Assembly: GCF_000633535.1 (NCBI RefSeq)
Contig: NZ_AYMR01000006.1
Location: forward strand, 1 to 64,000
Origin: Leifsonia aquatica H1aii
Lineage (GTDB): Bacteria > Actinomycetota > Actinomycetes > Actinomycetales > Microbacteriaceae
Direction of reading: 5' to 3'
DNA length: 64,000 bases
Part shown: positions 1 through 64,000 of the stretch, in pieces
Numbering within the stretch: position 1 is the first letter of the stretch
Layout: every line of letters starts with the position of its first letter
Notes under the pieces: generated by a model
Seen by the model: the letters and a program-made list of their open reading frames with translations, nothing else
Database searches by the model: none
What the model was told of the DNA's origin: nothing
Position numbers and translations under genes: made by a program

Positions 1-713
1 GACGGGCCCGCCGGGTCGAGCAGGAGGCCCGTGTAGCCGTCTTCGCGGGCGACGCGGGCGACCGCCGCGATGGTGGTGCCGCGGGCGGTGAGGGCGGGGG
101 ACCAGACGAAGACCTCGGCGGGGGAGGTGAAGACGGGGTGCAGGAGGGCGCCGTCCTGCCCGACGGCGGACGGGATCGCGCCCTGGCCCTCGTCGAGGCC
201 GACGTAGACGACCGGGGCGGCGGTTGCCAGCGCGAGGAACGCGGGCCACGCGAGGTCGCGGTCGACGAGGGCGTTCTTCAGTGCGGCGTTGCGACCGGGC
301 TCGTCGGTCACCTGGGCGCGCAGCTCGTCGGCGTAGGCGATGAGGAGGGCGTCGTCTCCCGGGTCGAGGGCGAGGCCGTCGGCGCGGGACATGGCCTCGG
401 CGAGGACCGACCAGGCCGGCTGCGCGAGCGACCGGAACTCGGCGCCGCCGTGGTAGGCGGCGAGGCGCTCGTTGCTCGTGAAGGCGACGAGGAGGTCTTT
501 GCCCGCGGCATCGGTCTGCTTGGCGAGCGCCAGGGCGTCCCCGGGCTGGAAGCCGGCGCTCGGATCGGCGAAGACGGAGGCGCTGATGTCGAGCAGCAGC
601 TCACCGGCGACGCACTGCCGGAGCACGTTCGAGAAGGTGCGGGCCTCCTTGCGGTCGGCCCACGCCTCCAGCGCGGTCTGGACGGGGACGTTGCGGACCA
701 GGCGATCGTTCAC
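1..713 (-). CDS. SseB family protein, 3' end beyond the window
   Basis: The gene reads leftward and leaves the window at base 1, so only about 237 codons are visible. I place the start at the GTG at 711-713, 22 bases beyond the stop of the lactonase gene; its ribosome binding site is weak. Residues about 75-115 (LLVAFTSNERLAAY followed by a SLAQPAW and an ADGLALDPG segment) match the SseB N-terminal domain, whose biochemical role is not known. A shorter SseB-like gene is at 62125-62547. The position behind the fucose genes looks like chance adjacency, and I infer no sugar role. Confidence 0.7.
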   Translation of the reverse strand, partial: MNDRLVRNVPVQTALEAWADRKEARTFSNVLRQCVAGELLLDISASVFADPSAGFQPGDALALAKQTDAAGKDLLVAFTSNERLAAYHGGAEFRSLAQPAWSVLAEAMSRADGLALDPGDDALLIAYADELRAQVTDEPGRNAALKNALVDRDLAWPAFLALATAAPVVYVGLDEGQGAIPSAVGQDGALLHPVFTSPAEVFVWSPALTARGTTIAAVARVAREDGYTGLLLDPAGP

Positions 714-735
714 CCGTCCAGTATCCCCGAGAGGC

Positions 736-1572
736 TCAGCGCTCGCCGAGGCGGTAGACGCGCTCCGCCGTCCCGCCCAGGATCTCCGTCCGTTCGCCCG
801 GGCTCAGCCCGGCGATCAGCTCGGAGACCGTGTCCCAGGTCTCGGCGTACGGCCCGGCCAGGGTGGAGACCGGCCAATCCCCGCCGTACAGCACCCGCTC
901 GGCGCCGAAGGCAGCCAGGGCGTGCTCCACGAACGGACGCAGGTCGGAGGCCGGCGCCATCTCGGTCGCGCCGAGCGTCGTGAGGCCGGAGAGCTTGACG
1001 GCGACATTGGGGCGCTCCGCGAGCGCCGTGAGCAGCCCGGCCCACGGCTCCCGAGAGGCGGCGCCGACCGGCGGAGTGCCCAGGTGGTCGATCACGAGCT
1101 GCAGCCCGGGCAGGTCGTCCGCGATGGCGATGGCGTGCTCCAGGTGGCGGGGGAGCACGCCGATCACGTCGAAGGAGAGGCCGCGCTCGGCGAGCACGGC
1201 GAGGGAGCGACGCACCGGCGGCTGGCCGAGCCAGTCCGGGTCGGGTTCGTCGTGGATCAGGTGCCGGACGCCGACGAAGGTCGGATGCGCGCTCCACTCC
1301 TCGACCTGTCGGGCGGCGGCGGACGGCACGAGCAGGTCCGCCCAGGCGACCACACCCGCGACCCGCGGGGAATCTACCGCGAACATCGCCGCCGAGTCCT
1401 CGACGGAGTTCGCGGCCTGGACGAGGACGACACGGTCGACGCCCGCCTGCGCCAGCTGCGGCTCCACCTCGGCGAACGCGAAGGTGCGGTCGATCGGCGC
1501 GAGGGCGGAGGTCAGCCAGGGATACTCGACCCGCTCGAGGTCCCAGAGATGCAGGTGGGCGTCGACCGTCAT
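736..1572 (-). CDS. Amidohydrolase family lactonase, probable L-fuconolactonase
   Basis: A 278-residue member of the amidohydrolase-2 family (COG3618). The N-terminal DAHLHLW motif supplies metal ligands, and LYGGDWPVS near residue 235 carries the late conserved Asp. Known relatives hydrolyse sugar-acid lactones such as L-fucono-1,5-lactone. Here it would open the lactone made by the aldo/keto reductase at 8867-9853 and yield L-fuconate for the dehydratase at 12459-13751. Its ATG lies one base after the stop of the fucosidase gene (TGA-G-ATG), so translation is probably coupled. The family is visible in the sequence; the fucose substrate is inferred from the neighbours. Confidence 0.8.
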   Translation of the reverse strand: MTVDAHLHLWDLERVEYPWLTSALAPIDRTFAFAEVEPQLAQAGVDRVVLVQAANSVEDSAAMFAVDSPRVAGVVAWADLLVPSAAARQVEEWSAHPTFVGVRHLIHDEPDPDWLGQPPVRRSLAVLAERGLSFDVIGVLPRHLEHAIAIADDLPGLQLVIDHLGTPPVGAASREPWAGLLTALAERPNVAVKLSGLTTLGATEMAPASDLRPFVEHALAAFGAERVLYGGDWPVSTLAGPYAETWDTVSELIAGLSPGERTEILGGTAERVYRLGER

Positions 1573-1573
1573 C

Positions 1574-2923
1574 TCAGTCGGCCAGGTCGAAGCGGACGAG
1601 GACGGGACCGGCGATCGTCGGCTCCGGGAGAGTCGCCACGAGGGCGTCCCCGTCGCGGGTCACCGCCAGGGGAGTGCCGTCGGCGAGGCGGGCGCTCGCC
1701 GCATCCACCGCCGTCGAGACGCCGGTGACGCGCACCTCGCCGGTCGCGTCGACGAACGCGTTCGCCGTGCCGCCCGTGCGCGTCCAGCGCACCCACGGCG
1801 CGTCGGACGGCCCTGCGACGGAGGCGTCGAGCGGGCGGCTGCCGAAGACGGCGTCGCCGTTCACCGCGTTCCAGTCGGCGAGGTGCTCGAGGGTGCGACG
1901 CTGCAGGTCGGGCACGGTGCCGCGTGCGGTGAGGCCGACATTGAGCAGCAGGTTGCCGCCCCGGGAGACGATGTCGACGAACGACGCGACAGCCGCCGGG
2001 CCGCTGAGCAGGTGCCGCTCGTCCTCCTGCGTGTTGTGGCCGAACGAGTAGCCGATGCCACGGCAGTTCTCCCATGTGCCGGAGCCCTCCACGTGCGTAC
2101 CGTTCTGGTATTCGCTGGTGCGGAAGTCCCAGTGGGTCTCGCCCCAGCGGTCGTTGGCGACGCCGTCGGGGCTGGCCGCGTAGAACTTCTCGAACAGGTT
2201 CTCCATGCTGAACGGTCCGGATGGCTTGCCGGCATCGGGCCACTCGATGTCGCCCCAGAGCACGTCGGGGGAGTAGCGGTCGATGAGGTCGACGACATGG
2301 TCGTAGGCGTATTCGGCGTAGGCGGCGTCGACCGGGCGGCCGAACTCCTGGCCCTCGTCCGTGATGGGCGGCAGCTGGGAGAAGTGCCAGTCGAGGCCGC
2401 CGGAGTAGTAGACGCCGAAGCGCAGGCCGGCGGCGCGGGTGGCCTTCTCGAACGCGCCGACCAGGTCGCGCCGGGGGCCGCGGGCGACCGTGTTGCGTCC
2501 GTCGGTGCCGGGGGCGTCCCAGAGCGTCACTCCGTCGTGGTGCTTGGTGGTGGGGACGAAGTAGCCGGCCCCGGTGCTCTTGACGAGGGCGAGGAACTCC
2601 TCGGGGTCGAACTCCGCCGGATCCCACTGGTCGATGAAGTCGTCGTAGGGGGCGCCGCCGTAGACCTCGCGCTGGTGCTCGGCCGCGGGGCTGTCCTCGA
2701 TGCGGATGGTGTTGTAGTACCACTCGGCGTACGGGTTGTGGGCGAACCAGTACTGCTTCTCGATGGTGCCGAGTTCGCCGATCGGCTCTGCCCAGGCGGG
2801 CACGGAGTAGGGGCCCCAGTGCACGAAGACGCCGAGCTTGGCGTCGGTGAACCAGTCGGGGGTGTCGCGCTCGAATCGACGGTAGTTCTCGGGGCGGACG
2901 GGGTCGTGAGTGAACATTGCCAC
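1574..2923 (-). CDS. Alpha-L-fucosidase, GH29 (first copy)
   Basis: A GH29 glycoside hydrolase of 449 residues that releases L-fucose from fucosylated glycans. FVHWGPYS (residues 33-40), the KHHDG segment (about 127-131) and the strand VLWGDIEW, whose Asp225 is the expected nucleophile, are diagnostic. I chose the GTG at 2921-2923 because AAGGAG lies 9 bases upstream; an upstream ATG would swallow that site and the downstream ATG is 15 bases from it. There is no signal peptide, so the enzyme probably acts on imported fuco-oligosaccharides. It is divergent from a second GH29 gene and shares its operator. Upstream promoter: TTGAGT-N17-TAGGAT. Confidence 0.92.
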   Translation of the reverse strand: MAMFTHDPVRPENYRRFERDTPDWFTDAKLGVFVHWGPYSVPAWAEPIGELGTIEKQYWFAHNPYAEWYYNTIRIEDSPAAEHQREVYGGAPYDDFIDQWDPAEFDPEEFLALVKSTGAGYFVPTTKHHDGVTLWDAPGTDGRNTVARGPRRDLVGAFEKATRAAGLRFGVYYSGGLDWHFSQLPPITDEGQEFGRPVDAAYAEYAYDHVVDLIDRYSPDVLWGDIEWPDAGKPSGPFSMENLFEKFYAASPDGVANDRWGETHWDFRTSEYQNGTHVEGSGTWENCRGIGYSFGHNTQEDERHLLSGPAAVASFVDIVSRGGNLLLNVGLTARGTVPDLQRRTLEHLADWNAVNGDAVFGSRPLDASVAGPSDAPWVRWTRTGGTANAFVDATGEVRVTGVSTAVDAASARLADGTPLAVTRDGDALVATLPEPTIAGPVLVRFDLAD

Positions 2924-2952
2924 GCTCGGATTCTCCTTCTTCATCGAATGGA

Positions 2953-2981
2953 TTGTGAGGGTCGCCCTCTTCACATATCCT
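2953..2981 (+). promoter_or_regulatory. Sigma70-type promoter of the rightward fucosidase gene
   Basis: TTGTGA at 2953-2958 and TATCCT at 2976-2981 are separated by 17 bases. The -10 box overlaps the same palindrome that covers the opposing promoter, giving a compact bidirectional control region. Confidence 0.55.
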
Positions 2982-2988
2982 ATAGGCA
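2977..2988. promoter_or_regulatory. Operator candidate A (CCTATAGG palindrome)
   Basis: The core CCTATAGG at 2979-2986 is a perfect 8-base palindrome in ATCCTATAGGCA. Near-identical sites stand before the ABC operon (4450-4457) and between the FAH-family and fuconate dehydratase genes (12366-12373). The likely binder is one of the two GntR-type proteins in the window (9912 or 19808); this is inference. Confidence 0.6.
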
Positions 2989-3005
2989 ATAGCCATTCGA
3001 CTCAA
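2977..3005 (-). promoter_or_regulatory. Sigma70-type promoter of the leftward fucosidase-lactonase operon
   Basis: Read leftward, the -35 box TTGAGT is complementary to 3000-3005 and the -10 box TAGGAT to 2977-2982, with a 17-base spacer. The -10 box lies within the CCTATAGG operator palindrome, so a protein bound there would block it. Confidence 0.6.
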
Positions 3006-3019
3006 AGGAGAGCAACGCT

Positions 3020-4384
3020 GTGACCACCGCGCTTGTCGCCACGCCTGATTCGTTCGTGCGCCCGCCCGACTTCACACTGCCGGGAGGGGAGTGGTTCATC
3101 GGGGCGGGATTCGGCTTGTTCGTGCACTGGGACCACGCCAGCCAGCAGGGGATCGAGATCTCCTGGCCGCTGGTCGGCCGTTCCATCATCCCCGGTTCCG
3201 ACGCCGTCGAGGACTTCGTGACCGTCGAGGAATACCAGTCGAGCGCTCCCACGTTCAACCCGGTCGAGTGGGATGCCGTCGCGCTCGCGCGTCTCGCCAA
3301 GCGAGCGGGAGCCCGCTACGTCGTGTTCACGGCCCGACACCACGCCGGCTACTCGATGTTCCACACGGCGCAGTCCGACTTCGGCATCGAGAACTCTCCG
3401 TTCGGACGCGACGTGACCCGCGAGTTCGTCGAGGCGATCCGTGCCGAGGGGATCCGCGTCGGCATCTATTACAGCCTCCCGGACTGGAACCACCCGGACT
3501 ACCCGGCCTTCACCATGGCGGACCGTCCCTATGCCGAGGAGCACTGGCCGGCGGCCGGCGACCCGGCGAACGCGGGCCTGCCGATCGCCGTGGACACGCA
3601 CCGCCGGTCGACGCCGGAGCAGTGGGCGCGCTACCAGCAGTACCTGCGGCGCCAGCTCACCGAGATCCTGACGGACTACGGCACCATCGACCTGCTCTGG
3701 TTCGACGGCGAGTGGGAGCGCACCGAGGAGGAGTGGGACAGCGCGGGACTGCGCGCCCTGATCACGTCGCTCCAGCCCGACGTGGTCATCAACGACCGCC
3801 TGCCCGGCCAGGGCGACTACACGACCCCCGAGCAGGGCTTCCCCGTCACCGCCCCGTCGGGCCCGTGGGAGCTCTGCCTCACGATCGGCCAGATGTGGGC
3901 CTGGCGCCCCGGCGACACCAAGAGCAAGAGCACTACGTCGCTGATCACCACGCTGATCGAGGTGGCGAGCCGAGGGGGCAACCTCCTGCTCAACATCGGG
4001 CCGAAGGGCGACGGGAGTCTCAACGAGTCGCAGGTGGCGACGCTCGAGGAGATCGGCGCATGGATGGATGTGCACTCCGAGAGCGTGGTGGACGTGTCGC
4101 CCACGCAGGGTGTCGACTTCTACGGCCCCTCGACCGCGCGACCCGGCACGCTCTACCTGCACCTCGTCCTGCGCCCGATCGAGGAGGTCGTCGTGCGCGG
4201 CATCCCGGTCGGGCGGGTTGCCGGGGTGCGGCTGCTCGCGACCGGCGAGCAGCTCCCCTACGAGGTGAACCTCGAGGTGCACGAGCAGCCCGCACCCGGG
4301 CAGGAGCCGCTCGGCGAGCTCCACATCCCGGCGCCCCGGGCGTCCGGCGCTCCCATCGACGTCATCGCGATCGATTTCGCGTAG
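3020..4384 (+). CDS. Alpha-L-fucosidase, GH29 (second copy)
   Basis: A second GH29 enzyme of 454 residues, clearly diverged from the one at 1574-2923. LFVHWDHAS (33-41), TARHHAGYS (104-112) and LLWFDGEW, with Asp229 as the probable nucleophile, place it in the family. The GTG start at 3020 follows AAAGGAG by 9 bases. No signal peptide is visible, so it is predicted to be cytoplasmic. Two different GH29 enzymes suggest more than one fucosyl linkage or aglycone is processed. The C-terminal ~110 residues form the usual beta-sandwich-type region. The ABC importer genes follow after 178 bases with their own promoter. Confidence 0.92.
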   Translation: MTTALVATPDSFVRPPDFTLPGGEWFIGAGFGLFVHWDHASQQGIEISWPLVGRSIIPGSDAVEDFVTVEEYQSSAPTFNPVEWDAVALARLAKRAGARYVVFTARHHAGYSMFHTAQSDFGIENSPFGRDVTREFVEAIRAEGIRVGIYYSLPDWNHPDYPAFTMADRPYAEEHWPAAGDPANAGLPIAVDTHRRSTPEQWARYQQYLRRQLTEILTDYGTIDLLWFDGEWERTEEEWDSAGLRALITSLQPDVVINDRLPGQGDYTTPEQGFPVTAPSGPWELCLTIGQMWAWRPGDTKSKSTTSLITTLIEVASRGGNLLLNIGPKGDGSLNESQVATLEEIGAWMDVHSESVVDVSPTQGVDFYGPSTARPGTLYLHLVLRPIEEVVVRGIPVGRVAGVRLLATGEQLPYEVNLEVHEQPAPGQEPLGELHIPAPRASGAPIDVIAIDFA

Positions 4385-4398
4385 ACCGAGAGGCCTAC

Positions 4399-4427
4399 TT
4401 GACCGTTCCCGGGCGAGCCCTTATGCT
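4399..4427 (+). promoter_or_regulatory. Promoter of the sugar ABC operon
   Basis: TTGACC (4399-4404), a 17-base spacer and TATGCT (4422-4427) form a good sigma70-like promoter. The predicted start of transcription falls at about 4434, immediately before operator candidate B. Confidence 0.65.
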
Positions 4428-4435
4428 CCGAGTAA

Positions 4436-4461
4436 CCTATATCATAGACCCTATAGGATCC
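4436..4461. promoter_or_regulatory. Operator candidate B before the ABC operon
   Basis: Two half-related elements lie side by side: CCTATATC at 4436-4443 and the perfect CCTATAGG at 4450-4457, within CCCTATAGGATCC. The position just downstream of the -10 box fits repression. It belongs to the same motif family as sites at 2979, 12366 and 12413-12427. Confidence 0.6.
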
Positions 4462-4562
4462 AAGAGACTCCGGACTCGACGAAGCCGTCCCCCCGGAGGC
4501 CAGCGGATCGGCAGGCACGGTAGGCGATCACAGTGATGAATCCAATGAAGGAGGCACAGCAA

Positions 4563-5810
4563 GTGACACCACGAAACACGCGCAGAGCGGTCCGAATCGG
4601 AACCGCCGTCCTGATGGCCGGCGCCCTCGCCGCCCTGGCCGGGTGCTCCGGCGGCACCGGCGGATCGGACGCCAAGGGGCCCATCACCATGTACACCTGG
4701 GTCAGCAGCCAGAGCGATCGCGATCAGTGGCAGGGGTTCATCGACCTCGGCAAGAAGGTCGACCCCAGCCTCGACGTCACCATCGAGGGTCCGAGCTTCA
4801 ACGACTACTGGACCAAGGTCAAGACCCGCCTCAGCGGCTCCAACCCGCCCTGCCTGCTCACCACGCAGGCCGCGCGCGCCCAGGAGCTCTCGGGACTGCT
4901 CATGCCGCTCGACGACCTGATCAAGAAATACAAGCTCGACACGTCGGCGTTCGACTCCTCGATGCTCAAGGGTATGACGGTCGACGGCACCATCCGCGCC
5001 ATCCCCTATGACGCAGAGCCGATCGTCCTCTACTACAACAAGGACGCCTTCACCGCCGCAGGGCTCGACCTCCCGAGCACCACCTACACGCGCGAGCAGT
5101 TCCTGGCCGACGCCAAGAAGCTGACCACCGCCGACCACAAGGCGCTCGCCATCGCACCGGGCTTCTTCATCCCGAACGCGTGGGCCATCGCCGACGGCGC
5201 GGAGGCGGTCAAGAACGGCAAGCTGGATCTCACCAACTCGAAACTGGTCGATCAGGTGCAGTCGTACTTCGACCTGGTGAAGACGGACGGCATCGCGAAG
5301 GCTCCGGAGGCGGCCGACGCCTCCGACGCCTCGCAGGCGGCCTTCACCTCCGGTGCGGTCGACATGCTGATCGAAGGCCCGTGGATGTACGGGACCTTCG
5401 CCGACGCGGCGAAATTCGACCTGGGAGTGACCATCGTTCCGAGCACCTCGGGAGAGGCGCACGGCATGACCGCCGGCTCCGGGTTCGGCATCGCGAAGAA
5501 CTGCAAGAACCCCGACGCGGCGTTCAAGGCCATCGTCGCGATGACCGACACCAGTGTGCTCAAGGGACAGGCCGAGAAGCGCGGCATCGTCCCCTCCCGC
5601 GCCGACGCGCAGTCGGCCTGGGCAGAGGGCAAGTCGCCGGAGGCCTACGCCGCCGTGCAGGCGCTGCTGAAGAACGCCACCGCGCAGCTCACCACGCCCA
5701 CCTGGAACCAGGTGGAGACCTTGTTCACCCAGTACGGCGTCGAGGGCTACCGGGGTGACAAGAGCGCCAAGGACGTGCTGAGCACGATCCAGAACTCGGT
5801 GGGGCAGTAG
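4563..5810 (+). CDS. CUT1 sugar ABC transporter, substrate-binding lipoprotein
   Basis: An extracellular solute-binding protein (family 1, COG1653) of 415 residues. I chose the GTG at 4563 because AAGGAGG ends 8 bases before it; an upstream ATG at 4533 has no such site. A hydrophobic signal ends in the lipobox LAGC, so the mature protein should be a membrane-anchored lipoprotein. It opens an operon with two permeases (5815, 6791) and fucose enzymes, which suggests it binds fucose or fucosylated oligosaccharides. No ATP-binding subunit is encoded here; CUT1 systems often share an MsmK-type ATPase made elsewhere. Confidence 0.88.
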   Translation: MTPRNTRRAVRIGTAVLMAGALAALAGCSGGTGGSDAKGPITMYTWVSSQSDRDQWQGFIDLGKKVDPSLDVTIEGPSFNDYWTKVKTRLSGSNPPCLLTTQAARAQELSGLLMPLDDLIKKYKLDTSAFDSSMLKGMTVDGTIRAIPYDAEPIVLYYNKDAFTAAGLDLPSTTYTREQFLADAKKLTTADHKALAIAPGFFIPNAWAIADGAEAVKNGKLDLTNSKLVDQVQSYFDLVKTDGIAKAPEAADASDASQAAFTSGAVDMLIEGPWMYGTFADAAKFDLGVTIVPSTSGEAHGMTAGSGFGIAKNCKNPDAAFKAIVAMTDTSVLKGQAEKRGIVPSRADAQSAWAEGKSPEAYAAVQALLKNATAQLTTPTWNQVETLFTQYGVEGYRGDKSAKDVLSTIQNSVGQ

Positions 5811-5814
5811 CCGC

Positions 5815-6801
5815 ATGGCCTCCCCGCTGATCACGGGTGCCGCCGTCTCGAAGGAGACGGCGGCACCCGCCGCGCCCGCGACGCGGCCGTTCCACGTACC
5901 CCACCCCACCCCGCCGCGGAAGGGCGGCAAGAAGCGCCGTGGCGACGGCCTCACCGCCCTCGCCTACCTCTGGCCCGGGCTCGCCGGCTTCGTCTTCTTC
6001 ATCGTCGTTCCCCTGCTGGGCTCGCTCGTCATCAGCCTCTTCGAGTGGCCGCTGTTCGGCTCGCCGACGTTCATCGGGCTCGCCAACTACCAGAAGCTGT
6101 TCTCGGACCCGACGTTCTACACGGTCCTCTTCAACACGGTGATCTTCGCGTTCGTCTACACCGCGCTCAACCTGGCGCTGGCGCTGGCGATCTCGCTCTG
6201 GCTGAACACCCGGGTCAAGTTCGCCGGATTCTGGCGGGTCATCTTCTTCCTGCCCGCCATCACGCCGATGGTCGCCAACGCGCTGGTCTGGCGGTTGCTG
6301 CTCAGCGACAACGGCATCGTGAACTCGACGCTCGCCTCGATCGGGATCGACGGGCCGAGCTGGCTCTCCGACTCCCGCTTCGCCCTCGCCTCCGTGATCG
6401 CGATGTCGGTGTGGCAGTCGTTCGGCTACAACGTGATCGTGCTCTCGGCCGGCCTCGGCGGCATCCCGAAGGAGATCCTCGAGGCGTCGCGGATGGACGG
6501 CACCAACGCCTGGCAGCGCCTGAAGTCGATCATCCTGCCGATGCTCTCGCCGTCGCTGTTCTTCACGATGACGATGACGATGATCGGCGCCTTCCAGGTG
6601 TTCGTGCAGCCGCAGATCCTGACGCAGGGCGGACCGGGCGAGTCGACCAACACGTTCGTGCTGTACCTCTACCGCAACGGTTTCGTCTTCGACCGGCTGG
6701 GCTACGCGTCCGCCCTCGCGTGGATGCTGTTCGTCGTCGTCATGCTCATCACCGCGCTGCAGTTCGCCGGTCAGAAGAGGTGGGTCAACTATGACAAGTG
6801 A
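5815..6801 (+). CDS. CUT1 sugar ABC transporter permease (MalF/UgpA type)
   Basis: A 328-residue inner-membrane permease. After a Pro-rich cytoplasmic N-terminus it shows about six hydrophobic segments and the EAA loop (EASRMDGTNAWQRLKSI, near residues 223-239) that contacts the ATPase. It starts 4 bases after the stop of the binding-protein gene and overlaps the next permease by 11 bases, so the three are co-translated. The family assignment is firm; fucose specificity is inferred from the operon. Confidence 0.9.
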   Translation: MASPLITGAAVSKETAAPAAPATRPFHVPHPTPPRKGGKKRRGDGLTALAYLWPGLAGFVFFIVVPLLGSLVISLFEWPLFGSPTFIGLANYQKLFSDPTFYTVLFNTVIFAFVYTALNLALALAISLWLNTRVKFAGFWRVIFFLPAITPMVANALVWRLLLSDNGIVNSTLASIGIDGPSWLSDSRFALASVIAMSVWQSFGYNVIVLSAGLGGIPKEILEASRMDGTNAWQRLKSIILPMLSPSLFFTMTMTMIGAFQVFVQPQILTQGGPGESTNTFVLYLYRNGFVFDRLGYASALAWMLFVVVMLITALQFAGQKRWVNYDK

Positions 6802-7681
6802 GTCCGTCCGCACCCCCGAGCGGGTGCGACCGAAGCCGCGCATGCGCCCCGCCCAGAGGGTCGTCGTCGCCAAGACCTGGCTGAACACGCTCGTGCTCGC
6901 GATCGTCGCGCTGGCGTTCACCTTCCCGTTCATCTGGATGTTCTTCTCGGCGCTCAAGCCCGAGAACGAAGTGTTCTCGCCCACGCCGTCGTTCATCGGC
7001 TCCGAGGTGAAGTGGTCCAACTTCGTCGACGCGTGGACCCTGGTGCCGTTCGGCCGATTCATCTTCAACGGCTTCTTCGTCGCGATCTGCGGCGCCCTGT
7101 TGTCGGTGATCGTGGCCGTGCTGAGCGCGTACGCGTTCTCGCGCCTGCGGTTCAAGTACCGCGACCGCATCTTCCTGCTGTACGTGTTCACGCTCGTGCT
7201 GCCGCAGGAGGTGCTCGTCGTCCCGCTGTTCATCATGATGAACCAGCTCGGGCTGGTCGACACCTACGTCGCCCTGATCGTGCCGTTCGCGTTCACCGCG
7301 TTCGGAACGTTCCTGCTGCGGCAGTTCTTCCTCACCATCCCCATCGAGTTCGAGGAGGCCGCGATCATCGACGGAGCCTCCCGGTTCCGCACGCTGTGGT
7401 CGGTGCTGCTTCCTCAGCTCGCGGCTCCGCTCTCGGTGCTCGGCGTCTTCTCGTTCGTCGGCTACTACAACTCGTACCTCTGGCCGTTGATCATCATCAA
7501 CAGTCAGGACCTCGCAACCGTCCCGCTCGGCCTCTCGATGTTCACCGGCGAGCACGGAACGCAGTGGAGCCTGATGATGGCCGCCTCCACCCTGGCGATC
7601 ATCCCGTCGCTGATCATCGTCGCCGTGCTCCAGCGCCAGCTCATCAAGGGCGTCGCGCTCGGCGGCTTCGGCGGCCGCTGA
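6791..7681 (+). CDS. CUT1 sugar ABC transporter permease (MalG/UgpE type)
   Basis: A 296-residue permease and partner of the MalF-type protein. The first hydrophobic segment begins near residue 35, and the EAA loop reads EEAAIIDGASRFRTLWSVLLP at about 193-213. It overlaps the upstream gene by 11 bases. About 64 bases separate it from the enolase-superfamily gene, probably within one transcript. Confidence 0.9.
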   Translation: MTSESVRTPERVRPKPRMRPAQRVVVAKTWLNTLVLAIVALAFTFPFIWMFFSALKPENEVFSPTPSFIGSEVKWSNFVDAWTLVPFGRFIFNGFFVAICGALLSVIVAVLSAYAFSRLRFKYRDRIFLLYVFTLVLPQEVLVVPLFIMMNQLGLVDTYVALIVPFAFTAFGTFLLRQFFLTIPIEFEEAAIIDGASRFRTLWSVLLPQLAAPLSVLGVFSFVGYYNSYLWPLIIINSQDLATVPLGLSMFTGEHGTQWSLMMAASTLAIIPSLIIVAVLQRQLIKGVALGGFGGR

Positions 7682-7745
7682 CGCCCGGGACCCCGCCCCG
7701 CCTCGCCGCCCGGCGTCGCGCCGACCGAACCAGAAAGCAGAACCG

Positions 7746-8870
7746 ATGACCCTCGCCCCGCCCGTCGCCCGAACCGCGGCCAGCGGCACCATCGTCAGTG
7801 CCGACGCCTGGCTGAGCGACCTCGCCGTGGAGACCGTCCGCACCGACGCCGTGCAGTCCTTCCTCAAGCAGGAGACGATCTTCGTGCGGCTGCGCACCGC
7901 CGGCGGCGCCGAAGGACTCGGCTACAGCTACACGATCGGCACCGGCGGGAGTGCCGTGCTGAGTCTGCTGCGCAGCACCCTCCTCGACGTCGTGGTCGGG
8001 CTCGACGTCAATCGGCCCGAGGAGGTGTGGCGCGCGATGTTCTCATCGACCAGGGCCACCACGGTGGGAGCCATCACCTCCCTCGCGCTCGCCGCCGTCG
8101 ACACGGCCGTGTGGGACGCCCGCTGCGTCGCGGCCGGGCTGCCCCTGTGGGTGGCCGCGGGAGGCGCGCAGCCCAGCATCCCGCTCTACGACACCGAGGG
8201 CGGGTGGCTGCACTTCTCGACGGAGGAGCTCGTCGCCCAGGCGCTCGAGTCGCGTGCCCGCGGGCTCGGCGGGGTCAAGATCAAGGTCGGCAAGCCCCGC
8301 GGCCACGAAGACTACGAACGTCTCGCCGCCGTGCGGGACGCGGTGGGCGACGCCCTGGACATCATGGTCGACGCCAACCAGTCGTTGACGTCGGCGGAGG
8401 CGATCCGCCGGGCGGCGCTGTTCGAGAAGCTCGACATCTTCTGGTTCGAGGAGCCGCTCCCGGCGGAGGACCTCGCCGGGCATCGCCGCCTGGCGCAGTC
8501 GACGAGCGTGCCGATCGCGGTGGGCGAGTCGATGTACTCGGTCGGGCAGTTCCGCGAGTACCTCCAATCCGGTGCCGCCGGCATCGTGCAGGTCGACGTG
8601 GCACGCGTCGGCGGCATCACCCCCTGGCTGAAGGTCGCTCATCTCGCGGAGGCGTTCAACGTCGCCGTCGCCCCGCACTTCCTGATGGAACTGCATGTCT
8701 CGCTCTGCTGCGCCGTGCCCAACGCGCTCTACCTGGAACACATCCCTCAGCTGCGGGCGATCACGACCGCCGAGATGACCATCCGGGACGGGCACGGTGT
8801 AGCCTCCGACGAACCGGGTCTCGGCATCCGCTGGGATCTCGACGCGATCGAGGACAGGCGGGTGGCGTGA
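7746..8870 (+). CDS. Mandelate racemase/muconate lactonizing enzyme family protein, sugar-acid dehydratase candidate
   Basis: A 374-residue enolase-superfamily enzyme. The KIKVG strand gives the KxK base; VDANQ, FWFEEP and AVGES give the three metal ligands; QVDVARVGG and APHFLMELH give the Asp-His dyad. This is the mandelate-racemase subgroup, whose members include acid-sugar dehydratases. It is not the canonical fuconate dehydratase, which is encoded at 12459-13751, so it may act on a related acid sugar (galactonate-, arabinonate- or talarate-like) or another epimer entering through the same importer. Its stop overlaps the start of the aldo/keto reductase gene. Confidence 0.8.
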   Translation: MTLAPPVARTAASGTIVSADAWLSDLAVETVRTDAVQSFLKQETIFVRLRTAGGAEGLGYSYTIGTGGSAVLSLLRSTLLDVVVGLDVNRPEEVWRAMFSSTRATTVGAITSLALAAVDTAVWDARCVAAGLPLWVAAGGAQPSIPLYDTEGGWLHFSTEELVAQALESRARGLGGVKIKVGKPRGHEDYERLAAVRDAVGDALDIMVDANQSLTSAEAIRRAALFEKLDIFWFEEPLPAEDLAGHRRLAQSTSVPIAVGESMYSVGQFREYLQSGAAGIVQVDVARVGGITPWLKVAHLAEAFNVAVAPHFLMELHVSLCCAVPNALYLEHIPQLRAITTAEMTIRDGHGVASDEPGLGIRWDLDAIEDRRVA

Positions 8871-9853
8871 CGATGGCGCAGACGAGCAGGCGGCCGTTCG
8901 GCCGGGCCGGGCTGGAGGTCGGACCGATCGGCTACGGTGCCGCGGCCCTCGGAGACCTGTACGAACCCCGCCCGGCGGACGAATGGCCGCGCATCGTCCC
9001 CACGGCCTGGAGCGCCGGCATCCGGTACTTCGACACCGCGCCGCACTACGGCGTCGGACTCTCGGAGGAGAGGCTCGGCGCGGGGCTGCGCGGGCTCTCC
9101 CGCGACGACTACGTGCTCTCGACCAAGGTCGGACGCGTGCTGGAGCCGAACCCCGACTACCGTCCGGGCGACACCGACATCGCGAACCTGTTCGCCGCCC
9201 CGGCCACGCTCCGCCGCCGGATGGACTACTCGCGCGACGGCGTGCTCCGCTCGGTCGAGGACTCCCTACGCCGGCTCGGCGTCGACCGCATCGACGTGCT
9301 CTTCGTCCACGACCCGGACGAGCATGAGCGGGAGGCGCTGGAGGGCGCGTTCCCGGCGCTCGACGACCTGCGTTCGCAGGGTGTCATCCGCTCCTACGGT
9401 GCCGGGATGAACCAGTCGGCCATGCTGACCCGGTTCGTGCGCGAGACCGACCTCGACATCGTGATGTGCGCGGGCCGCTACACCCTCCTCGACCATGCGG
9501 CCGAGGCGGACCTGCTCCCGGCGGCCGCCGAGCGTGGCGTCTCGGTGGCCGTGGCCGCGGTCTTCAACTCCGGCATCCTCGCGACCGAGCGGCCGGTCGC
9601 CGACGCGAAGTTCGACTACGGCGCGGCGCCCGCCGCCCTCGTCGAGCGCACGATCGCCATCGCGGACATCGCCGCCCCGTACGGCGTCACCGTGCCGCAG
9701 CTGGCCGTCCAGTTCCCGCTCCGGCACGCCGCGGTCTCGACGGTGGTGATGGGTGCGGACTCGGCCGGCCAGATCGAGAGCAATGCCGCCCTCGCCGACA
9801 CCGCCGTGCCGGAAGACCTCTGGGCGGAGCTCTCCGCGGAAGGGGTCCTGTGA
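8867..9853 (+). CDS. Aldo/keto reductase, probable L-fucose (D-threo-aldose) 1-dehydrogenase
   Basis: A 328-residue AKR barrel. The catalytic tetrad is visible as Asp56 and Tyr61 in FDTAPHYG, Lys87 in STKVGR and His148 in VLFVHDP. Relatives oxidise L-fucose to its lactone with NAD(P)+. The GTG at 8867 overlaps the previous stop (GTGA); an ATG at 8873 is an alternative start. With the lactonase at 736 it would make the first two oxidative steps of fucose breakdown. The family is certain; the substrate is inferred from pathway context. Confidence 0.85.
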   Translation: MTMAQTSRRPFGRAGLEVGPIGYGAAALGDLYEPRPADEWPRIVPTAWSAGIRYFDTAPHYGVGLSEERLGAGLRGLSRDDYVLSTKVGRVLEPNPDYRPGDTDIANLFAAPATLRRRMDYSRDGVLRSVEDSLRRLGVDRIDVLFVHDPDEHEREALEGAFPALDDLRSQGVIRSYGAGMNQSAMLTRFVRETDLDIVMCAGRYTLLDHAAEADLLPAAAERGVSVAVAAVFNSGILATERPVADAKFDYGAAPAALVERTIAIADIAAPYGVTVPQLAVQFPLRHAAVSTVVMGADSAGQIESNAALADTAVPEDLWAELSAEGVL

Positions 9854-9911
9854 GGCGGATCCTCCATCCTCTATCCTCTTGGCACGACTCCCCGCGATCT
9901 AGGATGTGCAC

Positions 9912-10637
9912 ATGAGCATCGAACCCGACATCACGCAGGACGTGCGGGGCGAGCACTTCCTGCCCGCGCGCCGGGCGCTCGCCGACGACGTCTACGACGC
10001 CGTCCTCGGGCTGCTCATGGACCAGGTCATCGAGCCGGGGAGCCGGGCCAGCATCGACGGCATCGCCCGTCAGCTCGGGGTGTCGCCGACGCCGGTGCGC
10101 GAGGCGCTCGCCCGTCTCGAGTCCGAGGGGCTCGTGGTCAAGAAGGCCTTGAAGGGCTACACCGCGGCCCCGCTGCTGGACAGCGACGGACTCCGGGAAC
10201 TGTTCGAGATGCGGCGGCTGCTCGAGCCGTACGCGACCCGCAACGCGGCCGGCGGGATCGAGGAGGGCACCCTCGACCAGCTCGGCGAGCTCTGCGAGGC
10301 GATGCACCGCAGCGGCGCAGCGGCGCACACCGGCGAGGACCGCTTCAAGGACTACAAGGACTTCGCGAACCAGGACGCCGAGTTCCACCGGATCATCGCG
10401 GAGCACTCGGGCAACGTCCTGCTCTCCGATGCGATCTCCCGGCTGCGCTCGCACATGCACCAGTACCGCATCTATTTCACCCACGGGGTCGTCGACGAGA
10501 CCTCGGGCGAACACGAGGCCGTGCTGGAGGCGCTGCGCAGCGGGGACGCGGCCGCGGCCGAGGCCGCGATGCTCGATCACATCACGCGGTCGTACCACCG
10601 CATCGCGAGCAGCCTGGAGGCCGTCGAGGCGGAGTAG
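9912..10637 (+). CDS. GntR family regulator with FCD effector domain, candidate fucose regulator
   Basis: A 241-residue FadR-subfamily protein. The N-terminal winged helix is seen in IDGIARQLGVSPTPVREAL. The C-terminal FCD domain keeps the metal- and ligand-binding His pattern (EFHRIIAEHSGN, SGEHEAVLEAL, MLDHITRS). I prefer the ATG at 9912, with AGG about 8 bases upstream; a GTG at 9906 is possible. It closes the ABC/MR/AKR gene string and is the best candidate for binding the CCTATAGG operators with a sugar acid as effector. A partly matching TATCCTCTTGG lies in the 58 bases before it. Confidence 0.88.
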   Translation: MSIEPDITQDVRGEHFLPARRALADDVYDAVLGLLMDQVIEPGSRASIDGIARQLGVSPTPVREALARLESEGLVVKKALKGYTAAPLLDSDGLRELFEMRRLLEPYATRNAAGGIEEGTLDQLGELCEAMHRSGAAAHTGEDRFKDYKDFANQDAEFHRIIAEHSGNVLLSDAISRLRSHMHQYRIYFTHGVVDETSGEHEAVLEALRSGDAAAAEAAMLDHITRSYHRIASSLEAVEAE

Positions 10638-10675
10638 TCGCCCGCCTCCGCGCCGACCCGGCGGCCGCCCGCGGC

Positions 10676-11425
10676 TCAGCGCCGGGGGCGCAGCGAGTAC
10701 ATGCCGCCGTCCACGGCGAGGATCACGCCGTTGGTCGAGCCGGAGGTCGGGGAGGCCAGGTAGGCGACCGCCTCCGCGACCTCGTGCGGCTGGACCAGCC
10801 GGCCGCTGGGCTGTCGCGCCGCGAGAGCCGCCCGCTCGGCGTCGGGGTCGGTCGCCGAATCGAGCAGGCGGCCCACCCACGGAGTGTCGGCCGTCCCAGG
10901 AGCGACGGCGTTGACGCGGATCCCGAGCGGCAGGCAGTCGGCCGCGATGGCGAGGGTCATCGCCGAGATCGCGCCCTTGGAGGCCGAGTAGAGCACCCGC
11001 TGCGGCAGGCCCGCCCAGGCGGCGATCGAGCTCGTGAAGACGATGGCGGGCGCCGGCGACTCCCGCAGATGGGGCAGGGCGTGCCGCACCGTCCTGGCAG
11101 AACCGACGACGTTGACGTTGAGCACGCGCGCCCACTCGTCGTCGTCGTTGGCCGTGATATCCCCTTGCGCGCCGATGCCCGCGTTGGCGACCACCACGTC
11201 GAGGCGACCGGCGTCGGCGAGGACCGCAGCGACGGCGTCGCGCACGGAGCCGTCGTCGCCGATGTCGCAGCGGATGCCGGTGTGCGGCGCGGGCACTCCC
11301 GACGGGTCGAGGTCGAGCGCGTAGACGCGGGCGCCCTGCGCGGCGAGCTCGTCGGCGATAGCCCGACCGAGGCCGGAGGCGCCGCCGGTGACCGCGGCCA
11401 CCAGGCCGTCGAAATGCTGGGACAT
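10676..11425 (-). CDS. SDR family oxidoreductase, probable 2-keto-3-deoxy-L-fuconate dehydrogenase
   Basis: A 249-residue classical short-chain dehydrogenase. TGGASGLG (13-20) is the cofactor loop, NAG (81-83) is the stabilising motif, and Ser133, Tyr146 and Lys150 (YSASK) form the catalytic set. The ATG at 11425 has GAAGGAGA just upstream. In the non-phosphorylative fucose route an SDR oxidises 2-keto-3-deoxy-L-fuconate to the 2,4-diketo acid, which the FAH-family enzyme next door cleaves. It lies 43 bases downstream of that gene on the same strand. The dehydrogenase class is firm; the substrate is inferred. Confidence 0.85.
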
Positions 11426-11468
11426 CGATGTCTCCTTCGTGTCGGGGAAAGGTGGTCGCGCGGGACGG

Positions 11469-12317
11469 TCAGGCGGGACGGACGGTACTGCGCTGCGTTC
11501 CCAGTCCCTCGATGCCGACCTCGACCTCATCGCCGGCCGCGAGGTACGGGAACCGCCCGGAGAGCCCGACTCCTTCCGGGGTGCCCGTGTTGATCAGATC
11601 GCCCGGCTCGAGGACGGTGAACCGGCTGAGCCGGTAGACGATCTCGGCGACGGAGAAGATGAGGTCGCTGGTGCTCGAGTCCTGGCGGGTCTGCCCGCCG
11701 ACCCGGGACCACAGCCGCAGTCCGGAGCCGTCGCCGACCTCCGCGGTCGGCACGAGCCAGGGGCCCAGCGGGTTGAACGTCTCGAAGCTCTTGCCCTTGC
11801 TCCACTGCCCGAGCGACCGCTCGAGCTGGTACTCGCGCTCCGACACGTCGTTGGCGACGGCGAAGCCGGCGATGTGCTCCAGGGCCTCTTCGGGCGAGGA
11901 GAGGTAGCGGGCGCGTGTGCCGATGACGGCGGCGAGCTCGACCTCCCAGTCCGTGGTGGTGGAGCCCGGCGGCAGCAGGATGTCGTCGTTCGGTCCGACC
12001 ACCGTGTTGGGGTGCTTGTAGAACACGACGATGTCCGTCGGCGGCTCGGCGCCGGATTCGCGGGCGTGGGCCGCGTAGTTCATGCCGATGCAGATGACGG
12101 CCTGCGGGCGGGCGATGGGCGCGCCGACGCGGAGGCCGGCGGCGTCCAGCACCGGGAGCGACCCGTCCGTCGCAGCGGCAGCGGCGCGCGTGAGGCCGTC
12201 CGCGGAGAGGAAGGCTCCGTCGATGTCGGCGGTGAGCGGGCGCAGATCCCACGTCGTCGTGCCGTCGGTCACGGCCGGGATCTCCGCGCCGGGTGCGCCG
12301 AGTCGCATGAATCGCAT
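11469..12317 (-). CDS. Fumarylacetoacetate hydrolase family protein, probable 2,4-diketo-3-deoxy-L-fuconate hydrolase
   Basis: A 282-residue FAH-fold protein. [12 protein letters not shown] (77-88), [11 protein letters not shown] with its metal-binding Glu pair, and the late [13 protein letters not shown] segment are the family signatures. Relatives cleave 2,4-diketo-3-deoxy-L-fuconate to pyruvate and L-lactate, which would end the pathway. AAAGGA precedes the ATG at 12317 by six bases. It is divergent from fuconate dehydratase, and both promoters carry the island's operator motif. Confidence 0.85.
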
Positions 12318-12350
12318 CGAGGGTCCTTTCGCTCGGGTGGGGTCGTCGTC

Positions 12351-12380
12351 ATCCTATTGCTATTTCCTATAGGAATTCAA
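12351..12380 (-). promoter_or_regulatory. Promoter and operator C1 of the leftward FAH-SDR operon
   Basis: Read leftward, TTGAAT (12375-12380) and TAGGAT (12351-12356) are 18 bases apart. The spacer contains the perfect TCCTATAGGA palindrome (core 12366-12373), so the operator sits between the -35 and -10 boxes. Confidence 0.55.
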
Positions 12381-12398
12381 CGAACGAGATCGAGAGCG

Positions 12399-12427
12399 TT
12401 GGTATTGTCACCTATATCCAATAGGAT
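12399..12427 (+). promoter_or_regulatory. Promoter and operator C2 of the rightward fuconate dehydratase operon
   Basis: TTGGTA (12399-12404), a 17-base spacer and TAGGAT (12422-12427). The imperfect palindrome TATCCAATAGGAT (12415-12427) covers the -10 box and resembles operator candidates A and B. Confidence 0.55.
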
Positions 12428-12458
12428 GTTGTCGACAGCCGAACGAAAGGACAACGGC

Positions 12459-13751
12459 GTGAGCATCGTCACCGGCTTCGAGACCTTGGACGTGCGGTTC
12501 GAGACGTCCGCCCTGCTCGACGGGTCGGACGCGATGAACCCCGACCCGGACTACTCGGCCGCCTATCTCCGCGTGACCACCGACGCGGCCGACGGTCACG
12601 AGGGTCACGCCTTCGTCTTCACCATCGGCCGCGGCAACGACGTGCAGGTGGCCGCCATCGAGGCCGTCGCCCACCGGGTGATCGGCCGTGAGGTGGAGGA
12701 CATCCTCGGGGACCTCGGCGCGTTCTGGCGCGAGTTCGTCCACGACTCGCAGCTGCGCTGGCTCGGCCCCGAGAAGGGCGTCATGCACATGGCCATCGGC
12801 GCCGTGGTGAACGCGTTCTGGGACCTCGCGGCCAAGCGCGCCGGGCTGCCGCTGTGGCAGCTCCTCGCGCGGATGACGCCGGAGGAGATCGTCGCGCTGG
12901 TGGACTTCCGCTACCTGAGCGACGCGCTGACCCGCGAGGACGCACTCGAGATCCTCCGTCGAGCGGCGCCGGGGCGGGCGGAGCGGGAGGCCGACCTGAT
13001 CGCCCTCGGCTACCCCGGCTACACGACCACGCCCGGCTGGCTCGGCTACTCCGACGACAAGCTGCGCCGGCTCGCGCGCGAGGCGGTCGAGGACGGCTTC
13101 GAGCAGATCAAGCTGAAGGTCGGTGACGACCTGGACGACGACATCCGTCGCCTCGGCATCGCGCGGGAGACCGTCGGGCCGGGCATCCGGATCGCGATCG
13201 ACGCCAACCAGCGCTGGGACCGCGATCAGGCGATCGAGTGGATCCGCGCGCTCGAACCGTTCGACCTCGCCTGGGTCGAGGAGCCCACCAGTCCCGACGA
13301 CGTGCTCGCCCACGCCGCGATCGCGCGTGCCGTCGCGCCCGTCCCGATCGCCACCGGAGAGCACGGGATGAGCCGGGTGCTGTTCAAGCAGCTGCTCCAG
13401 GCCGAGGCGGCCTCCATCATCCAGATCGACTCCACCCGGGTCGCCGGCGTCAACGAGAACATCGCGATCCTCCTCCTGGCGGCGAAGTTCGGCGTGCCGG
13501 TCTGCCCGCACGCCGGTGGTGTCGGGCTCTGCGAAGCGGTCCAGCACTTCTCGATGTTCGACTACGTGGCGGTCTCGGGCTCTCAGGAGGGGCGCATGAT
13601 CGAATACACCAAGCATCTGCACGAGCACTTCGTCACCCCTGTCGAACTGCACCGTGGACGCTACCGTGCTCCGCTCACGCCGGGGACCGGCATGGAGATG
13701 CTCCCCGCCTCGCTGCGGGCGCACGAGTTCTTGCCGACCCTGGTCGACTGA
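12459..13751 (+). CDS. L-fuconate dehydratase (enolase superfamily)
   Basis: A 430-residue enolase-superfamily enzyme of the fuconate dehydratase (ENOSF1-like) type. It dehydrates L-fuconate to 2-keto-3-deoxy-L-fuconate. KLKVG holds the KxK base; [13 protein letters not shown] and TGEHG hold the metal ligands; [10 protein letters not shown] and [12 protein letters not shown] hold the Asp-His pair, the last being very characteristic of this family. The GTG at 12459 follows GAAAGGA by seven bases. The downstream mutarotase gene is 22 bases away. This is the clearest pathway marker in the island. Confidence 0.92.
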
Positions 13752-13773
13752 CGACCCCCGCGAAGGATTCCGC

Positions 13774-14103
13774 ATGCGCATCGCCCTCCACTCCGTGCTC
13801 CGCGACGGCCACGAGACCGCCTACGACCAGGATCACGCGGTCATCCCGGACGACCTGGCCGCCTCGTTCGCGCGCCTGGGCATCCGGGACTGGTCGATCT
13901 GGCGCAGCGGCCGAGACCTGTTCCACCTCGTCGAGTGCGACGACTTCGCCGCGGCGATGGCGGCGCTGGAGGACGACCCGGCCAATCGGCGCTGGCAGGA
14001 GTTCATCGGACGGCACGTCGATCACTTCGAGCAGTTCGGCGGCGGCGTGGCCGATCAGGAGCTGCCGCTGGTCTGGGAACTCTCTCAGCAGAGGGACAGC
14101 TGA
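13774..14103 (+). CDS. L-rhamnose/L-fucose mutarotase family protein
   Basis: A 109-residue dimeric alpha/beta-barrel protein of the RhaM family (COG3254). His21 in DQDHAVI corresponds to the catalytic His of the family, and the DWSIWRSG and LFHLVECDD segments match its strands. It would interconvert sugar anomers so that the dehydrogenase receives its preferred form. GAAGGA lies six bases before the ATG. Rhamnose is the usual annotation, but no rhamnose isomerase, kinase or rhamnosidase is present, so I favour L-fucose. Confidence 0.82.
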   Translation: MRIALHSVLRDGHETAYDQDHAVIPDDLAASFARLGIRDWSIWRSGRDLFHLVECDDFAAAMAALEDDPANRRWQEFIGRHVDHFEQFGGGVADQELPLVWELSQQRDS

Positions 14104-14155
14104 CCGTTACGTTCACAGCTTGACTCCAACCCGAGGATGATTCACGCTTATCCCT

Positions 14156-15346
14156 ATGACCGCCACTCCGGGCCTCGTGCCCCGTGGCGCTCGCAATCCC
14201 GGGTCGCAGGGCGCACTGAGGCACCTGAACCAGGAGCGGCTCGTCGAGTTCCTGCTGGCGAACGGTCCTTCCACCCAGGCTGAGCTGGCGCGCGGGACGG
14301 GGCTGTCCACCGCCACTGTGTCCAACATCGTCCGGGACATGGCCGTCAAGGGCGTCGTCACCACCACGCCGGTCACCTCCAGCGGGCGGCGGGCGCTGCT
14401 CGTGCAGCTCACCGACACCGGCGACATCGCGGTGGGCGTCGACTTCGGCCGCCGGCACGTGCGCATCGTGCTCTGCACCCTCGGCTACGAGGTGCTCGCC
14501 GAGCAGGAGCTCGTGCTGCCCCTCGGCTACGACGTCGCCGGGGCCATCGTCGACGCCTCCGGCCTCCTGGACCGGATGCTGGCGGAGGGCGGACACGACC
14601 GCGAGTCGGTGCTCTCGGTGGGGATCGGCATCCCGGGCCCGATCGACCGCCGGACGGGAACGGTACTGCAGGGCGCCATCCTGCCCGAATGGGTCGGGGT
14701 CAACCTCCGCGACCTCGAGAACGCCTTCCGCTTCCCGGTCGTGCTCGACAACGACGCGAACCTGGGCGCGCTGGGCGAGGTCACCTGGGGCGCGCATCGC
14801 GGGGCCCGCAACATCATCTTCGTCAAGATCGGGTCCGGCATCGGCGCGGGGCTCATCCTCAACGGTCTGCCGTACTACGGCTTCCTCGGGATCACGGGCG
14901 AGCTGGGGCACACACCGGTCGTCGATCCGGGGGTGATCTGCCGCTGCGGCAACCGCGGCTGCCTGGAGACGGTGGCCTCGACCACGGTCATGATCGAGTC
15001 GCTCGGCCGCAACGGGACCGAGCCCGTCACGACCGCGGACATCCTGCGCCGCGGCCTGGAGCGCGATCCGGCCGCTCTGCGCGTGGTCGGAGACGCCGGT
15101 CAGGCGATCGGCCAGGCGATCGGGAGCGTCACCAACGTGATCAACCCCGAGCTGGTGCTGATCGGCGGCCCGCTCGTGGGCCTGGGGGAGGCGCTGCTGG
15201 AGCCCATCCGTCGGGGCATCCAGCACAACGCGATCCCGATCATCGCCGAGACCACCACGGTGAGCGTGTCGTCCCTCGGCGACCGCGCGGAGTCCCTGGG
15301 CGCTGCAGCCCTGGTGATCCAGAACGCGCTCGCCGGCGCCGAATAG
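14156..15346 (+). CDS. ROK family transcriptional regulator
   Basis: A 396-residue repressor with an N-terminal winged helix (TQAELARGTGLSTATVSNIV, about 40-59) and a sugar-kinase-like ROK domain. GHTPVVDPGVICRCGNRGC holds the His and Cys residues of the ROK zinc site. It precedes the CUT2 importer by 150 bases and probably controls it. A TTGACT at 14120-14125 and a CCGTTAC at 14104-14110 precede the gene; the same pair recurs before the importer, which fits autoregulation. The effector is probably a sugar but cannot be named. Confidence 0.88.
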   Translation: MTATPGLVPRGARNPGSQGALRHLNQERLVEFLLANGPSTQAELARGTGLSTATVSNIVRDMAVKGVVTTTPVTSSGRRALLVQLTDTGDIAVGVDFGRRHVRIVLCTLGYEVLAEQELVLPLGYDVAGAIVDASGLLDRMLAEGGHDRESVLSVGIGIPGPIDRRTGTVLQGAILPEWVGVNLRDLENAFRFPVVLDNDANLGALGEVTWGAHRGARNIIFVKIGSGIGAGLILNGLPYYGFLGITGELGHTPVVDPGVICRCGNRGCLETVASTTVMIESLGRNGTEPVTTADILRRGLERDPAALRVVGDAGQAIGQAIGSVTNVINPELVLIGGPLVGLGEALLEPIRRGIQHNAIPIIAETTTVSVSSLGDRAESLGAAALVIQNALAGAE

Positions 15347-15385
15347 CGCGACGCCGGACGGGAGCACCGTGCGGGTCGCGCCAAA

Positions 15386-15442
15386 CCGTTACCGTCTCGT
15401 TGTCTTCACTATTTGACGCCAAGACCAGACATAGCGTTTACT
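15386..15442 (+). promoter_or_regulatory. Putative promoter/ROK control region of the CUT2 importer
   Basis: CCGTTAC (15386-15392) lies upstream of TTGACG (15413-15418), followed after 18 bases by a weak TTTACT (15437-15442). The CCGTTAC plus TTGAC arrangement also occurs before the ROK gene itself, so it may be a shared operator. The -10 box is poor, hence low confidence. Confidence 0.35.
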
Positions 15443-15496
15443 ACTTAGGCGCATGACCGAACATGCGTGGCAGGAATCCGAAACCAAGGAGCGACG

Positions 15497-17044
15497 ATGT
15501 CGTCGAACGCAGTCATCCTCGAGATGCGCGCGATCACCAAGGAGTTCCCCGGTGTCAAGGCGCTGGAGGATGTGTCCCTGACCGTCAAGGCCGATGAGAT
15601 CCACGCGATCTGCGGCGAGAACGGCGCGGGCAAGTCCACCCTCATGAAGGTCCTCTCGGGCGTGTACCCGTACGGGACGTACTCCGGCGACATCGTCTAC
15701 CAGGGCGAGGTCATGCGGTTCAAGGACATCAAGTCCAGCGAGCAGCAGGGCATCGTGATCATCCACCAGGAGCTCGCCCTCATCCCGGAGCTCTCGATCA
15801 CCGAGAACATCTTCCTCGGCAACGAACCGGGCCGCGGCGGCGTCATCAACTGGAACGAGGCCAAGCAGCGCGCGGTCGAGCTCCTCGCCCGCGTCGGCCT
15901 CTCGGACGACCCCGAGACCCAGATCAAGAACATCGGCGTCGGCAAGCAGCAGCTGGTCGAGATCGCCAAGGCGCTCAACAAGTCGGTGAAGCTGCTCATC
16001 CTCGACGAGCCGACCGCCGCGCTCAACGAGGCCGAGTCCGCCCACCTGCTCGACCTGATCCTGGGGCTCAAGAGCAAGGGCATCAGCTCGATCATCATCA
16101 GCCACAAGCTCAACGAGATCGAGCGCGTCGCCGACGAGATCACGATCATCCGCGACGGCCACAGCATCGAGACGTTGAACGTCAAGGCCGACGGCGTCGA
16201 CGAGGACCGCATCATCCGCGGGATGGTCGGCCGCACGCTCGAGAGCCGCTTCCCCGAGCGCACGCCCGACATCGGCGAGACCTTCTTCGAGGTGCGCGAC
16301 TGGGTCGTGCAGCACCCGCAGGTCCCCGACCGCCTGGTCGTGAAGAACTCCAGCTTCACCGTCCGCCGCGGCGAGATCGTCGGCTTCGCCGGCCTCATGG
16401 GCGCCGGCCGCACCGAGCTCGCCATGAGCGTCTTCGGCCGCTCGTACGGCAACTTCATCTCGGGCGAGATCTACAAGGACGGCCAGCAGATCCAGGTGCG
16501 GAACGTCTCCGACGCGATCCACAACGGCATGGCCTACGTGAGCGAGGACCGCAAGGTGCTCGGCCTCAACCTCCTCGACGACATCAAGCAGTCGATCGTC
16601 GCGGCCAAGCTGACGAAGATCGCGAAGCGCGGCGTCGTCGACGACCTGCAGGAGTACGCGGTCGCCGAGCAGTACCGCAAGAGCCTGCGCATCAAGACGC
16701 CGGACGTCGACCGCGGCGTCAGCACGCTCTCCGGCGGCAACCAGCAGAAGGTCGTCCTGGCCCGGTGGATGTTCACCGACCCCGACCTGCTGATCCTCGA
16801 CGAGCCCACACGCGGCATCGACGTCGGCGCCAAGTACGAGATCTACGGCATCATCCAGCAGCTCGCCGCGCAGGGGAAGGGCGTCATCGTCATCTCCTCG
16901 GAGCTCCCCGAGCTCCTCGGCATCTCCGACCGGATCTACACGATCTTCGAAGGTCAGATCACCAACGAGTTCCCGATCGCGGAAGCGACCCCCGAGACGC
17001 TCCTGAAGAGCATGACATCCGCCAAGAAGAGGGTGACCGCATAA
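15497..17044 (+). CDS. CUT2 sugar ABC transporter, tandem ATP-binding protein (XylG/MmsA/GguA type)
   Basis: A 515-residue protein with two ABC domains. The first has Walker [10 protein letters not shown] near residue 43 and LILDEPTAA; the second has the signature LSGGNQQK and [13 protein letters not shown]. The second Walker A is degenerate (GLMGAGRTE), as usual in this family. The ATG at 15497 is preceded by AAGGAGCG. It energises import through the permease at 17047 with the binding protein at 18439. The family imports pentoses, galactose or related monosaccharides. Confidence 0.92.
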
Positions 17045-17046
17045 TC

Positions 17047-18390
17047 ATGACCACACAGATTCCCGAGAAGAAGAAGTCCGGGGGCATCCGCGACCTGGGC
17101 AAGATGTTCGGCAACGGCCAGTCCACCGGACGCCAGTTCGGCATCCTGGGCGCCCTCGTCGTCATCGTGGTGCTCTTCCAGATCCTCACCGGCGGCAAGA
17201 CGCTCGACCCGGTGAACCTCATCAACCTGGTCAACCAGAACGCCTACGTGCTGATCCTCGCGATCGGCATGGTCATGGTGATCATCGCCGGCCACATCGA
17301 CCTGTCGGTCGGCTCGGTCGCGGCGGTGGTCGGCATCGTGGTGGCCCAGGCAATGACGCAATGGAACATGCCCTGGCCGCTCGCCATCGTGCTCGGTCTC
17401 GCGATCGGCGCCGTGATCGGCGCCTGGCAGGGCTGGTGGGTCGCCTACGTCGGCGTCCCCGCGTTCATCGTGACCCTGGCCGGCATGCTCATCTTCCGCG
17501 GCCTGAACCAGTTCATCGGAAACGCGAACACCATCCCCGTTCCCGACGGCTTCACCTTCATCGGCGGCGGCTTCCTGCCCGAGTGGGGGCCGGACACCGG
17601 CTTCAACAACTCGACCCTGCTGCTCGGTCTCGTGATCGCCGTTGTGATCGTGGTCCTCGAGATCCGCACCCGTCGCAACCAGACCAAGATGGGCTCCGAG
17701 AAGGCGCCGCTCTGGGTGAGCGTGTTCAAGGTGATCGTGCTCGACGCCGTCGTGATCTACTTCACCTTCCTGTTCGCCAGCGGTCGCGTCGGGACCTCGT
17801 TCCCGGTCTCGGGCGTCATCCTCGGCATCCTGATCATCCTGTACTCGTTCGTGACGCGCAGCACGATCTTCGGCCGTCACATCTACGCGGTCGGCGGCAA
17901 CTGGCACGCGGCGGAGCTGTCCGGCGTCAAGATCAAGCGGATCAACTTCTTCGTCATGATGAACATGTCCGTGCTCGCCGCGCTGGCCGGCATGATCTCG
18001 GTGGCCCGCTCGGTCTCCTCCGGCCCGCAGGACGGCCTCGGCTGGGAGCTCGACGCGATCGCGGCCGTCTTCATCGGTGGCGCCGCGGTCTCGGGCGGCA
18101 TCGGAACGGTCGCCGGCTCCATCGTCGGTGGTCTGGTCATCGCCGTCCTCAACAACGGCCTCCAGCTGCTCGGCGTCACCACCGACAAGGTCCAGATCAT
18201 CAAGGGCCTCGTGCTCCTCATCGCGGTCGGCATCGACGTCTACTCCAAGCGTCGCGGCGGACCCTCCTTGATCGGCCGGATGTTCGGCGGCGGCAAGAAG
18301 CAGGAGGCCGACGCCGTGGGCGCCGACCAGCCCGCCGTCGTCCCCGCCGACGACTCCGCCGAGGCCTCGTCCCGTTCACTGACGAACTGA
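17047..18390 (+). CDS. CUT2 sugar ABC transporter permease (XylH/GguB type)
   Basis: A 447-residue multi-spanning permease. The segment AGHIDLSVGSVAA is typical of CUT2 permeases, and GGAAVSGGIGTVAGSI near residue 346 is the conserved late loop. The ATG follows two bases after the ATPase stop, so expression is coupled. It ends with an acidic/Ala-rich cytoplasmic tail. The long insertion about residues 205-245, rich in charged residues between helices, is shared by XylH-type members. Confidence 0.92.
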   Translation: MTTQIPEKKKSGGIRDLGKMFGNGQSTGRQFGILGALVVIVVLFQILTGGKTLDPVNLINLVNQNAYVLILAIGMVMVIIAGHIDLSVGSVAAVVGIVVAQAMTQWNMPWPLAIVLGLAIGAVIGAWQGWWVAYVGVPAFIVTLAGMLIFRGLNQFIGNANTIPVPDGFTFIGGGFLPEWGPDTGFNNSTLLLGLVIAVVIVVLEIRTRRNQTKMGSEKAPLWVSVFKVIVLDAVVIYFTFLFASGRVGTSFPVSGVILGILIILYSFVTRSTIFGRHIYAVGGNWHAAELSGVKIKRINFFVMMNMSVLAALAGMISVARSVSSGPQDGLGWELDAIAAVFIGGAAVSGGIGTVAGSIVGGLVIAVLNNGLQLLGVTTDKVQIIKGLVLLIAVGIDVYSKRRGGPSLIGRMFGGGKKQEADAVGADQPAVVPADDSAEASSRSLTN

Positions 18391-18438
18391 CTTCCACCTC
18401 CCACCTGCACCATCCAACACACAGAAAGTAGAAACGCC

Positions 18439-19533
18439 ATGCGCAAATTCGCACTCGCGACAGTGGCTGTCGCAGCTGCCGCCGCGCTCGCCCTGACGGG
18501 TTGCTCGAGCCGTGACGGCTCGTCCGGCTCGTCGACGGCTGCCGGCTTCGACAAGGGCGCCACGATCGGCGTCGCCCTCCCGACCAAGACGTCGGAGAAC
18601 TGGGTGCTCGCCGGTGACCTCTTCACCAACGACCTCAAGGACGCCGGCTTCAAGGGCGACGTGCAGTACGCCGGTGCCTCGGGCGCCGTCGCCGACCAGC
18701 AGTCGCAGATCCAGTCGATGATCACCAACGGCGCGAAGGTCATCATCATCGGTGCCGTCGACGGCGGCCAGCTCGCGGCTCAGGCCAAGGCGGCCCACGA
18801 CGCCGGCGCCGTCGTCATCGCGTACGACCGCCTGATCCTCAACACGAAGGACGTCGACTACTACGTCGCGTACGACAACGAGAAGGTCGGCGAGCTGCAG
18901 GGCCAGGCCCTCCTCGACGGCATGAAGGCCAAGTTCCCGGACAAGAAGACCTACAACATCGAGCTGTTCTCCGGTTCGCCGGACGACGCCAACTCGAAGG
19001 TATTCTTCGACGGTGCGATGAAGGTCCTCCAGCCGAAGATCGACGACGGCACCCTGAAGGTCGTCTCGGGCCAGACCGACATCAAGCAGACCGCCACCCA
19101 GGGCTGGCTGCCGGCCAACGCGCAGACCCGCATGGACACGCTCCTCGCGGCCAACTACGCGTCGACCGAGCTCGACGGCGTGCTGTCGCCGAACGACACC
19201 CTCGCCCGCGCGATCATCACCTCGGTCCAGGGCGCCGGCAAGCCGGTCCCGGTCGTGACCGGACAGGACTCCGAGGCCGAGTCGGTCAAGTCGATCATGG
19301 CCGGCATCCAGTACTCGACCATCAACAAGGACACCCGCGCGCTGGTCAAGCAGGCCGTCGCGATGGTCACGTCCCTGCAGAAGGGCGACAAGCCGGAGAT
19401 CAACGACCCGACGTCGTACAACAACGGCGCGAAGGTCGTCCCGGCTTACCTGCTCACCCCGGTCGTCGTGACCAAGGAGAACGCGGCGGAGGCGTACGCC
19501 AACGACCCGACCCTGGAGCCGCTGACCAAGTAG
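18439..19533 (+). CDS. CUT2 sugar-binding lipoprotein (ChvE/XylF-like)
   Basis: A 364-residue periplasmic-binding-protein type 1 lipoprotein. The signal ends in LTGC and is followed by a Ser/Gly linker. IGVALPTKTSENW begins the mature fold, VIAYDRLI is a strand-loop of the XylF/ChvE group, and GVLSPNDTLARAII and VVTGQDSE are late sugar-contacting segments. It lies 48 bases downstream of the permease and is the last gene before a strong terminator. ChvE-like proteins bind galactose, glucose, arabinose or xylose; the exact ligand is not deducible. Confidence 0.9.
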   Translation: MRKFALATVAVAAAAALALTGCSSRDGSSGSSTAAGFDKGATIGVALPTKTSENWVLAGDLFTNDLKDAGFKGDVQYAGASGAVADQQSQIQSMITNGAKVIIIGAVDGGQLAAQAKAAHDAGAVVIAYDRLILNTKDVDYYVAYDNEKVGELQGQALLDGMKAKFPDKKTYNIELFSGSPDDANSKVFFDGAMKVLQPKIDDGTLKVVSGQTDIKQTATQGWLPANAQTRMDTLLAANYASTELDGVLSPNDTLARAIITSVQGAGKPVPVVTGQDSEAESVKSIMAGIQYSTINKDTRALVKQAVAMVTSLQKGDKPEINDPTSYNNGAKVVPAYLLTPVVVTKENAAEAYANDPTLEPLTK

Positions 19534-19565
19534 CACCAGCCCGACCGCCACGGCGGGACGGCGAG

Positions 19566-19598
19566 AAGGGCCGGAGCGACGATGTCGCTCCGGCCCTT
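19566..19598 (+). terminator. Rho-independent-type terminator after the CUT2 operon
   Basis: A perfect 15-base stem (19566-19580 with 19584-19598) and a three-base GAT loop, followed by a short T run. It begins 33 bases after the binding-protein stop and separates the transporter from the next regulator gene. Confidence 0.9.
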
Positions 19599-19756
19599 TC
19601 GGTATCCCCCTGGTTCCGTCCCCCTGGCCGGAAGTCTGCGTCCAGACTATGAGCGGGCGGGAACGCGGGACATCGGGGTCTCCACGGATTCCGGGCACCG
19701 TGTGCGCCCGTACCGGATGGTCGGTTTTGTGGAATCCTTCGATATGAGGTAAACAT

Positions 19757-19782
19757 ATATCAGGGTATCCGCATCCTATTCG
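19757..19782. promoter_or_regulatory. Operator-like site D upstream of the second GntR gene
   Basis: GGTATCCGCATCCTATTC contains TATCC and ATCCTATT half-sites like those at 12351-12358 and 12415-12427, though without a full CCTATAGG palindrome. It lies in an AT-richer stretch (TAAACATATATCAGG) 26 bases before the ATG at 19808, where autoregulation would act. Confidence 0.4.
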
Positions 19783-19807
19783 ACCTCACCCGGCGAAAGA
19801 GCACGAT

Positions 19808-20518
19808 ATGACCCTCGACAGCGCCCTCGCCCTCGCTCCCGTCTCACACCTCGTCCCGTCGCGGGCGGCCGACCGCCGCCTCCTGCGCAACGACGTCTTC
19901 GAACTGATGCTGGAGCGCATCATGGACGGCACGCTCGAGCCGGGCTCCCGGCTGAAGGACGCGGAGCTCACCGACTGGCTGCGGGTCTCGCGGACGCCCG
20001 TCCGCGAGGCCCTCGGACGGCTCGGCACGATCGGACTGGTGGAGAGCTCGCCCAATCGCTACACGATCGTCGCGCCGCTCGTCGAGCGGGAGGTGCGCGA
20101 CGCGATCGACGTCCTCCGGCGCCTGTATCCCGACGCGGTCCGCGACGGCCTGGCGCACCTCGACGACGATGCCGAGCTCGAGATCGGTCTGCTGGCCGGC
20201 CGACTGGAGCGCGACGAGGATCAGCACCCGGTCGACGTCTTCCTCCGCATCGTGCGGGTCGTTCTCGATGCCGTTCCCAACGGTGTGCTCATCGAGACCA
20301 TCGACACCGTCCACCTGCGGGTGCTGCGCTACCTCCGGCTGCGGCCGGAGACGGCGGGGGCGCTGCCGCGGGAGCGGGTGCTCGCGTTCGCCGCAGCACT
20401 CGGCGACCGCGACGAGCAGGCGGCCGGGATCGTCGAGGAGATGCTCGACCGGACCGAGCGCCTGCTCGATCACGCCGCGGACGCCGACCCCGTCGGAGGC
20501 GCGCTCAGCGAGCGCTGA
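19808..20518 (+). CDS. GntR family transcriptional regulator with divergent C-terminal domain
   Basis: A 236-residue protein with a clear GntR winged helix (LKDAELTDWLRVSRTPVREAL, about 50-70). The helical C-terminal region has the length of an FCD domain but lacks the usual FH..I...SGN and EH..I motifs that supply metal-binding His residues, so its effector site must differ. The upstream site resembles the island operators, which makes it a second candidate for controlling the sugar genes. The last 14 bases overlap the convergent gene at 20505. Confidence 0.8.
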   Translation: MTLDSALALAPVSHLVPSRAADRRLLRNDVFELMLERIMDGTLEPGSRLKDAELTDWLRVSRTPVREALGRLGTIGLVESSPNRYTIVAPLVEREVRDAIDVLRRLYPDAVRDGLAHLDDDAELEIGLLAGRLERDEDQHPVDVFLRIVRVVLDAVPNGVLIETIDTVHLRVLRYLRLRPETAGALPRERVLAFAAALGDRDEQAAGIVEEMLDRTERLLDHAADADPVGGALSER

Positions 20519-20888
20519 CGACGGCGGGGGAGGCGGTGCCGCGCATGGCCGCCCGGTAGAAGCGGACGAGCTCCGCCGCACGCGGGCGCTGGGCGGCCAT
20601 CGCGGCCGCGTCCACCCGGCGTGAGGCCATGTGGTGCCGCCACGACTCGGCCGCGCAGCGGTAGTCCCAGGCCACCCGTGCGGCGGCCTCCAGGGTCCGG
20701 CACCAGCCGATCAGCTCCCGCTCCGGAGAGGCCGCCGCCCAGGTGACGACCCGGAACCAGACGTCCGGCCGGGCCGGGTCGCCGAACGTGAAGCGACGGA
20801 CCACCGCATACGCGGCGCCGGCCGCGCCCTGGCGCAGCACCCACTCGGTGGGGTGGGCGTTCGCCACGGGATGCCAGGATGCGGTCAC
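20505..20888 (-). CDS. Hypothetical protein
   Basis: A 127-residue protein of unknown function, started at the GTG at 20888. It is soluble, rich in Ala, Arg and Trp, and shows no motif I can name. The N-terminal segment HPTEWVLRQG and RRFTFGDPARPDVWFRVV resemble a small substrate- or nucleic-acid-related beta unit; the remainder looks helical. The gene converges with and overlaps the GntR gene by 14 bases. An upstream extension in the same frame has shadow-like composition, so I did not extend it. Confidence 0.5.
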   Translation of the reverse strand: MTASWHPVANAHPTEWVLRQGAAGAAYAVVRRFTFGDPARPDVWFRVVTWAAASPERELIGWCRTLEAAARVAWDYRCAAESWRHHMASRRVDAAAMAAQRPRAAELVRFYRAAMRGTASPAVVSAR

Positions 20889-20932
20889 GGCGAAACTGTA
20901 CGAAACGCCGCCGACACCGCGGGCGGTTCCCG

Positions 20933-21238
20933 TCAGGTGAGCAGTCGGATGAGCGCCGCCACCAGTGCCGCGGCCGGCACGACGACGATGAACGGCACGC
21001 GCAGAGCGTAGAGGCCCGCTGCGATCGCCACGGCGGGCAGGCGCGCGTCCAGTTGCAGCGACTGGCTGGCGCCGAAGGTCTGCACGGCGATCAGCGCAGC
21101 GAGGAGCGCGGCGGTGAGCAGATCGCTGACCCGCGCGACGGTCGGGTGGTCGAGCGCCTTCGGGGGCACGAGCCAGCCGACGGCCTTGAGCGCGAGCACG
21201 GCGATCGACCCGAGCAGGATGATGTTCCACGTGGTCAC
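20933..21238 (-). CDS. azlD: AzlD family branched-chain amino acid export subunit
   Basis: A 101-residue membrane protein with about three to four hydrophobic helices. AVGWLVPPKAL and the final LRVPFIVVVPAAALVAALIR match AzlD. Its GTG overlaps the stop of azlC by four bases (GTGA). AzlC and AzlD together export branched-chain amino acids or their analogues. Confidence 0.85.
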   Translation of the reverse strand: MTTWNIILLGSIAVLALKAVGWLVPPKALDHPTVARVSDLLTAALLAALIAVQTFGASQSLQLDARLPAVAIAAGLYALRVPFIVVVPAAALVAALIRLLT

Positions 21239-21975
21239 GGCTCCACCTCCCTCTCCATCGGGATGGCCTCGGGGTGCGGAGGGTCGTCGCGCCGCCCGAA
21301 CAGGTTCAGCACGCCGACCACGATGGCCACGACGGCGGCCGCGAGGACCGGCAGCCCGGGCAGCAGGAACGGCGTCAGCAGGGTCGCGACGAATCCGGCG
21401 GCCACGGCGACGGCCTGCGTCTGCCGGGCTCGCAGCCGCGGCCAGAGCAGGCCGAGGAAGGCGGCGGCCGCGGCGGCGTCCAGGCCGTAGGCGCGCACGT
21501 CTCCGATCAGATTGCCGAGGAGTGCGCCCGCCAGGGTCATCAGGTTCCAGCCCACGTAGACGACGAGCCCCGTGACCCAGAACCCCATCCGCTGCGCCCG
21601 CGGGTCCGTCTGCGCCGTGGCTACCGCCGTCGACTCGTCGATGGTGAGCTGCACGGCGGCGGCTCGGCGCCAGAATCCCCGGCCGATGATGCGGGAGAGC
21701 CGCAGTGCATAGAACGAGTTCCGCACGCCCAGGAGGGCCGCACCGGCGATCGCCGTCCCGCCGGCCGAGGCGCCGCCGGAGGCGAGCACGCCGATCAGCG
21801 CGAACTGCGAACCGCCGCTGAACATGACCAGGCTGAGCACGCAGGCCTGCCAGACGTCGAGTCCGGAGGCCGTGGCCAGGGCGCCGAACGAGATCCCGTA
21901 GGCCGCGGTGGCGAGTCCGACGGCCCATCCCGAGCGGGCGGCCGCGCGCACCTCGGGGGAGCGGTCGTCGGCCAT
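21235..21975 (-). CDS. azlC: AzlC family branched-chain amino acid export permease
   Basis: A 246-residue membrane protein. AYGISFGALATASGL, MFSGGSQFALIGVLA and LGVRNSFYALRLS are characteristic AzlC segments, and LTIDESTAVA is the conserved loop. It is co-translated with azlD. No Lrp-type regulator gene accompanies the pair. Confidence 0.9.
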   Translation of the reverse strand: MADDRSPEVRAAARSGWAVGLATAAYGISFGALATASGLDVWQACVLSLVMFSGGSQFALIGVLASGGASAGGTAIAGAALLGVRNSFYALRLSRIIGRGFWRRAAAVQLTIDESTAVATAQTDPRAQRMGFWVTGLVVYVGWNLMTLAGALLGNLIGDVRAYGLDAAAAAAFLGLLWPRLRARQTQAVAVAAGFVATLLTPFLLPGLPVLAAAVVAIVVGVLNLFGRRDDPPHPEAIPMEREVEP

Positions 21976-22046
21976 CCTGCGAGACTAGCGCGCCTGCGCG
22001 GGTTCGGCGTCTCGCGCGGGCGGTCAGGGTGCCGGGCCGGGTGGCT

Positions 22047-22601
22047 CTACTGGAAGAGCCGCGCGACCACCTGATCGGCCGTGCGCTCGTCGAGCGTCCA
22101 GGGCAGGAAGATCACCCGGTACACGATCGGCGCGATGACGACGTCGATCACGTCGTCGACGCTGAACGGGGCGTCCGGATGCCGCTGCAGCAGCATCCCC
22201 GCTTCGGCGCGACGATTGCGGAGGCAGTCGGACTGCCGCTCGCCCGCGCTGGAGGCGCCGCCGCGCAGTAGTGCGGCGTTGACGGGCTTGCTGTAGTGGG
22301 CGACGATCTCGCGCGCCCAGCCGACGAGGTCGTCGTGCAGGTCGTCGGTGCGGGGGATGGGACGCTCGGGGTCGAGGCGGTACGTGGCGATGTCGTTGAT
22401 CAGGGTGGGCAGGTCGCCCCAGCGGCGGTAGATGCTGGTCGGGTTGACGCCGGCCCGTTCCGCGATCATCGGGACGGTGACCCGTTCGCTGCCCTTCTCC
22501 TTCACGAGCTCCTCGACCGCGGTGCGCACGTTGTGGATGACTGCCGCGCTGCGGCCCCCGGTGCGCTTGGGGGCGGCCTCGTCGATCGTCGGTTCGGACA
22601 T
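22047..22601 (-). CDS. TetR family transcriptional regulator of the adjacent MFS pump
   Basis: A 184-residue repressor. The N-terminal HTH reads VTVPMIAERAGVNPTSIYRRWG (residues about 41-62). The C-terminal half is the ligand-binding helical domain. It is divergent from an MFS transporter, and the 90-base spacer holds two closely matching palindromes that are the probable operators. The cognate ligand, probably a pump substrate, is unknown. Confidence 0.9.
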   Translation of the reverse strand: MSEPTIDEAAPKRTGGRSAAVIHNVRTAVEELVKEKGSERVTVPMIAERAGVNPTSIYRRWGDLPTLINDIATYRLDPERPIPRTDDLHDDLVGWAREIVAHYSKPVNAALLRGGASSAGERQSDCLRNRRAEAGMLLQRHPDAPFSVDDVIDVVIAPIVYRVIFLPWTLDERTADQVVARLFQ

Positions 22602-22610
22602 GGGAATAGC

Positions 22611-22634
22611 TTAAAGCAAATCCGCTTGCTTTAA
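22611..22634. promoter_or_regulatory. TetR operator 1
   Basis: TTAAAGCAA and TTGCTTTAA are 9-base inverted arms separated by six bases. The right arm overlaps the -35 box of the MFS promoter, and the site lies 10 bases from the start codon of the tetR gene, so it can repress both genes. Confidence 0.8.
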
Positions 22635-22654
22635 CTCGTTCGAGGTTCTAGAGT
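22626..22654 (+). promoter_or_regulatory. Promoter of the MFS transporter gene
   Basis: TTGCTT (22626-22631) and TAGAGT (22649-22654) with a 17-base spacer. It is bracketed by the two TetR operators. Confidence 0.55.
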
Positions 22655-22658
22655 CCAC

Positions 22659-22680
22659 TAAAGCAAACATATTTGCTTTA
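22659..22680. promoter_or_regulatory. TetR operator 2
   Basis: TAAAGCAAA and TTTGCTTTA are perfect 9-base arms with a four-base spacer. It lies just downstream of the predicted -10 box and abuts the Shine-Dalgarno AAGGAGG at 22680-22686. Confidence 0.8.
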
Positions 22681-22691
22681 AGGAGGCAGTC

Positions 22692-23963
22692 ATGACCACA
22701 GCGGATGAGCTCTGCGCGACCGGGTCCACTCCCGCCGTGCCCGGCGCCGCACGCGCAGCGCGTCGCCCGTTCCGGCTGCGTCCGGCCACAGCCTTCGCGG
22801 GGACGGCGCTCGCCTTCGTCGCGGTGGCGCTCGCCGTCGGCGCGCCGAGCCCCCTCTTCGTGCTCTACGAGCAGGAGTGGGGCTTCGCCCCGTGGCTGCT
22901 CACGGTCGCGTTCGCCATCTACGCGGTCACCCTGCTCATCACGCTGCTGGTGGCCGGCTCGCTCTCGGACCACATCGGCCGCCGTCCCGTCCTGATCGGC
23001 GCACTCGCGCTGCAGGTCGTGGCGATGCTGATGTTCCTGTCCGCGTCCGACATCGGCTGGATCATCGCCGCCCGCTCGGTGCAGGGTGTCGCCACCGGCG
23101 CCGCCATGAGCACCTTCACGGCCGCACTGGTCGAGTTGGCCCCGGAACGGCAGAAGAAGCTCGGCGCGACCATCGGGAGCACCGCCCCCGTCGGCGGCCT
23201 CGCGCTCGGCGCCCTCTTCGCCGGTCTGGCCGTCCAGTTCGCCGCGGCGCCGACGACCCTCGTCTTCGTCACCCTCGCGCTGCTCTTCGCCGCCGGCATC
23301 GTCGTCGTGGCGGCCTCGCCCGAAACCGTCGGCCGCCGTCCCGGCGCGGTGCGGTCGCTGATCCCGCGCCTGGTCATCCCCCGGGCCGCCCGCAGCGAGT
23401 TCGTCGGCGCCATCCCCCTCTTCCTCGCGACCTGGATGCTGGCCGGACTCTTCATCGGACTCTCGCCGACGATCCTGCACGGCGTGTTCCATCTCGACAG
23501 CGGGCTGCTGAACGGCGCGATCGTCGCGGCGCCGCCCGCGGTCGGCGCCGTCGCCGGGCTCGCCCTGACCCGCGCTCCCGCGCGCCGGACCACCGTGTGG
23601 GCGATGGCCGCGATCGTCGTCGGCATCGTCCTGGCCGGCGTCGGCATCGCCGCCGCGGTGCTGCCGCTGCTCTTCGCCGGCGCCGTGGTGGCCGGCGCCG
23701 GATTCGGGGCGGGCTTCTCGGCGATGCTCCGCCTCCTCGCACCCCTCGCCCCGAACGACAAGCGCGCGGAGCTGTTCGCCGGGATCTTCCTGGTCAGCTA
23801 CCTCGCCTACGGCGTGCCCGCCCTGATCGCGGGCGAGCTCATCGCCACGGTCGGGCTCCTCCCGACCGTGCTCGGCTACGCCGTCGCGATCGGGGCGGTG
23901 GCCGTGGTGGCGCTGATCGTGCAGGCCGCGCGTGCCCGGCGCGAGGTCAGTCCAGGTCGATGA
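22692..23963 (+). CDS. MFS transporter, drug-efflux type
   Basis: A 423-residue major facilitator protein with about 12 helices. SLSDHIGRRPVLIGAL, the loop between helices 2 and 3, is the MFS signature. AAGGAGG precedes the ATG by five bases. TetR control and the drug-efflux-like fold point to export of a toxic small molecule. The 3' end overlaps the convergent oxidoreductase gene by 17 bases. Confidence 0.88.
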   Translation: MTTADELCATGSTPAVPGAARAARRPFRLRPATAFAGTALAFVAVALAVGAPSPLFVLYEQEWGFAPWLLTVAFAIYAVTLLITLLVAGSLSDHIGRRPVLIGALALQVVAMLMFLSASDIGWIIAARSVQGVATGAAMSTFTAALVELAPERQKKLGATIGSTAPVGGLALGALFAGLAVQFAAAPTTLVFVTLALLFAAGIVVVAASPETVGRRPGAVRSLIPRLVIPRAARSEFVGAIPLFLATWMLAGLFIGLSPTILHGVFHLDSGLLNGAIVAAPPAVGAVAGLALTRAPARRTTVWAMAAIVVGIVLAGVGIAAAVLPLLFAGAVVAGAGFGAGFSAMLRLLAPLAPNDKRAELFAGIFLVSYLAYGVPALIAGELIATVGLLPTVLGYAVAIGAVAVVALIVQAARARREVSPGR

Positions 23964-24972
23964 GCACCTTGCCCACGATGCCGCCCTCGACGGCGTCGTG
24001 GGCGGCGGCGGTGCCGGCCAGCGGGAACCGGGTGAGCGGGAGTCCGTGCTCGGCGCCGACCGGCAGCGCTCCGTCGGCGACCGCGGCCGCCACGGCACGC
24101 ACGGCGGCGTCCTTCACCTCCGTCGCGGTCGTGTAGGTCAGCACGAACTGCCAGCGCAGGTTCTTCGCCATGCTCGGCCGGACCGGGATGCTCACCTCGG
24201 TCTCGCCGGGGCTGTCGGCGTAGATCGCGATCGTTCCTCCGGTCGCGGCGACGCGCACATCGAGGGCGACGTTCGCCGTCGGATTCACCTCGACCACGAT
24301 GTCCACGCCGCGGGGAGCCAGGGCGCCGATCGCCTGGGCGGTGTCCGAGTCCCGGTAGTCGACGATGTGGTGCGCCCCGGCGGCGCGGGCGAGTTCGGCC
24401 TTCTCGTGGCTGCTCACCGTGGAGATCACGGTCGCGCCCGCCCAGACCGCCAGCTGGATCGCCGCATGACCGACTGCGCCCGCGCCCCCCGCGACGAGGA
24501 CGGTGCGCCCGGCGAGGCTGCCGGGCGCGAGTTCGCCGGGTGCATGCTCGTACGCGGTCAGCGCGCGATGGGCGGTGAGCGCGGGGATGCCGAGGCTCGC
24601 TCCCACGTCGAAGCCCACCTCGTCCGGCAGCGCCACGACGTGGCGTACGGGCAGGACGACGAGCTGCTGGGCGGCGCCGTCGGGTCGCTGGTAGGCCGCG
24701 TCCCACACCCAGACGCGATCGCCCGGGCGCAGGCCGGTCACGCCGTCGCCGACCTCGTCGACGACACCGGCCCCGTCCTGGTTCGGGACCTGCGGGCGGG
24801 GGAGTGGAGCGGGATCGCCGCCGCCGCCGCGCCGGGACTTCCAGTCGGTCGGGTTCACCCCGGAGACGTGGATGCGTACCCGCACCTGGCCGGGGCCGGC
24901 ATGCGGCTCCTCCCGCTCGCCGAGCACGAGCACGTCGGAGTCGCCGGTGGAGGAGTAGCTGACAGCCTGCAT
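23947..24972 (-). CDS. NADPH:quinone reductase-like zinc-independent alcohol dehydrogenase
   Basis: A 341-residue MDR-superfamily protein. The N-terminal GroES-like domain (GVNPTDWKSR, PNQDGAGVVDEVGDGVTGLRPGD) precedes a Rossmann domain with VLVAGGAGAVGHAAIQLA. The zinc-binding Cys residues of alcohol dehydrogenases are absent, as in quinone oxidoreductases. The start is the ATG at 24972. The substrate is unknown; convergence with the MFS gene does not imply a shared role. Confidence 0.85.
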   Translation of the reverse strand: MQAVSYSSTGDSDVLVLGEREEPHAGPGQVRVRIHVSGVNPTDWKSRRGGGGDPAPLPRPQVPNQDGAGVVDEVGDGVTGLRPGDRVWVWDAAYQRPDGAAQQLVVLPVRHVVALPDEVGFDVGASLGIPALTAHRALTAYEHAPGELAPGSLAGRTVLVAGGAGAVGHAAIQLAVWAGATVISTVSSHEKAELARAAGAHHIVDYRDSDTAQAIGALAPRGVDIVVEVNPTANVALDVRVAATGGTIAIYADSPGETEVSIPVRPSMAKNLRWQFVLTYTTATEVKDAAVRAVAAAVADGALPVGAEHGLPLTRFPLAGTAAAHDAVEGGIVGKVLIDLD

Positions 24973-24991
24973 GCCCCTAGCCAACCACGGG

Positions 24992-26188
24992 TCAGCCCGC
25001 CGAGCACGCCCCCGAGCTGATCGGGGCGCTTCCGACGGAGGAGAGCACGGGCCGCAGCTCCGACAGGGTGAGCGCGTACCCGGTGTCGGGGTCGACGGTC
25101 GACCGGGCGAACACGACGCCCACCACATCCCCGGCCGAGTCGAGGAGCGGTCCGCCGGAGTTGCCGGGGCGGATGGTCCCGCGCAGCGCGTAGATCTCAC
25201 GGTCGACCGAGCCGCTCTGGTAGATGTCGGTGCCCCGGGCGACGAGCTGGTCGCGCACACGCTGCGGGCTCACCGTGAACGGACCGTCCCCCGGGTACCC
25301 CACGGCGTAGGCCTGAGCGCCCGAGGAGAGGTCCTGCCCGATGTCGAGCGCCGGCGCCGAGAGCCCGGTCACGTCGAGCACCGCGAGGTCGCGCGACGGG
25401 TCGAAGGCGACAAGGGTCGCGCGGTCGACCGTGTCGCTGCCGGACTCGCGTACGACGATGGACGACGCCCCCGCCACGACGTGGGCATTGGTGACGACGC
25501 GGCCGCGCTGCACCACCCAGCCGCTGCCCTCGGAGTCGACGCCGCAGGCAGGCTTGGAGGCGAGCACGGTGACGACGGACCGCTCCGATGCCGAGATGTC
25601 CGCCGGCACCGAAGGGTCGGGAGCCGAGATCGTCTTGATCGACTCGTCGCCCTCGAAGACCTTCGGCAGCCCCGCGCTGGCGAGCGCGTCGTCCATCGCG
25701 CCGAGCACGGTCGACGACGGCACCGGCGCGATGCTGTTCAGGGTGGCGACGACACGGGAGGCGTTCGCGGCCTGGACGACGGTCGCCAGACTCGTCGACA
25801 AAGCGAAGCCGGCGACCAGCCACACCACGACGGCCCAGGTGGCGAGTCCGAGCACGGCGCCGACCAGGGAGTCGAGCCAGCGGATCGGCCCCCGGCGGAG
25901 CACCTTGCCGATCAGGGCGGCGATGCCTCCGGCGATGGCGTAGATCACGCCCGCGCAGACGAGGATGACCACGCCGGCGACGATCGAGCGCTGGGTGACC
26001 CCGGTGAGACCGTACGCGACGCCCCAGCCGACGACGGTGGGTGCGAGGAAGAGCCCCAGTGCGACGCCGCAGCCGAGGCCGACGAGCGAGCCGGCCGCGC
26101 GGATGGCGCCGTTGGTGTAGCCGGCGACCACGGCAAGCACGCCGAGCACCAGCAGCACGACGTCGACCACGATCTCCACGTGCCCCAC
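24992..26188 (-). CDS. MarP-like membrane serine protease with CvpA domain
   Basis: A 398-residue protein: four N-terminal helices (CvpA/colicin V production-like, residues about 5-130), a linker, and an extracytoplasmic trypsin-like domain. The triad is His236 (TNAHVV), Asp267 (SRDLAVL) and Ser344 (GNSGGP), almost at the positions known for mycobacterial MarP. Cys215 and a Cys near the C-terminus could form a disulfide. MarP supports acid and oxidative stress resistance by processing cell-wall hydrolases; the same role here is inferred. Confidence 0.9.
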   Translation of the reverse strand: MGHVEIVVDVVLLVLGVLAVVAGYTNGAIRAAGSLVGLGCGVALGLFLAPTVVGWGVAYGLTGVTQRSIVAGVVILVCAGVIYAIAGGIAALIGKVLRRGPIRWLDSLVGAVLGLATWAVVVWLVAGFALSTSLATVVQAANASRVVATLNSIAPVPSSTVLGAMDDALASAGLPKVFEGDESIKTISAPDPSVPADISASERSVVTVLASKPACGVDSEGSGWVVQRGRVVTNAHVVAGASSIVVRESGSDTVDRATLVAFDPSRDLAVLDVTGLSAPALDIGQDLSSGAQAYAVGYPGDGPFTVSPQRVRDQLVARGTDIYQSGSVDREIYALRGTIRPGNSGGPLLDSAGDVVGVVFARSTVDPDTGYALTLSELRPVLSSVGSAPISSGACSAG

Positions 26189-26280
26189 GATGCCGCACGA
26201 TGCTGGGCGCAGCCTCCACCCCGGGTGAGCATCCTCTGGCCCTTGCCTCCGAGAGGGCCCGCAGGGCGACCAGGACGGAG

Positions 26281-26308
26281 CCGGGGAGGCGGAGCGCCGC
26301 CTCCCCGG
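26281..26308 (-). terminator. GC-rich hairpin after the copper operon
   Basis: CCGGGGAGGCGG pairs perfectly with CCGCCTCCCCGG around an AGCG loop. It lies 7 bases beyond the stop of the CopC-like gene in the direction of transcription. There is no T tract, so it is intrinsic-like rather than canonical. Confidence 0.6.
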
Positions 26309-26314
26309 CCCTGG

Positions 26315-27073
26315 TCACATCGTGCGGTCGGACCCGGCGCCCGGGTCGGCGCCCGGCTTCTGCTCCGTTTCGGCACCGTCGTCCGTGCCGTCGCCCGCGG
26401 GGGCGGCGGCCGGCTTGCGCCGGGCGGTCACGACGACGATCACGACGCCGGCCACCGCCAGCACGACGATCGCGATCGCGATGCCGATCACCAGGCCGAG
26501 GCCCGAGTCGCTCGCGGCGACGGTGGGCTGCGGGCTCGCCGCGGTCACCAGCGGTGCGGAACCCCCCGAGGTCGCCTCCGGGGTCGCCGGGTCGGAGGCC
26601 GCGGGAGCCTCCGTCGCGGGCGTGCCCGCAGCGGCCCCGCACGCGGTCTTCTCGGTGCCGGCCGCCTCGGCCGCACCCGCGGGCGGCTGGTAGGCGAACG
26701 CGTACGAGTTCGACACCGTGTGCCCGTCCGCGGACACGATCTGATAGGTCACCGTGTAGGAACCGGCGCCGCCCAGGGCGACCGGGGCGCTGACGTTGCG
26801 GTCGGCGACCGTCGCGCACCCGGTCTCGAAGTGACGGGTCGCCGCATCCGGGCCGGTGACCGTCAGCAGCGTGCTCGAGCCGTCGCCGGCCAGGTCGAGC
26901 ACCCGGTCGTTGAAGGTCAGCGTCACCGTGCTCGGCGGTGCGGTCACCGTCGAGTCCGCCGCCGGATCGCTGCCGACGAGGTAGTCGTGGGCCGACGCGG
27001 CCACGGCGGGCAGCAGAGCGAGGGCGAGGGCGGCGGCGAGGCCGGCCGTCGCGGCGAGGGTGCGGCGGATCAT
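26315..27073 (-). CDS. CopC domain copper-resistance protein with C-terminal anchor
   Basis: A 252-residue exported protein. The signal peptide ends at SAHDYLVGSDPAADS, leaving the N-terminal His that chelates Cu(II) in CopC proteins. The IVSADGHTVS segment carries the second conserved copper ligand. A Pro/Thr/Ala linker and one transmembrane helix (about 195-220) tether it. Its ATG overlaps the YcnI stop by four bases. It probably delivers or buffers copper at the outer face of the membrane. Confidence 0.9.
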   Translation of the reverse strand: MIRRTLAATAGLAAALALALLPAVAASAHDYLVGSDPAADSTVTAPPSTVTLTFNDRVLDLAGDGSSTLLTVTGPDAATRHFETGCATVADRNVSAPVALGGAGSYTVTYQIVSADGHTVSNSYAFAYQPPAGAAEAAGTEKTACGAAAGTPATEAPAASDPATPEATSGGSAPLVTAASPQPTVAASDSGLGLVIGIAIAIVVLAVAGVVIVVVTARRKPAAAPAGDGTDDGAETEQKPGADPGAGSDRTM

Positions 27074-27798
27074 GCCCGCACCTTACCGCGGCGCACGAGC
27101 GCCAGCACGGAGATCACCAGGGCGATCGCACCCAGGGCGAGGCCGCCGATCCCGAGCCCGATCGAGACGGCCGTCGCGGCTGTCCCCGCTGCGATCGGCT
27201 CCGGGGCCGAGGTGCTGGTCGCCACCTGCGTGGTCATGGTGCCGCCGTCCTCGGCCGGGGCCGGGTCGTTCACGTACAGCGTGGGGGCCGGGTGCTCCGG
27301 CTCCTTCCCCGAGGCGGGCGTGGGCTGGGCCCAGTCCACGACGGTGCCGTCGGAGTAGTACTGGTGCGTCGGGAGCGCGATCGACCCGGTGTCGGGAACC
27401 GCACCGGCCGAGATCGTGAACTCCTGGAACTGCCCGGGGGCGATCTGCGTGCCGCTCTCGGCCGTCCAGGTGATCCGCACCGGTGCCTCGGTGATCGTGC
27501 CGTCGTCCGTCTTCACGGGCGTGGCGAGCGTCTCGGTGTCGACCGAGGCGGTCCAGCCCGGGATCGGCTGGTAGCTGACGGAGGTGAACGGCGTCGCGGT
27601 CGGCAGGTCGACCACCAGCTTCACCGTGCCCGCAGTGGCGGACTCGGTGGGCACCTTGAACGTGAGGGTGGCGTAGCTGCCGGGCGTCGCCGCATCGGGC
27701 GTGACGTGCACGTGCGCGCTGGCGGCGAGCGGTGCGGCCAGCAGCAGGAGTGCGGTGGTGGTGGCCGCGACGGAGGCGGCGAAGGTCGTCTTCTTCAT
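27070..27798 (-). CDS. YcnI family (DUF1775) copper-binding protein
   Basis: A 242-residue exported protein. After the signal peptide the mature N-terminus begins HVHVTPD, which holds the metal-binding His. ATLTFKVPTES, PGWTA and a Trp-containing WTAES segment fit the DUF1775 fold, for which a Cu(II) site has been shown in Bacillus. A single helix (about 210-235) anchors the C-terminus. It is the middle gene of the copper operon. Confidence 0.9.
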   Translation of the reverse strand: MKKTTFAASVAATTTALLLLAAPLAASAHVHVTPDAATPGSYATLTFKVPTESATAGTVKLVVDLPTATPFTSVSYQPIPGWTASVDTETLATPVKTDDGTITEAPVRITWTAESGTQIAPGQFQEFTISAGAVPDTGSIALPTHQYYSDGTVVDWAQPTPASGKEPEHPAPTLYVNDPAPAEDGGTMTTQVATSTSAPEPIAAGTAATAVSIGLGIGGLALGAIALVISVLALVRRGKVRA

Positions 27799-27874
27799 GA
27801 GGGTCCTTGGTCTCTACAGGGTCGTCGAATGCGCGTGCGCGCATGCGGACCACCCCGAGGAAGCGGGGGGACCG

Positions 27875-28510
27875 TCAGAGCGCGCCGACGAGCGCCGGAG
27901 GTCCGCGATACCGCAGCCGCGCGAGGGGGAGGCCCAGGTCGCGCAGGCGGGCCGGCTCGGCCGCGGCGACGGCGGAGACGACGGCGACGACCCGCACGGG
28001 GATCGGCGCGATTCCGGCGACCAGCTCCGCGAAGCGCACCACCCCGACCCGGGCCGTCTGGAAGAGGCTCCAGAACGCGCGCTCGCCGAAGCGCAGCGCC
28101 ACGACGGTGACGAGCACCGCGGCGGCGTGGGTCAGCCACATCGAGGGAGCGGTGGGGTCGGCGTGCGAGGCCGGCATGGTCGCGCCCGTCATCGTCAGGT
28201 GTGCACCCGCGTGCAGGTGCCCCGAGGGGACGGTGCCGTCGGCCGCCACGAATCGCGCGGTGCCATCGCCCAGGCTGAACAGCGCGTGGAACAGGAACTG
28301 GCTCAGCACGACCGACGCCGTCAGCCGCCACAGCGAGAGACGCCGCGACGTCAGGGCGATGGAGGCGATGGTCGCGAACGCGAGGCTCAGCGCCACGGGG
28401 ACGACGCCCGGTGCCGCACCGCCGCCGGCCACGTGGAACAGGGCCGCGACGAAGATCGCGACCGCGGACGCGAGGGCGCCGCGCGTCGCGCGTGCCGGCC
28501 TCGATCCCAT
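27875..28510 (-). CDS. Membrane protein of a copper operon with His/Met-rich loop
   Basis: A 211-residue membrane protein with about four to five helices. A loop at residues 98-128 is rich in copper-type ligands: His98, His100, His104, Met107, Met112, His116, Met124 and His128. GAGGA lies seven bases before the ATG at 28510. It precedes YcnI and CopC on the same strand with a 76-base gap. The loop and context suggest copper binding or transfer, but I know no characterised member, so the function stays open. Confidence 0.7.
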   Translation of the reverse strand: MGSRPARATRGALASAVAIFVAALFHVAGGGAAPGVVPVALSLAFATIASIALTSRRLSLWRLTASVVLSQFLFHALFSLGDGTARFVAADGTVPSGHLHAGAHLTMTGATMPASHADPTAPSMWLTHAAAVLVTVVALRFGERAFWSLFQTARVGVVRFAELVAGIAPIPVRVVAVVSAVAAAEPARLRDLGLPLARLRYRGPPALVGAL

Positions 28511-28623
28511 CGGTCCGTCCTCACTCGTCGTCCCCACCCGTCGCGAGGGGTTCGGAGTCAGTCTACGGAACGGATCGCACCCTCCCGCGCGGGGCTGGCG
28601 GCGCAGACCCACGGAGCAGTATC

Positions 28624-29082
28624 GTGCCGACCGTGGACGAGGTCATGAGGTTCCGAGCCCTGCTCCAGCTCGACGGCGCGACGGCGACGGGGATCGTCGT
28701 CCCGCCCGAGGTGGTGGACGGGCTCGGCGGTGGCGGGCGCATCCCCGTGCGCGCCACGGTCGGGGGGATCGAGTACCCCAGCTCCGTGGCCATGCGCGCG
28801 GGTCAGGCGAAGCTCCCCGTCAGCGCGGAGATCCGCTCGCGCGCCGGGATCGCGGCCGGTCAGGAGGTCGACGTGGAGCTCGTGCGCGACGACCAGCCGC
28901 GCACGGTCGCCGTCCCGGACGATCTGGCCACCGCCCTGGCCGCCGTGCCGGGGGCGCGCGAGCGCTTCGACGCCCTCTCGGCCAGCGCTCGCAAACGGCA
29001 TGTGCTGGCGGTGGAGGGAGCGAAGGCTCCCGAGACCCGGTCGCGCCGCGTGGCCGGCATCCTGGCGGAGCTCGGGGCCTGA
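28624..29082 (+). CDS. YdeI/OmpD-associated family protein (DUF1905)
   Basis: A 152-residue soluble protein. The N-terminal two thirds (RFRALLQLDGATATGIVVPPEVV and following) form the DUF1905 beta-barrel. The C-terminal segment FDALSASARKRHVLAV plus the Arg-rich helix matches the YdeI/OmdA region. I prefer the GTG at 28624, which has GGAG about 8 bases upstream; the ATG at 28645 is possible. YdeI is linked to peptide resistance in enterobacteria, but the role in actinobacteria is unknown. Confidence 0.8.
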   Translation: MPTVDEVMRFRALLQLDGATATGIVVPPEVVDGLGGGGRIPVRATVGGIEYPSSVAMRAGQAKLPVSAEIRSRAGIAAGQEVDVELVRDDQPRTVAVPDDLATALAAVPGARERFDALSASARKRHVLAVEGAKAPETRSRRVAGILAELGA

Positions 29083-29158
29083 GCTGAGCCCACTGCTCCT
29101 CTTATAGGGGGTCCGATGCGCGGCCTCCGGCGCGTTCGCTCCGGTTATCCTGTGCAGC

Positions 29159-29839
29159 ATGGCCGACGTGAGCAGCACGGGAGGGTGGAGCAGGCGGGTG
29201 CTCGTGGTGGAGGACCACGCCCTGATGCGCTCCCTCGTCGCCGATGCGTTCCGGCAGCGCGGGTTCGAGGCGACGACGGCGTCATCGGCCCCCGAGGCCC
29301 TCGCCGCTCTCGACCAGGCCGACCCCGACCTCCTCGTCACCGACATCGACCTGGGCGATCGGCCGAACGGTGTCGAGCTCGCGACGATCGTCCGCGAGCG
29401 TGCGCCCCATGTCGCCGTGCTGTTCCTGAGCAACCTCCCCCGGGAGGCCGCGGCCGCGCGCGCCCGGGGCACCGTGGCCGACGCCTCCTACGTCAACAAA
29501 TCGGCGGTCGAATCGGTCGACGAGCTGGTGGACGCGGCCGAGGCGGTCCTCGCCGACCGCCCGATCACCCGGGACCGCGCGGGCAGCGGGCGACGGGACG
29601 CCCTGCTCCGGCTGAGTCCCGCCCAGCTGGAGACCGCGCGCCTGCTCGCCGGCGGGCTCACCAACGCCGAGATCGCCCGTCGCCGGGGCATCTCCGTGCG
29701 GGCCGTCGAGAAGAGCGTCGAGCGGGTCTTCCACGCCCTGGGGCTCACCGCGGGTGACGGGACGGCTGGGACGGCTCCGCGGGTCGCCGCGGCGACGCTC
29801 TACGTCACCACCTTCGGCGACGCCGACACCGGGCTATGA
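29159..29839 (+). CDS. Response regulator with LuxR-type HTH
   Basis: A 226-residue NarL/FixJ-type regulator. The receiver domain shows VVEDH (16-20), the phosphoacceptor Asp62 in LLVTDIDLG, and the conserved Lys in SYVNKSA. The LuxR HTH reads LTNAEIARRRGISVRAVEKSV. The stop overlaps the ATG of the membrane kinase gene (ATGA), so the two form a two-component pair. Targets are unknown. Confidence 0.88.
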   Translation: MADVSSTGGWSRRVLVVEDHALMRSLVADAFRQRGFEATTASSAPEALAALDQADPDLLVTDIDLGDRPNGVELATIVRERAPHVAVLFLSNLPREAAAARARGTVADASYVNKSAVESVDELVDAAEAVLADRPITRDRAGSGRRDALLRLSPAQLETARLLAGGLTNAEIARRRGISVRAVEKSVERVFHALGLTAGDGTAGTAPRVAAATLYVTTFGDADTGL

Positions 29840-31533
29840 CCGACGTCGCCCGGAGGCGCACGCGCAGGCTCATCGCGCGCGCGACCGGGAGCTCGGCCAT
29901 CACCGTCTGGACGTGGGCCATCACCGCCCCCTTCGCCCTCACCGTGATGTCCGGTCTGCAGTACATCCAAGGGGGTCCGGGGGCGGTGCTCGCGCTCTCG
30001 ATCACGCAGCACCTCGCCGTCGGTGTGCTGCTGGCCGGTGCGTGGGCCGTGCTCCGCGTGACTCCGGCGCGGATCCGGGTCGTCGTGGTGTTCGCCCTCT
30101 TCGCCGGCATCGGTGTGCTGCGTCCCCTTCTGTTCCTGGCCGTCGGGCGCATCCTCGACATCCCGGTCGAGACCGGCGACCTGGCGGGGCGGATCGCCAT
30201 CAACGTCGTCACGACGGTGACGATCTTCACGCTGATCGCCGTCGGCGTCGACCTCGTGCGCGACCACCTCGGCGTCTACCGCCGGCTTCGTGCCGCGCAG
30301 CGCGCGACCGAACTGGACGCGGAACGTGCGGCGCTGCGCGTCAGCAGCATGCGGCACGCGGCCGTCGACGATGTGCTCGCCGAGATCGAGCGCGCCGCGA
30401 CGAGCGCTGGCGGCCCCCTGCGGGCGAGCGAAGCGGCCCGAGTGCTGCGCGGACTCGCCACCGATGTGGTGCGCCCGGTGAGCCACTGGCTCTACGAACG
30501 GGAGGACGCCGCACCGGCCGGCGCCGGCGAGACGCCGCGAGTGCGGCTGCGCGACTGGGTGCTCACCCTCCACGGCGGAGCCCAGGCGGCCCCACCCCTT
30601 CTGCTCGCGGTGCTCTTCGCCGCCCTGGTCACCCCGTTCGGCCTCACCCAATACGGCTTCCTCTCCTGCGCCCCGGCCCTCATCGCGGGCCTGATCGTGG
30701 TCGCCGCAGGCAACCTCGCCGTCTCGCGAGTGCTCGTCCGCTCGCCGCGACGATTCCGGGCACTCGTCCTCGTCATCGGCTACGTGACGGTCGGCGTGCT
30801 CCTCTCGCTGGCGACCGATGCGGCGATCCGCTGGCAGGGTCTGCACCCCCACTTCATCTGGTTCGAGGCCATCACGTACCCGCTGATCGCGCTCGCCGTG
30901 GCGCTGGTCGTCTCGCTCTCGGCACGCATCCGGCTCGATCAGCATGTGCTCGAGGCGGCCGTGCAGACCAGCGTGCTCGACGCCGCCCGGCTCCGCGCCG
31001 ACTACGACCATCAGCGCGCCGCTCTGGCCCGGATGCTCCATTCGGGAGTGCAGTCCGAACTCATCGCCGCTGCGCTGGTCCTCGCCGCCGGCGACGCGGA
31101 TGACGCGGACGACGCATCCGGGGATCTCCGCGCCGTCGTCGACCGTGTCCGGGTGGAGCTGCTCGCCCCGCCGGAGGCGCCCGACCCGCAGCAGCGGGTG
31201 CGTGCCCTGGTCGAGAGCTGGCGGTCCGCCGTCGCGCTCCAGGCCACGGTCGCCGTCGACGCCTGGCCGCGCCTGCTCGAGCCCGCGCGGTGCGACGCCG
31301 TCGTCGATGCGATCTCCGAGGGGCTCGCCAACGCCGTCCGGCACGGCGATGGCAGCCCCGTGACCCTCGACGTCGAGCCCCACGGGGCGACCGGCGTGTC
31401 GGTCGTCGTGTCCTCCGGAGGAGTGCTGACAACGGCCTCCCCCGGAATCGGGCTGCGGCAGCTCGCGGAGCAGGCGGCGGTCGAACTGCGGGAGTCCGAT
31501 GGTCGCGTCGAGCTCGCCGTCGTCGTGCCGTGA
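29836..31533 (+). CDS. Membrane sensor histidine kinase, atypical HisKA_3 type
   Basis: A 565-residue protein with two blocks of hydrophobic helices (about residues 20-135 and 250-370). A short phosphoacceptor-like helix follows, ARMLHSGVQSEL, in which His402 would be phosphorylated; the usual acidic residue after this His is Ser. The C-terminal ATP-binding domain has an N box (SEGLANAVRHG) and PGIGLRQL as a G box, but the intervening D box is poor. It is translationally coupled to the response regulator upstream. The stimulus is unknown. Confidence 0.75.
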   Translation: MTDVARRRTRRLIARATGSSAITVWTWAITAPFALTVMSGLQYIQGGPGAVLALSITQHLAVGVLLAGAWAVLRVTPARIRVVVVFALFAGIGVLRPLLFLAVGRILDIPVETGDLAGRIAINVVTTVTIFTLIAVGVDLVRDHLGVYRRLRAAQRATELDAERAALRVSSMRHAAVDDVLAEIERAATSAGGPLRASEAARVLRGLATDVVRPVSHWLYEREDAAPAGAGETPRVRLRDWVLTLHGGAQAAPPLLLAVLFAALVTPFGLTQYGFLSCAPALIAGLIVVAAGNLAVSRVLVRSPRRFRALVLVIGYVTVGVLLSLATDAAIRWQGLHPHFIWFEAITYPLIALAVALVVSLSARIRLDQHVLEAAVQTSVLDAARLRADYDHQRAALARMLHSGVQSELIAAALVLAAGDADDADDASGDLRAVVDRVRVELLAPPEAPDPQQRVRALVESWRSAVALQATVAVDAWPRLLEPARCDAVVDAISEGLANAVRHGDGSPVTLDVEPHGATGVSVVVSSGGVLTTASPGIGLRQLAEQAAVELRESDGRVELAVVVP

Positions 31534-31592
31534 GTCCCCGACGGTGCTGTCGTACCACCCGTACCGGGCTCCTCCGGTATTCGTTCATGCGG

Positions 31593-31604
31593 ATACGTTC
31601 GTAT
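31593..31604. promoter_or_regulatory. Inverted repeat in the 265-base gap before the exported protein gene
   Basis: ATACG-TT-CGTAT is a perfect 12-base inverted repeat in a locally AT-richer stretch. The gap 31534-31798 holds no convincing gene. The element may be a binding site, perhaps for the response regulator at 29159; this is speculative. Confidence 0.3.
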
Positions 31605-31798
31605 GGATCGGAGCCCCGCATCCGCGCAAGAGTCGAGCCGGGGCGCTTCTGCGCGACCCGAACGCGCGGGATGCGCCCCAGCGGCGGCCGAGTTCCGTAG
31701 GTACATGGAATCCATTCGTCTGCATTGATAGAACCTTCAGGCGAAATGGGGTAGAAAGGATCGGGTACGCCCCCGCCCCTGCCCCCAGGAAGATCAGC

Positions 31799-32893
31799 TT
31801 GCCCCGTTCCACTGCCTCCCCGCGGCCTCGCCGCGGTTCTCGTGCACCCCTCGTGGTCGAAGTGGAACGGCAGTCCGAGCTGACGGCCGACCCGGTCGAC
31901 GACTTCACACGCGGCGAGCACCTGATCGCAGCGGATGCCCCCCAGGAGCAGGTCTACGGCAGCCGGCGCGCCCGGCTCGAGGCAGAGCGGACCCGTCCGC
32001 GCAAGCGGGAACGGGTGGTCGTCAAGCCGATCGTCGGTTCCCGGATGGCGGCGGCTCCGGCTCCGCGGCGCACGACGTCTGCTACCACCGCGCTCGAATC
32101 CGCGCGCGGCGGCGTCCTGCGGCGGCTGCGTGGCACCGGCCGACCCGGCGAGCACCGCCGCCGGGGCTTCCACGTCGTCGTCGCGCTCGCGCTGACGGCG
32201 TTCTTCGGCACTGCGGCGCTGCCCGCGTACGCGACCACCAGCGAGGGATCGGCCGTCGGAACGGCTCGCACCGCGCTCGCCGTGCAGACGCTGACCGGGG
32301 GCACCACAAACGCCACCCAGGTCGTGCTGCGCGACGGCCTCGACGTCCAGGAGAGCCCGCAGGCCCTGGACTCGACCACCAACAGCACGGTCTCGCCCAC
32401 GGTCCAGGCCCTCGCCATCCAGCTGATGGGCGCCGTCGCCTCCGGCCGGCTCGTCGGTTCGACGCCGAACCATCTCCCTGAGATCGCGGACCTCGCCGAG
32501 GGCAGGGCCGTCCAGGGCTGCGGGGTCGACTACCGTGTGCTGCAGACCATCTCCTTCGCCCTCGCCCACTACAGCCAGGTCGGAGTCTCCGACATCAACC
32601 GTCGCTGCACGGGCCAGATCGAGGGCGCCGGAACCGAGTCGGCCCACTACGCCGACGGTGGCGGCCACGCGCTCGACTTCTATCTGCTGAACGGCTCCCC
32701 GCTGACCGGCGGGGACGCCCACTCGCTCGAGCTCATCCGCCTGCTCGACCCGATCGTCCCGGCCGGCACCGGACTCGGCCAGCTCAACTGCCGCAGCTCG
32801 ATCAGCCTCGACAACTTCAAGCCGTTCGACGACACCTGCAACCACGTGCACATCGACTTCCTCAAGGCGCAGGGCACGACGATCAAATACTGA
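31799..32893 (+). CDS. Exported or anchored M15/VanY-like protein
   Basis: A 364-residue protein. I chose the TTG at 31799 because AGGA precedes it by about nine bases. The first ~120 residues are Arg-rich and unstructured, then one hydrophobic helix (about 122-142) anchors or exports the rest. The C-terminal domain shows SAH (His283), GHALD (Asp293) and NHVHIDF (His349, His351), an arrangement like the zinc site of M15 D-Ala-D-Ala peptidases, but with three extra residues between His and the GxAxD motif. Four Cys suggest disulfides. Peptidoglycan action is inferred. Confidence 0.65.
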   Translation: MPRSTASPRPRRGSRAPLVVEVERQSELTADPVDDFTRGEHLIAADAPQEQVYGSRRARLEAERTRPRKRERVVVKPIVGSRMAAAPAPRRTTSATTALESARGGVLRRLRGTGRPGEHRRRGFHVVVALALTAFFGTAALPAYATTSEGSAVGTARTALAVQTLTGGTTNATQVVLRDGLDVQESPQALDSTTNSTVSPTVQALAIQLMGAVASGRLVGSTPNHLPEIADLAEGRAVQGCGVDYRVLQTISFALAHYSQVGVSDINRRCTGQIEGAGTESAHYADGGGHALDFYLLNGSPLTGGDAHSLELIRLLDPIVPAGTGLGQLNCRSSISLDNFKPFDDTCNHVHIDFLKAQGTTIKY

Positions 32894-32920
32894 TCGGAAC
32901 AGGCCGACCTGCGATCGTCA

Positions 32921-32942
32921 GTCGCCCTTCACGCGGGGCGAC
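32921..32942. terminator. Small hairpin between convergent genes
   Basis: GTCGCCC and GGGCGAC, seven-base arms with an eight-base loop, lie in the 58-base gap between the M15-like gene and the Nudix gene. It could serve both strands; there is no T tract. Confidence 0.35.
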
Positions 32943-32951
32943 GCCGTGACC

Positions 32952-33608
32952 TCAGGAGAAGAGGTTCAGTGCCGCCCACTGCAGGAGGATGACCGTCTTG
33001 CCGTCGGCGATGCGGCCGTCGGCGATCATCGCGAGCGCGTCATCGTAGGGCACGACGACCGGTTCGATCTCCTCGCCCTCGGCCTCGACCCCTCCGCCTC
33101 CCGCAATCTCGGCCGGGCGGTAGGGGGCAGCGTAGAAGTGGACGCGTTCGGTCACCGAGCCCGGGCTCATGTAGAGGTCGAAGAGGTGCTCGAGCTCGCC
33201 GATGCGCACGCCGAGCTCCTCCGCGGCCTCGCGCCGGATCGCCTCGTCGGGGGCGTCGCCGTCGAGCAGGCCGGCGGCGGCCTCCACCAGCATCCCGTCG
33301 GGGTGGCCGTTCACGTAGACGGGGAGGCGGAACTGGCGGGTCAGCAGCACCGTGCGGGCCGCGGGGTCGAAGAGCAGCACGGTTGCGCCGTTGCCGCGAT
33401 CGTAGGTCTCACGCGACTGGGTGGTCCAGGAGCCGTCGCGGCCCCGGTAGTCGAAAGTGGTCCGCCGCAGGACGTGCCAGCCGTCGGAGGTGACCTCGAC
33501 GTCACGTACGCGGACGTCCGGGTTGCCGGTCAGGTCGCGACCGGTGCGGTGAAGCCCCGTGCGCCCGCGGCCGTCCGGCTCGTCGTGCCCCCGCCGCGCA
33601 TCGCTCAT
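32952..33608 (-). CDS. Nudix hydrolase, ADP-ribose/nucleotide-sugar pyrophosphatase type
   Basis: A 218-residue protein from the ATG at 33608 (a GTG at 33614 is possible). The Nudix box runs from GLLDGDAPDEAIRREAAEELG and contains all catalytic Glu residues. The preceding TRQFRLPVYVNGHPDGMLVE segment and the following LYMSPGSVTERVHFY segment are typical of the NudF/NudK group, which hydrolyses ADP-ribose or GDP-mannose. It faces away from the membrane-protein operon at 33672. Confidence 0.88.
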   Translation of the reverse strand: MSDARRGHDEPDGRGRTGLHRTGRDLTGNPDVRVRDVEVTSDGWHVLRRTTFDYRGRDGSWTTQSRETYDRGNGATVLLFDPAARTVLLTRQFRLPVYVNGHPDGMLVEAAAGLLDGDAPDEAIRREAAEELGVRIGELEHLFDLYMSPGSVTERVHFYAAPYRPAEIAGGGGVEAEGEEIEPVVVPYDDALAMIADGRIADGKTVILLQWAALNLFS

Positions 33609-33671
33609 ATCCACGAGCCTAGCGGCCGTCGAGACGGCACGATGTGCCGCGAAAACGGGCGAGACGGCGGA

Positions 33672-34691
33672 CTATTCGCCGTCTCGGTGCGCGGGCGAGG
33701 GAGAGGGCGCGTGCTTGCGGAGGGCGCGGGCGGCGAGGATGGCGCCGGCCTCGGCATCGCGGGCCTTCACGATCGCGGCGTCGGACTTGAGGGGGAGGCT
33801 CAGGCCGTACTCGGCCTCCTCCCCGGCGAGGATCTCGCAGGCCCGCTCGACCTCGCGGTCGAGTTCGGCGCCGAGCAGCAGCGCCACGTTCGCGATCCAG
33901 ATCCAGAGCAGGAAAACGATGATGCCGGCCAGCGCGCCGTAGGTCTTGTCGTAGCTGCCGAAGTTCGCGACGTAGAACGCGAACCCGGTCGAGGCGATCC
34001 CGATCACGACGATCGCGGCGATGGAGCCGGTGGTCAGCCAGCGCAGCCGCGGGTAGCGCACGTTCGGCGACACTCCGTAGAGCAGGGCCACCAGCACCAC
34101 GAGCGCGACGACGACGACCGGCCAGCGCAGGATCGACCACGCGGTCTGGGCGGCTTCGCCGAGCCCGATGGCGTCGCCGATCGCCTGAGCGATCGGGCCG
34201 GAGACGACCAGCAGGATGGCGACGATGGCCACCAGCGCGAGGGCGGCGATGGTGACCACGAGCTGAGCCGGACGCAGCGCGAACGCCGTCCGCCCCTCCC
34301 GCACCTGGTAGATGCGGTTGAGGGCGCGCCCGAATCCGCCGACATAGCCGGAGGCGGACCACACCGAGCCGACGATCCCGATGGCCAGCGCGAGGCCGGT
34401 GGCGGGGGACTCCGCGAGTGCCTCGATCGGCCCGCGCACGACGTCCAGCATGCCCGGCGCCAGTTCGTTCACCATGCCGAACAGTGCGTCGATACCGGAC
34501 CGGCTCTGCCCCACCAGGCCCAGGATGCTGACCAGGGCGATCATCGCCGGGAACAGCGAGAGCACGCCGAAGTAGGTGAGGCCGGCGGCCAGATCGGTGC
34601 AGGCGTCACGGGAGAAGCCGCGCAGCGTGCCCTTCAGGATGAAGCCCCACGGGAGCCGGATCCACGGGACCGGAGTGCGCTCAGCCGTCAC
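33672..34691 (-). CDS. YihY/virulence factor BrkB family membrane protein
   Basis: A 339-residue protein with about six helices. DLAAGLTYFGVLSLFPAMIAL, VSPNVRYPRLRWLTTGS and YGALAGIIVFLLWIWIANVALLLGAELD are hallmarks of the YihY family, despite the old RNase BN name. The function is unknown, probably envelope-related. It overlaps the DUF3618-like gene by 11 bases and forms one operon with that gene and the holin-X gene. Confidence 0.9.
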   Translation of the reverse strand: MTAERTPVPWIRLPWGFILKGTLRGFSRDACTDLAAGLTYFGVLSLFPAMIALVSILGLVGQSRSGIDALFGMVNELAPGMLDVVRGPIEALAESPATGLALAIGIVGSVWSASGYVGGFGRALNRIYQVREGRTAFALRPAQLVVTIAALALVAIVAILLVVSGPIAQAIGDAIGLGEAAQTAWSILRWPVVVVALVVLVALLYGVSPNVRYPRLRWLTTGSIAAIVVIGIASTGFAFYVANFGSYDKTYGALAGIIVFLLWIWIANVALLLGAELDREVERACEILAGEEAEYGLSLPLKSDAAIVKARDAEAGAILAARALRKHAPSPSPAHRDGE

Positions 34692-34938
34692 GCCGGCGCT
34701 TCCGGATCAGCAGGGTGGCGACCCCCGCCGCGATGGTCGCGGCCGCGAGCAGCACGGCGCCCGCCGCGACCGGGTGCGAGCGGATCTGGATGCGCGGGTT
34801 GAACGTGGCGAAGATGTCGTCGAGCGTTCCGGCCAGCTCACTGCGCGTGAGCTCGAGGTCGAGCTCGATGGTGTTCATCCCGGCGCCCTTCGGCAGCGGC
34901 GGGCGGGTGGCGCCGGCACGGCCGGGCGTCGCGCTCAC
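34681..34938 (-). CDS. DUF3618 family small membrane protein
   Basis: An 85-residue protein started at the GTG at 34938, which overlaps the previous stop (GTGA). The sequence LELTRSELAGTLDDI is the DUF3618 helix, followed by one transmembrane helix and a basic C-terminal tail (RKRRRDG). It is commonly found with holin-X and YihY genes in actinobacteria, as here. Function unknown. Confidence 0.8.
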   Translation of the reverse strand: MSATPGRAGATRPPLPKGAGMNTIELDLELTRSELAGTLDDIFATFNPRIQIRSHPVAAGAVLLAAATIAAGVATLLIRKRRRDG

Positions 34939-35393
34939 GGCTGCTCGCCCTTCAGGGCGTGGGCGTCGGCCTTGAGCTCCGACCCGAGGTCGTCGGGGAT
35001 CGGCGGGACACCCCGTTTGAGGCTGGCCCGGCCGATGAGCACGGCGATGATCGCCAGCACGATCAGGATTCCCGCCACGATCAGGGCGGCGAGCCACGCG
35101 GGCACGATCAGCGCGAAGGCGAGCACCGCGGCTGTGACGAGCACACCGAGGGCGAAGAACACGAAGACGAGCGCCCCGACCAGCAGGCCCGCGCCGATCC
35201 CGGCCGCCTTGGCCTTGGCCGTCATCTCGGCCTTGAACAGGGCGAGCTCGGCGGTCACCAGGCGCTTGAGCTGGGCCACCAGATCGCGGGTCAGCTCCGG
35301 CAGCGGTCTCAGACCGCGCGTCGTGCGCCGCCGTTCGCGGGGGAGGGCGGGCCCCGCCGCGGGGCCGCCGGTGCTCGTGCTGTCGTGACTCAT
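34935..35393 (-). CDS. Phage holin superfamily III (Actinobacterial holin-X) protein
   Basis: A 152-residue membrane protein from the ATG at 35393. A charged amphipathic helix (LTRDLVAQLKRLVTAELALF) precedes two adjacent hydrophobic helices (about 65-120) and a soluble tail. Despite the family name there is no phage gene nearby; these proteins are ordinary actinobacterial envelope components of unknown function. A GTG 15 bases upstream is an alternative start. Confidence 0.8.
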   Translation of the reverse strand: MSHDSTSTGGPAAGPALPRERRRTTRGLRPLPELTRDLVAQLKRLVTAELALFKAEMTAKAKAAGIGAGLLVGALVFVFFALGVLVTAAVLAFALIVPAWLAALIVAGILIVLAIIAVLIGRASLKRGVPPIPDDLGSELKADAHALKGEQP

Positions 35394-35458
35394 CCTGTGC
35401 CGTCTCACCTTTCGCTGTACGCCGACCGTACCCCGATGGGATGGTGCACACTAGGGAC

Positions 35459-35986
35459 ATGAGCGGCAACGACTCCTCCGGTCGCGGCGGCGTCCTGGTG
35501 GCGGTGGTCGCCGGGCAGCCGGTCGCGGTGCTCGAGCAGGCGGCCCGGCTGGCGACCGACCTCCACGTCCCGTTGGTGTGCGCCACCGTCGACCCGAACC
35601 GCTACCTCGTCTCCAACTACGTGGACGGCACCGTCGTCGCCCTGCCGTACGACCCGGACCTCCCTGAGGCCGAGGAGGAGGAGTTCGACGCCGAGCTGGA
35701 GGAGCGCATCCGCGCCGTGCTCGCGGGGCGCGGCGTCCCGTTCGTCCTGCGCCAGCTGGCGGGCGACCCCGCGTGGGCGCTGACCCGGCTGGCCGACGAG
35801 ATCGACGCCCGGTACATCGTGGTCGGGACGCGTGAGGCGGGGCTGCGCGGCAGCCTGCGCGAGTTCTTCAACGGCTCGGTCGCGGTGCACCTGGCGCACC
35901 GGCAGCACCGTCCCGTGATCGTCGTGCCGCTCGCGCCGGTGCCCGGCGCCGAGACGCTGCCGTGGGAAGACCTCACGCAGCGGTGA
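35459..35986 (+). CDS. Universal stress protein family protein
   Basis: A 175-residue UspA-fold protein. GVLVAVVAGQPVA begins the fold. VVGTREAGLRGSLREFFNGSVAVHLAHR is interpretable as the ATP-binding G-2x-G-9x-G-S motif. AGGGAC precedes the ATG at 35459. An acidic insertion (EAEEEEFDAELEE) is unusual. The stop overlaps the GTG of the first FluC gene, so it is the lead gene of a three-gene operon. Confidence 0.85.
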   Translation: MSGNDSSGRGGVLVAVVAGQPVAVLEQAARLATDLHVPLVCATVDPNRYLVSNYVDGTVVALPYDPDLPEAEEEEFDAELEERIRAVLAGRGVPFVLRQLAGDPAWALTRLADEIDARYIVVGTREAGLRGSLREFFNGSVAVHLAHRQHRPVIVVPLAPVPGAETLPWEDLTQR

Positions 35987-36441
35987 CGTCGCGGCCTCCC
36001 CTCCCCGTGCATCTGCACTGGCGCTCCGTGCTGCTCGTCTTCGTCGGCGGCGCGCTCGGGACGACGGTGCGGTACCTGATCTCGACCGCCGTCCCTCCGG
36101 TGCTCGGGCTGCCTCTCGCGACGGTCGGCATCAACGTCGTCGGTGCGTTCGTCCTCGGCTGGCTGCTGGAGGCGCTGGCGTTGCGCGGTCCCGACGAGGG
36201 CCGCCGCCGTTCGGTGCGGCTCTTCGTCGGCACCGGCATCCTGGGCGGCTTCACCACCTACAGCGCGTTCGCCGTCGACACCGACGGCCTGATCGTCGCC
36301 CAGAACCTCGGCGGCAGCATCATCTACGCCGTGGCGACGATCGCCGTCGGTGCGCTCGCCTCGATCGCGGGCATCGCCCTGGGAGCCGCGCTCGGCCGAC
36401 GCCGGGCCGACCGGCTGCACCGGGAAGGGGGAGACGCGTGA
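35983..36441 (+). CDS. crcB: FluC/CrcB fluoride channel subunit 1
   Basis: A 152-residue membrane protein with four helices. GGALGTTVRYLIS, TVGINVVGAFVLGW and GTGILGGFTTYSAF are FluC motifs; the last carries the Phe/Ser track of the fluoride pore. The start overlaps the stress-protein stop by four bases. FluC channels are dual-topology dimers that expel fluoride, and paired genes usually encode two oppositely oriented subunits. I see no fluoride riboswitch upstream. Confidence 0.92.
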   Translation: MTSRPPLPVHLHWRSVLLVFVGGALGTTVRYLISTAVPPVLGLPLATVGINVVGAFVLGWLLEALALRGPDEGRRRSVRLFVGTGILGGFTTYSAFAVDTDGLIVAQNLGGSIIYAVATIAVGALASIAGIALGAALGRRRADRLHREGGDA

Positions 36442-36812
36442 CGCCTCTCCTCGTCCTCGCCGTAGCGGTCGCGGGCGGCCTCGGTGCCGTGGCGCGCCTG
36501 GTGCTCGACGGCGTGACCCGCAGCCTCGTGCGGGTGAACTTCCCCCTCGGCACGACCGTGATCAACGTGACCGGCTCGTTCCTGCTCGGGCTCGTCACCG
36601 GCCTGGCCCTCGCGAACGGGCTCCCGGCCGAGTGGCGCGCGATCCTGGGCACCGGCTTCCTCGGCGGGTACACGACCTTCAGCACGGCGAGCTACGAGAC
36701 GGTGCGCCTCGAGCAGCAGCGCCGCTATCGGGCCGCGCTGTTCAACGGCGTCGGGATGCTGCTGCTCGCGCTCGCCGCGGCCGGCCTCGGTCTCTGGCTC
36801 GGCCAGCTCTGA
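36438..36812 (+). CDS. crcB: FluC/CrcB fluoride channel subunit 2
   Basis: A 124-residue paralogue of the upstream subunit. GGLGAVARLVLDG, TTVINVTGSFLLGL and GTGFLGGYTTFSTAS carry the pore and Na+-site residues. The GTG start overlaps the previous stop by four bases, consistent with a 1:1 heterodimer. Confidence 0.92.
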   Translation: MTPLLVLAVAVAGGLGAVARLVLDGVTRSLVRVNFPLGTTVINVTGSFLLGLVTGLALANGLPAEWRAILGTGFLGGYTTFSTASYETVRLEQQRRYRAALFNGVGMLLLALAAAGLGLWLGQL

Positions 36813-36831
36813 TCCGGTCCGCTCCGATGCG

Positions 36832-36852
36832 GCCGGCACGGCCGATGCCGGC
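36832..36852. terminator. Hairpin between convergent genes
   Basis: GCCGGCA and TGCCGGC arms flank a seven-base loop, 19 bases after the FluC2 stop and 26 bases from the end of the opposing gene. No T tract; possible bidirectional terminator. Confidence 0.35.
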
Positions 36853-36878
36853 TCGGATGGCACCGGTGCAGACGCCGC

Positions 36879-37241
36879 TCAGTCCGTGGCGGCGTCCCGC
36901 TCCATCCACCACTCGGTGAACTCCTCCGCCCGCCCGTCCGGCGCCAGGAGGATCACCCACAGATTGCTGTAGCTGGGGCCGTCGCGGTAGTCGGTGACGC
37001 CCTCCACGAAGTACTGCGGGCCGTCCTGACCGACCAGCTGCCATTCGAACGACGCGGCGCCCGGTTCGTCGCGTGCGTCGAGCCAGCCCTCCACGATCTC
37101 GATGTGGCCGTCCCACGGCTCGGCGAACGGTTCGGTCCGGTAGCTCGCGTCCTCGGTGAAGAGGGCCCGGATGTCGTCGGGGTCGTTCGACTCCCACGCG
37201 CGTCGGTAGTCGTCGATCCAGGTGGTGATCGCGTCGGCCAT
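36879..37241 (-). CDS. SnoaL-like/NTF2-fold protein
   Basis: A 120-residue protein that fits a cone-shaped NTF2 fold: ITTWIDDYRRAWESNDPDDIRALFTEDASYR is the typical first helix pair, and EFTEWWMERD the last strand. No catalytic residue set can be assigned, so the ligand or reaction is unknown. It stands alone between convergent and divergent neighbours. Confidence 0.75.
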   Translation of the reverse strand: MADAITTWIDDYRRAWESNDPDDIRALFTEDASYRTEPFAEPWDGHIEIVEGWLDARDEPGAASFEWQLVGQDGPQYFVEGVTDYRDGPSYSNLWVILLAPDGRAEEFTEWWMERDAATD

Positions 37242-37311
37242 GCCCCCGTTATACGCCCTGGCCACCTCGACCCGCCAGCCTGGTGCGCGACCGGCGGATA
37301 CGCTATGCGCC

Positions 37312-37812
37312 ATGACTCCGCAGTTCGAAGAGTGGGCGGCCTTCAACACCGCGGTCGCCGGGGCCGGTGCGGCCCTGGGCGGCCTCCTGATCGTCGCGCT
37401 GTCGGTCAACATCAAGCAGATCGCCGAGTCGCGCGGCCTGGCCGCACGGGCGGGCGCGTCGATCGCCTCCCTCATCCTCGGCGTCGCCCTGTGCTGCCTC
37501 GCCCTGATCCCGGGGCAGAGCACCGTCGGATTCGGAGTCCAGGTGCTCGTCGGCGCCCTCGCCTGCGGGGTCGTCGCCGTACTCGCGGCCCGCGCGATCC
37601 GGCACGACGAGACACGGACCGGCTACCACCAGTACGACGCGTCGCAGATCATCCCGTTCGTGATCCCGCTTCTCGCCTACCTGACCGGGGGTGTGCTGCT
37701 GCTGGCCGCCCTTCCGGCCGCGGGTCTGGTGCTGGTGGCCGTCGCCACCATCCTGGCGATCATCGCCACCGTGCTGTTCTCGTGGGTGGCGCTGATCGAG
37801 GTGCTGCGCTGA
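37312..37812 (+). CDS. Hypothetical membrane protein
   Basis: A 166-residue protein with about five hydrophobic helices. The N-terminal FEEWAAFNTAVAGAGAALGGLLIVALSVN is a recurring actinobacterial membrane module of unknown function. It lies in a divergent arrangement with the SnoaL-like gene across 70 bases. No motif points to transport or catalysis. Confidence 0.65.
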   Translation: MTPQFEEWAAFNTAVAGAGAALGGLLIVALSVNIKQIAESRGLAARAGASIASLILGVALCCLALIPGQSTVGFGVQVLVGALACGVVAVLAARAIRHDETRTGYHQYDASQIIPFVIPLLAYLTGGVLLLAALPAAGLVLVAVATILAIIATVLFSWVALIEVLR

Positions 37813-37872
37813 CCGGGAGGTCGGCGGGAGACGGAGCAGAGGCCGTCGCCGTTCCGGGATCCCTCTCCGGCG

Positions 37873-38286
37873 TCAGTGGAGCGCGAAGGGAGGCGTCTCG
37901 ACGCCCGGCGTGAGCGCCTCGGCCGGGTCGGAGCCGACCGCGACGATGCGGTTGCGCTCGTCGACGTGCACCACGTGCGGGACGAAGGAGCGGGCCTCCG
38001 CCTCGTCCATCTGCGCGTACGCCATGACGATCACCAGGTCGCCGACCTCGGCGAGGTGCGCGGCGGCGCCGTTCACGCCGATCACGCCGCTGCCGCGCTC
38101 GCCGGGGATGAGGTAGGTCTCGAACCGGCTTCCGTTGGCGATGTCGACGACCGACACCTGCTGCCCGGGCAGCAGATCGGCAGCGTCGAGGAGGTCCTGG
38201 TCGACGGTTAGCGAACCGACGTAGTGCAGGTCGGCGTGCGTGACCGTGGCGCGGTGGATCTTGGACATGAACATCGTGCGGAGCAT
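37873..38286 (-). CDS. panD: Aspartate 1-decarboxylase (pyruvoyl enzyme)
   Basis: A 137-residue proenzyme that makes beta-alanine for pantothenate. [17 protein letters not shown] contains the Gly24-Ser25 processing site that yields the pyruvoyl group, at the canonical position. NGAAAH and the Tyr-containing late segment also fit. panB and panC are not in the window, so panD is a single-gene unit here. Confidence 0.95.
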
Positions 38287-38326
38287 GACGGCCGTTCTGG
38301 GTCGGTGGCGAGAGTCGGCGGGCTGG

Positions 38327-38779
38327 TCAGCTCGCGGCGAGCGTCAGCTGCGGCAGGGCGGCGACGAGCGCGGCCAGCTCGGGGAGGTCGGTCGCCTCGG
38401 CGAGGGCGCGCTCCAGAGCGACGTCGTGCACCGGGCGGGCGCGGTCGAGCAAGGCATGGCCGTCCCGGGTCAGCTCGGTGTAGATCCCGCGACGGTCGTC
38501 GAGGCAGTCGACCCGGGTGAGCAGTCCGCGCTCCTCGAGACGGTTCACGAGGCGAGTGGTCGCGCTCGGGCTCAGCGCGCTCGCCCGCGCCAGCTGCTGC
38601 ATGCGCATGTGCCAGCCGTCCTGGCGGTTGAGCGCGTCGAGCACCGTGTACTCCACCACCGAGAGCCCGGCCTCGCGAGTCAGGGCCCGCTCGAGTTCCG
38701 TCTCGATGAAGTTGTGCAGGGCGGCGAGGGTGCGCCACCCCTGGGCGCGTACCTCGACGGCGTCGTCCGCGATGCCCAT
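38327..38779 (-). CDS. MarR family transcriptional regulator
   Basis: A 150-residue regulator. The winged helix reads [28 protein letters not shown] with a [11 protein letters not shown] wing. GAGGAG precedes the ATG at 38779. It is divergent from an MFS transporter, and the spacer carries an 18-base perfect palindrome that should be the operator for both genes. Confidence 0.9.
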
Positions 38780-38808
38780 GGGGTCTCCTCTGCTCGGGTT
38801 GCGCAATC

Positions 38809-38826
38809 TAGTTGCACGTGCAACTA
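38809..38826. promoter_or_regulatory. MarR operator
   Basis: TAGTTGCACGTGCAACTA is a perfect 18-base palindrome located 29 bases from the marR start and 72 bases from the MFS start. Confidence 0.8.
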
Positions 38827-38898
38827 TTTATAGCGCGTCTGCAAGTACCACGATACGCGATCCCCCCACCCGTACCTCATCACTCACGGAGTCTTCCC

Positions 38899-40089
38899 AT
38901 GCCTGCTGGCCTGATCGCCCTTGCCCTCGGTGGATTCGGCATCGGTCTCACCGAGTTCGTCATCGCGGGGCTGCTGCCCGAGGTGGCCGCCGACTTCCGG
39001 GTCGACGAGGCCGCCGCGGGGTGGCTCATCTCCGGCTACGCGCTCGCCGTCGCCGTCGGCGCGATCGGGCTCACCGCCGCCGCGACGCGCATCCCGCGCA
39101 AAGCGGCGCTGCTCGGGCTGATGGTGCTGTTCATCCTCGGCAACCTGCTGTCGGCCCTCGCCCCCACCTACGCGATGATGCTCGGCGGACGCGTCGTCGC
39201 CGCCCTCTGCCACGGCGCGTTCTTCGGCATCGGCTCGGTCGTCGCGGCCGGGCTCGTCGCGCCAGAGAAGCGCGCCCGGGCCATCGCTATCATGTTCACG
39301 GGCCTCACCGCCGCCAACGTCCTCGGTGTGCCGCTGGGAACCCTGCTCGGGCAGGAGGCGGGCTGGCGTTCGACCTTCTGGGCCATCACCGGGATCGGCG
39401 TGATCGCCCTGATCGGCGTCTCCGTCCTGGTGCCGCGCGAGGTCTCCGCCGCCGGGGCCACGAGCCTGCGCCGGGAGCTCGGCGCGTTCCGATCGGGGCA
39501 GGTGTGGTTCTCCCTCGTCGCCACCGTGCTCGGGTTCGGCGGGATGTTCGGCGCCTTCACCTACATCGCCTACACCCTCACCGGCGTCTCGGGGTTCTCC
39601 GCCGGGGCCGTGCCCTGGCTGCTCATCCTCTTCGGACTCGGCCTGTTCGCCGGCAACGCAATCGGCGGCCGGCTCGCCGACCGGTCGATCGACCGGACGC
39701 TGCTCATCCTGCTCGCCGTGCTCGTGCTGGTCCTGGCCGGCTTCGCGCTCGTCGCCGCGCTGCCGATTCCCACGGTCGTCGCGCTGGTCCTGATGGGGGC
39801 GGCGGGATTCGCCACCGTCCCCGCCCTCCAGCTGCGGGTGCTGACCTACGCCGACCATGCCCCGACGCTCGCGTCGGGGGCGAACATCGCCGCGTTCAAC
39901 GTCGGCAATGCGATCGGTGCCTGGCTGGGAGGCCTGACCATCGCCGCGGGCCTCGGCTACACCTCGCCGCTCTGGGTCGGCGCGGCCATGACGGTCGGCG
40001 CGCTCGTGGTGATCGCGGTGGCAGCCGTCGCCGCGCGCCGGTCCCGCGCGGTCATCGCGCCGAAGCCGGACGAAGCCCTTTCGGTCTAG
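38899..40089 (+). CDS. MFS transporter (AraJ/DHA1 efflux type)
   Basis: A 396-residue 12-helix transporter. GIGLTEFVIAGLLPEVAADF at the first helix and the later RVVAALCHGAFFGIGSVVAA segment are typical of AraJ/YdhP/sugar- and drug-efflux permeases. GGAG lies seven bases before the ATG. Control by the divergent MarR protein suggests induction by an antimicrobial or phenolic compound. Confidence 0.88.
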   Translation: MPAGLIALALGGFGIGLTEFVIAGLLPEVAADFRVDEAAAGWLISGYALAVAVGAIGLTAAATRIPRKAALLGLMVLFILGNLLSALAPTYAMMLGGRVVAALCHGAFFGIGSVVAAGLVAPEKRARAIAIMFTGLTAANVLGVPLGTLLGQEAGWRSTFWAITGIGVIALIGVSVLVPREVSAAGATSLRRELGAFRSGQVWFSLVATVLGFGGMFGAFTYIAYTLTGVSGFSAGAVPWLLILFGLGLFAGNAIGGRLADRSIDRTLLILLAVLVLVLAGFALVAALPIPTVVALVLMGAAGFATVPALQLRVLTYADHAPTLASGANIAAFNVGNAIGAWLGGLTIAAGLGYTSPLWVGAAMTVGALVVIAVAAVAARRSRAVIAPKPDEALSV

Positions 40090-40176
40090 TAGACGGAGGC
40101 GTACACTCACCGGTGTCCCGAACGAACTGGACGACCCCGAGGAAATGACACGCGTGACGATCAGGGGGTGATCGTG

Positions 40177-41157
40177 ATGGTGGATGTGGCCGAAGACCCA
40201 CCCCCGTCGCGCCTCGCCGTCCGCATCCTGCTGGGCTCCCTGCTCGGAGGCGCCGGCCTGGTCGTCCTGGGACTCCTCTTCGGCGGAGGTTCCGCTCGCG
40301 CCGAGGCGCCGGCGCCCCCGCCTCCCGCCGCGTCGAGCGGCCTCGGGGGCGCGGTCTCCGGGCTCACCGATGGGCTGGGTCAGGCGGTCGGAGCGGTCAC
40401 CTCGCAGCTGGCGCCCGCGGTCCCCGAGCCGGTGCGGCAGGTCGTTGCGCAGGTCGTGGCGCCGGTGACCTCGGCCGTCTCCCGCGTCGCCGGATCGGAC
40501 CCCGTGACGACGATCGTGCAGCCCGTGGCCACCACCGTCGACACGGTCGTGACGTCGACGCCGGTCGTCGGCGACGTGGTGACAGGGTTGCTCGGCAGCG
40601 CTCCGGTGGAGTCGGCCACCACGCCGGTGACCGGCCTCGTCGATCAGACCGTCGCCGGCGTCGCGGGGGTCGTGAGCGACACCGTCGCCCCCCTCGCTCC
40701 ACCCGGCGACTCGACGCCGCCGGTCGTCTCCGTCCCGCCCGCCCCGGGCATCGCCGGGCCGGGTACGGGATCGCCGCTCGCCGCCGCGACCGTCGCGGCC
40801 ACGTCCGCGCCGGGCGCGACCGCCGCCGCGGCACCGGGAGCCGTGACGTTCCCGCGGAGCACCCTCTTCCTCGCGTCGCCGATCGCGGCCGCCGCCGGAG
40901 CAGGTGCGGGCGGACCGGCCGGGCAGGATCCGGCGGTCCCCGGACGGCCGGGCGGGAACGGTCAAGCGCCCCCGGGCATGCCCTCGGGCAGCGCCGGGAC
41001 CGGCTCGGCCGCGCCGGGCGGCGGCACGGTCATGCCCACGGCCATCGCCGACGGCACCGCCCTGCCCGGTAGTGCTCCGGGCCGCATCGCACACGTCATC
41101 ACGGACGACCGCATCCCGGCGTCCCCTGTCGCCGACCACGACACCAGCCCCGACTGA
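40177..41157 (+). CDS. Secreted Ala/Pro/Val-rich protein preceding the chaplin-like gene
   Basis: A 326-residue low-complexity protein. I prefer the ATG at 40177, with AGGGGG eight bases upstream; GTG codons at 40168 and 40174 are alternatives. One hydrophobic segment (about 15-40) ends in SARAEAP, a plausible signal cleavage. The mature part repeats Val/Thr/Pro-rich amphipathic motifs (such as VVAQVVAPVTSAVS and TPVVGDVVTG), then an Ala/Gly/Pro tail. No Cys and no enzyme motif. It lies 80 bases before the LAxTG repeat protein and probably shares its surface role. Confidence 0.6.
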   Translation: MVDVAEDPPPSRLAVRILLGSLLGGAGLVVLGLLFGGGSARAEAPAPPPPAASSGLGGAVSGLTDGLGQAVGAVTSQLAPAVPEPVRQVVAQVVAPVTSAVSRVAGSDPVTTIVQPVATTVDTVVTSTPVVGDVVTGLLGSAPVESATTPVTGLVDQTVAGVAGVVSDTVAPLAPPGDSTPPVVSVPPAPGIAGPGTGSPLAAATVAATSAPGATAAAAPGAVTFPRSTLFLASPIAAAAGAGAGGPAGQDPAVPGRPGGNGQAPPGMPSGSAGTGSAAPGGGTVMPTAIADGTALPGSAPGRIAHVITDDRIPASPVADHDTSPD

Positions 41158-41237
41158 GTGGGTCCCGTCTGCCCGCGGGCAGAACGCGACCCTGCCTCCC
41201 GAGCGGAGGCGACACCACTCATTCGAAAGGCTGAATC

Positions 41238-42824
41238 ATGAACACGTATGTCTCGCGAGGGTTGTGGATCACCCTCTGCGCCGGCGGCCTGTGGCTGGCG
41301 GGGACCGCGGCGGCGAACGCCGCCGAGCCTCCCACCGGCGACAGCTCCGGCTCCGGCACCCAAGCGGTGGTCGGACTCTCCGTGCCGGTCACCGTCTCCG
41401 GCAACGGCATCTCGGTGCTGGGCGACTCGTCGTCCTCGGCGGCCGCCACCAGCGCCCCGGCTCCGGCTCCGGCGCCGAAGCTGACCATCGACCCGTCGGC
41501 GATCGGCGGTGTGCTCGGCGGCACGCAGGCCGTCGCCGACGTGTCGGTCCCGGTGACCGTCACCGGCAACGCGGTCAGCGTGGTCGGCGACGCGGGAAGC
41601 ACACAGTCGCACACCGCACCGGCGGCACCGGCGCCCGCGCCGGCCGCGACCACGGCCGGCTCCTCCGGGAGCGGCGGCCTGATCGGCGACGTCCAGGCGC
41701 CCGTCGACGCGGCCGTGCCGGTCACGGTCGGCGGCAATGCGATCAGCGTGCTGGGCGACTCGTCGTCGACCGGTTCGAAGACGTCCGCATCGGCGGCTCC
41801 GGCACCCGGGGCGACGGCGACGAGCGCGTCGGGCGCCGGCGACTCCGGCCTCCTGGGTGGTCTGCTCGGGAACGTGCAGGCACCGGTCGATGCCGCACTG
41901 CCGGTGACAGCCGGTGGCAATGCGATCAGTGTGCTGGGGGATTCCTCCAGCTCCGGATCGACGACCACGGCCCCGCCCGCGAGTGGGGGCGCGACGGCGA
42001 CCAGCGGTTCGGGCTCCGGCTCCGGTGACTCCGGCCTCCTGGGCGGCCTGCTCGGGAACGTGCAGGCGCCGATCGCCGCGGGTGCGCCCGTGACGGCCGG
42101 CGGCAACGCGGTCAGTGTGATCGGCGATTCCTCGTCGACCGGATCGTCCACCACGGCGTCGCCCACCGGCGGTGCAGCGGCCGGCGGAACCGGATCCGGT
42201 GCGAGTTCAGGCGGTGGTCTGCTCGGTGGTGCCCTCGGCGGCATCCAGGCGCCGATCGCCGCGGGGATCCCGGTCACGGCCGGCGGCAACGCGGTGAGCG
42301 TCGTGGGCGACTCGTCCAGCGCGACGTCCACCGTGACCGCCCCGGCGACGGGCGGATCGGCGACCACCGGATCGACGGCAGGAGGGGGCGCCGGGGATCC
42401 CGGCACCGGCCTCCTCGGCGGGCTGCTCCCCGTGGAGCTGCCGATCGGGCTGGATGTGCCCGTGACCGTCGGCGGCAACGCGATCAGCGTCATCGGCGAC
42501 AGCGCCACGACCGGGTCGACCACGACCCCGACCACGCCGACCACTCCGACGACTCCGACCACCCCGACGACGCCGACCACCCCGACCACCCCGACCACCC
42601 CGACCACGCCGGTGGTGCCGGGTGACGGCGGTGGCACGGTCGGCACCGCGACCGCCTCGGTCGGAGCGGCTGTGGCGCTCGGCTCCGGCGGCGGAGGCAT
42701 GCTGGCGTCGACGGGCTCGAACGAACTGGCGGTCGGCGCGCTCGCCGCACTGCTGGCGCTGCTCGGCCTGCTCGCGCTGTTCACGGCGGCCAGTCGGGAA
42801 CGGCGGCACCACCGCACCCGCTAG
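41238..42824 (+). CDS. Seven-repeat chaplin-like surface protein with LAxTG sorting signal
   Basis: A 528-residue protein. A signal peptide (to about residue 29) is followed by seven repeats centred at about 50, 105, 160, 222, 283, 345 and 407. The core is VPVTVxGNAISVxGDSSS, which parallels the VPVNVCGN.VNVIG core of Streptomyces chaplins, but has no Cys and lacks the second chaplin half. Gly/Ser/Thr/Ala linkers separate the repeats. A PTT tract (429-459) spans the wall, and LASTG (489-493), a hydrophobic helix and a basic tail form a class E-type sortase signal. No sortase gene is in the window. Confidence 0.8.
   Translation: MNTYVSRGLWITLCAGGLWLAGTAAANAAEPPTGDSSGSGTQAVVGLSVPVTVSGNGISVLGDSSSSAAATSAPAPAPAPKLTIDPSAIGGVLGGTQAVADVSVPVTVTGNAVSVVGDAGSTQSHTAPAAPAPAPAATTAGSSGSGGLIGDVQAPVDAAVPVTVGGNAISVLGDSSSTGSKTSASAAPAPGATATSASGAGDSGLLGGLLGNVQAPVDAALPVTAGGNAISVLGDSSSSGSTTTAPPASGGATATSGSGSGSGDSGLLGGLLGNVQAPIAAGAPVTAGGNAVSVIGDSSSTGSSTTASPTGGAAAGGTGSGASSGGGLLGGALGGIQAPIAAGIPVTAGGNAVSVVGDSSSATSTVTAPATGGSATTGSTAGGGAGDPGTGLLGGLLPVELPIGLDVPVTVGGNAISVIGDSATTGSTTTPTTPTTPTTPTTPTTPTTPTTPTTPTTPVVPGDGGGTVGTATASVGAAVALGSGGGGMLASTGSNELAVGALAALLALLGLLALFTAASRERRHHRTR
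42522..42614 (+). repeat. PTT-coding minisatellite
   Basis: About ten imperfect copies of a nine-base unit (mostly ACCACCCCG and synonymous variants) encode Pro-Thr-Thr. Third-base differences between copies show some age, but the tract could still change length by slippage. Confidence 0.85.
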
Positions 42825-42841
42825 ACGCGTGCGTACGGCAG

Positions 42842-42876
42842 GCGGGCCGCCGAACCACCTCTCCTCGGCGGCCCGC
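42842..42876 (+). terminator. Hairpin after the chaplin-like gene
   Basis: GCGGGCCGCCGA pairs with TCGGCGGCCCGC (12 bases each) around an 11-base loop, 17 bases after the stop. There is no T run, so it is an intrinsic-like terminator. Confidence 0.6.
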
Positions 42877-42948
42877 TCCGCCATGCCCGGTGCACCGGCG
42901 CCGAACAGTCATTCCGCCGCGGGTGCTCCGACCGCTACGGTGTCTCTC

Positions 42949-43326
42949 ATGATGAGCCTGCGACCTGCCCGCACCGCCCGAGCCGCCCTCACCCTCGCCG
43001 CGGTCGCCGCGGTGATCGCCCTCTCCGGATGCTCGTCGTCCGGTTCGTCCTTCACCGGGACCTGGGGCTCGTCGGACGCCGGCAAGCCCAACCTCACGAT
43101 CTCGGACGACGGGACCTTCAGCGGCACCGACGGCTGCAACGCCATGTCGGGTAAGGGCACGGTGAGCGGGGACACCTTCACGTTCGGGCCGTTCGCCTCG
43201 ACCCTGAAGGCGTGCGACGGCGTCAACCCGTGGCTCAGCCGGGCGAACACCGCCAAGGTCTCCGGCGACGGTCTCGTCGTCTACGCGAACAACGGAGAGA
43301 AGGTCGGCACGCTCGCCAAGGGCTAG
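42949..43326 (+). CDS. META domain lipoprotein
   Basis: A 125-residue exported protein. The signal ends with LSGC, a lipobox. FTGTWGSSD, LTISDDGTFSGTDGCNAMSGKG and FGPFASTLKAC are the META/HslJ repeat features, with two Cys that can form a disulfide. The family is linked to heat-shock or drug sensitivity in other bacteria, with no proven mechanism. Two adjacent ATG codons (42949, 42952) are both possible starts. Confidence 0.82.
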   Translation: MMSLRPARTARAALTLAAVAAVIALSGCSSSGSSFTGTWGSSDAGKPNLTISDDGTFSGTDGCNAMSGKGTVSGDTFTFGPFASTLKACDGVNPWLSRANTAKVSGDGLVVYANNGEKVGTLAKG

Positions 43327-43402
43327 CATGCCGACCTTCCGGGTGAGAGAGCGCCACGGGGGTGGTTGGGGGGATCTCCAGCGCAGCGCTTTCTCGGCCC
43401 GG

Positions 43403-43735
43403 TCAGAACCCGATGGGCCTGCCGGGAGTCAGTGGTTCGTCGCTGGCGGCGAACAGCTGGCCATCGTTGTGCTCGAGCTCTCGGCGCTCGACCTCGGCGA
43501 GGAGCGCCTTGTTGAGCATCTCGGACCAACTGCTGTCGCGTTCGGCGAACGAGGTGGCGCGATAGACCGCGCGAGCACGGTTGCGCAGGCCTTCGGTCAG
43601 ATAGAACGTGATGGTCGTGCGTCGGGTTCGCGCGGCGGTCGGGCCGGTCAGCGCGCTGTGCTGCGCCCGGAACGCCGCGGTGTCCGGTGGCTTGTGGCGG
43701 GGGCCGGGGGAGCCCTCGTCGGATGGTCGGCTCAT
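43403..43735 (-). CDS. Small ribbon-helix-helix protein, plasmid ParB-like
   Basis: A 110-residue protein. RRTTITFYLTEGLRNRARAVYRAT looks like the strand and first helix of a ribbon-helix-helix DNA-binding fold, and the ending PLTPGRPIGF resembles small centromere-binding ParB proteins of actinobacterial plasmids. No parA or replication gene is nearby, so it may be an isolated chromosomal regulator or a relic of an integrated element. GAGG lies five bases before the ATG at 43735. The upstream region is markedly AT-rich and palindromic. Confidence 0.6.
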   Translation of the reverse strand: MSRPSDEGSPGPRHKPPDTAAFRAQHSALTGPTAARTRRTTITFYLTEGLRNRARAVYRATSFAERDSSWSEMLNKALLAEVERRELEHNDGQLFAASDEPLTPGRPIGF

Positions 43736-43747
43736 GGAGACCTCGCA

Positions 43748-43832
43748 TATCAGAACGTGATAACAGATCTTCTAGATTCTATCGGGAGCCGGTCGCGCGG
43801 CACATCCTTAACGCTCTCCTATGCATGCATAG
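43748..43832. promoter_or_regulatory. AT-rich palindromic region upstream of the RHH gene
   Basis: TATCA-GAACG-TGATA (43748-43762) is followed by AGATCT and TCTAGA, and a perfect 14-base palindrome CTATGCATGCATAG lies at 43819-43832. This 85-base stretch is much less GC-rich than its surroundings. It fits an RHH operator or centromere-like array. Confidence 0.5.
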
Positions 43833-43847
43833 AAGTCGGGTGGATGA

Positions 43848-44903
43848 TCAGCGCGAGAGGCGCTCGACGATCGAACCGAAGAGCTCGGGTCGCGCGGCTG
43901 CTGTCGGCACGATGCGTGGCCGGAACCGGGAGCGGGAGGCGATGACGAGCGCCGAGGTCAGCATCCGGAAGTCCCGGGTGGTCGCCCGCCAGGCGCGTTC
44001 GTACTGCTCGGTGTCGCGCGTACGCACGGCGGCCACCGCGGCGCGGGCCTGAGCGAAACCCACCCGCATCCCTTCGCCGGTGAGCGCGTCCACGTAGCCC
44101 GAGGCGTCGCCGGCCAGCAGCACATGACCGGACGCGCGGGCGCGGGCGCGCTGGAGCAGGGGCCCGGCGCCGCGGGCGGAGCCGACGACGGTGGAGCCGG
44201 CGAGCCGGGAGGCCAGGGCGGGGAGCGTGTCGAGCACGGCGTCCTGGTCCAGCGGCCGTCGTCCCAGCACCGCGACGCCGACGGTGTGCTCGTCGACCGG
44301 GGTCACATAGGCCTCGGCGGCGGGCGACCAGTGCACCTCGACCAGCTCGCTCCAGGGCTCGACGGCGTAGTGCCGGCGCACGCCGTAGCGCCGGCGCGCC
44401 TCCGCCTGCGGGCGGCGCTCCAGCCCGAGCATCCGCCGCACGGGCGAGTGCAGGCCGTCCGCTGCGATGGCCCAGGGAGCCTCCAGGCCCGTTCCATCGG
44501 CCAGCTCGAGACGGACGCGGTCGCGCTGCTGGGTCAGGCCCGAGACCCGGCCGTCCCTGCTCCGCGCTCCGAGCTCCTCGGCGCGCCGCGCGAGGGCGGC
44601 ATGCAGCACCGTGCGGCGGACGCCGCGCCCCGGGCGCTCGGCGAACCGGTGCTCGACCCGGGTGTCGTCGTCGATGTAGGCGATCCCGGCGAGGGGGTGC
44701 CCGGCCGGGTCGACGCCGATGCGGTGCAGGGCCGCGAGCGCGCCCGGCATCAGACCCTCCCCGCAGGCCTTGTCGATGGGGCCGTCCCGGGGTTCGACGA
44801 TCAGCACGTCCATCCCGTCGAGGCGCGCCTCGATCGCGCAGGCCAGCCCGACCGGGCCGCCGCCGATGACGACGAGGTCGGGGATCGGCCCCGCGCCGCT
44901 CAT
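43848..44903 (-). CDS. FAD-dependent monooxygenase/reductase, SrsC-like
   Basis: A 351-residue flavoprotein of the PHBH/geranylgeranyl-reductase group. VVIGGGPVGLACAIEA binds the ADP part of FAD, KACGEGLMP is typical of the group, and HVLLAGDASGYVDALTGEGM is the second FAD motif. Its ATG overlaps the methyltransferase stop. After a type III polyketide synthase and an ICMT-like enzyme it would hydroxylate an alkylresorcinol ring to a quinol, as SrsC does in Streptomyces griseus. The reaction is inferred from operon order. Confidence 0.85.
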   Translation of the reverse strand: MSGAGPIPDLVVIGGGPVGLACAIEARLDGMDVLIVEPRDGPIDKACGEGLMPGALAALHRIGVDPAGHPLAGIAYIDDDTRVEHRFAERPGRGVRRTVLHAALARRAEELGARSRDGRVSGLTQQRDRVRLELADGTGLEAPWAIAADGLHSPVRRMLGLERRPQAEARRRYGVRRHYAVEPWSELVEVHWSPAAEAYVTPVDEHTVGVAVLGRRPLDQDAVLDTLPALASRLAGSTVVGSARGAGPLLQRARARASGHVLLAGDASGYVDALTGEGMRVGFAQARAAVAAVRTRDTEQYERAWRATTRDFRMLTSALVIASRSRFRPRIVPTAAARPELFGSIVERLSR

Positions 44904-45424
44904 GCCCGCGCGGGGACGACGGTCGCCAGCGCGCGATCCTCGCACGGGATGCGCACGGCGAGCAGCAGGACGGCGTTCAGCACGGTGAAGGCGAGGGCGG
45001 TGATCCACGCCGTGTGCACGAGGGGCAGGGCGAATCCCTCCACCACCACGGCGACGTAGTTGGGATGCTTCAGCCACCGGTAGGGACCCCGCACCACGAG
45101 CGGCAGGTCGCGCACGACGATGACCCGGGTGTTCCACCGCGGACCGAGAACGGCGATGCACCACCAGCGCAGCGCCTGGCTGGCGAGCACCAGCACGAGC
45201 ATCGGCCAGCCGAGCCAGGGGAGGAACGGGCGGTCGCCGAACCACACCTCCGCCAGGCAGGCCAGCAGCAGGCCGGTGTGCAGCGCCACCATCGGGGGGA
45301 AGTGCCCGCGTCCGAACTCGACGCCGCCACGCGCGAACGACCAGCGGGCGTTGCGGGTGGAGACGACCAGCTCGGCGATGCGCTCGGCGCCCGTGGCCAG
45401 CACGAGCACCAGGTACCAGATCAC
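44900..45424 (-). CDS. ICMT-like membrane methyltransferase, SrsB/BpsB-like
   Basis: A 174-residue membrane protein with about five helices. RVIVVRDLPLVVRGPYRWLKHPNYVAVVVE is the isoprenylcysteine methyltransferase signature, with the RHPxY-type SAM motif read here as KHPNY. The family member next to type III polyketide synthases O-methylates phenolic lipids. It overlaps both neighbours by four bases. Confidence 0.85.
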   Translation of the reverse strand: MIWYLVLVLATGAERIAELVVSTRNARWSFARGGVEFGRGHFPPMVALHTGLLLACLAEVWFGDRPFLPWLGWPMLVLVLASQALRWWCIAVLGPRWNTRVIVVRDLPLVVRGPYRWLKHPNYVAVVVEGFALPLVHTAWITALAFTVLNAVLLLAVRIPCEDRALATVVPARA

Positions 45425-46524
45425 GCGGCCGCGCCGATCGCGGTTCCCGCGTGCGGGGCGCCCTCGGCCCAGCGCAGCAGCACCAGCTCACTGGTGACCC
45501 CGGGTCCGAGAGCGAAGAGCAGCCCGACGGTGCCGGCGGCGTGGGCGTCCAACTGCTCCGCCAGCACGTGCAGCACCGCGGCCGAGGAGAGGTTGCCGAC
45601 CCGAGCCAGCGACCGCCAGCTCGCATCGAGCGCTCCCTCGGGGAGGTCGAGCGCCTCGGCGAACGCCTCCAGCACCTTCGGGCCGCCGGGATGCGCGGCC
45701 CACGCCCCGACATCGGCCACCTCGAGGCCGTGGGCGGCGAGGATCCCGCGAGCGTCGCCGGCGAAGTTGCGCTCGATCACCTCGGGCACGCCGGCGCTCA
45801 GCACGATGCGGAATCCCGTGCCGCCGATGTCCCAGCCGATGACGTCGGCGGTGTCGGGGTAGATGCGGCTGCGGGTGTCCACCACGTCGGGCCCCGCGAG
45901 ACCGAGCGCCGCGGCCCGCTCGTCGCCGACCATGACGACCGCCGCCGCGCCGTCGCCGAAGAGCCCGCTGGCGACGATGTTGGCCATCGAGTCGTCGCTG
46001 GCCTGAACCGTCAGGGAGCACAGCTCGACCGAGAGCAGCACCGCGACCTCCCGCGGATGCCCGGCGAGGTAGTCGTGCACCCGGGCGATTCCCGCCGCCC
46101 CGGCGACGCAGCCGAGCCCGAAGCTGGGCAGTCGCTTGACGTCGGGCCGCAGCCCGAGTCGCGCGACCAGTTGCGCGTCGATCGAGGGAGCGGCGATGCC
46201 GGTCACCGAGGTGAAGAGCAGGAAGTCGACATCGGCCGGTTGCAGCCCCGCCGAGGCGAGCGCCCCGGTGACGGCGCGCTCCGCCAGGGTCGTGCCCTCC
46301 GCGATGAAGAAGTCGTTCGACTCCTGGAACGACGCGATCGAGCTGTACCGCTCGAGGGGCATGACGAGGCTGCGGGTCTCGACGCCGCTCGCCGCATGGA
46401 TGCGCCGCATCACGGCCTGGCGCTGCGGGTCGGGGGTGATCATCCCCAGCAGCGCGGTCGTGATCTCCTGCTGGGGGTAGCTGCGGGCCGGGAGCACCGG
46501 CGCCACCGACACGATTCGGCTCAC
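45421..46524 (-). CDS. Type III polyketide synthase, alkylresorcinol/alkylpyrone type
   Basis: A 367-residue homodimeric ketosynthase. The catalytic triad is Cys139 (FGLGCVAGAAG), His278 (AAHPGGPK) and Asn311 (VGNLSSAAV). It would extend long-chain acyl-CoA with malonyl-CoA to make alkylresorcinols or alkylpyrones. I use the GTG at 46524, although neither it nor the GTG at 46548 has a strong ribosome binding site. It is the first gene of the SrsABC-like operon. Confidence 0.9.
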   Translation of the reverse strand: MSRIVSVAPVLPARSYPQQEITTALLGMITPDPQRQAVMRRIHAASGVETRSLVMPLERYSSIASFQESNDFFIAEGTTLAERAVTGALASAGLQPADVDFLLFTSVTGIAAPSIDAQLVARLGLRPDVKRLPSFGLGCVAGAAGIARVHDYLAGHPREVAVLLSVELCSLTVQASDDSMANIVASGLFGDGAAAVVMVGDERAAALGLAGPDVVDTRSRIYPDTADVIGWDIGGTGFRIVLSAGVPEVIERNFAGDARGILAAHGLEVADVGAWAAHPGGPKVLEAFAEALDLPEGALDASWRSLARVGNLSSAAVLHVLAEQLDAHAAGTVGLLFALGPGVTSELVLLRWAEGAPHAGTAIGAAA

Positions 46525-46640
46525 AAGCGCAACGTACACCCGGCGCACATCCTGCGACGACGGCTCACGGCCGCCTCACATCTGGACCGGATGCCGGCCG
46601 TCGGCGAGCGATTCGCGACGGCCGGTCCGAGTGCGGACGC

Positions 46641-47045
46641 TCAGGCGAGCACGGCCAGCGCGTCGATCTCCACCAGCATCTCCGCGCGCGGCAGCCCGGT
46701 GAAGACGGTGGTGCGGGCCGGGAGCACTCCGGAGGCGACGCGGGCGCCGACGAACTCGCCGTAGGCCTCGTTCATGGCCGCGAAGTCGTCGCGCGTGGTG
46801 AGGTAGACGCGCAGCATCATCACGTCGTCGAAGCCGGCCCCGCCTGCGGCGAGGATGGCCTCGACGTTCTGCAGGGTGCGGGTCGTCTGCGCCTTCACAT
46901 CGCCCGGGTGCAGGTACTCGCTGGTGGCCGGGTCGACCGGCCCCTGGCCCGAGACCTGGAGGAACGGACCGCGGCGCACGCCCTGCGAGAAGGTGTGCGC
47001 GGGCGGCGGGGCGTCGGTGGTGGAGACGGCGATGCGGTCGGTCAT
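46641..47045 (-). CDS. RidA family enamine/imine deaminase
   Basis: A 134-residue YjgF/RidA protein. FLQVSGQGPVDPATSEYLHPGDVKAQTTRTLQNVEAIL and PARTTVF, with the Arg that binds the carboxylate, are family features. RidA proteins hydrolyse reactive 2-aminoacrylate-type enamines released by PLP dehydratases. Here the partner is probably the PLP enzyme at 49014. The ATG overlaps the IclR stop by four bases. Confidence 0.88.
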   Translation of the reverse strand: MTDRIAVSTTDAPPPAHTFSQGVRRGPFLQVSGQGPVDPATSEYLHPGDVKAQTTRTLQNVEAILAAGGAGFDDVMMLRVYLTTRDDFAAMNEAYGEFVGARVASGVLPARTTVFTGLPRAEMLVEIDALAVLA

Positions 47046-47848
47046 GCTGAGCCTTTCGGAACGGCGGACGCACGGGCGCCCGGGAGGGTTGCGGTCGGGA
47101 CGGCGGAGGGGGGTGCCCCCAGTTCGGCGGAGACGCGCGCGGTCGCGAGGAGCAGTGCGGGGAGCAGCCCGAGGACTCCCTCGTAGGGCAGCACCACGTT
47201 CGGTACCGACACCGAGACGGCGGCCGCGATGCGCCCGTCCGCGCCGAAGACGGGGGCGCCGACGCAGTTCATGAACGTCTCGTGCTCCTCGTGGTCCTCG
47301 GCCCAGCCGCGGGCGGCGCTGTGCCGCACCTCGGCGACGAGCTCGGCGGCGCCGCCGATCGTCCGCTCCGTGTAGCGCTGGAACGGCACGCCCGCGACGA
47401 CGCGCTCGAGCTCGGCGTCGTCGAGCGCGCCGAGCAGCACCTTGCCGACGGCGGTCGCGTGCAGCGCTGCGGGGAGGCCGACGCGGGAGTACATGCGCAG
47501 CGGCTGCCGCGACTCGACCTTGTCGATGTACGTGACCACGCCGTCCTGGTAGGTCGCCAGGTGGACGGTCTGGCCGGTCTCGGCCGCGAGAGCGTGCAGG
47601 GCGGGGGAGGCGGCGGAGCGTACATCGCGGGCGTCGAGGGCGCTCTCGGCGAGGGCGAAGACCGCCGGGCCGAGATGGAACCGGTGGGAGCTGTCGCGCC
47701 CGACGAATCCGCGCTCCTCCAGCGTCTGGAGGAGGCGGAGGACCGTGGTCTTGTGGACGCCGACCTCGTCGGCCAGGGCGTCGAGCGTCGCGACGCCGCG
47801 GGAGACCAGGTCGAGCACATCGAGGGCGCGACCGAGGGACTGGCTCAT
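47042..47848 (-). CDS. IclR family transcriptional regulator
   Basis: A 268-residue repressor. The winged helix reads ATLDALADEVGVHKTTVLRLLQTLEERG and is followed by an effector-binding IclR domain (LATYQDGVVTYIDKVES, HATAVGKVLLGAL). GGAGGAG lies three bases before the ATG at 47848. It lies between the kinase and ridA genes in an overlapping operon and should bind the repeats at 48931-48957. IclR effectors are often sugar acids. Confidence 0.88.
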   Translation of the reverse strand: MSQSLGRALDVLDLVSRGVATLDALADEVGVHKTTVLRLLQTLEERGFVGRDSSHRFHLGPAVFALAESALDARDVRSAASPALHALAAETGQTVHLATYQDGVVTYIDKVESRQPLRMYSRVGLPAALHATAVGKVLLGALDDAELERVVAGVPFQRYTERTIGGAAELVAEVRHSAARGWAEDHEEHETFMNCVGAPVFGADGRIAAAVSVSVPNVVLPYEGVLGLLPALLLATARVSAELGAPPSAVPTATLPGARASAVPKGSA

Positions 47849-48852
47849 GCGCTCCTCCAGGGGATCTCGCCGGGGTGCACGCGCCACCCGGACCATTCGT
47901 CGCGCGCGGCGGCGATCGTCGTGCGCTCGTCCGCGCTCGGCACGGAGAGCGGGCGGTCGCCGTGGCCGATCAGGGTCAGCGCCGCCAGGGCGTGCCCCAG
48001 CCGCAGGGCGGCTTCGTCGTCGCGGCCTTCCGCGAGCCCGGCGAGGAACCCGGCGGCGAACGCGTCCCCCGCCCCGACCGGCTCCACGACCTCCACCGTC
48101 AGGCAGCGGACCTCGGCCTCGCGCCCGTCCCTGCGGTGCACCGACGCGCGATGGGCGTCCTCCTTGAGCACCACGGCGTCGAGCTGCGGGAACGCAGCGA
48201 ACAGGCGCACGGGGTCGGCATGACCGAAGTGGGCAAGGGCCTCGTCGTGACCGGAGAAGAGCAGGTCGGCCTGGGCGACGAGCGCATCCAGCGGCGCCGT
48301 GTCGCGACCGTGCCAGAGCCGGGGGCGGTAGTTGAGGTCGACGCTGACCACGGTCCCCGGTCCCGCCGCGGCGCGGAGTCCGGCCGTCGCCTCGGCGGCG
48401 CTCGGCGACAGGGCGGCGGTGATGCCGCTGGTGTGCAGGTGGGTGGCGCGGGCGAGCAGCGCACCGGCGGGGGAGGTGCGCAGCAGTCCGGGGGAGAGGG
48501 TGGAGGCTGCGGAGCCCTGGCGGTAGTAGTGCATCCGCGTCGTGACGCCGTCGGGCCCGGGGGTGGGCTCCTTGATGTAGAGGCCGGTCGGGCGCGCGTC
48601 GTCCGTCTCCACGGCCGAGACGTCCAGCCCGGCGTCGGCCGCGACCCGGCGGATGCGCTCGCCGAAGCCGTCGGCCCCGAGGCGCGAGATCCAGGCGGCG
48701 GGCAGTCCGAGCCGGGCGAGGGAGGTGGCCACGTTGAACTCAGCGCCGCCGACATCCGAGGCGAAGTCCCGCGCCTCGGCGAGCGGCCGGTGCCCCTCCG
48801 GGTAGAGCACGACCATCGCCTCGCCGAGCGTGACGAGCAGGGGTGAGGGCAT
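47845..48852 (-). CDS. kdgK: PfkB family sugar kinase, 2-keto-3-deoxygluconate kinase-like
   Basis: A 335-residue ribokinase-fold kinase. GGAEFNVATSLARLGL is the first PfkB signature, and VEVVEPVGAGDAFAAGFLAGL is the second, holding the catalytic Asp and the anion hole. The start VTLGEAMVVLYPEG is typical of KDG kinases. AGGAGGGGGG precedes the ATG. With the aldolase at 50288 it would convert 2-keto-3-deoxygluconate to pyruvate and glyceraldehyde 3-phosphate. Substrate by inference. Confidence 0.82.
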   Translation of the reverse strand: MPSPLLVTLGEAMVVLYPEGHRPLAEARDFASDVGGAEFNVATSLARLGLPAAWISRLGADGFGERIRRVAADAGLDVSAVETDDARPTGLYIKEPTPGPDGVTTRMHYYRQGSAASTLSPGLLRTSPAGALLARATHLHTSGITAALSPSAAEATAGLRAAAGPGTVVSVDLNYRPRLWHGRDTAPLDALVAQADLLFSGHDEALAHFGHADPVRLFAAFPQLDAVVLKEDAHRASVHRRDGREAEVRCLTVEVVEPVGAGDAFAAGFLAGLAEGRDDEAALRLGHALAALTLIGHGDRPLSVPSADERTTIAAARDEWSGWRVHPGEIPWRSA

Positions 48853-48930
48853 CCCCCCTCCTCTCGAGTGCGCATGGGCGGTGGTCTTGGCGGACGTCCC
48901 TCCGCATGCTAGAACAGAACGAGCACACAC

Positions 48931-48957
48931 TGCAACGCCCGTTGCAACATACGCAAC
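48931..48957. promoter_or_regulatory. Overlapping inverted repeats, IclR operator candidate
   Basis: TGCAAC-GCCC-GTTGCA (48931-48946) and GTTGC-AACATAC-GCAAC (48941-48957) share their central arm. They lie in the 161-base divergent spacer between the kinase and the PLP-enzyme genes, so one site can control both operons. Confidence 0.65.
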
Positions 48958-49013
48958 GTGCTGCACTGCAGCGACATCCACCCGCATCCACGCCCCACCA
49001 CCGGAGGACCGAC

Positions 49014-50276
49014 GTGAGAGAGTACAAGGCCGTACCGCTCGGCTACGCCCCGGACGACGTCGCCGCGCTCGACGGCGCTCCCGCCGCGCTCCGCGACTTC
49101 CCGACCCCGCTCGTCACCCTCAGCGAGAGCGCCGTCGCGCACAACCTCGCGACGATGGCCGACTGGTGCCGCAGCACCGGGATCGGGCTCGCGCCGCACG
49201 GCAAGACCACGATGAGCCGTGAGCTCTGGCAGCGTCAGCTCGACGCCGGCGCGTGGGGGATCACGGTCGCGACCCCCTGGCAGGCCGCCGTCGCCCTCGG
49301 CTGGGGCGTGCCGCGCGTGCTGCTCGCCAATGCGCTGGTCCAGCCGGCGGCGCTGCGCACCCTCGCGCCGGACACCGACCGGCTGACCGTCTGGGCGGAT
49401 TCCGTGCGCGCGGTCGAGATCATGACCGAGACGCTGGCCGGCTCCGGTCTGCCCGGCGGCGCCCTGCCCGAGCCGCTCGCCGTCCTGGTCGAGCTGGGTG
49501 CCCCCGGCGGCCGCACCGGGGCCCGCACCGCGGAGGAGGCGCTCGCCGTCGCCCGCGCGGTCGCCGCCTCCCCCGTCCTTCGTCTCGCCGGCGTCGCCGG
49601 CTACGAAGGCGCGCTCGCCCACGACGGCAGCGCCGAGTCCCTCGCGACCGTGCGCGGCTACCTCGAGCGGATCGGGGCCGTGCACGATGCCCTGGAGGCC
49701 GCCGGACTGTACCCGGAGGACGCCCCGGCGATCCTCACGGCCGGGGGCAGCGCCTACTTCGACGTCGTCGCGGAGGTCCTCGCTCCACGGCGCGATCTCG
49801 CCGGCGCCCGGGGCCGGGTCGTCGAGGTTCTGCTGCGTTCCGGCGCCTACCTCACGCACGACGACGGCTTCTACAGCGTCATCGCGCCACTGGGCCGCGC
49901 CGGGGGAGGGACGTTCCGCTCCGCGATCCACGGCTGGGCCACCGTCGTGTCCCGACCGGAGCCCGGGCTCGCACTCGTCGACGGCGGCAAGCGGGACTTC
50001 CCGTACGACGAGGGGCTGCCCGTGCCGCAGGCGGTCCGGGCGTACGGCGCCGATCACGACCTCCCCCTCTCCGGCGCGGTGGTCACGGCGATGAACGACC
50101 AGCACACGTTCGTACGCCTGCCCTCGCACGCCCGTGTCGAGGTGGGGGACGTGATCCGCTTCGGCCTCTCGCACCCGTGCACCACCTTCGACAAGTGGCG
50201 CGCCCTCCCGGTCGTCGACGACGCCCTCGGCGCAGACCCGCGCGTGATCGGCCTGCTCGAGACCACCTTCGGCTGA
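49014..50276 (+). CDS. PLP-dependent D-threonine aldolase/D-serine dehydratase-like enzyme, D-glucosaminate dehydratase candidate
   Basis: A 420-residue alanine-racemase-fold enzyme. Lys64 in APHGKTTMS is the PLP Schiff-base Lys. AGGSAYFD and the late metal pair, His in NDQHTFV with His/Cys in LSHPCTTFD, mark the DSD1/D-threonine aldolase family. Known activities are beta-elimination from D-serine-type amino acids and from D-glucosaminate. Neighbouring KDG-kinase, aldolase, RidA and deacylase genes favour D-glucosaminate. The GTG at 49014 follows CGGAGGACC closely. Confidence 0.8.
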   Translation: MREYKAVPLGYAPDDVAALDGAPAALRDFPTPLVTLSESAVAHNLATMADWCRSTGIGLAPHGKTTMSRELWQRQLDAGAWGITVATPWQAAVALGWGVPRVLLANALVQPAALRTLAPDTDRLTVWADSVRAVEIMTETLAGSGLPGGALPEPLAVLVELGAPGGRTGARTAEEALAVARAVAASPVLRLAGVAGYEGALAHDGSAESLATVRGYLERIGAVHDALEAAGLYPEDAPAILTAGGSAYFDVVAEVLAPRRDLAGARGRVVEVLLRSGAYLTHDDGFYSVIAPLGRAGGGTFRSAIHGWATVVSRPEPGLALVDGGKRDFPYDEGLPVPQAVRAYGADHDLPLSGAVVTAMNDQHTFVRLPSHARVEVGDVIRFGLSHPCTTFDKWRALPVVDDALGADPRVIGLLETTFG

Positions 50277-50287
50277 ACGGACACAGC

Positions 50288-50911
50288 ATGCTGCTCGACA
50301 CCCTCCGCCGCGACCGCGCCCTCGCCGTCGTACGCGCCCCGCGCATCGACGACCCGGTCGGCCTCTGCCGTGCGCTCGCCGCCGGCGGCATCCGCACCGT
50401 CGAGTTCACCTTCACGACCCCGGGGGTGGAGGAGGTGATCGCCGCCGCCGTCGCCGGCGAACATGACGCGCTGGTGGGCGCCGGCACCGTGACCGACGCC
50501 CGCACGGCGGAGGCCGCCGTCGCCGCCGGAGCGCGCTTCCTGGTGACCCCCGGCCTCAGCGAGGGCGCCGCCGGTGTCGCGCGGGAATCGGGCGTGCCCA
50601 TCCTGCTGGGCGCGGTCAGCCCCACCGAGGTGATGCGCGCGATCGAACTGGGTGCCGCAGCGGTCAAGGTCTTCCCGGCATCCCTGGTCGGTCCGCGCTA
50701 TCTCCGGGACCTGGCCGGGCCGTTCCCCGGCACCCTCTTCGTGCCCTCGGGCGGACTCGACGCCGGCAACGCGCGCGAATGGATGGACGCGGGAGCCCTG
50801 GCCGTGACCGCAGGCTCGAGCGTCGTGAGCGCGAACGACATCGCGGCCGCCTCGTGGAGTGCGGTGACCGAGCGGGCGCGGGAGTTCGGCGCGGCCGCGG
50901 CCGGCGCATGA
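50288..50911 (+). CDS. eda: KDPG-type class I aldolase
   Basis: A 207-residue TIM barrel. Lys127 in AAVKVFPAS is the Schiff-base Lys and Glu39 in VEFTFTTP the general acid/base. The Arg found in VTLRT of Escherichia coli Eda is Thr43 here, so specificity may differ (KDPG, KDPGal or an unphosphorylated analogue). GAGTVTD and VPSGGL complete the family pattern. It follows the PLP-enzyme gene by 11 bases and its stop overlaps the deacylase ATG. Confidence 0.85.
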
Positions 50912-52521
50912 GCGGATCGGCGCCGACGCTCATCCGCGGCGCGCGGGTGCTCGACGGAAGCGGCCGGCCGGGCGAGACGGGCGACGTGCTCCTCACCGAG
51001 GGCCGTATCCGGCGGGTCGGCGGCCGTCTCGACGCTCCGGGCGCGCGCGTCATCGACGCCGACGGTCTCGCGCTCGCACCCGGCTTCATCGACATGCACG
51101 CCCACTCCGACATCGCCGTCCTGACCGATCCGGTGCACCTGGCGAAGGTCTCCCAGGGGGTCACGACCGAGGTCGTCGGGCAGGACGGGCTCTCGTACGC
51201 CCCCGCGACCTCCGTCGCAGCGGACGTCCTGCGCGACCAGCTGGCCGGCTGGAATGGCGTCCCGCCCGGCCTCGCCCTCGGCTGGCCGACCGTGGGCGCC
51301 TACCTGGAGGCGGTCGATGCCGCCCGCCCGGCCGCGAACGTCGCGGCCCTCGTGCCCCAGGGCACGGTGCGCCTCGACGTCGTCGGCGCTGCCGACCGCC
51401 CGGCGACCGCCGGCGAGCTCGCCGCCATGCGCGCCCTCGTCGAGGCAGGGATGCGCGACGGCGCCTTCGGGATGTCCTCCGGCCTCACCTACGTGCCCGG
51501 CATGTTCGCCGGCACGGACGAGCTCGTCGCCCTCTGCACGGTGGTCGCCGCGCACGGCGGGGTGTACGTGCCGCACCAGCGGTCGTACGGCGCGGGGGCG
51601 CTCGACGCCTACGCCGAGATGATCGACATCGCCCGGCGGTCGGGCGTCGCCCTGCACCTCGCGCACGCCACCATGAACTTCGGCGTCAACCGCGGGCGCG
51701 CGGGCGAGCTGGTGGCGCTGCTCGACGCGGCCATCGCGTCCGGTGTCGAGCTCACCTTCGACACCTACCCCTACCTGCCGGGCTCGACCACCCTCGCCGC
51801 ACTCCTGCCGTCCTGGGCGGCGGACGGCGGACCGGCGGCGACGCTCGACCGCCTTCGCGACGAGGCGCTGCGTACGCGGATAGCCCACGAGCTCGACGTC
51901 GTCGGGACCGACGGCTGCCATGGCGTTCCCGTGGAGTGGGAGACCATCGAGATCTCCGGGGTGCGCGACCCGGCCCTCGCCGATCGTGTCGGCCGCACCG
52001 TCGCCTCGCTCGCCACCGCCTCGGGAGAGGCCGCGTCCACCGTCGCCCTGGATCTGCTGCTGGCCGACCGGCTCGGCACGGGGATCCTGCAGCATGTCGG
52101 CGACGAGGCCAACGTGCGCACGATGATGGCGCACCCGCGGCACACCGGCGGAAGCGACGGCATCCTGGTCGGTGACAAGCCGCATCCCCGGGCCTGGGGC
52201 ACCTTCCCGCGCTACCTCGGGCACTACGTGCGCGACGAAGGCGTGCTGCGGCTGGAGGACGCCGTCGTCCACCTCGCGGCCCGTCCGGCCGCCCTTCTCG
52301 GGCTCACCGACCGCGGCCGCATCGCCCCCGGGCTCGTAGCGGATCTGGTGCTCTTCGATCCCGCGACCATCGCGGATCGGGCCACCTTCGCGGCCCCGCG
52401 CCGGCAGGCGGAGGGCATCCCGTGGGTCCTCGTGGCGGGCGAGCCGGTCATCGCCGAGGGCGCGCGCACCGAGGCGCGGCCTGGGCGCGCGCTACGCTCG
52501 TCGGCATGCGCGCCTTCCTGA
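50908..52521 (+). CDS. N-acyl-D-amino-acid deacylase-like amidohydrolase
   Basis: A 537-residue amidohydrolase of the D-aminoacylase family. [10 protein letters not shown] has the metal-binding HxH, LHLAHATM and a late VGTDGCHG Asp complete the site. The Cys of the usual GNCG motif is replaced (VVGQDGLS), as in some uncharacterised relatives. It could remove the acyl group from an N-acyl-D-amino acid or N-acetyl-D-glucosaminate, feeding the PLP enzyme. The ATGA overlap with the aldolase shows coupling. Confidence 0.82.
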
Positions 52522-53069
52522 TCCTGCACGGCTGGGACAACCACCGACCGCCCGGGCACTGGCAGCACGAGCTGGCGACCGCCCTGCGTTCGCGCGGGGA
52601 GCGGGTCGAGTATCCGCAGCTGCCGAGCGCGTCGTCCCCGTCGCTCGCGGGCTGGCGGGATGCGGCCGGCGTCTCCCTGCGCGCCGCGGCGGCCGACGGC
52701 GCCGAGGTGACGGTGATCTGCCACAGCCTCGCCTGCCTGCTCTGGCTGGGCGCGCGTCCGGCGGACGCGGCGGTGAGGCACGTCCTGCTCGTCGCGCCGC
52801 CGTCGCGAGAGGTGGTGGCCGGCATCCCCGAGATCGCCTCGTTCGCCGCCGTCGACCCGGCACGGCCCGCCATGGCGACGACCATCGTCGCGTCGGACGA
52901 CGACCCGTTCTGCCCGGAGGGGGCACAGGCGGCCTACGGGGCACCGCTCGGCATCCCGGTGCAGACCATCCCCGGCGGCGGCCACCTCGAGCTGACCGCC
53001 GGCTACGGCGAGTGGCCGTCGATGCTGGCCTGGTGCTTCGACCCGACCACCACGCTGCAGCCCCGCTGA
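52506..53069 (+). CDS. RBBP9/YdeN-like serine hydrolase
   Basis: A 187-residue alpha/beta hydrolase of the DUF1234/RBBP9 family. FLILHGWDN begins the fold, the nucleophile Ser is in ICHSLAC, the Asp in ASDDDPFCP and the His in GGGHL. It overlaps the end of the deacylase gene by 16 bases. The natural substrate of this family is unknown, and a link to the amino-sugar genes is only positional. Confidence 0.82.
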
Positions 53070-53088
53070 CGCCGCCCGGCGGAGCCGG

Positions 53089-54240
53089 TCAGCCCTGGGC
53101 TTCGCGGACGATCGCGACGAGCGGGTCGAACAGGACCTCGCCAGGGACGACCCCGGTGACCTCCGACACGATCTCCTCCGCCGAGGCCTCCTCCAGCAGG
53201 TGGCGGAGCTCGACGCTCTGCGTGTCCGCGGGCACATAGAAGCGCAGCGCGGCGCCGACGGCGGCCAGCAGCGCCTGGGGCACAGACCCGACGTAGGCGA
53301 CGTGGTCGATCGCCGGACCGATGAACCGGTCGTTGCGGCCCAGCTTGCGCAGCGGTTCGCGTCCGACGCGGGCCACCTCGTCCACCAGGTGCGGGTTCGC
53401 GAAGCGGCCGAGGATCGTCGCGCGATAGGCGGCCATCTCCTCCGGGTCGAGGCCGTGCTTGGCGACGAGCGCGGCCGACGTCTCGCGCAGGGCGTCCTCG
53501 GCGGCCTGCCGTACGGCCGGGATCGCGATGGCCTCGCTGATCGTCTCGGCCCCCTGCAGGAAGCCGGTGTACGCGACCGTGGCGTGCCCGGTGTTCACCG
53601 TGAAGAGCTTGCGCTCGATGTACGGCGCCAGGGAGTCCACGAAGTGGGCGCCCGGGATGGCGGGCTCACGGCCGGCGAACGGGCTGCGGTCGACGACCCA
53701 CTCGTAGAACGTCTCGACGGTCACATCCACCCCCGCGCCCGGAGCCTGGGCGGGGACGATCCGGTCCACCGCGGTGTCGGCGAAGACGGCCTTGGCGGCC
53801 AGCGCCTCCCGTGTCTCGTCGTCGAGCAGACCGTCCATCAGCTCGGCGGCCAGCAGATCGGTGGCGCCGATCGCGTTCTCGCACGCCATGACGGCGAGGC
53901 GCGGGGCGTCGTCCGCTCGGGCCGCGAGGCCCTGCGCGATCACCGGGGCGACGAAGCGCAGGATGCGCGGGCCGACCGCTGTCGTGACCACGTCGGCCGT
54001 GGCGATCTCGGCGACCAGCGCCGCCTCGTCGGTCGCGCTGTTGATGGCGCGGAAGCCGGTGACGGTCCTGGTCTGCGACTCCTCGCCGACCAGGTGGACG
54101 TCGTAGGAGTCGGCCGCGGCCAGTGCGTCGATGAGGTCGGCGTTGACGTCGGCGAACACCACCTCGTACCCGGCTTCGTGGAGCAGGAGCCCCACGAAGC
54201 CGCGGCCGATGTTGCCTGCCCCGAAGTGGACGGCCTTCAT
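53089..54240 (-). CDS. mtlD: Mannitol-1-phosphate 5-dehydrogenase
   Basis: A 383-residue polyol dehydrogenase. [17 protein letters not shown] at the N-terminus is the canonical MtlD NAD site, and [11 protein letters not shown] plus YMER-like ERKLFTVNT segments are conserved. I prefer the ATG at 54240 because GAGGTGA lies eight bases before it; the GTG at 54252 is less likely. It oxidises mannitol 1-phosphate from the PTS to fructose 6-phosphate. Confidence 0.95.
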
Positions 54241-54253
54241 GCGTTCGGTCACC

Positions 54254-54691
54254 TCAGTCGTTCACGTCGCCGAGGAGCGCGAACAGCGCGTCGGCGTCCG
54301 GAGCCTCGATGAGCTCCCGCACGTCGTCGTCCTCCGAGAAGAGGATGGCGATCTTCGACAGGATCTCGAGGTGCTCGTTGTTCTGTCCCGCGATGCCCAC
54401 GACGAACCGCACCTCCTCGCCGCCCCAGTCGAGCGGCGAGGAGTAGCGGACGAAGGAGAGCGCCGAGCGGGTGATCTCGTCCTTGGACTCGTTGGTGCCG
54501 TGCGGGATCGCGAGCCCGTTCCCCATGTAGGTGGAGACGGTGTTCTCGCGCTCCTGCATCGAGTCGACGTACCCGGGCTGCACCGCGCCGGCCTGCACCA
54601 GCAGCGCGCCCGCCTCCCGGATCGCGTCCTCCCGCGTGGTCGCGGTGCCCGCGGCCACGACGTTCGCCCGGTCGAGAATCGTGTCGGTCAT
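54254..54691 (-). CDS. mtlF: Mannitol PTS EIIA
   Basis: A 145-residue phosphocarrier. His64 in [13 protein letters not shown] is the phosphorylation site. It passes phosphate from HPr to the IIB domain of MtlA. Its ATG overlaps the mtlA stop by four bases. It is a free IIA subunit, whereas in Escherichia coli it is fused to MtlA. Confidence 0.94.
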
Positions 54692-56211
54692 TTGCTGGCG
54701 TCCTCCGGTGCTGATTGGGTCTGCTTGGCGACGAGGTCGACGACCTCGTCGTACTTGGGGCTGTTCATGAAGTTGTCGACCGAGACGTGGAGCGAATCCG
54801 GCGACTGGCCCTTCGCCCGGTCGGTCAGCTGCTGCTGGGTGATGACGAGATCGGCCGTGCCGTCGAGGTCGGCGATGGCCTGGTTCGTCACCGTGACCCC
54901 CTCCACCCCGGCCTTCTTGAACTTGTTGCGGAGCACGGACGCGCCCATCGCGCTCGAGCCCATCCCAGCGTCGCACGCGAACACGATGTTGCGCACCAGT
55001 CGATCGGTGGCATCGCCCTGGGCGTCGCCGGTGTCGTGCTCGCCCTCGTTCACCAGGCTGCCGAGCACCGAGGAGGACTTGCCCTTGTTCGCCTCGGTCT
55101 GGGCGACCGCGGCGGACAGGTCGCCGGCGTTGCCGGTCGCGAGGTCGCGTTTGCGCGTCGCCCGCAGCACGATGGCGCTGAAGGCGAACGAGACCGCCGC
55201 CGCCGCGACGATCGAGACCGCGATGCCCACCATGTTGGGCACCGGGGCCTGCGCGAAGATCGCGAACACCGATCCAGGGGCCGCGGGTGCGCGAAGACCG
55301 GTTCCGAAGGCGACGTTCACCGCGACACCGGTCATGCCGCCGAGCACGGCGCCGATGATCAGGATCGGCTTCATCAGCACGTACGGGAAGTAGATCTCGT
55401 GGATGCCGCCGAAGAACTGGATGATGAAGGCGCCCGGAGCGCTCGCCCGTGCGGCCCCGAGCCCGAAGATCGCCCAGGCGAGCAGGATGCCGGCGCCGGG
55501 GCCGGGGTTCGTCTCGATCAGGAAGAGGATCGACTTGCCGGTCTGCTGCGCCTCGAGCGTCCCGATCGGGGTGAAGACGCCGTGGTTGATCGCGTTGTTG
55601 AGGAAGAGCACCTTGCCCGGTTCGACCAGGATGCTGACGAGCGGCAGCAGGTGCACCGAGACGAGCCAGTTGACGCCCGCCTCCAGCGCCTTGCTGAGGC
55701 CCTCGACCAGCGGTGCGATGCCGAAGAACGCGCCGATGGCCAGGATGAAGCCGAGGATTCCGGCAGAGAAGTTGTTGACGAGCATCTCGAAGCCCGCTTT
55801 GATCTTCCCCTCCCAGATCTTGTCGACGAGCTTCATCAGATAGCCGCCGAGCGGGCCCATGATCATCGCGCCGATGAACATCGGGATGTCGGAGCCGACG
55901 ATCACGCCCATCGCCGCGATGGTGCCCACCACGCCGCCGCGGACGCCGTAGACGATCCGGCCGCCTGTGTTGGCCAGCAGCAGCGGGAGCAGGTACGTGA
56001 TCATCGGGCCGACGAGCCCGCCGATCGCCTTGTTCGGGAACGGCCCCTCGGGGATGAACAGAGCGGTGATGATGCCCCAGGCGATGAAGGCCGGGATGTT
56101 GGGCATGACCATGTTCGAGAGGAAGGTGCCGAAGCGCTGCACGCCGACGCGCGCGCCTCCGGGTCGCTTCGCTGTCGTCGCCGTCGTCGACGTCTCTGTC
56201 GCCGATGTCAT
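54688..56211 (-). CDS. mtlA: Mannitol PTS EIICB
   Basis: A 507-residue membrane transporter. The IIC domain (about 25-350) has FLSNMVMPNIPAFIAWG and the conserved GGIHEIYFPYV (268-278). The IIB domain near the C-terminus has the phosphocysteine Cys413 in FACDAGMGSS. It imports and phosphorylates mannitol. It lies 64 bases downstream of ptsI. Confidence 0.95.
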   Translation of the reverse strand: MTSATETSTTATTAKRPGGARVGVQRFGTFLSNMVMPNIPAFIAWGIITALFIPEGPFPNKAIGGLVGPMITYLLPLLLANTGGRIVYGVRGGVVGTIAAMGVIVGSDIPMFIGAMIMGPLGGYLMKLVDKIWEGKIKAGFEMLVNNFSAGILGFILAIGAFFGIAPLVEGLSKALEAGVNWLVSVHLLPLVSILVEPGKVLFLNNAINHGVFTPIGTLEAQQTGKSILFLIETNPGPGAGILLAWAIFGLGAARASAPGAFIIQFFGGIHEIYFPYVLMKPILIIGAVLGGMTGVAVNVAFGTGLRAPAAPGSVFAIFAQAPVPNMVGIAVSIVAAAAVSFAFSAIVLRATRKRDLATGNAGDLSAAVAQTEANKGKSSSVLGSLVNEGEHDTGDAQGDATDRLVRNIVFACDAGMGSSAMGASVLRNKFKKAGVEGVTVTNQAIADLDGTADLVITQQQLTDRAKGQSPDSLHVSVDNFMNSPKYDEVVDLVAKQTQSAPEDASK

Positions 56212-56275
56212 GATGGGGCCTCGTTTCTGTCAGGGATCCCGTTTCTGGTGGGGGATCTCATCGGGTGGGGGTGCG

Positions 56276-57964
56276 CTACTGCGGGAAGGCGGCCGCGGCC
56301 GCACGGACCGCGTCGCGGGCTTCGGCCGCGCCGTCGGCGGCCAGGGCGACCTCGGCCAGGGCCCGCGCCTGGTCGAGGGTGAAGCGGGTCAGGGAGAGCC
56401 GCACGTCGGCGAGTGCCGCCGGCGACATCGAGAGGGTGGTGGCGCCGAGGCCCACCAGGACGACCGCCAGCAGCGGGTCGGCCGCGGCCTCGCCGCAGAC
56501 GCCCACCGGCTTGCCGTGGTTCGTGCCCGCCGAGCCGACCTCGCCGATCAGGCGGAGGACGGCGGGGTGCCACGGGTCCTGGAAGCCGGCGACCGAGCCG
56601 AGCAGGCGGTCGGCGGCGAGCGTGTACTGGGTGAGGTCGTTCGTGCCGATCGAGGCGAACGCCGCCGACTGCAGCACCCGGTCGGCGAGCAGCGCGGCGG
56701 AGGGGACCTCCACCATCACCCCGACGGTCTTCAACCCGAACCCGGTCGCCAGCTCGACGAAGTACCGGGTCTCCTCCACGGTCGACACCATCGGCGCCAT
56801 GACCCAGAGGTCGGCGTCGGTGGCCGCGTCGGCCTCGGCCAGGGCGGTGAGCTGCTCGCGGAGCAGATCCTCGTTCGCCCGCAGGGCGCGCAGGCCGCGG
56901 AGGCCGAGCGCGGGGTTGTCCTCGTGGGCGTCGTTGAGGAACGCGAGCGGCTTGTCGGCGCCGGCGTCGAGAACGCGCACGACGACCTTCTTGCCGGGGA
57001 ACGCCGCGAGCAGGGCGGTGTACTGCTCGCGCTGCTGCTCCACGGTCGGAGCCATCCGCTGATCCAGGAACAGGAACTCGGTGCGGAACAGGCCGACGCC
57101 CTCCGCCCCGGCGTCGAGCGCCTTCTGCGTCCCCTCCGCGGAGCCGAGGTTGGCCAGCAGCGGGACGGGCGTGCCGTCGGCCAGCGCCCCGGGTTCCCGG
57201 CCGCCGGCGAGGGCGGCCGCGCGCTCGTCGATGCGCCGTCGGGCGTCGGCGCTCTCCTCCGCGCTCGGGGCGACGGTGACGGTGCCGGAGGCGGCGTCGA
57301 CGACCACCTCGGTCCCGTCGGTCAGCGTGTCGGAGCCGGCCACCCCGACGATGGCGACGATGGCCTTCTCGCGGGCGAGGATCGCGGTGTGGGAGGTCGG
57401 ACCTCCCTCGCGCGTGATCAGCCCCAGGACCTTGCTCAGATCGAGCAGTGCGGTGTCGGCCGGGGCGAGGTCGTGGGCGACGAGCACGTACGGTTCGTCG
57501 GACTCGGGCACCCCAGGAGCCGGACGGCCCGAGAGCGCCGCGATCACGCGCTGGGCGACATCGTCCAGGTCGGTGGCGCGCTCGCCCATGTAGCCGCCGA
57601 GGCCGATGAGCATGTCGCGGAACACCGCGAAGCCCTCGAACACGGCGCGCTCGGCGGTCGTGCCGCCGTCGATCCGCGCGGCGACGTCGTCGGCGAGGGT
57701 CGAGTCCTCCGCCATCATCGACTGCGCCTCGAGCACGTCGGCGGCGATGCCGGTCACCTTCGCGGCGCGCGACCGCAGATCGGTGGCGACGGCGGCGACG
57801 GCCTCGGCGACACGCGCCTTCTCCTCGTCGGGGGTGCGGGTGCTGGGCGTCTCGGCCGGCTCCGGGAGCGGGTCGGACATGCGGAGCACCGGTCCGAGGG
57901 CGACGCCCTGGCCGATGCCCGCTCCGGTGAGCCGGGTGGTGGACACGCTGGTCTCGGTGGCCAT
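56276..57964 (-). CDS. ptsI: PTS enzyme I
   Basis: A 562-residue PEP-protein phosphotransferase. His192 in EGGPTSHTAI takes phosphate from PEP. GVGLFRTEFLF and SIGTNDLTQYTLAADR are the PEP-binding signatures, and PVGVCGEAAADP holds the catalytic Cys. It starts two bases after the ptsH stop. It is a general component that should serve every PTS in the cell, yet lies in the mannitol operon. Confidence 0.96.
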   Translation of the reverse strand: MATETSVSTTRLTGAGIGQGVALGPVLRMSDPLPEPAETPSTRTPDEEKARVAEAVAAVATDLRSRAAKVTGIAADVLEAQSMMAEDSTLADDVAARIDGGTTAERAVFEGFAVFRDMLIGLGGYMGERATDLDDVAQRVIAALSGRPAPGVPESDEPYVLVAHDLAPADTALLDLSKVLGLITREGGPTSHTAILAREKAIVAIVGVAGSDTLTDGTEVVVDAASGTVTVAPSAEESADARRRIDERAAALAGGREPGALADGTPVPLLANLGSAEGTQKALDAGAEGVGLFRTEFLFLDQRMAPTVEQQREQYTALLAAFPGKKVVVRVLDAGADKPLAFLNDAHEDNPALGLRGLRALRANEDLLREQLTALAEADAATDADLWVMAPMVSTVEETRYFVELATGFGLKTVGVMVEVPSAALLADRVLQSAAFASIGTNDLTQYTLAADRLLGSVAGFQDPWHPAVLRLIGEVGSAGTNHGKPVGVCGEAAADPLLAVVLVGLGATTLSMSPAALADVRLSLTRFTLDQARALAEVALAADGAAEARDAVRAAAAAFPQ

Positions 57965-57966
57965 GA

Positions 57967-58233
57967 TCAGGCGTCGTGGTCCGTGGTGAGGATGTCGGCG
58001 AGGTCGTCGAGCACCGCGTCGGCGTTCGCCGCGTCGGTGGTGAGGACGATCTTGTCGCCGTGGTCGATGCCCAGGGAGATCACGCCGAGGATGCTGCCGG
58101 CGTTGACGGACTTGCCGCCCTCCTTGGACAGCTGGACGGTGGCGCCGGACGCGTTGACCGCCTCGACGAAGAGCTTCGCCGGGCGCGCGTGCAGTCCGTG
58201 GCTCGATCCGACAGTGATGATCCGCTCAGCCAT
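57967..58233 (-). CDS. ptsH: PTS phosphocarrier HPr
   Basis: An 88-residue HPr. His15 in SSHGLHARPAK is the phosphorylation site. The regulatory-site region reads KSVNAGSILGVISLG with Ser47. No HPr kinase gene is seen here. AAGGAGAA precedes the ATG at 58233. It is co-transcribed with ptsI. Confidence 0.96.
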   Translation of the reverse strand: MAERIITVGSSHGLHARPAKLFVEAVNASGATVQLSKEGGKSVNAGSILGVISLGIDHGDKIVLTTDAANADAVLDDLADILTTDHDA

Positions 58234-58290
58234 GTGGGTTCTCCTTCGATGATGCGATGCCCCGGGGTCCCGGGAGGGTGGCTCGTGCTC

Positions 58291-58599
58291 TCATAGTGCC
58301 TTCGCTCGGGCGTCGAGAGCCAGATCCAGGGCCTGGGCGCCGTCGAGGGCGGCGGGGGAGACCGGGGGGAGCACGGCGACCGCGGTGCCCGTGACGACAG
58401 CGCGATCGCGCAGCGCCGGCACCGAGGACTCCAGATGCGCGCCGACGAGGACGACGTCCACGCCGGCGAGGGAGTCGAGCTGGGAGACGCTCCCCGCCTC
58501 CACGATCACCGAGGCACCGCGGGCGGCCGCGGCGCTGCGCAGCTTGACGGCGACGAAGGTGCTCGAGGCTCCCGCGCCGCAGACGACCATGATCTTCAT
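58291..58599 (-). CDS. Orphan PTS IIB protein (lactose/cellobiose-like)
   Basis: A 102-residue phosphocarrier domain. Cys7 in VVCGAGASSTF fits the P-loop of the lactose/cellobiose IIB family. There is no matching IIC or IIA gene, so it may be a regulatory phosphocarrier, for example for the MtlR-like activator, or a relic. It is the first gene of the leftward PTS operon and faces MtlR across 256 bases. Confidence 0.82.
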   Translation of the reverse strand: MKIMVVCGAGASSTFVAVKLRSAAAARGASVIVEAGSVSQLDSLAGVDVVLVGAHLESSVPALRDRAVVTGTAVAVLPPVSPAALDGAQALDLALDARAKAL

Positions 58600-58627
58600 C
58601 GACCTGTGCCTTTCGGTAACGCAGAGT

Positions 58628-58658
58628 TGCTGGGTGGAGCAGTCGTGCTGGGTGGAGC
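58628..58658 (+). repeat. Short direct repeat in the PTS/MtlR spacer
   Basis: TGCTGGGTGGAGC occurs at 58628-58640 and again at 58646-58658, an 18-base period. It lies 29 bases upstream of the orphan IIB start and may be part of its control region. Confidence 0.5.
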
Positions 58659-58712
58659 GGATGGATCGTCTGCCATGCTCGTCCCGTCGGTGGCCGCCCT
58701 CCAGCCGCGTAT

Positions 58713-58791
58713 CTTCCGGGGGTGCGGAAGCCCGCGCGGAGGACCGCCGCTCGTGCCCGAAGCCCAGCCCGTCTTCCGGGGGACCGGAAGA
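58713..58791. promoter_or_regulatory. Paired inverted repeats, MtlR binding-site candidates
   Basis: CTTCCG-GGGGTG-CGGAAG (58713-58730) and TCTTCCGG-GGGA-CCGGAAGA (58772-58791) share the CTTCCG/CGGAAG arms. Their left arms are exactly 60 bases apart. They lie in the divergent spacer between the PTS operon and the activator gene. Confidence 0.65.
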
Positions 58792-58855
58792 TCGGCGGGA
58801 TGCGCCTCGGCCTGGGGGCCGGTAGGTGATTGACTCGGAGCGGAAGGTGGTGCAG

Positions 58856-60757
58856 GTGGCGCTCTCGGCGCAGCAGACGAGGATGCTCGACATCCTGGCG
58901 CGCCGTGCTGCCTGGGTGACGGCGGCGGAGCTCGCACACGATCTCGGCGTGACCTCCCGCAGCATCCGCACCTACGCCGCGGCGCTCGGCGACCTCGTGG
59001 TGTCAGGGGCGAACGGCTACCGCGTGCGCCCGGAGGCGTACGCCGCCCATGTCGACGGGGACGGTCAGGCGGAGTCCGGCGCCGGGTCCCCCCAGGAACG
59101 ACTCGTCTTCGTCGCCCGGCGGCTGCTCGACGAGCCGGAGGGCGTCGACGTCTACGAGGCCGCCGGGAGCCTCTTCGTGAGCGAATCGACGATCGAGTCC
59201 GATCTGACCCGCCTGCGCGGCATCCTCGCCGACACCGAGCTCGCCCTGAAGCGTCAGGGCCCGGTCGTGCAGCTGACCGGGCCGGAGATCGCCCGCCGCA
59301 AGCTCATCAGCCGGTTGTTCCGCGACGAGATGCGTCAGGGCGTCGTCGACATCGCGCGCATCCAGGAGGCCTTCTCCTCCAGCGGCCTGGCGGAGTTCAA
59401 GTCCGACCTGGTCGCGATGCTCGACGCGCGGGGCTTCTTCGTCAACGAGTACGGCATCAACGACGTGCTTCTGCACATGGCCGTCGCGCTCGACCGCGTC
59501 GCCAAGGACCGCGTGCTGCCCGCCGCGGGCGATCCGCAGGTCAGCGAGACCATCCGCTCGCTCTCCGACGACCTCGGCGGACTGGTCGCGACCCACTTCG
59601 ACGTCGTGCTCGACCCCACCGAGCTGCGCTACCTCGCCATCCTGCTGCGCACCCGGGTGATCGCGCCCGGCGCGGGCCGCGATCCGGTCGAGGAGTTCGT
59701 GAGCGAGGCCGACCTGGAGGTCGTCCGCGGGATCGTGACGCGCGCCTCGACCGAGTACCTGGTCGACCTGCGGGACGAGAACTTCATCGTCCGGCTCACC
59801 CTGCACGTGCAGAACCTCGTGGCCAGGGCGCACGAGAAGTCGTACTCCCGCAACCCGCTGACCCGCTCGATCAAGAGCTCCTACCCGATGATCTACGAGT
59901 TGGCCGTCTACATCGCGAGCCGGCTGCAGGCGGCGGAGGGCATCGAGGTGAACGAGGACGAGATCGCCTACATCGCGATGCACGTCGGCGCGTACCTGGA
60001 GCAGCAGTCACGGCGCCGGGACGCGGTGACCTGTGCGGTGGTCTGCCCGAACTACTACGACATGCACATCCTCCTGCGCGACCGGCTGGAGAGCGCGCTC
60101 GGCGACGACCTCGACGTCACGAGTGTGATCACGACCGCCGACGCCGACTGGGGCGCCATCGACGCGGACCTGGTGCTGACGACGATCGACCCGCGCGGCC
60201 GTCGCGAGAACGCGGTCATCGTACAGCCGTTCGTCACCGAGACCGACATCGAGCACATCCGCCAGGCCGTCGCCCGCATCCGCCGGCAGCGGCGGCGCGC
60301 CCGGATCAAGAACGACCTCCTCGAGTACTTCGACGAGCGACTGTTCCTGCGCAACTTCTACGCCCGTGACGCGATCACGATGATCCGGGCGCTGGGGGAC
60401 CGGATGATCGCGGTCGGTGCCATCGACCAGGACTACGTCGACCAGACGATCGAGCGCGAGCAGATGTCGTCGACGGCGTTCACCGACTCGCTCGCGGTGC
60501 CGCACGCCATGACGATGGGCGCCAAGCGGACGGCGATCGCGATCGTGGTCAACGACACGGCGATGGATTGGGGCGACGCGCGGGTGAACGTGATCGCCTT
60601 CATCGCCTTCGACGCGGGAGGCCGCGCCTCCTTCCAGACGGTCTTCGACCAGTTCGTCGAGGTCTTCGGCGATCGCGAGGCCGTGCTCGGTCTCATCCGC
60701 CGCGCCGACACCTTCAGCGCCTTCATCGACGAGCTCGTCCGCATCATCGACTCCTGA
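58856..60757 (+). CDS. mtlR: PRD-containing PTS-regulated activator, MtlR type
   Basis: A 633-residue BglG/MtlR-family activator: an N-terminal HTH (TAAELAHDLGVTSRSIRTY), a second HTH-like region (YEAAGSLFVSESTIESDLTRL), two PRDs with His residues (LLHMAVALDR, YIAMHVGAYLE), a IIB-like segment with a Cys (CAVVCPNYYD), and a C-terminal IIA-like domain with SLAVPHAM. I chose the GTG at 58856 because GGAAGG lies eight bases upstream; a GTG at 58826 is possible. It should activate the mannitol operon under PTS phosphorylation control. Confidence 0.88.
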   Translation: MALSAQQTRMLDILARRAAWVTAAELAHDLGVTSRSIRTYAAALGDLVVSGANGYRVRPEAYAAHVDGDGQAESGAGSPQERLVFVARRLLDEPEGVDVYEAAGSLFVSESTIESDLTRLRGILADTELALKRQGPVVQLTGPEIARRKLISRLFRDEMRQGVVDIARIQEAFSSSGLAEFKSDLVAMLDARGFFVNEYGINDVLLHMAVALDRVAKDRVLPAAGDPQVSETIRSLSDDLGGLVATHFDVVLDPTELRYLAILLRTRVIAPGAGRDPVEEFVSEADLEVVRGIVTRASTEYLVDLRDENFIVRLTLHVQNLVARAHEKSYSRNPLTRSIKSSYPMIYELAVYIASRLQAAEGIEVNEDEIAYIAMHVGAYLEQQSRRRDAVTCAVVCPNYYDMHILLRDRLESALGDDLDVTSVITTADADWGAIDADLVLTTIDPRGRRENAVIVQPFVTETDIEHIRQAVARIRRQRRRARIKNDLLEYFDERLFLRNFYARDAITMIRALGDRMIAVGAIDQDYVDQTIEREQMSSTAFTDSLAVPHAMTMGAKRTAIAIVVNDTAMDWGDARVNVIAFIAFDAGGRASFQTVFDQFVEVFGDREAVLGLIRRADTFSAFIDELVRIIDS

Positions 60758-60783
60758 CCCTCTCGCCCCTCCCACCGACAACC

Positions 60784-60846
60784 GCCGAGTACACGAATTC
60801 TCTGCGTACTCGGCCGGTTCGGCCCCACTTTCTGCGTACTCGGCCG
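60784..60846. repeat. Hairpin and direct repeats between mtlR and the lipoprotein gene
   Basis: GCCGAGTAC (60784-60792) pairs with GTACTCGGC (60806-60814). A 16-base unit, TCTGCGTACTCGGCCG, is present at 60801-60816 and again at 60831-60846, a 30-base period, so either copy can pair with the left arm. It lies in a 168-base gap between convergent genes and may act as a terminator or a small dispersed repeat. Confidence 0.6.
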
Positions 60847-60925
60847 TCTTCGAGGGGAGAGACGACGGACCGCCGGGCGCACGAGGCGGCCGGCGGTCCG
60901 GTGAAGCGGCGCGAAGGGCGCTGAG

Positions 60926-61330
60926 CTAGTTCGCGGTGATCGTGTACGTGACCGAGACGCCGGGGGTGCCCACGGCGACGGTGTACTTGTCGTTCGTGTA
61001 GACGGCCTTCGAGTCGGTCGAGCCCGCCTGCTTGGTGTAGCCGGCCTTCTCGAGCGCGGCGGTCGCGTCGGCGAAGCCGGTCTTGGTGGTGGGCTGGACG
61101 GTGACCGACCAGCCGTTGTCCTTGTCGCCGCGGGCGACGACGACCTGGCCGTCGACGAGCGGGACGTCGCTCTTCGGGAAGTCCGAGGGCAGCGAGGCCG
61201 CGGCCTGGGTCGACGACGAACTGGAGGTGGACGACGAGTCCGATCCGGTGCTGGAGCAGCCGGCGAGGGTGGCGATGGAGAGTGCCGCGACGAGCGCGAC
61301 GGGAGCGAGCAGAGAGGTACGGGTGCGCAT
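60926..61330 (-). CDS. Hypothetical lipoprotein
   Basis: A 134-residue exported protein. The signal ends in LAGC and is followed by a Ser-rich linker. The folded part (about 45-134) shows two similar strand pairs (GWSVTVQPTT, YTVAVGTPG) but no family I can name. AGGAAG lies three bases before the ATG at 61330. Confidence 0.7.
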   Translation of the reverse strand: MRTRTSLLAPVALVAALSIATLAGCSSTGSDSSSTSSSSSTQAAASLPSDFPKSDVPLVDGQVVVARGDKDNGWSVTVQPTTKTGFADATAALEKAGYTKQAGSTDSKAVYTNDKYTVAVGTPGVSVTYTITAN

Positions 61331-61405
61331 GATCTTCCTAGTGCTGTATGTCTGGTGGTGCGGTGTTGCAACAACACTCCAGCGTACTCGCGCGCCCGCC
61401 TCCGG

Positions 61406-62086
61406 TCAGCCGAGCAGCAGCCTGCGCAACTGGTCGGCGGAGTGGACCACCGCGATCGCGCCGGCGGCCTCGGCCGGCGAGCCGTAGCCCCACTCGACCA
61501 GGATGGTCGGCAGCCCGTGGGCGCCGGCGCCTTCGACGTCGTACTGGCGGTCGCCCACCATCACCGTGTGATCGAGGTCGACGCCCTCCGCGGTGAGCCG
61601 GCGCAGGGCCTCCTCCACCACGTCCGCCTTCGCGCTGCGCGTCTCGTCCTCGCTGGCGCCGGTGATCACGGTGAAGTACGGGGCCAGGCCGAAGTGCTCC
61701 AGGATGCGGATCGCCTGCGACTCGGGCTTGCTCGTCGCGATGGCGAGCGGGATACCGGCGGCGTGGAGGTGCTCCAGGAGCCCGCGGATCCCGGGGAACA
61801 CGGCGCTGTCGAACGCGCCCTCGGCGGCGTAGTGGGTGCGGTACACCGCGAGGGCGGCACGCGCTTCGGTCTCGTCCATGCCCGCGAACTTCTCGAGCGA
61901 GTCGAGCAGCGGCGGCCCGACGTACTCGACGAGCTCCGCGGGGGTGGGGACGGGGCGGCCCAGCTCCTCGAACGTGCGAACGAGGGAGCCGGTGATGCCC
62001 GGGGCGGAGTCTGTGAGGGTGCCGTCGAGATCGAAGAGCACGCAGGTCCACGTCCGGGTGACGGTGGGGGTGATGGGGGTGGTCAT
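61406..62086 (-). CDS. HAD family phosphatase, phosphoglycolate phosphatase-like
   Basis: A 226-residue haloacid dehalogenase-type hydrolase. FDLDGTLTDS holds the nucleophile Asp, AIATSKP holds motif II, and VMVGDRQYDVEGA holds the metal-binding acidic pair. The helical cap (about 35-95) fits the Gph/PpaX group. The exact phosphoester substrate is unknown. Confidence 0.86.
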   Translation of the reverse strand: MTTPITPTVTRTWTCVLFDLDGTLTDSAPGITGSLVRTFEELGRPVPTPAELVEYVGPPLLDSLEKFAGMDETEARAALAVYRTHYAAEGAFDSAVFPGIRGLLEHLHAAGIPLAIATSKPESQAIRILEHFGLAPYFTVITGASEDETRSAKADVVEEALRRLTAEGVDLDHTVMVGDRQYDVEGAGAHGLPTILVEWGYGSPAEAAGAIAVVHSADQLRRLLLG

Positions 62087-62124
62087 AGCAGTCCCAATGG
62101 TATGGGGCGTATGTGAACGTTCGC

Positions 62125-62547
62125 TCAGCGGTCGCCCAGAGCGGACTCGATGTGCGAGCGCGCCACGACCATGGTCTGTTCCGAGCCGGGGTCGAACTGC
62201 ACCGCGACGAACTCCGCGGTGCGGACGAATCCGAGCGCCTCGACGGCCGGGACGATGACCGCCTGGACCTTCGTGCCCGCACCCTCCGCCGTCCGGCCGA
62301 CGGCCGAGCGCAGCGCCTTCATCGAGGTGAAGAGGGGCAGGACCGGTTCGCCGGTGGTCGAGCTGATGGTGCGCAGACGGGTGTCCTGCGGGGTGGACCC
62401 GGTCACGTCGACGACCAGGCCGCCCTTCACCGCGGCGGCGAGCAGGGCCTCCAGGTTCGCGAGGGTCGGCTCCGCCGCGATGTCCGCGAGCGCGGCGCGC
62501 ACGGGGACGTTCTCGTAGCTCTGCGGGAAGCGGGGTGCGGGCGCCAT
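62125..62547 (-). CDS. SseB family protein
   Basis: A 140-residue SseB-fold protein. PLFTSMKALRSAVG and a GFVRTAEFVAVQFD segment are typical. Its ATG overlaps the last base of the nucS stop region (TGATG), so it is translated with nucS. The function is unknown; coupling to a mismatch endonuclease is notable but may be positional. Confidence 0.75.
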   Translation of the reverse strand: MAPAPRFPQSYENVPVRAALADIAAEPTLANLEALLAAAVKGGLVVDVTGSTPQDTRLRTISSTTGEPVLPLFTSMKALRSAVGRTAEGAGTKVQAVIVPAVEALGFVRTAEFVAVQFDPGSEQTMVVARSHIESALGDR

Positions 62548-63242
62548 CAGAAGAGCCTGCTGTCGCTGTCGTCGATGCCGCGCATGGCGTCGTAGTCGAG
62601 CACCAGGCAGCGGATGCCCCGGTCCTCGGCGAGGGTGCGGGCCTGGGGCTTGATCTCCTGCGCGGCGAAGACGCCGGTGACGGGCGCCAGCAGCGGGTCG
62701 CGGTTCATCAGCTCGAGATAGCGGGTGAGCTGCTCGACGCCGTCGATGTCGCCACGCCGCTTGAGCTCGACGGCCACCGAGGCGCCCGCGGCGTCACGGG
62801 CCAGGATGTCGACCGGTCCGATGGCGGTCATGTACTCGCGGCGGACGAGCACGTGCCCGTCTCCCAGCAGGTGGATCTGCTCGGCGAGCAGCTTCTGCAG
62901 GTGCGCCTCGACGCCGTCCTTCTGCAGGCCGGGGTCGATGCCGAGCTCGTGCGCCGAGTCGTGCATCACCTCGTGGATCGAGACGATCAGCATGTCGGCC
63001 GTCTTGGCCTGGGTGACGCGCCAGACCTCGGTGACGCCGGCCTCCCGCTGGAGCTCGTCCGGTTCGGTCACCGCGAGGGTGCAGGGCGGGCTCATCCAGT
63101 TGAGCGGCTTGTACGAGCCGCCGTCGGAGTGGACGAGCAGGCTGCCGTCGGATTTGAGCATGAGCAGCCGCGGGGCCAGAGGCAGGTGCGCGCTCAGGCG
63201 TCCGGCGTAGTCCACGGAGCAGTTGGCAATGACGAGACGCAC
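62547..63242 (-). CDS. nucS: Endonuclease NucS/EndoMS, mismatch repair
   Basis: A 231-residue nuclease that cuts both strands at mismatches in actinobacteria and archaea lacking MutS/MutL. The catalytic residues are visible as Asp145 in [10 protein letters not shown] and Glu159 and Lys161 in VAVELKRRG. The C-terminus ends DSRLF, a sliding-clamp-binding type motif. No MutS or MutL gene is in the window. It is divergent from the lactonase-family gene. Confidence 0.94.
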
Positions 63243-63326
63243 CGCAACATCCTACGGGGGAGGACCGGTAGACCGGCTGCGCGCCGGGGCACTGGACGCG
63301 GAAGCGGTGCCTGGCAGGATGGGGGC

Positions 63327-64000
63327 ATGCCTCACGATCTCGTCATCGGCACGTACACCGAACGCCTCCCGCATGTCGACGGTCACGCCGACGGCGTGCT
63401 CGCGGCCCGCTTCGACGGGTCGGAGGTGTCGGACATCTCCGTCGCTGCGCGGGTGCGGAACCCGTCCTGGGTGGCCGTCGCTGCGGGCGGCACGCGCGTC
63501 TACGCGGTGTCGGAGACCGGCCCGGAGGGCGGTCTGCTCGCCTTCGAGCGCGCGGGCGACGGCACGCTCCGGCTGCTCGGCGAGGCTCCCAGCGGCGGCG
63601 CCGATCCCGCACACCTGGCCGTCCACCCGGCGGGGCACCTGCTCGCGGGCACCTACAGCGGAGGCTCGGTCTCGGTCTTCGCGCTGAACGGCGACGGCTC
63701 GATCGGCGCGCGCACCGGGTTCGTTCAGCATGAGGGGCGCGGTCCGGACGATGCGCGCCAGGAGGCGGCGCACGTCCACCACCTCAGTGCCGACCCGGTC
63801 AGCGGCGATGTCGTCGTGGTCGACCTGGGGCTGGGGGAGGTGCGCTGGTACGCCCTCGATGACGACGGTTCCCTGACCCTGCAACCGGAGGCCACGATCG
63901 CCTCCGGCGCCGCCGGCCCGCGGCATCTCGCGTTCCACCCGGACGGCCGGCACGCGTTCGTGCTGAACGAGCTCGACAGCACGCTCGACGTCCTGCGCCG
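63327..64000 (+). CDS. Lactonase family beta-propeller protein, 3' end beyond the window
   Basis: The first ~224 codons of a 6-phosphogluconolactonase/YkgB-type (COG2706) seven-bladed propeller. VIGTYTERLPHVDG begins blade one, and PAHLAVHPAGHLLAGTYSGGSVSVF, HVHHLSADP and GPRHLAFHPDGRHAFVLNEL are the repeated blade motifs. AGGATGGGGGC precedes the ATG. It may hydrolyse sugar lactones, but it is outside both sugar clusters. Confidence 0.85.
   Translation, partial: MPHDLVIGTYTERLPHVDGHADGVLAARFDGSEVSDISVAARVRNPSWVAVAAGGTRVYAVSETGPEGGLLAFERAGDGTLRLLGEAPSGGADPAHLAVHPAGHLLAGTYSGGSVSVFALNGDGSIGARTGFVQHEGRGPDDARQEAAHVHHLSADPVSGDVVVVDLGLGEVRWYALDDDGSLTLQPEATIASGAAGPRHLAFHPDGRHAFVLNELDSTLDVLR

Follow-up and report, generated by a model that had tools for sequence, protein, structure and literature searches.

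A gene cluster of Leifsonia aquatica and other actinobacteria with a probable role in the catabolism of a 2-acetamido-2-deoxy-aldonate

Introduction

The catabolism of N-acetyl-D-glucosaminate (GlcNAc1A) has been described as the marine ong pathway in Pseudoalteromonas prydzensis and other Gammaproteobacteria (PMC9537276). According to the same source, Vibrio, Klebsiella and Serratia carry a KDPG aldolase gene within their ong clusters, and the genome survey it reports places the complete downstream route in Gammaproteobacteria and one Betaproteobacterium only. Known chitin-active LPMOs are said to yield C1-oxidised ends, and a structure is available for the GlcNAc1A deacetylase OngB (PDB 9kb1) (PMC12017989). 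A search of the open-licence PubMed Central literature returned no actinobacterial version of the route. Here, we analysed positions 1-64,000 of the forward strand of contig NZ_AYMR01000006.1 from Leifsonia aquatica H1aii (GCF_000633535.1), this whole 64,000-nt stretch being called the window, and we propose that six of its genes probably act as a single unit in the catabolism of a 2-acetamido-2-deoxy-aldonate, with GlcNAc1A as the likeliest substrate.

Results

The six genes are organized in two arms diverging from a control region (48853..49013) located between the kinase and PLP enzyme genes, with 4-base overlaps between the genes within each arm. The minus-strand arm encodes a RidA/YjgF enamine-imine deaminase (46641..47045, 134 aa; PF01042, 98 bits), an IclR-family regulator (47042..47848, 268 aa; PF01614, 141 bits; PF09339, 44.5 bits), which is the presumed repressor of the cluster, and a PfkB-family sugar kinase (47845..48852, 335 aa; PF00294, 152 bits). 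The plus-strand arm encodes a fold-type III, D-serine-dehydratase-like PLP enzyme (49014..50276, 420 aa, GTG start; PF14031, 74.5 bits; PF01168, 28.7 bits), a KDPG/KHG aldolase (50273..50911, 212 aa; PF01081, 152 bits) and a D-aminoacylase-like amidohydrolase (50908..52521, 537 aa; PF07969, 131 bits), predicted to be an N-acyl amino-sugar-acid deacylase. All six are open frames at these coordinates and each scores above the Pfam gathering score of its own family, in agreement with a sequence-only reading of this DNA that had listed six genes of these types under one divergent operator. No transporter was found at the L. aquatica locus, and none of the cluster genes and five neighbours scanned encodes a MurR/RpiR regulator, an SSS transporter, a GH20 or a TonB receptor.

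The regulator carries both the HTH and the C-terminal IclR domains in the Pfam profile search, and the aldolase passes the curated TIGR01182 cut-off (178.8 versus 156.05 bits). The kinase is a predicted 2-keto-3-deoxygluconate (KDG) kinase: its top PDB match is the Thermus KDG kinase 1v19 (E 2.9e-40) and its top NCBIfam models are KDG/KDGal kinases, at scores below their cut-offs (151.5 versus 440 and 150.3 versus 400), as is also the case for the marine KdgK homologue (244.7 versus 400). The PLP enzyme combines PF14031 with an alanine-racemase N domain, a PLP lysine and a C-terminal HxC, as expected of the fold-type III D-serine-dehydratase-like family. It matches the D-serine deaminase 3gwq in the PDB (E 7e-66) and is 34% identical to the marine OngC homologue, with which it shares the PHGKTTM and HPC motifs, including Lys64 and His387-Pro-Cys389. 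We take Lys64 to be the PLP lysine, and the role of the HxC near the C-terminus is likewise assumed. The protein is predicted to be a D-glucosaminate ammonia-eliminating enzyme. Members of its family also adjoin amino-acid transporters, an observation that counts against the amino-sugar-acid reading. RidA shares 29% identity with the RidA of the annotated marine ong cluster. The search rule of the ong study required identities above 30% for four or more genes (PMC9537276); against Pseudoalteromonas sp. CF6-2, which is not the type strain, the values were 33, 34, 26 and 29%, thus short of four.

The nearest solved structure to the deacylase by sequence is the D-aminoacylase of Alcaligenes faecalis (1m7j, E 4.6e-78); PpOngB is also matched (9kb1, E 1.1e-61), and the Cys of the 1m7j GNCG motif is replaced by Asp in the GQDG of the deacylase. 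The protein shares the fold family of OngB and, in an alignment with 13 actinobacterial sequences and OngB as described in PMC12017989, retains the equivalents of the catalytic His68, His70 and Asp368, as well as those of Tyr194, His222, His252, Tyr285 and Arg379. In place of the OngB Cys/His/His zinc site it has Asp93/His223/His253, Asp93 replacing the zinc ligand Cys97 and being Asp in 13/13 actinobacterial sequences aligned. Similarly, the C3-OH residue Ser292 is Thr294 in the deacylase and Thr in 13/13. Further replacements are Thr255 for Lys254, Tyr227 for Glu226 and Gly292 for Ser290, while the C5-OH residue Gln298 aligns with Arg324 at a position where the alignment is unsure. The deacylase is also longer than CF6-2 OngB (537 versus 486 residues), the extra length falling mostly in the insertion-domain region. 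Because these diagnostic zinc-ligand and specificity residues differ, we rejected a direct transfer of the OngB assignment.

The six-gene set is widespread in actinobacteria. We compared named loci, taken as the best 80 of 587 confirmed stretches, of which 73 contain both the PLP enzyme and the deacylase; in a separate genome sample the two genes were adjacent in 29/29 ortholog loci. Among those 73 loci, ridA was present in 68, iclR in 63, the kinase in 59, a GntP gluconate-type permease in 45 and the aldolase in 27, with ridA, iclR and the kinase occurring together in 56 (over all 80 named loci, RidA 71, IclR 63 and kinase 59). In Leifsonia shinshuensis (L036), the closest relative among the named loci, the six genes keep their order and strands and are 69-89% identical. 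The kinase is missing from the remaining 14/73 loci. In 11 genomes with a kinase-less locus, the search returned seven kinase matches with E<=1e-49, five of which, in five species, have the operator motif upstream; the two matches of Actinacidiphila both lack it, and 5/11 genomes gave weak or zero kinase matches, none with the motif upstream.

The control region carries the 19-bp site CGTTGCAACATACGCAACG (48940..48958), an inverted repeat CGTTGC-N7-GCAACG that is the predicted IclR operator and that scores 30.3 with the motif matrix, no other position of the window reaching 10. We infer that IclR would bind this repeat. A perfect palindrome, TGCAACGCCCGTTGCA (48931..48946), overlaps it and is possibly the second half of the operator. 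One terminator-like stem, built largely from the palindrome, was also found in the control region, and a sigma-70 consensus scan of 48853-49013 returned no promoter; we regard neither outcome as informative. The motif immediately precedes the PLP gene in 64/73 named loci with this gene (from the best 80 of 587) and is missing from nine; it has the same position in 26/34 loci held out of the matrix building, and the reversed-sequence control of the named loci gave 0 matches. The L. aquatica genome has one exact site. With three mismatches allowed it gives 20 matches versus 38 in the reversed control, and such loose matches are therefore meaningless. The suggestion of an actinobacterial version of the route under a divergent operator is supported by the conserved motif, and the gene set is not confined to this genome.

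Exact motif sites also occur away from the cluster. In 27 genomes taken as Streptomyces, 30 of the 32 sites other than the main one precede genes fitting the route, namely a sugar-ABC binding-protein operon (12), GH20 alone (2), a KDPG aldolase (15) and a lactonase (1), with no explanation assigned to the other two. A replication in 14 named Streptomyces gave 19 of 25 (aldolase 8, binding protein 8, lactonase 3, other 6). The motif-linked genes, which are unlinked to the cluster, thus comprise a sugar ABC importer with a GH20 hexosaminidase, a KDPG aldolase and a 7-bladed lactonase, and their presence behind the exact motif points to a chitin-derived aldonic acid. SCO2943-SCO2946 are candidate locus tags for the Streptomyces operon. 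GH20 behind the motif was also encountered in two species of Actinokineospora and in Plantibacter.

Outside the Streptomyces group, the sites described are an inspected subset that covers very few of those in the small genomes of family f32. In five family-f26 loci (L246, L248, L249, L251, L254) the motif lies between a sugar ABC binding protein gene and an IclR gene 38-39% identical to that of the window, and in L258 and L260 it precedes an IclR gene of 36-37% identity. Streptomyces sites with no route gene assigned are L274, L277, L294, L295, L300, L305, L311 and L310, the last adjoining an IclR gene of 31% identity; elsewhere, the same holds for L145, L245, L247, L250, L252, L259, L261, L262 and L263 and for one site each of L244, L249 and L251. 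The same again holds for the L253 site, which falls inside a called binding-protein frame, for a Leifsonia site (L190), which precedes frames judged by eye to be TetR-like and RND-like, and for an Actinacidiphila site (L187), which has no assignable gene.

AA10 LPMO genes are present in 27/27 genomes taken as Streptomyces, and deacylase orthologs occur together with them (39/45 genomes with versus 46/251 without), a count that ignores relatedness. The L. aquatica genome has no AA10 LPMO match, leaving an LPMO-coupled lifestyle unsupported, and its GH20 regions have no exact operator site. Because of the missing LPMO match and the one exact operator site, this organism may scavenge the acid. 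Its GntP permease was left out of the pathway, since it lies on another contig beside a GntR-type regulator and a frame judged by eye to be gluconokinase-like.

Discussion

The sequence-only reading had placed the deacylase, PLP elimination, RidA, KDG kinase, KDPG aldolase and IclR on one route. This proposal accommodates all the genes and matches the ong chemistry, and it gains further support from the conserved operator, the motif-bearing unlinked kinases and the motif-linked Streptomyces genes. We infer the substrate, the reaction order, the repression, the inducer and the exact N-acyl amino-sugar acid as follows. GlcNAc1A, corresponding to a C1-oxidised chitin end, would lose acetate through the deacylase to give D-glucosaminate, from which the PLP enzyme would eliminate water; the resulting enamine/imine would lose ammonia with the aid of RidA, producing KDG. 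The PfkB kinase would convert KDG to KDPG, and the aldolase would cleave the latter to pyruvate and glyceraldehyde 3-phosphate. IclR would repress both arms from the CGTTGC-N7-GCAACG repeat until released by a pathway intermediate.

The same chemistry could be directed to N-acetyl-galactosaminate or -mannosaminate, to another N-acyl group or to free D-glucosaminate, which we consider unlikely: the resemblance of the kinase to bifunctional KDG/KDGal kinase models, a deacylase pocket unlike that of OngB and the lack of an AA10 LPMO match in L. aquatica would suit such a substrate, whereas the LPMO co-occurrence and the importer-GH20 operon point to chitin. The gluconate-type permease is compatible with any candidate amino-sugar acid.

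Slightly less probable still is the catabolism of N-acyl-D-amino acids, where the deacylase would free D-serine or D-threonine for conversion to a 2-oxo acid by the PLP enzyme and RidA, and the kinase and aldolase would serve elsewhere. The structures nearest to the deacylase and the PLP enzyme, a D-aminoacylase and a D-serine deaminase, are in line with this option, and OngC itself deaminates D-Ser and D-Thr as well (PMC9537276). So are the GntP family, one member of which is the D-serine carrier DsdX (its model matched more weakly and below cut-off), the amino-acid permease adjoining the deacylase in one relative (L149) and the loci devoid of the kinase. However, the motif-linked kinase, KDPG aldolase, sugar ABC-GH20 and lactonase genes have no evident function in the use of D-serine and disfavour a D-serine-only reading. 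Chance proximity without joint function, in favour of which there is only the variation in gene content at some loci, is highly improbable, since gene order, the motif and the genes linked to it are conserved in different genera.

Returning to GlcNAc1A as the preferred substrate, we consider it an even call whether actinobacteria assembled a complete route for C1-oxidised chitin in parallel to ong, from other branches of the same families, with an Asp/His/His deacylase and an IclR regulon that in Streptomyces would span oligosaccharide import, GH20 cleavage, lactone opening, deacylation, deamination, kinase and aldolase. If true, this would explain what becomes of the acids that the chitin LPMOs of Streptomyces release, and the low identity to the marine enzymes (only 26-34%), together with the different regulator and transporters, would account for a widespread terrestrial route having escaped notice. 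It also supplies named genes and a named motif for experiments.

Among known systems, the glucosaminate route proposed for the haloarchaeon Natrarchaeobius has in common an IclR gene, a RutC-annotated gene and the idea of a glucosaminate-to-KDPG conversion; it differs by a CE14 esterase, a glucose dehydrogenase and a glucosaminate-6-phosphate lyase, and its description names no deacylase or aminoacylase (PMC12343721). The ong pathway, as presented in PMC9537276, shares four enzyme types with the L. aquatica cluster: the D-aminoacylase-like deacylase, the PLP deaminase, RidA and the KDG kinase. The regulator is IclR instead of the MurR/RpiR of ong, and the actinobacterial relatives have GntP or sugar ABC genes where ong has an SSS symporter and a TonB receptor. 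As a further difference, the aldolase is built into the L. aquatica cluster, and GH20, encoded at the ong locus, lies in the relatives away from the actinobacterial locus, behind the same motif.

Gene content and surroundings of the cluster

The sequence-only reading had proposed six genes of a candidate route for N-acetyl-D-glucosaminate (GlcNAc1A) or a related N-acyl amino-sugar acid at 46641–52521, and six complete genes are indeed present in this interval. On the minus strand, running away from 48852, lie genes for a PfkB kinase (47845–48852), an IclR regulator (47042–47848) and a RidA protein (46641–47045), and on the plus strand, running away from 49014, genes for a D-serine-dehydratase-like PLP enzyme (49014–50276), a KDPG/KHG aldolase (50273–50911) and a D-aminoacylase-like amidohydrolase (50908–52521), hereafter the deacylase. 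All six products score above the Pfam gathering cut-offs, the aldolase also passing TIGR01182, and adjacent genes of the same arm share 4 bases. The kinase is best fitted by models of KDG/KDGal kinases, with scores under their cut-offs, and its closest PDB match is the Thermus KDG kinase. A Ser_hydrolase gene (PF06821, about 52497–53069) at the cluster end overlaps the deacylase end by about 16–25 bases depending on its start; it was left out of the cluster because, among the best 80 of at least 587 loci, only that of the nearest relative, Leifsonia shinshuensis (L036), carries one (65%).

Beside the cluster, on the minus strand (43848–46548), genes for a type III polyketide synthase (PF00195/PF02797), an ICMT-type methyltransferase (PF04140) and a FAD-binding oxidoreductase (PF01494) form a compact set that is likely a small polyketide pathway. 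Directly downstream (53089–58233) are mannitol-1-phosphate-dehydrogenase-type and PTS EIIB/EIIC genes, with frames recognized by eye as PTS EIIA, EI and HPr-like; clustering detected a similar run in L. shinshuensis.

Distribution in actinobacteria

A deacylase match (E ≤ 1e-30) was found in 127 of 296 genomes of the window's class, and the PLP gene adjoins the deacylase gene in all 29 ortholog loci fetched from class genomes. A second set comprised the best 80 of at least 587 confirmed stretches, all 80 actinobacterial. Both genes occur in 73 of these 80 loci, accompanied by RidA (68), IclR (63), kinase (59), a GntP-type permease (45) and aldolase (27); RidA, IclR and kinase are all present in 56 of the 73. 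Contig ends truncate some of the 80 loci, and among the 61 with full flanks 57 carry both PLP and deacylase genes, with RidA in 56, IclR in 51, kinase in 45, permease in 37 and aldolase in 20. An annotated Tsukamurella plasmid carries in a row RidA, IclR, sugar kinase, PLP enzyme, D-aminoacylase, KDPG aldolase and gluconate:H+ symporter; its permease and that of a Plantibacter locus (L039) score above the cut-off of the gluconate-symporter model TIGR00791. A more distant version (deacylase 37–43%) occurs in three genomes of the family to which the window belongs (G117, G213, G289); it has all six gene types, with a predicted operator site between the PLP gene and the kinase.

In Promicromonospora (L037:6246-13468) and Cellulomonas (L041:17-5290), the PLP gene is missing, and the deacylase gene lies next to genes for a sugar ABC binding protein and for a protein family with no Pfam or NCBIfam match (checked on the Promicromonospora copy, 417 aa); an ACC-deaminase gene (TIGR01274 over cut-off) then follows in Promicromonospora.

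A predicted operator links the cluster to other genes

The predicted IclR operator, CGTTGCAACATACGCAACG (48940–48958), an inverted repeat CGTTGC-N7-GCAACG, lies in the control region, 55 bases upstream of the PLP gene and 87 from the kinase start. A seed taken from it scored at least 14 in 29 of 41 intergenic regions between kinase and PLP genes, among which is that of the window, vs 1 of 820 single-base shuffles. A weight matrix from the best places in those 41 regions (threshold 18) gave a site just upstream of the PLP gene in 64 of the 73 PLP/deacylase loci (best 80 of at least 587), and in 26 of 34 loci outside the training set. The single divergent operator proposed earlier is supported by this conserved motif between the arms. 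Five other sites were found in 1.59 Mb, and none at the same threshold in the reversed sequences of that 1.59 Mb. They precede either a sugar ABC binding protein (two Saccharopolyspora species and one Micrococcales MAG) or a hexosaminidase of family GH20 (two Actinokineospora species), one protein of each species pair being typed by Pfam and its partner by clustering with it.

Of the 14 genomes with no kinase at the main locus, 11 were searched for one. Seven matches were obtained at E ≤ 1e-49, and the motif precedes five of them with scores of 18 to 28 (Marinactinospora thermotolerans; Saccharopolyspora kobensis, rhizosphaerae, oryzae and rosea); it is absent upstream of both Actinacidiphila matches and of all 6 weaker ones, and two of the 11 genomes gave no kinase match. 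As background, random 300-base pieces (n = 397) had a 99th-percentile score of 11.6; the highest score, 33.0, came from a piece taken to contain a real site.

The exact pattern is present in 82 of the 296 class genomes; its reversed control gave 17 matches in the whole set. In 27 genomes of one genus (g31 of family f25), taken as Streptomyces from deacylase identity and gene order, there are 41 exact sites vs 2 of the control, 9 being the main site at the PLP/deacylase locus. The family assignments of motif-linked genes rest on typed examples, and on this basis the 32 others precede a sugar ABC binding-protein operon (12), GH20 alone (2, one standing 574 bases off), KDPG aldolase (15) or lactonase (1), with 2 unexplained. 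GH20 lies downstream in 11 of the 12 binding-protein operons, the twelfth ending at a contig edge. In one genome (G089, locus L143) the site falls within an over-long called frame, the true start probably being just downstream. Fourteen named Streptomyces genomes gave 30 distinct sites vs 1 of the control; 5 are main sites, 8 are linked to an aldolase, 8 to a binding protein and 3 to a lactonase (one match 422 bases away), leaving 6 others. Since Streptomyces genomes share ancestry, these counts are not independent events. In Plantibacter flavus (L195:8792-9175) a second site precedes a deacylase remnant (98 residues, 42%) and then a stop-free GH20 gene.

A possible sister regulon occurs in five genomes of family f26 (L246, L248, L249, L251, L254), where the motif separates a sugar ABC binding-protein operon from an IclR gene sharing 38–39% identity with the one in the window. 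Within the window, two ABC permease genes (PF00528) at 4533–7681 follow a lipoprotein-like frame resembling a binding protein by eye, and fall into clusters with sugar ABC permeases from relatives; the motif scan found no operator site there.

Proposed pathway and substrate

In the proposed pathway, an N-acetyl-hexosaminide would be imported and cleaved by GH20, the lactone opened and the product deacylated; loss of ammonia, phosphorylation of KDG and aldol cleavage would follow. These steps form one line of chemistry, whose genes share one motif in Streptomyces. GH20 and a lactonase would be expected for chitooligosaccharides with a C1-oxidised end. AA10 LPMOs occur in 39 of 45 genomes with a deacylase ortholog (≥53% identity) vs 46 of 251 without, and, when f25 is removed, in 13 of 19 vs 45 of 250, all being raw counts across related genomes. 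Because the motif-linked genes fit C1-oxidised chitooligosaccharides and LPMO co-occurs with the deacylase, GlcNAc1A is the most likely substrate; epimers of GlcNAc1A or other N-acyl groups are possible alternatives.

The window's own genome has a single exact site, and its GntP permease sits away from the cluster. Leifsonia aquatica H1aii may scavenge acid released by others, because its genome gave no AA10 LPMO match, its two GH20 regions lack an exact site, and GH18 is limited to one weak match over the cut-off and one below.

Comparison with the marine ong route

According to the published account, the ong cluster of Pseudoalteromonas prydzensis breaks down GlcNAc1A through deacetylation by OngB, deamination to KDG by OngC and phosphorylation by KdgK, and the RidA protein OngD is required for growth, its role being left open (PMC9537276). 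We used for comparison an annotated ong-type cluster on a plasmid of Pseudoalteromonas sp. CF6-2, whose deacylase matches PpOngB in the PDB with E 6.6e-247. The window proteins share with it 33% (deacylase), 34% (PLP enzyme), 26% (kinase) and 29% (RidA) identity, and the PLP enzyme has the PHGKTTM and HPC motifs in common with CF6-2 OngC.

With the residue roles described for OngB (PMC12017989) as reference, the catalytic His, His and Asp are all conserved in the deacylase, as are both zinc His and the counterparts of Tyr194, Tyr285 and Arg379; the deacylase departs from OngB at Lys254, Glu226, Ser290, Ser292 and probably Gln298. The zinc ligand Cys97 is replaced by Asp93, invariant in 13 of 13 aligned actinobacterial deacylases. 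Given these differences, the deacylase is, as judged by its residues, outside the OngB family; it would work like OngB if the pathway reading is right. The genome-survey rule of the marine study, four genes at >30% identity (PMC9537276), would miss the window's gene set, given its identities to the CF6-2 cluster. A search of the literature available without subscription retrieved the marine route and no actinobacterial counterpart. The gene set would be an actinobacterial variant of the chemistry published for the marine ong route.

Follow-up and report, generated by a model that had tools for sequence, protein, structure and literature searches.

A cluster of six genes in Leifsonia aquatica H1aii probably serves the catabolism of N-acetyl-D-glucosaminate (GlcNAc1A), or of a close relative of this compound, under the control of IclR. 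Going by the available passages of PMC9537276, the pathway itself is already known as ong; what is new here is that such a cluster is widespread in actinobacteria. The six open reading frames, at 46641..52521 of the window (the whole analyzed stretch of 64,000 nucleotides), are all intact, and the Pfam domains of all six proteins score above gathering thresholds. This confirmed the placement of the six genes at one locus by the initial annotation. RidA, IclR and PfkB kinase genes lie on the minus strand and the PLP enzyme, aldolase and deacylase genes on the plus strand, with one intergenic region between them:

46641..47045, minus strand: RidA family protein, the OngD counterpart by context (PF01042, 98 bits)
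47042..47848, minus strand: IclR-family regulator (PF01614, IclR_C, and PF09339, HTH_IclR)
47845..48852, minus strand: PfkB sugar kinase, probably a 2-keto-3-deoxygluconate (KDG) kinase (PF00294; 1v19, 141.7 bits)
48853..49013, no strand: 161-bp intergenic region between the divergent operons, its length following from the chosen starts (sequence compared across 73 loci)
48941..48957, no strand: predicted operator GTTGCAACATACGCAAC (GTTGC-N7-GCAAC; pattern conserved between the divergent operons)
49014..50276, plus strand: fold-type III PLP enzyme, D-serine-dehydratase-like, probable D-glucosaminate dehydratase (PF14031 and PF01168)
50288..50911, plus strand: KDPG aldolase of the Eda family (PF01081; TIGR01182)
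50908..52521, plus strand: D-aminoacylase-like amidohydrolase, probable GlcNAc1A (N-acyl amino-sugar acid) deacylase (PF07969; residues and tree)

Overlaps of 4 bp join kinase and IclR, IclR and RidA, and aldolase and deacylase. Since the start codons were selected within longer open frames for every gene except RidA, these overlaps and the 161-bp gap depend on the chosen starts. Same-genus genomes have the same gene order, and many named actinobacteria have it in slightly rearranged form. Thus, the cluster is not a chance arrangement.

We infer the following substrate and order of steps. The deacylase would remove the acyl group from GlcNAc1A, and the PLP enzyme would eliminate ammonia from D-glucosaminate to give KDG. 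RidA would assist, perhaps by clearing an enamine or imine intermediate. The kinase would then convert KDG to KDPG, from which the aldolase would yield pyruvate and glyceraldehyde-3-phosphate. IclR is predicted to bind GTTGC-N7-GCAAC between the operons and to leave it upon an inducer, for which KDG or GlcN1A is our guess. The initial annotation had proposed a route of this kind, from deacylation to aldol cleavage under IclR. It finds good support in the domains, in the ong analogy, and in the gluconate-type permeases, lactonases and GH20 genes beside clusters elsewhere in actinobacteria, and it needs the revisions described below.

The ong pathway for GlcNAc1A was proven in Pseudoalteromonas prydzensis, with enzyme assays of OngB, OngC and KdgK and a requirement for each gene in growth on GlcNAc1A (available passages of PMC9537276). 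According to the same passages, the complete pathway occurs in Gammaproteobacteria and one Betaproteobacterium only, the survey rule being at least four co-occurring homologues with E<1e-5 and >30% identity to P. prydzensis. L. aquatica H1aii encodes a deacylase, a fold-III PLP deaminase, a KDG-type kinase and RidA together. The supposed resemblance to the marine oxidative chitin route thus holds in enzyme types.

The Vibrio record retrieved with the window PLP enzyme carries a canonical ong set, named by similarity (GH20, KdgA, KdgK, SSS, RidA, OngB, OngC and RpiR), and so has the aldolase KdgA in common with the present cluster as well. Identities to this Vibrio cluster, not to P. prydzensis, were 34% for the PLP enzyme, 35% for the deacylase, 33% for RidA, 28% for the kinase and 29% for Eda. 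OngA (GH20), the SSS transporter and the RpiR regulator are absent from the window cluster, which has IclR instead. In the available description of ong (PMC9537276), regulation is by RpiR and transport by SSS/TonB systems, whereas the actinobacterial clusters have IclR with a conserved divergent operator and, in some relatives, GntP, ABC or MFS transporters and a lactonase. Like OngA in ong, GH20 adjoins the cluster in some actinobacteria. The deacylase and the PLP enzyme fall on other branches than their ong counterparts, and a tie to LPMO is missing in L. aquatica H1aii. The haloarchaeal D-glucosaminate proposal was set aside, as it uses different enzymes in the available passages (PMC12343721). 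The cluster encodes a variant of the ong pathway, possibly assembled independently. In the known PTS-dependent route from D-glucosaminate to KDPG, phosphorylation by the PTS comes first and the PLP enzyme is an unrelated one.

The closest solved structure of the PLP enzyme is the fold-III D-serine deaminase 3gwq (226 bits). With 3gwq and OngC it shares the SHPC and PHGKT motifs and a near full-length alignment. SHPC was found in 118 of 119 PLP sequences, in contrast to SHVD in D-threonine aldolase. We take SHPC to be the dehydratase motif: at their C-terminal metal site, fold-III D-amino acid dehydratases have H-x-C in place of H-x-D. PF14031 and H-x-C, both features of these dehydratases, are present here, and the enzyme is a probable D-glucosaminate dehydratase with an OngC-like function. 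In the tree, however, Vibrio OngC clusters with 3gwq (support 0.995), on a different branch from the actinobacterial enzymes. A Pantoea PLP enzyme adjoining an amino-acid ABC transporter lies on the actinobacterial side.

Relatives of the deacylase in the PDB are D-aminoacylases and PpOngB. By sequence it belongs to the amidohydrolase family of PpOngB (9kb1, 9kb3 and 9kb4; available passages of PMC12017989), at 30.9% (rounded, 31%) identity. Equivalents of HxH, Tyr194, His222, His252, Tyr285, Asp368 and Arg379 (PpOngB numbering) are kept, so the catalytic Asp, the two His ligands and the carboxylate Arg and Tyr are common to both. The Ser291 equivalent is also present in the window deacylase and varies among its relatives. 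In contrast, the subtype V metal site Cys97/His222/His252 is not matched: Asp93 occupies the position of the ligand Cys97, with both His retained. Thr is found at the positions of Lys254, which binds the carboxylate, and of Ser292. The insertion domain is unaligned, and position 298 is not reliably aligned owing to an insertion; this column and the alignment-unstable 116 were discarded from the residue table, and 193, 256 and 348 were unused. Cys97 and Lys254 are, according to the available literature passages, strictly conserved across OngB and D-aminoacylases. The deacylase also groups apart from OngB in the tree. Its active site departs from the signature shared by the proven GlcNAc1A deacetylases, so we infer its N-acyl substrate from context alone.

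The best solved relative of the kinase is the Thermus KDG kinase 1v19, with which the YYR.GSA and D.NYR..LW segments were aligned. Two NCBIfam KDG/KDGal kinase models gave 150-152 bits against cut-offs of 400-440, and no equivalog cut-off was reached; we regard the enzyme as probably a KDG kinase. The aldolase passed TIGR01182 (eda) with 178.9 bits against a cut-off of 156.05, and solved KDPG aldolases are among its structural relatives. Its PSGG segment has Ser, in contrast to Thr at that position in the Vibrio ong aldolase. KDPGal aldolase has Val at this Ser position. As for RidA, its gene is in the cluster, as the initial annotation had it. However, OngC produced KDG without OngD, and OngD was essential in Pseudoalteromonas with a role reported as unknown (available passages of PMC9537276). 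Thus, the enamine hydrolysis ascribed to RidA is to be read as a hypothesis only.

Of 73 kinase/PLP intergenic regions, 49 contained GTTGC-N7-GCAAC without a mismatch (shuffle mean 0.02) and 69 contained it with at most one (shuffle mean 0.7); the 73 include one place counted twice (L036 and L077). The earlier claim of one divergent operator is borne out by this result. The search pattern GTTGCRNNNNNYGCAAC has a single match in the window, at 48941-48957, and three places in the genome. Of the other two, one is inside a called gene and one is between genes without an evident pathway link, and so the regulon search revealed no transporter. The regulator's NCBIfam relatives are BhcR and KdgR, and its scores fall far short of both equivalog cut-offs. 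IclR is probably autoregulated from the shared operator.

Among the matches listed in our scan, there were at least 80 loci of the cluster, 79 of these in 26 named actinobacterial genera. The "terrestrial actinobacterial version" is therefore not an isolated case. Neighbours were tallied for 62 full-length named loci, as tblastn matches anywhere in about 10 kb around the deacylase; the kinase, IclR and RidA tallies include any family member within that distance. The PLP gene was detected at 59 loci, RidA at 59, IclR at 53 and the PfkB kinase at 48, followed by GntP permease (40), Eda (15), lactonase (13), an ABC solute-binding protein (10) and GH20 hexosaminidase (8). Correspondingly, no kinase was detected by tblastn near the deacylase at 14 of the 62 loci, no Eda at 47 and no PLP gene at three. 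In 49 of these genomes, GntP was near the cluster in 33 (at most about 0.29 by chance), lactonase in 12 (at most about 0.27) and GH20 in 8 (at most about 0.43). Since loci of one family are not independent, no probabilities were attached to these enrichments. The GH20 neighbours are limited to Pseudonocardiaceae genera and thus represent few independent events. The Tsukamurella permease scored 373.5 with the gluconate:H+ symporter model (cut-off 292.75) and far under the cut-off for DsdX. Three same-genus genomes carry the same enzymes with an MFS transporter, nearest to metabolite:H+ symporters, and a PAS/HTH_22 regulator. Deacylase relatives in two haloarchaea, Deinococcus, Croceicoccus and Burkholderia had no such set among the genes listed in an incomplete gene table.

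In L. aquatica H1aii itself, no transporter gene adjoins the six genes in the window. The genome has one GntP, a candidate for the uptake system that we discarded since its neighbour looks, by eye, like a gluconate kinase. A lactonase encoded at the window end was left out of the cluster, which lies about 11 kb away. GH20 is encoded elsewhere in the genome. No AA10 LPMO was detected in the genome; a search of 149 genomes found such genes in 7, and in 1 of the 25 in which the cluster was seen. The LPMO tie to oxidative chitin degradation is thus unsupported here, and LPMO-coupled chitin oxidation in this strain was dropped.

The divergent deacylase residues would also fit the same chemistry on another epimer or acyl form, such as N-acetyl-galactosaminate, N-acetyl-mannosaminate or D-glucosaminate with a different acyl group. 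In a Micrococcales MAG, the locus with this set also encodes galactonate dehydratase and an enzyme that resembles DgaE but scores under the cut-off. Specificity for gluco forms is not a feature of the GH20 and lactonase families. However, the aldolase passes the KDPG-type eda model and has Ser in the PSGG segment, and the kinase is nearest to a KDG kinase; we consider this reading rather unlikely. Loss of the Cys ligand and of Lys254, with no LPMO, might instead mean that the substrate is D-glucosaminate itself, or a scavenged cell-wall or antibiotic amino-sugar acid, and that the deacylase drifted to another role. This appears highly improbable, given that the deacylase gene is intact, that its chosen start gives a 4-bp overlap with the aldolase gene, and that the enzyme retains the further active-site residues that were checked.

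D-amino acids are the substrates for which the deacylase and PLP families are best known. OngC, too, deaminates D-serine and D-threonine (available passages of PMC9537276). An N-acyl-D-amino acid pathway, for example for N-acetyl-D-serine or -threonine, could be served by the cluster if the kinase and aldolase act otherwise, and Azospirillum and Pantoea relatives do stand beside peptide or amino-acid transporters. In the examined stretches of those two loci, however, neither a kinase nor an aldolase was seen, and the Azospirillum deacylase belongs to the Cys type. The actinobacterial unit, by contrast, includes the kinase at 48/62 and GntP at 40/62 loci. Such a pathway is improbable, and catabolism of GlcNAc1A or a near relative is the reading that we prefer. 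On a wider and tentative view, against which we lean, Actinobacteria would have built GlcNAc1A catabolism independently of gammaproteobacterial ong, from other branches of the same two families and with an Asp-for-Cys, Lys-less deacylase; with no LPMO of its own, the genus would feed on oxidised amino sugars that other organisms release.

Actinobacteria are leading chitin degraders in soil. Among the listings and passages of the open-licence literature found, no actinobacterial route for LPMO-released oxidised amino sugars is described. LPMOs are mentioned in the available text of a review on chitinolysis in actinobacteria from 2018 (PMC6097792), in which the words aldonic, gluconic, oxidized, KDPG and aminoacylase do not occur. 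Our results suggest that a survey at >30% identity from marine proteins can miss the actinobacterial version. The conserved unit offers a concrete, testable route for oxidised amino sugars in actinobacteria, and a set of markers for genes whose database names are generic ("N-acyl-D-amino-acid deacylase", "alanine racemase", "sugar kinase"). The deacylase would be a natural case of an amidohydrolase with a swapped metal ligand. If the proposal is true, the Asp-for-Cys deacylase would represent a new GlcNAc1A deacetylase active site and a new metal-site subtype of the amidohydrolase group.

All six genes that the initial annotation placed at 46641..52521 and tentatively assigned to the breakdown of N-acetyl-D-glucosaminate (GlcNAc1A) or a near relative were found there, intact by sequence and Pfam analysis. 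Except for RidA, the start codons are our choice inside longer open frames.

46641-47045, minus strand, RidA
47042-47848, minus strand, IclR regulator
47845-48852, minus strand, PfkB kinase
48931-48946, palindrome overlapping the putative operator
48941-48957, putative operator GTTGC-N7-GCAAC (pattern match)
49014-50276, plus strand, PLP enzyme
50288-50911, plus strand, KDPG aldolase (Eda)
50908-52521, plus strand, D-aminoacylase-like deacylase

The two trios diverge from a shared 161-bp gap, and three 4-bp overlaps suggest co-transcription. The contig that starts with the window is 369 kb long, of which the window makes up the first 64 kb, and the genome measures 4.58 Mb. The best named protein matches came from Leifsonia. 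Beside the cluster, a type III polyketide synthase, an ICMT-family methyltransferase and an FAD oxidoreductase are consecutive on the minus strand (43848-46548), an arrangement that resembles the srs phenolic-lipid operon of Streptomyces. On the other side (53089-56211), a gene read as mannitol-1-phosphate-dehydrogenase-like precedes PTS EIIC/EIIB domains; such a gene adjoins the cluster in 14 loci, of which two represent a single genomic position.

The single divergent operator of the initial annotation is supported by sequence conservation. GTTGC-N7-GCAAC was exact in 49 of 73 kinase/PLP intergenic regions (L036 and L077 among them being the same place) and present with at most one mismatch in 69. 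In 50 shuffles of the regions, the means were 0.02 exact and 0.7 with at most one mismatch (maxima 1 and 4). The motif was not found within one mismatch in the remaining four regions (L049, L054, L121 and L129). A degenerate form occurs at three places in the genome, two without evident relevance.

Against the PDB, the deacylase matched D-aminoacylase 1m7j (E 4.6e-78) and PpOngB 9kb1 (E 1.1e-61). The closest match of the PLP enzyme was a D-serine deaminase entry (3gwq, 226 bits). At its C-terminal site it has SHPC, common to 118 of the 119 sequences compared, whereas D-threonine aldolase 4v15 has SHVD. Cys at this site typically marks dehydratases and Asp aldolases. The kinase is closest to the Thermus 2-keto-3-deoxygluconate (KDG) kinase and scores below every NCBIfam equivalog cut-off; the aldolase is above the cut-off of the eda model. 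We consider the overall pathway reading probable.

The marine oxidative chitin route with similar enzymes, which the initial annotation mentioned, is the ong pathway of Pseudoalteromonas prydzensis. In that pathway (PMC9537276), OngB deacetylates GlcNAc1A, OngC deaminates the product to KDG and KdgK phosphorylates KDG; OngD (RidA) is essential, with no role assigned to it, and KdgA is additional in Vibrio ong clusters. OngC also deaminates D-serine and D-threonine, so activity of the window PLP enzyme on these two would count against the pathway only if D-glucosaminate were not a substrate. A search with the window PLP enzyme led to a Vibrio record that contains a canonical ong cluster (GH20, SSS and RpiR neighbours checked), whose deacylase is PpOngB-like (570 bits to 9kb1, 642 to 9g5m). 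The window proteins are 28-35% identical to those of this cluster.

The deacylases also differ at the active site. In the column of PpOngB Cys97, a metal ligand, Asp stands in 127 of 136 rows, Cys in 7 and a gap in 2; with identical rows counted once, Asp stands in 124 of 133. The rows are mostly close actinobacterial relatives picked by similarity. The alignment there is unambiguous (an 11-residue segment versus TTVITGNCGIS). The Lys254 column holds Thr in 114 rows, His in 10, Lys in 10, and Gln and Val in one each; two haloarchaeal relatives have Asp at the Cys97 column, yet keep Lys254. In the Croceicoccus and Deinococcus relatives (L171, L173), the metal-ligand column is gapped and HxH is altered, which reflects either a misalignment or a different active-site type.

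In quick trees, with a chosen rooting and few non-actinobacterial rows, OngB pairs with AfDam (support 0.999), separate from the Asp clade (0.99), and Vibrio OngC pairs with 3gwq (0.995), separate from the actinobacterial PLP enzymes. If the function is right, assembly independent of ong would be the simplest reading of these sequences; deep divergence followed by loss may instead account for them. The actinobacterial side also takes in a Pantoea PLP enzyme encoded next to an amino-acid ABC transporter and is therefore not specific for sugar acids.

Among 149 genomes, counting the window's own, 64 had a PLP-enzyme match (E <= 0.001). For 40 of the other 63, regions no longer than 20 kb were compared; the remaining 23 have weaker or partial matches and may hold further clusters. 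Besides the window, 24 of the 40 regions combine the PLP enzyme with the deacylase and the kinase, although in one of the 24 (L065) the genes are broken. L065 (G022) and L070 (G017) are broken remnants in two reduced same-genus genomes of 2.6-2.7 Mb. Three same-genus loci (L053, L055, L056) have a second architecture, in which the enzymes are unchanged but accompanied by an MFS transporter and a PAS/HTH_22 regulator (assigned by Pfam on L053; the L055/L056 copies are 91-92% identical). L053 additionally carries a rhodanese-domain gene.

The best 80 loci of a deacylase-alignment scan of named genomes represent 26 named actinobacterial genera and one Micrococcales MAG. Among the 62 full-length ones (21.5 kb or more; nearest loci, not a random sample), tblastn matches anywhere in the locus gave PLP enzyme 59, RidA 59, IclR 53, kinase 48, GntP 40, Eda 15, lactonase 13, solute-binding protein 10 and GH20 8. 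A Tsukamurella plasmid record has the complete set annotated, ending in a gluconate:H+ symporter. In the MAG (L132), two such deacylases, a DgaE-like enzyme, a galactonate dehydratase, Eda and a sugar ABC transporter stand together, by gene content a larger amino-sugar-acid locus. The Streptomyces D-aminoacylase Sco4986 is reportedly active on hydrophobic N-acyl-D-amino acids. Among the open-licence papers listed, none was on an actinobacterial GlcNAc1A route.

The neighbours bear on the substrate. In 49 cluster genomes (404.6 Mb, sizes rounded), HMM searches gave at most 109 GntP, 104 lactonase and 164 GH20 matches, so that about 0.29, 0.27 and 0.43 would be expected by chance in 49 stretches of 21.6 kb; by tblastn, 33, 12 and 8 loci had them. 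Pfam confirmed the families on representative loci. Of the 13 lactonase loci, one is from Kineococcus and 12 are from Pseudonocardiaceae, as are all 8 GH20 loci; independent events are few. Lactonase also occurs in the relatives L069 and L050. In the window, a PF10282 lactonase runs from 63339 past the window end (64000), about 11 kb from the cluster end, and in seven same-genus genomes the distance between a lactonase and the PLP gene is about 10-17 kb. The expected role of the lactonase is to open the lactone of oxidised GlcNAc, and that of GH20 to release the end unit; both fit GlcNAc1A better than a D-amino acid.

AA10 LPMO (PF03067) was present in 7 of the 149 genomes searched; of the 25 genomes in which the cluster was observed, one (G093) has it. 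G097, G115 and G147 are further LPMO genomes with a PLP-enzyme match, outside the 40 whose regions were compared. Since no PF03067 was found in its own genome, the cluster stands outside self-made AA10 chitin oxidation in the window's organism, for which the substrate would be supplied by other organisms.
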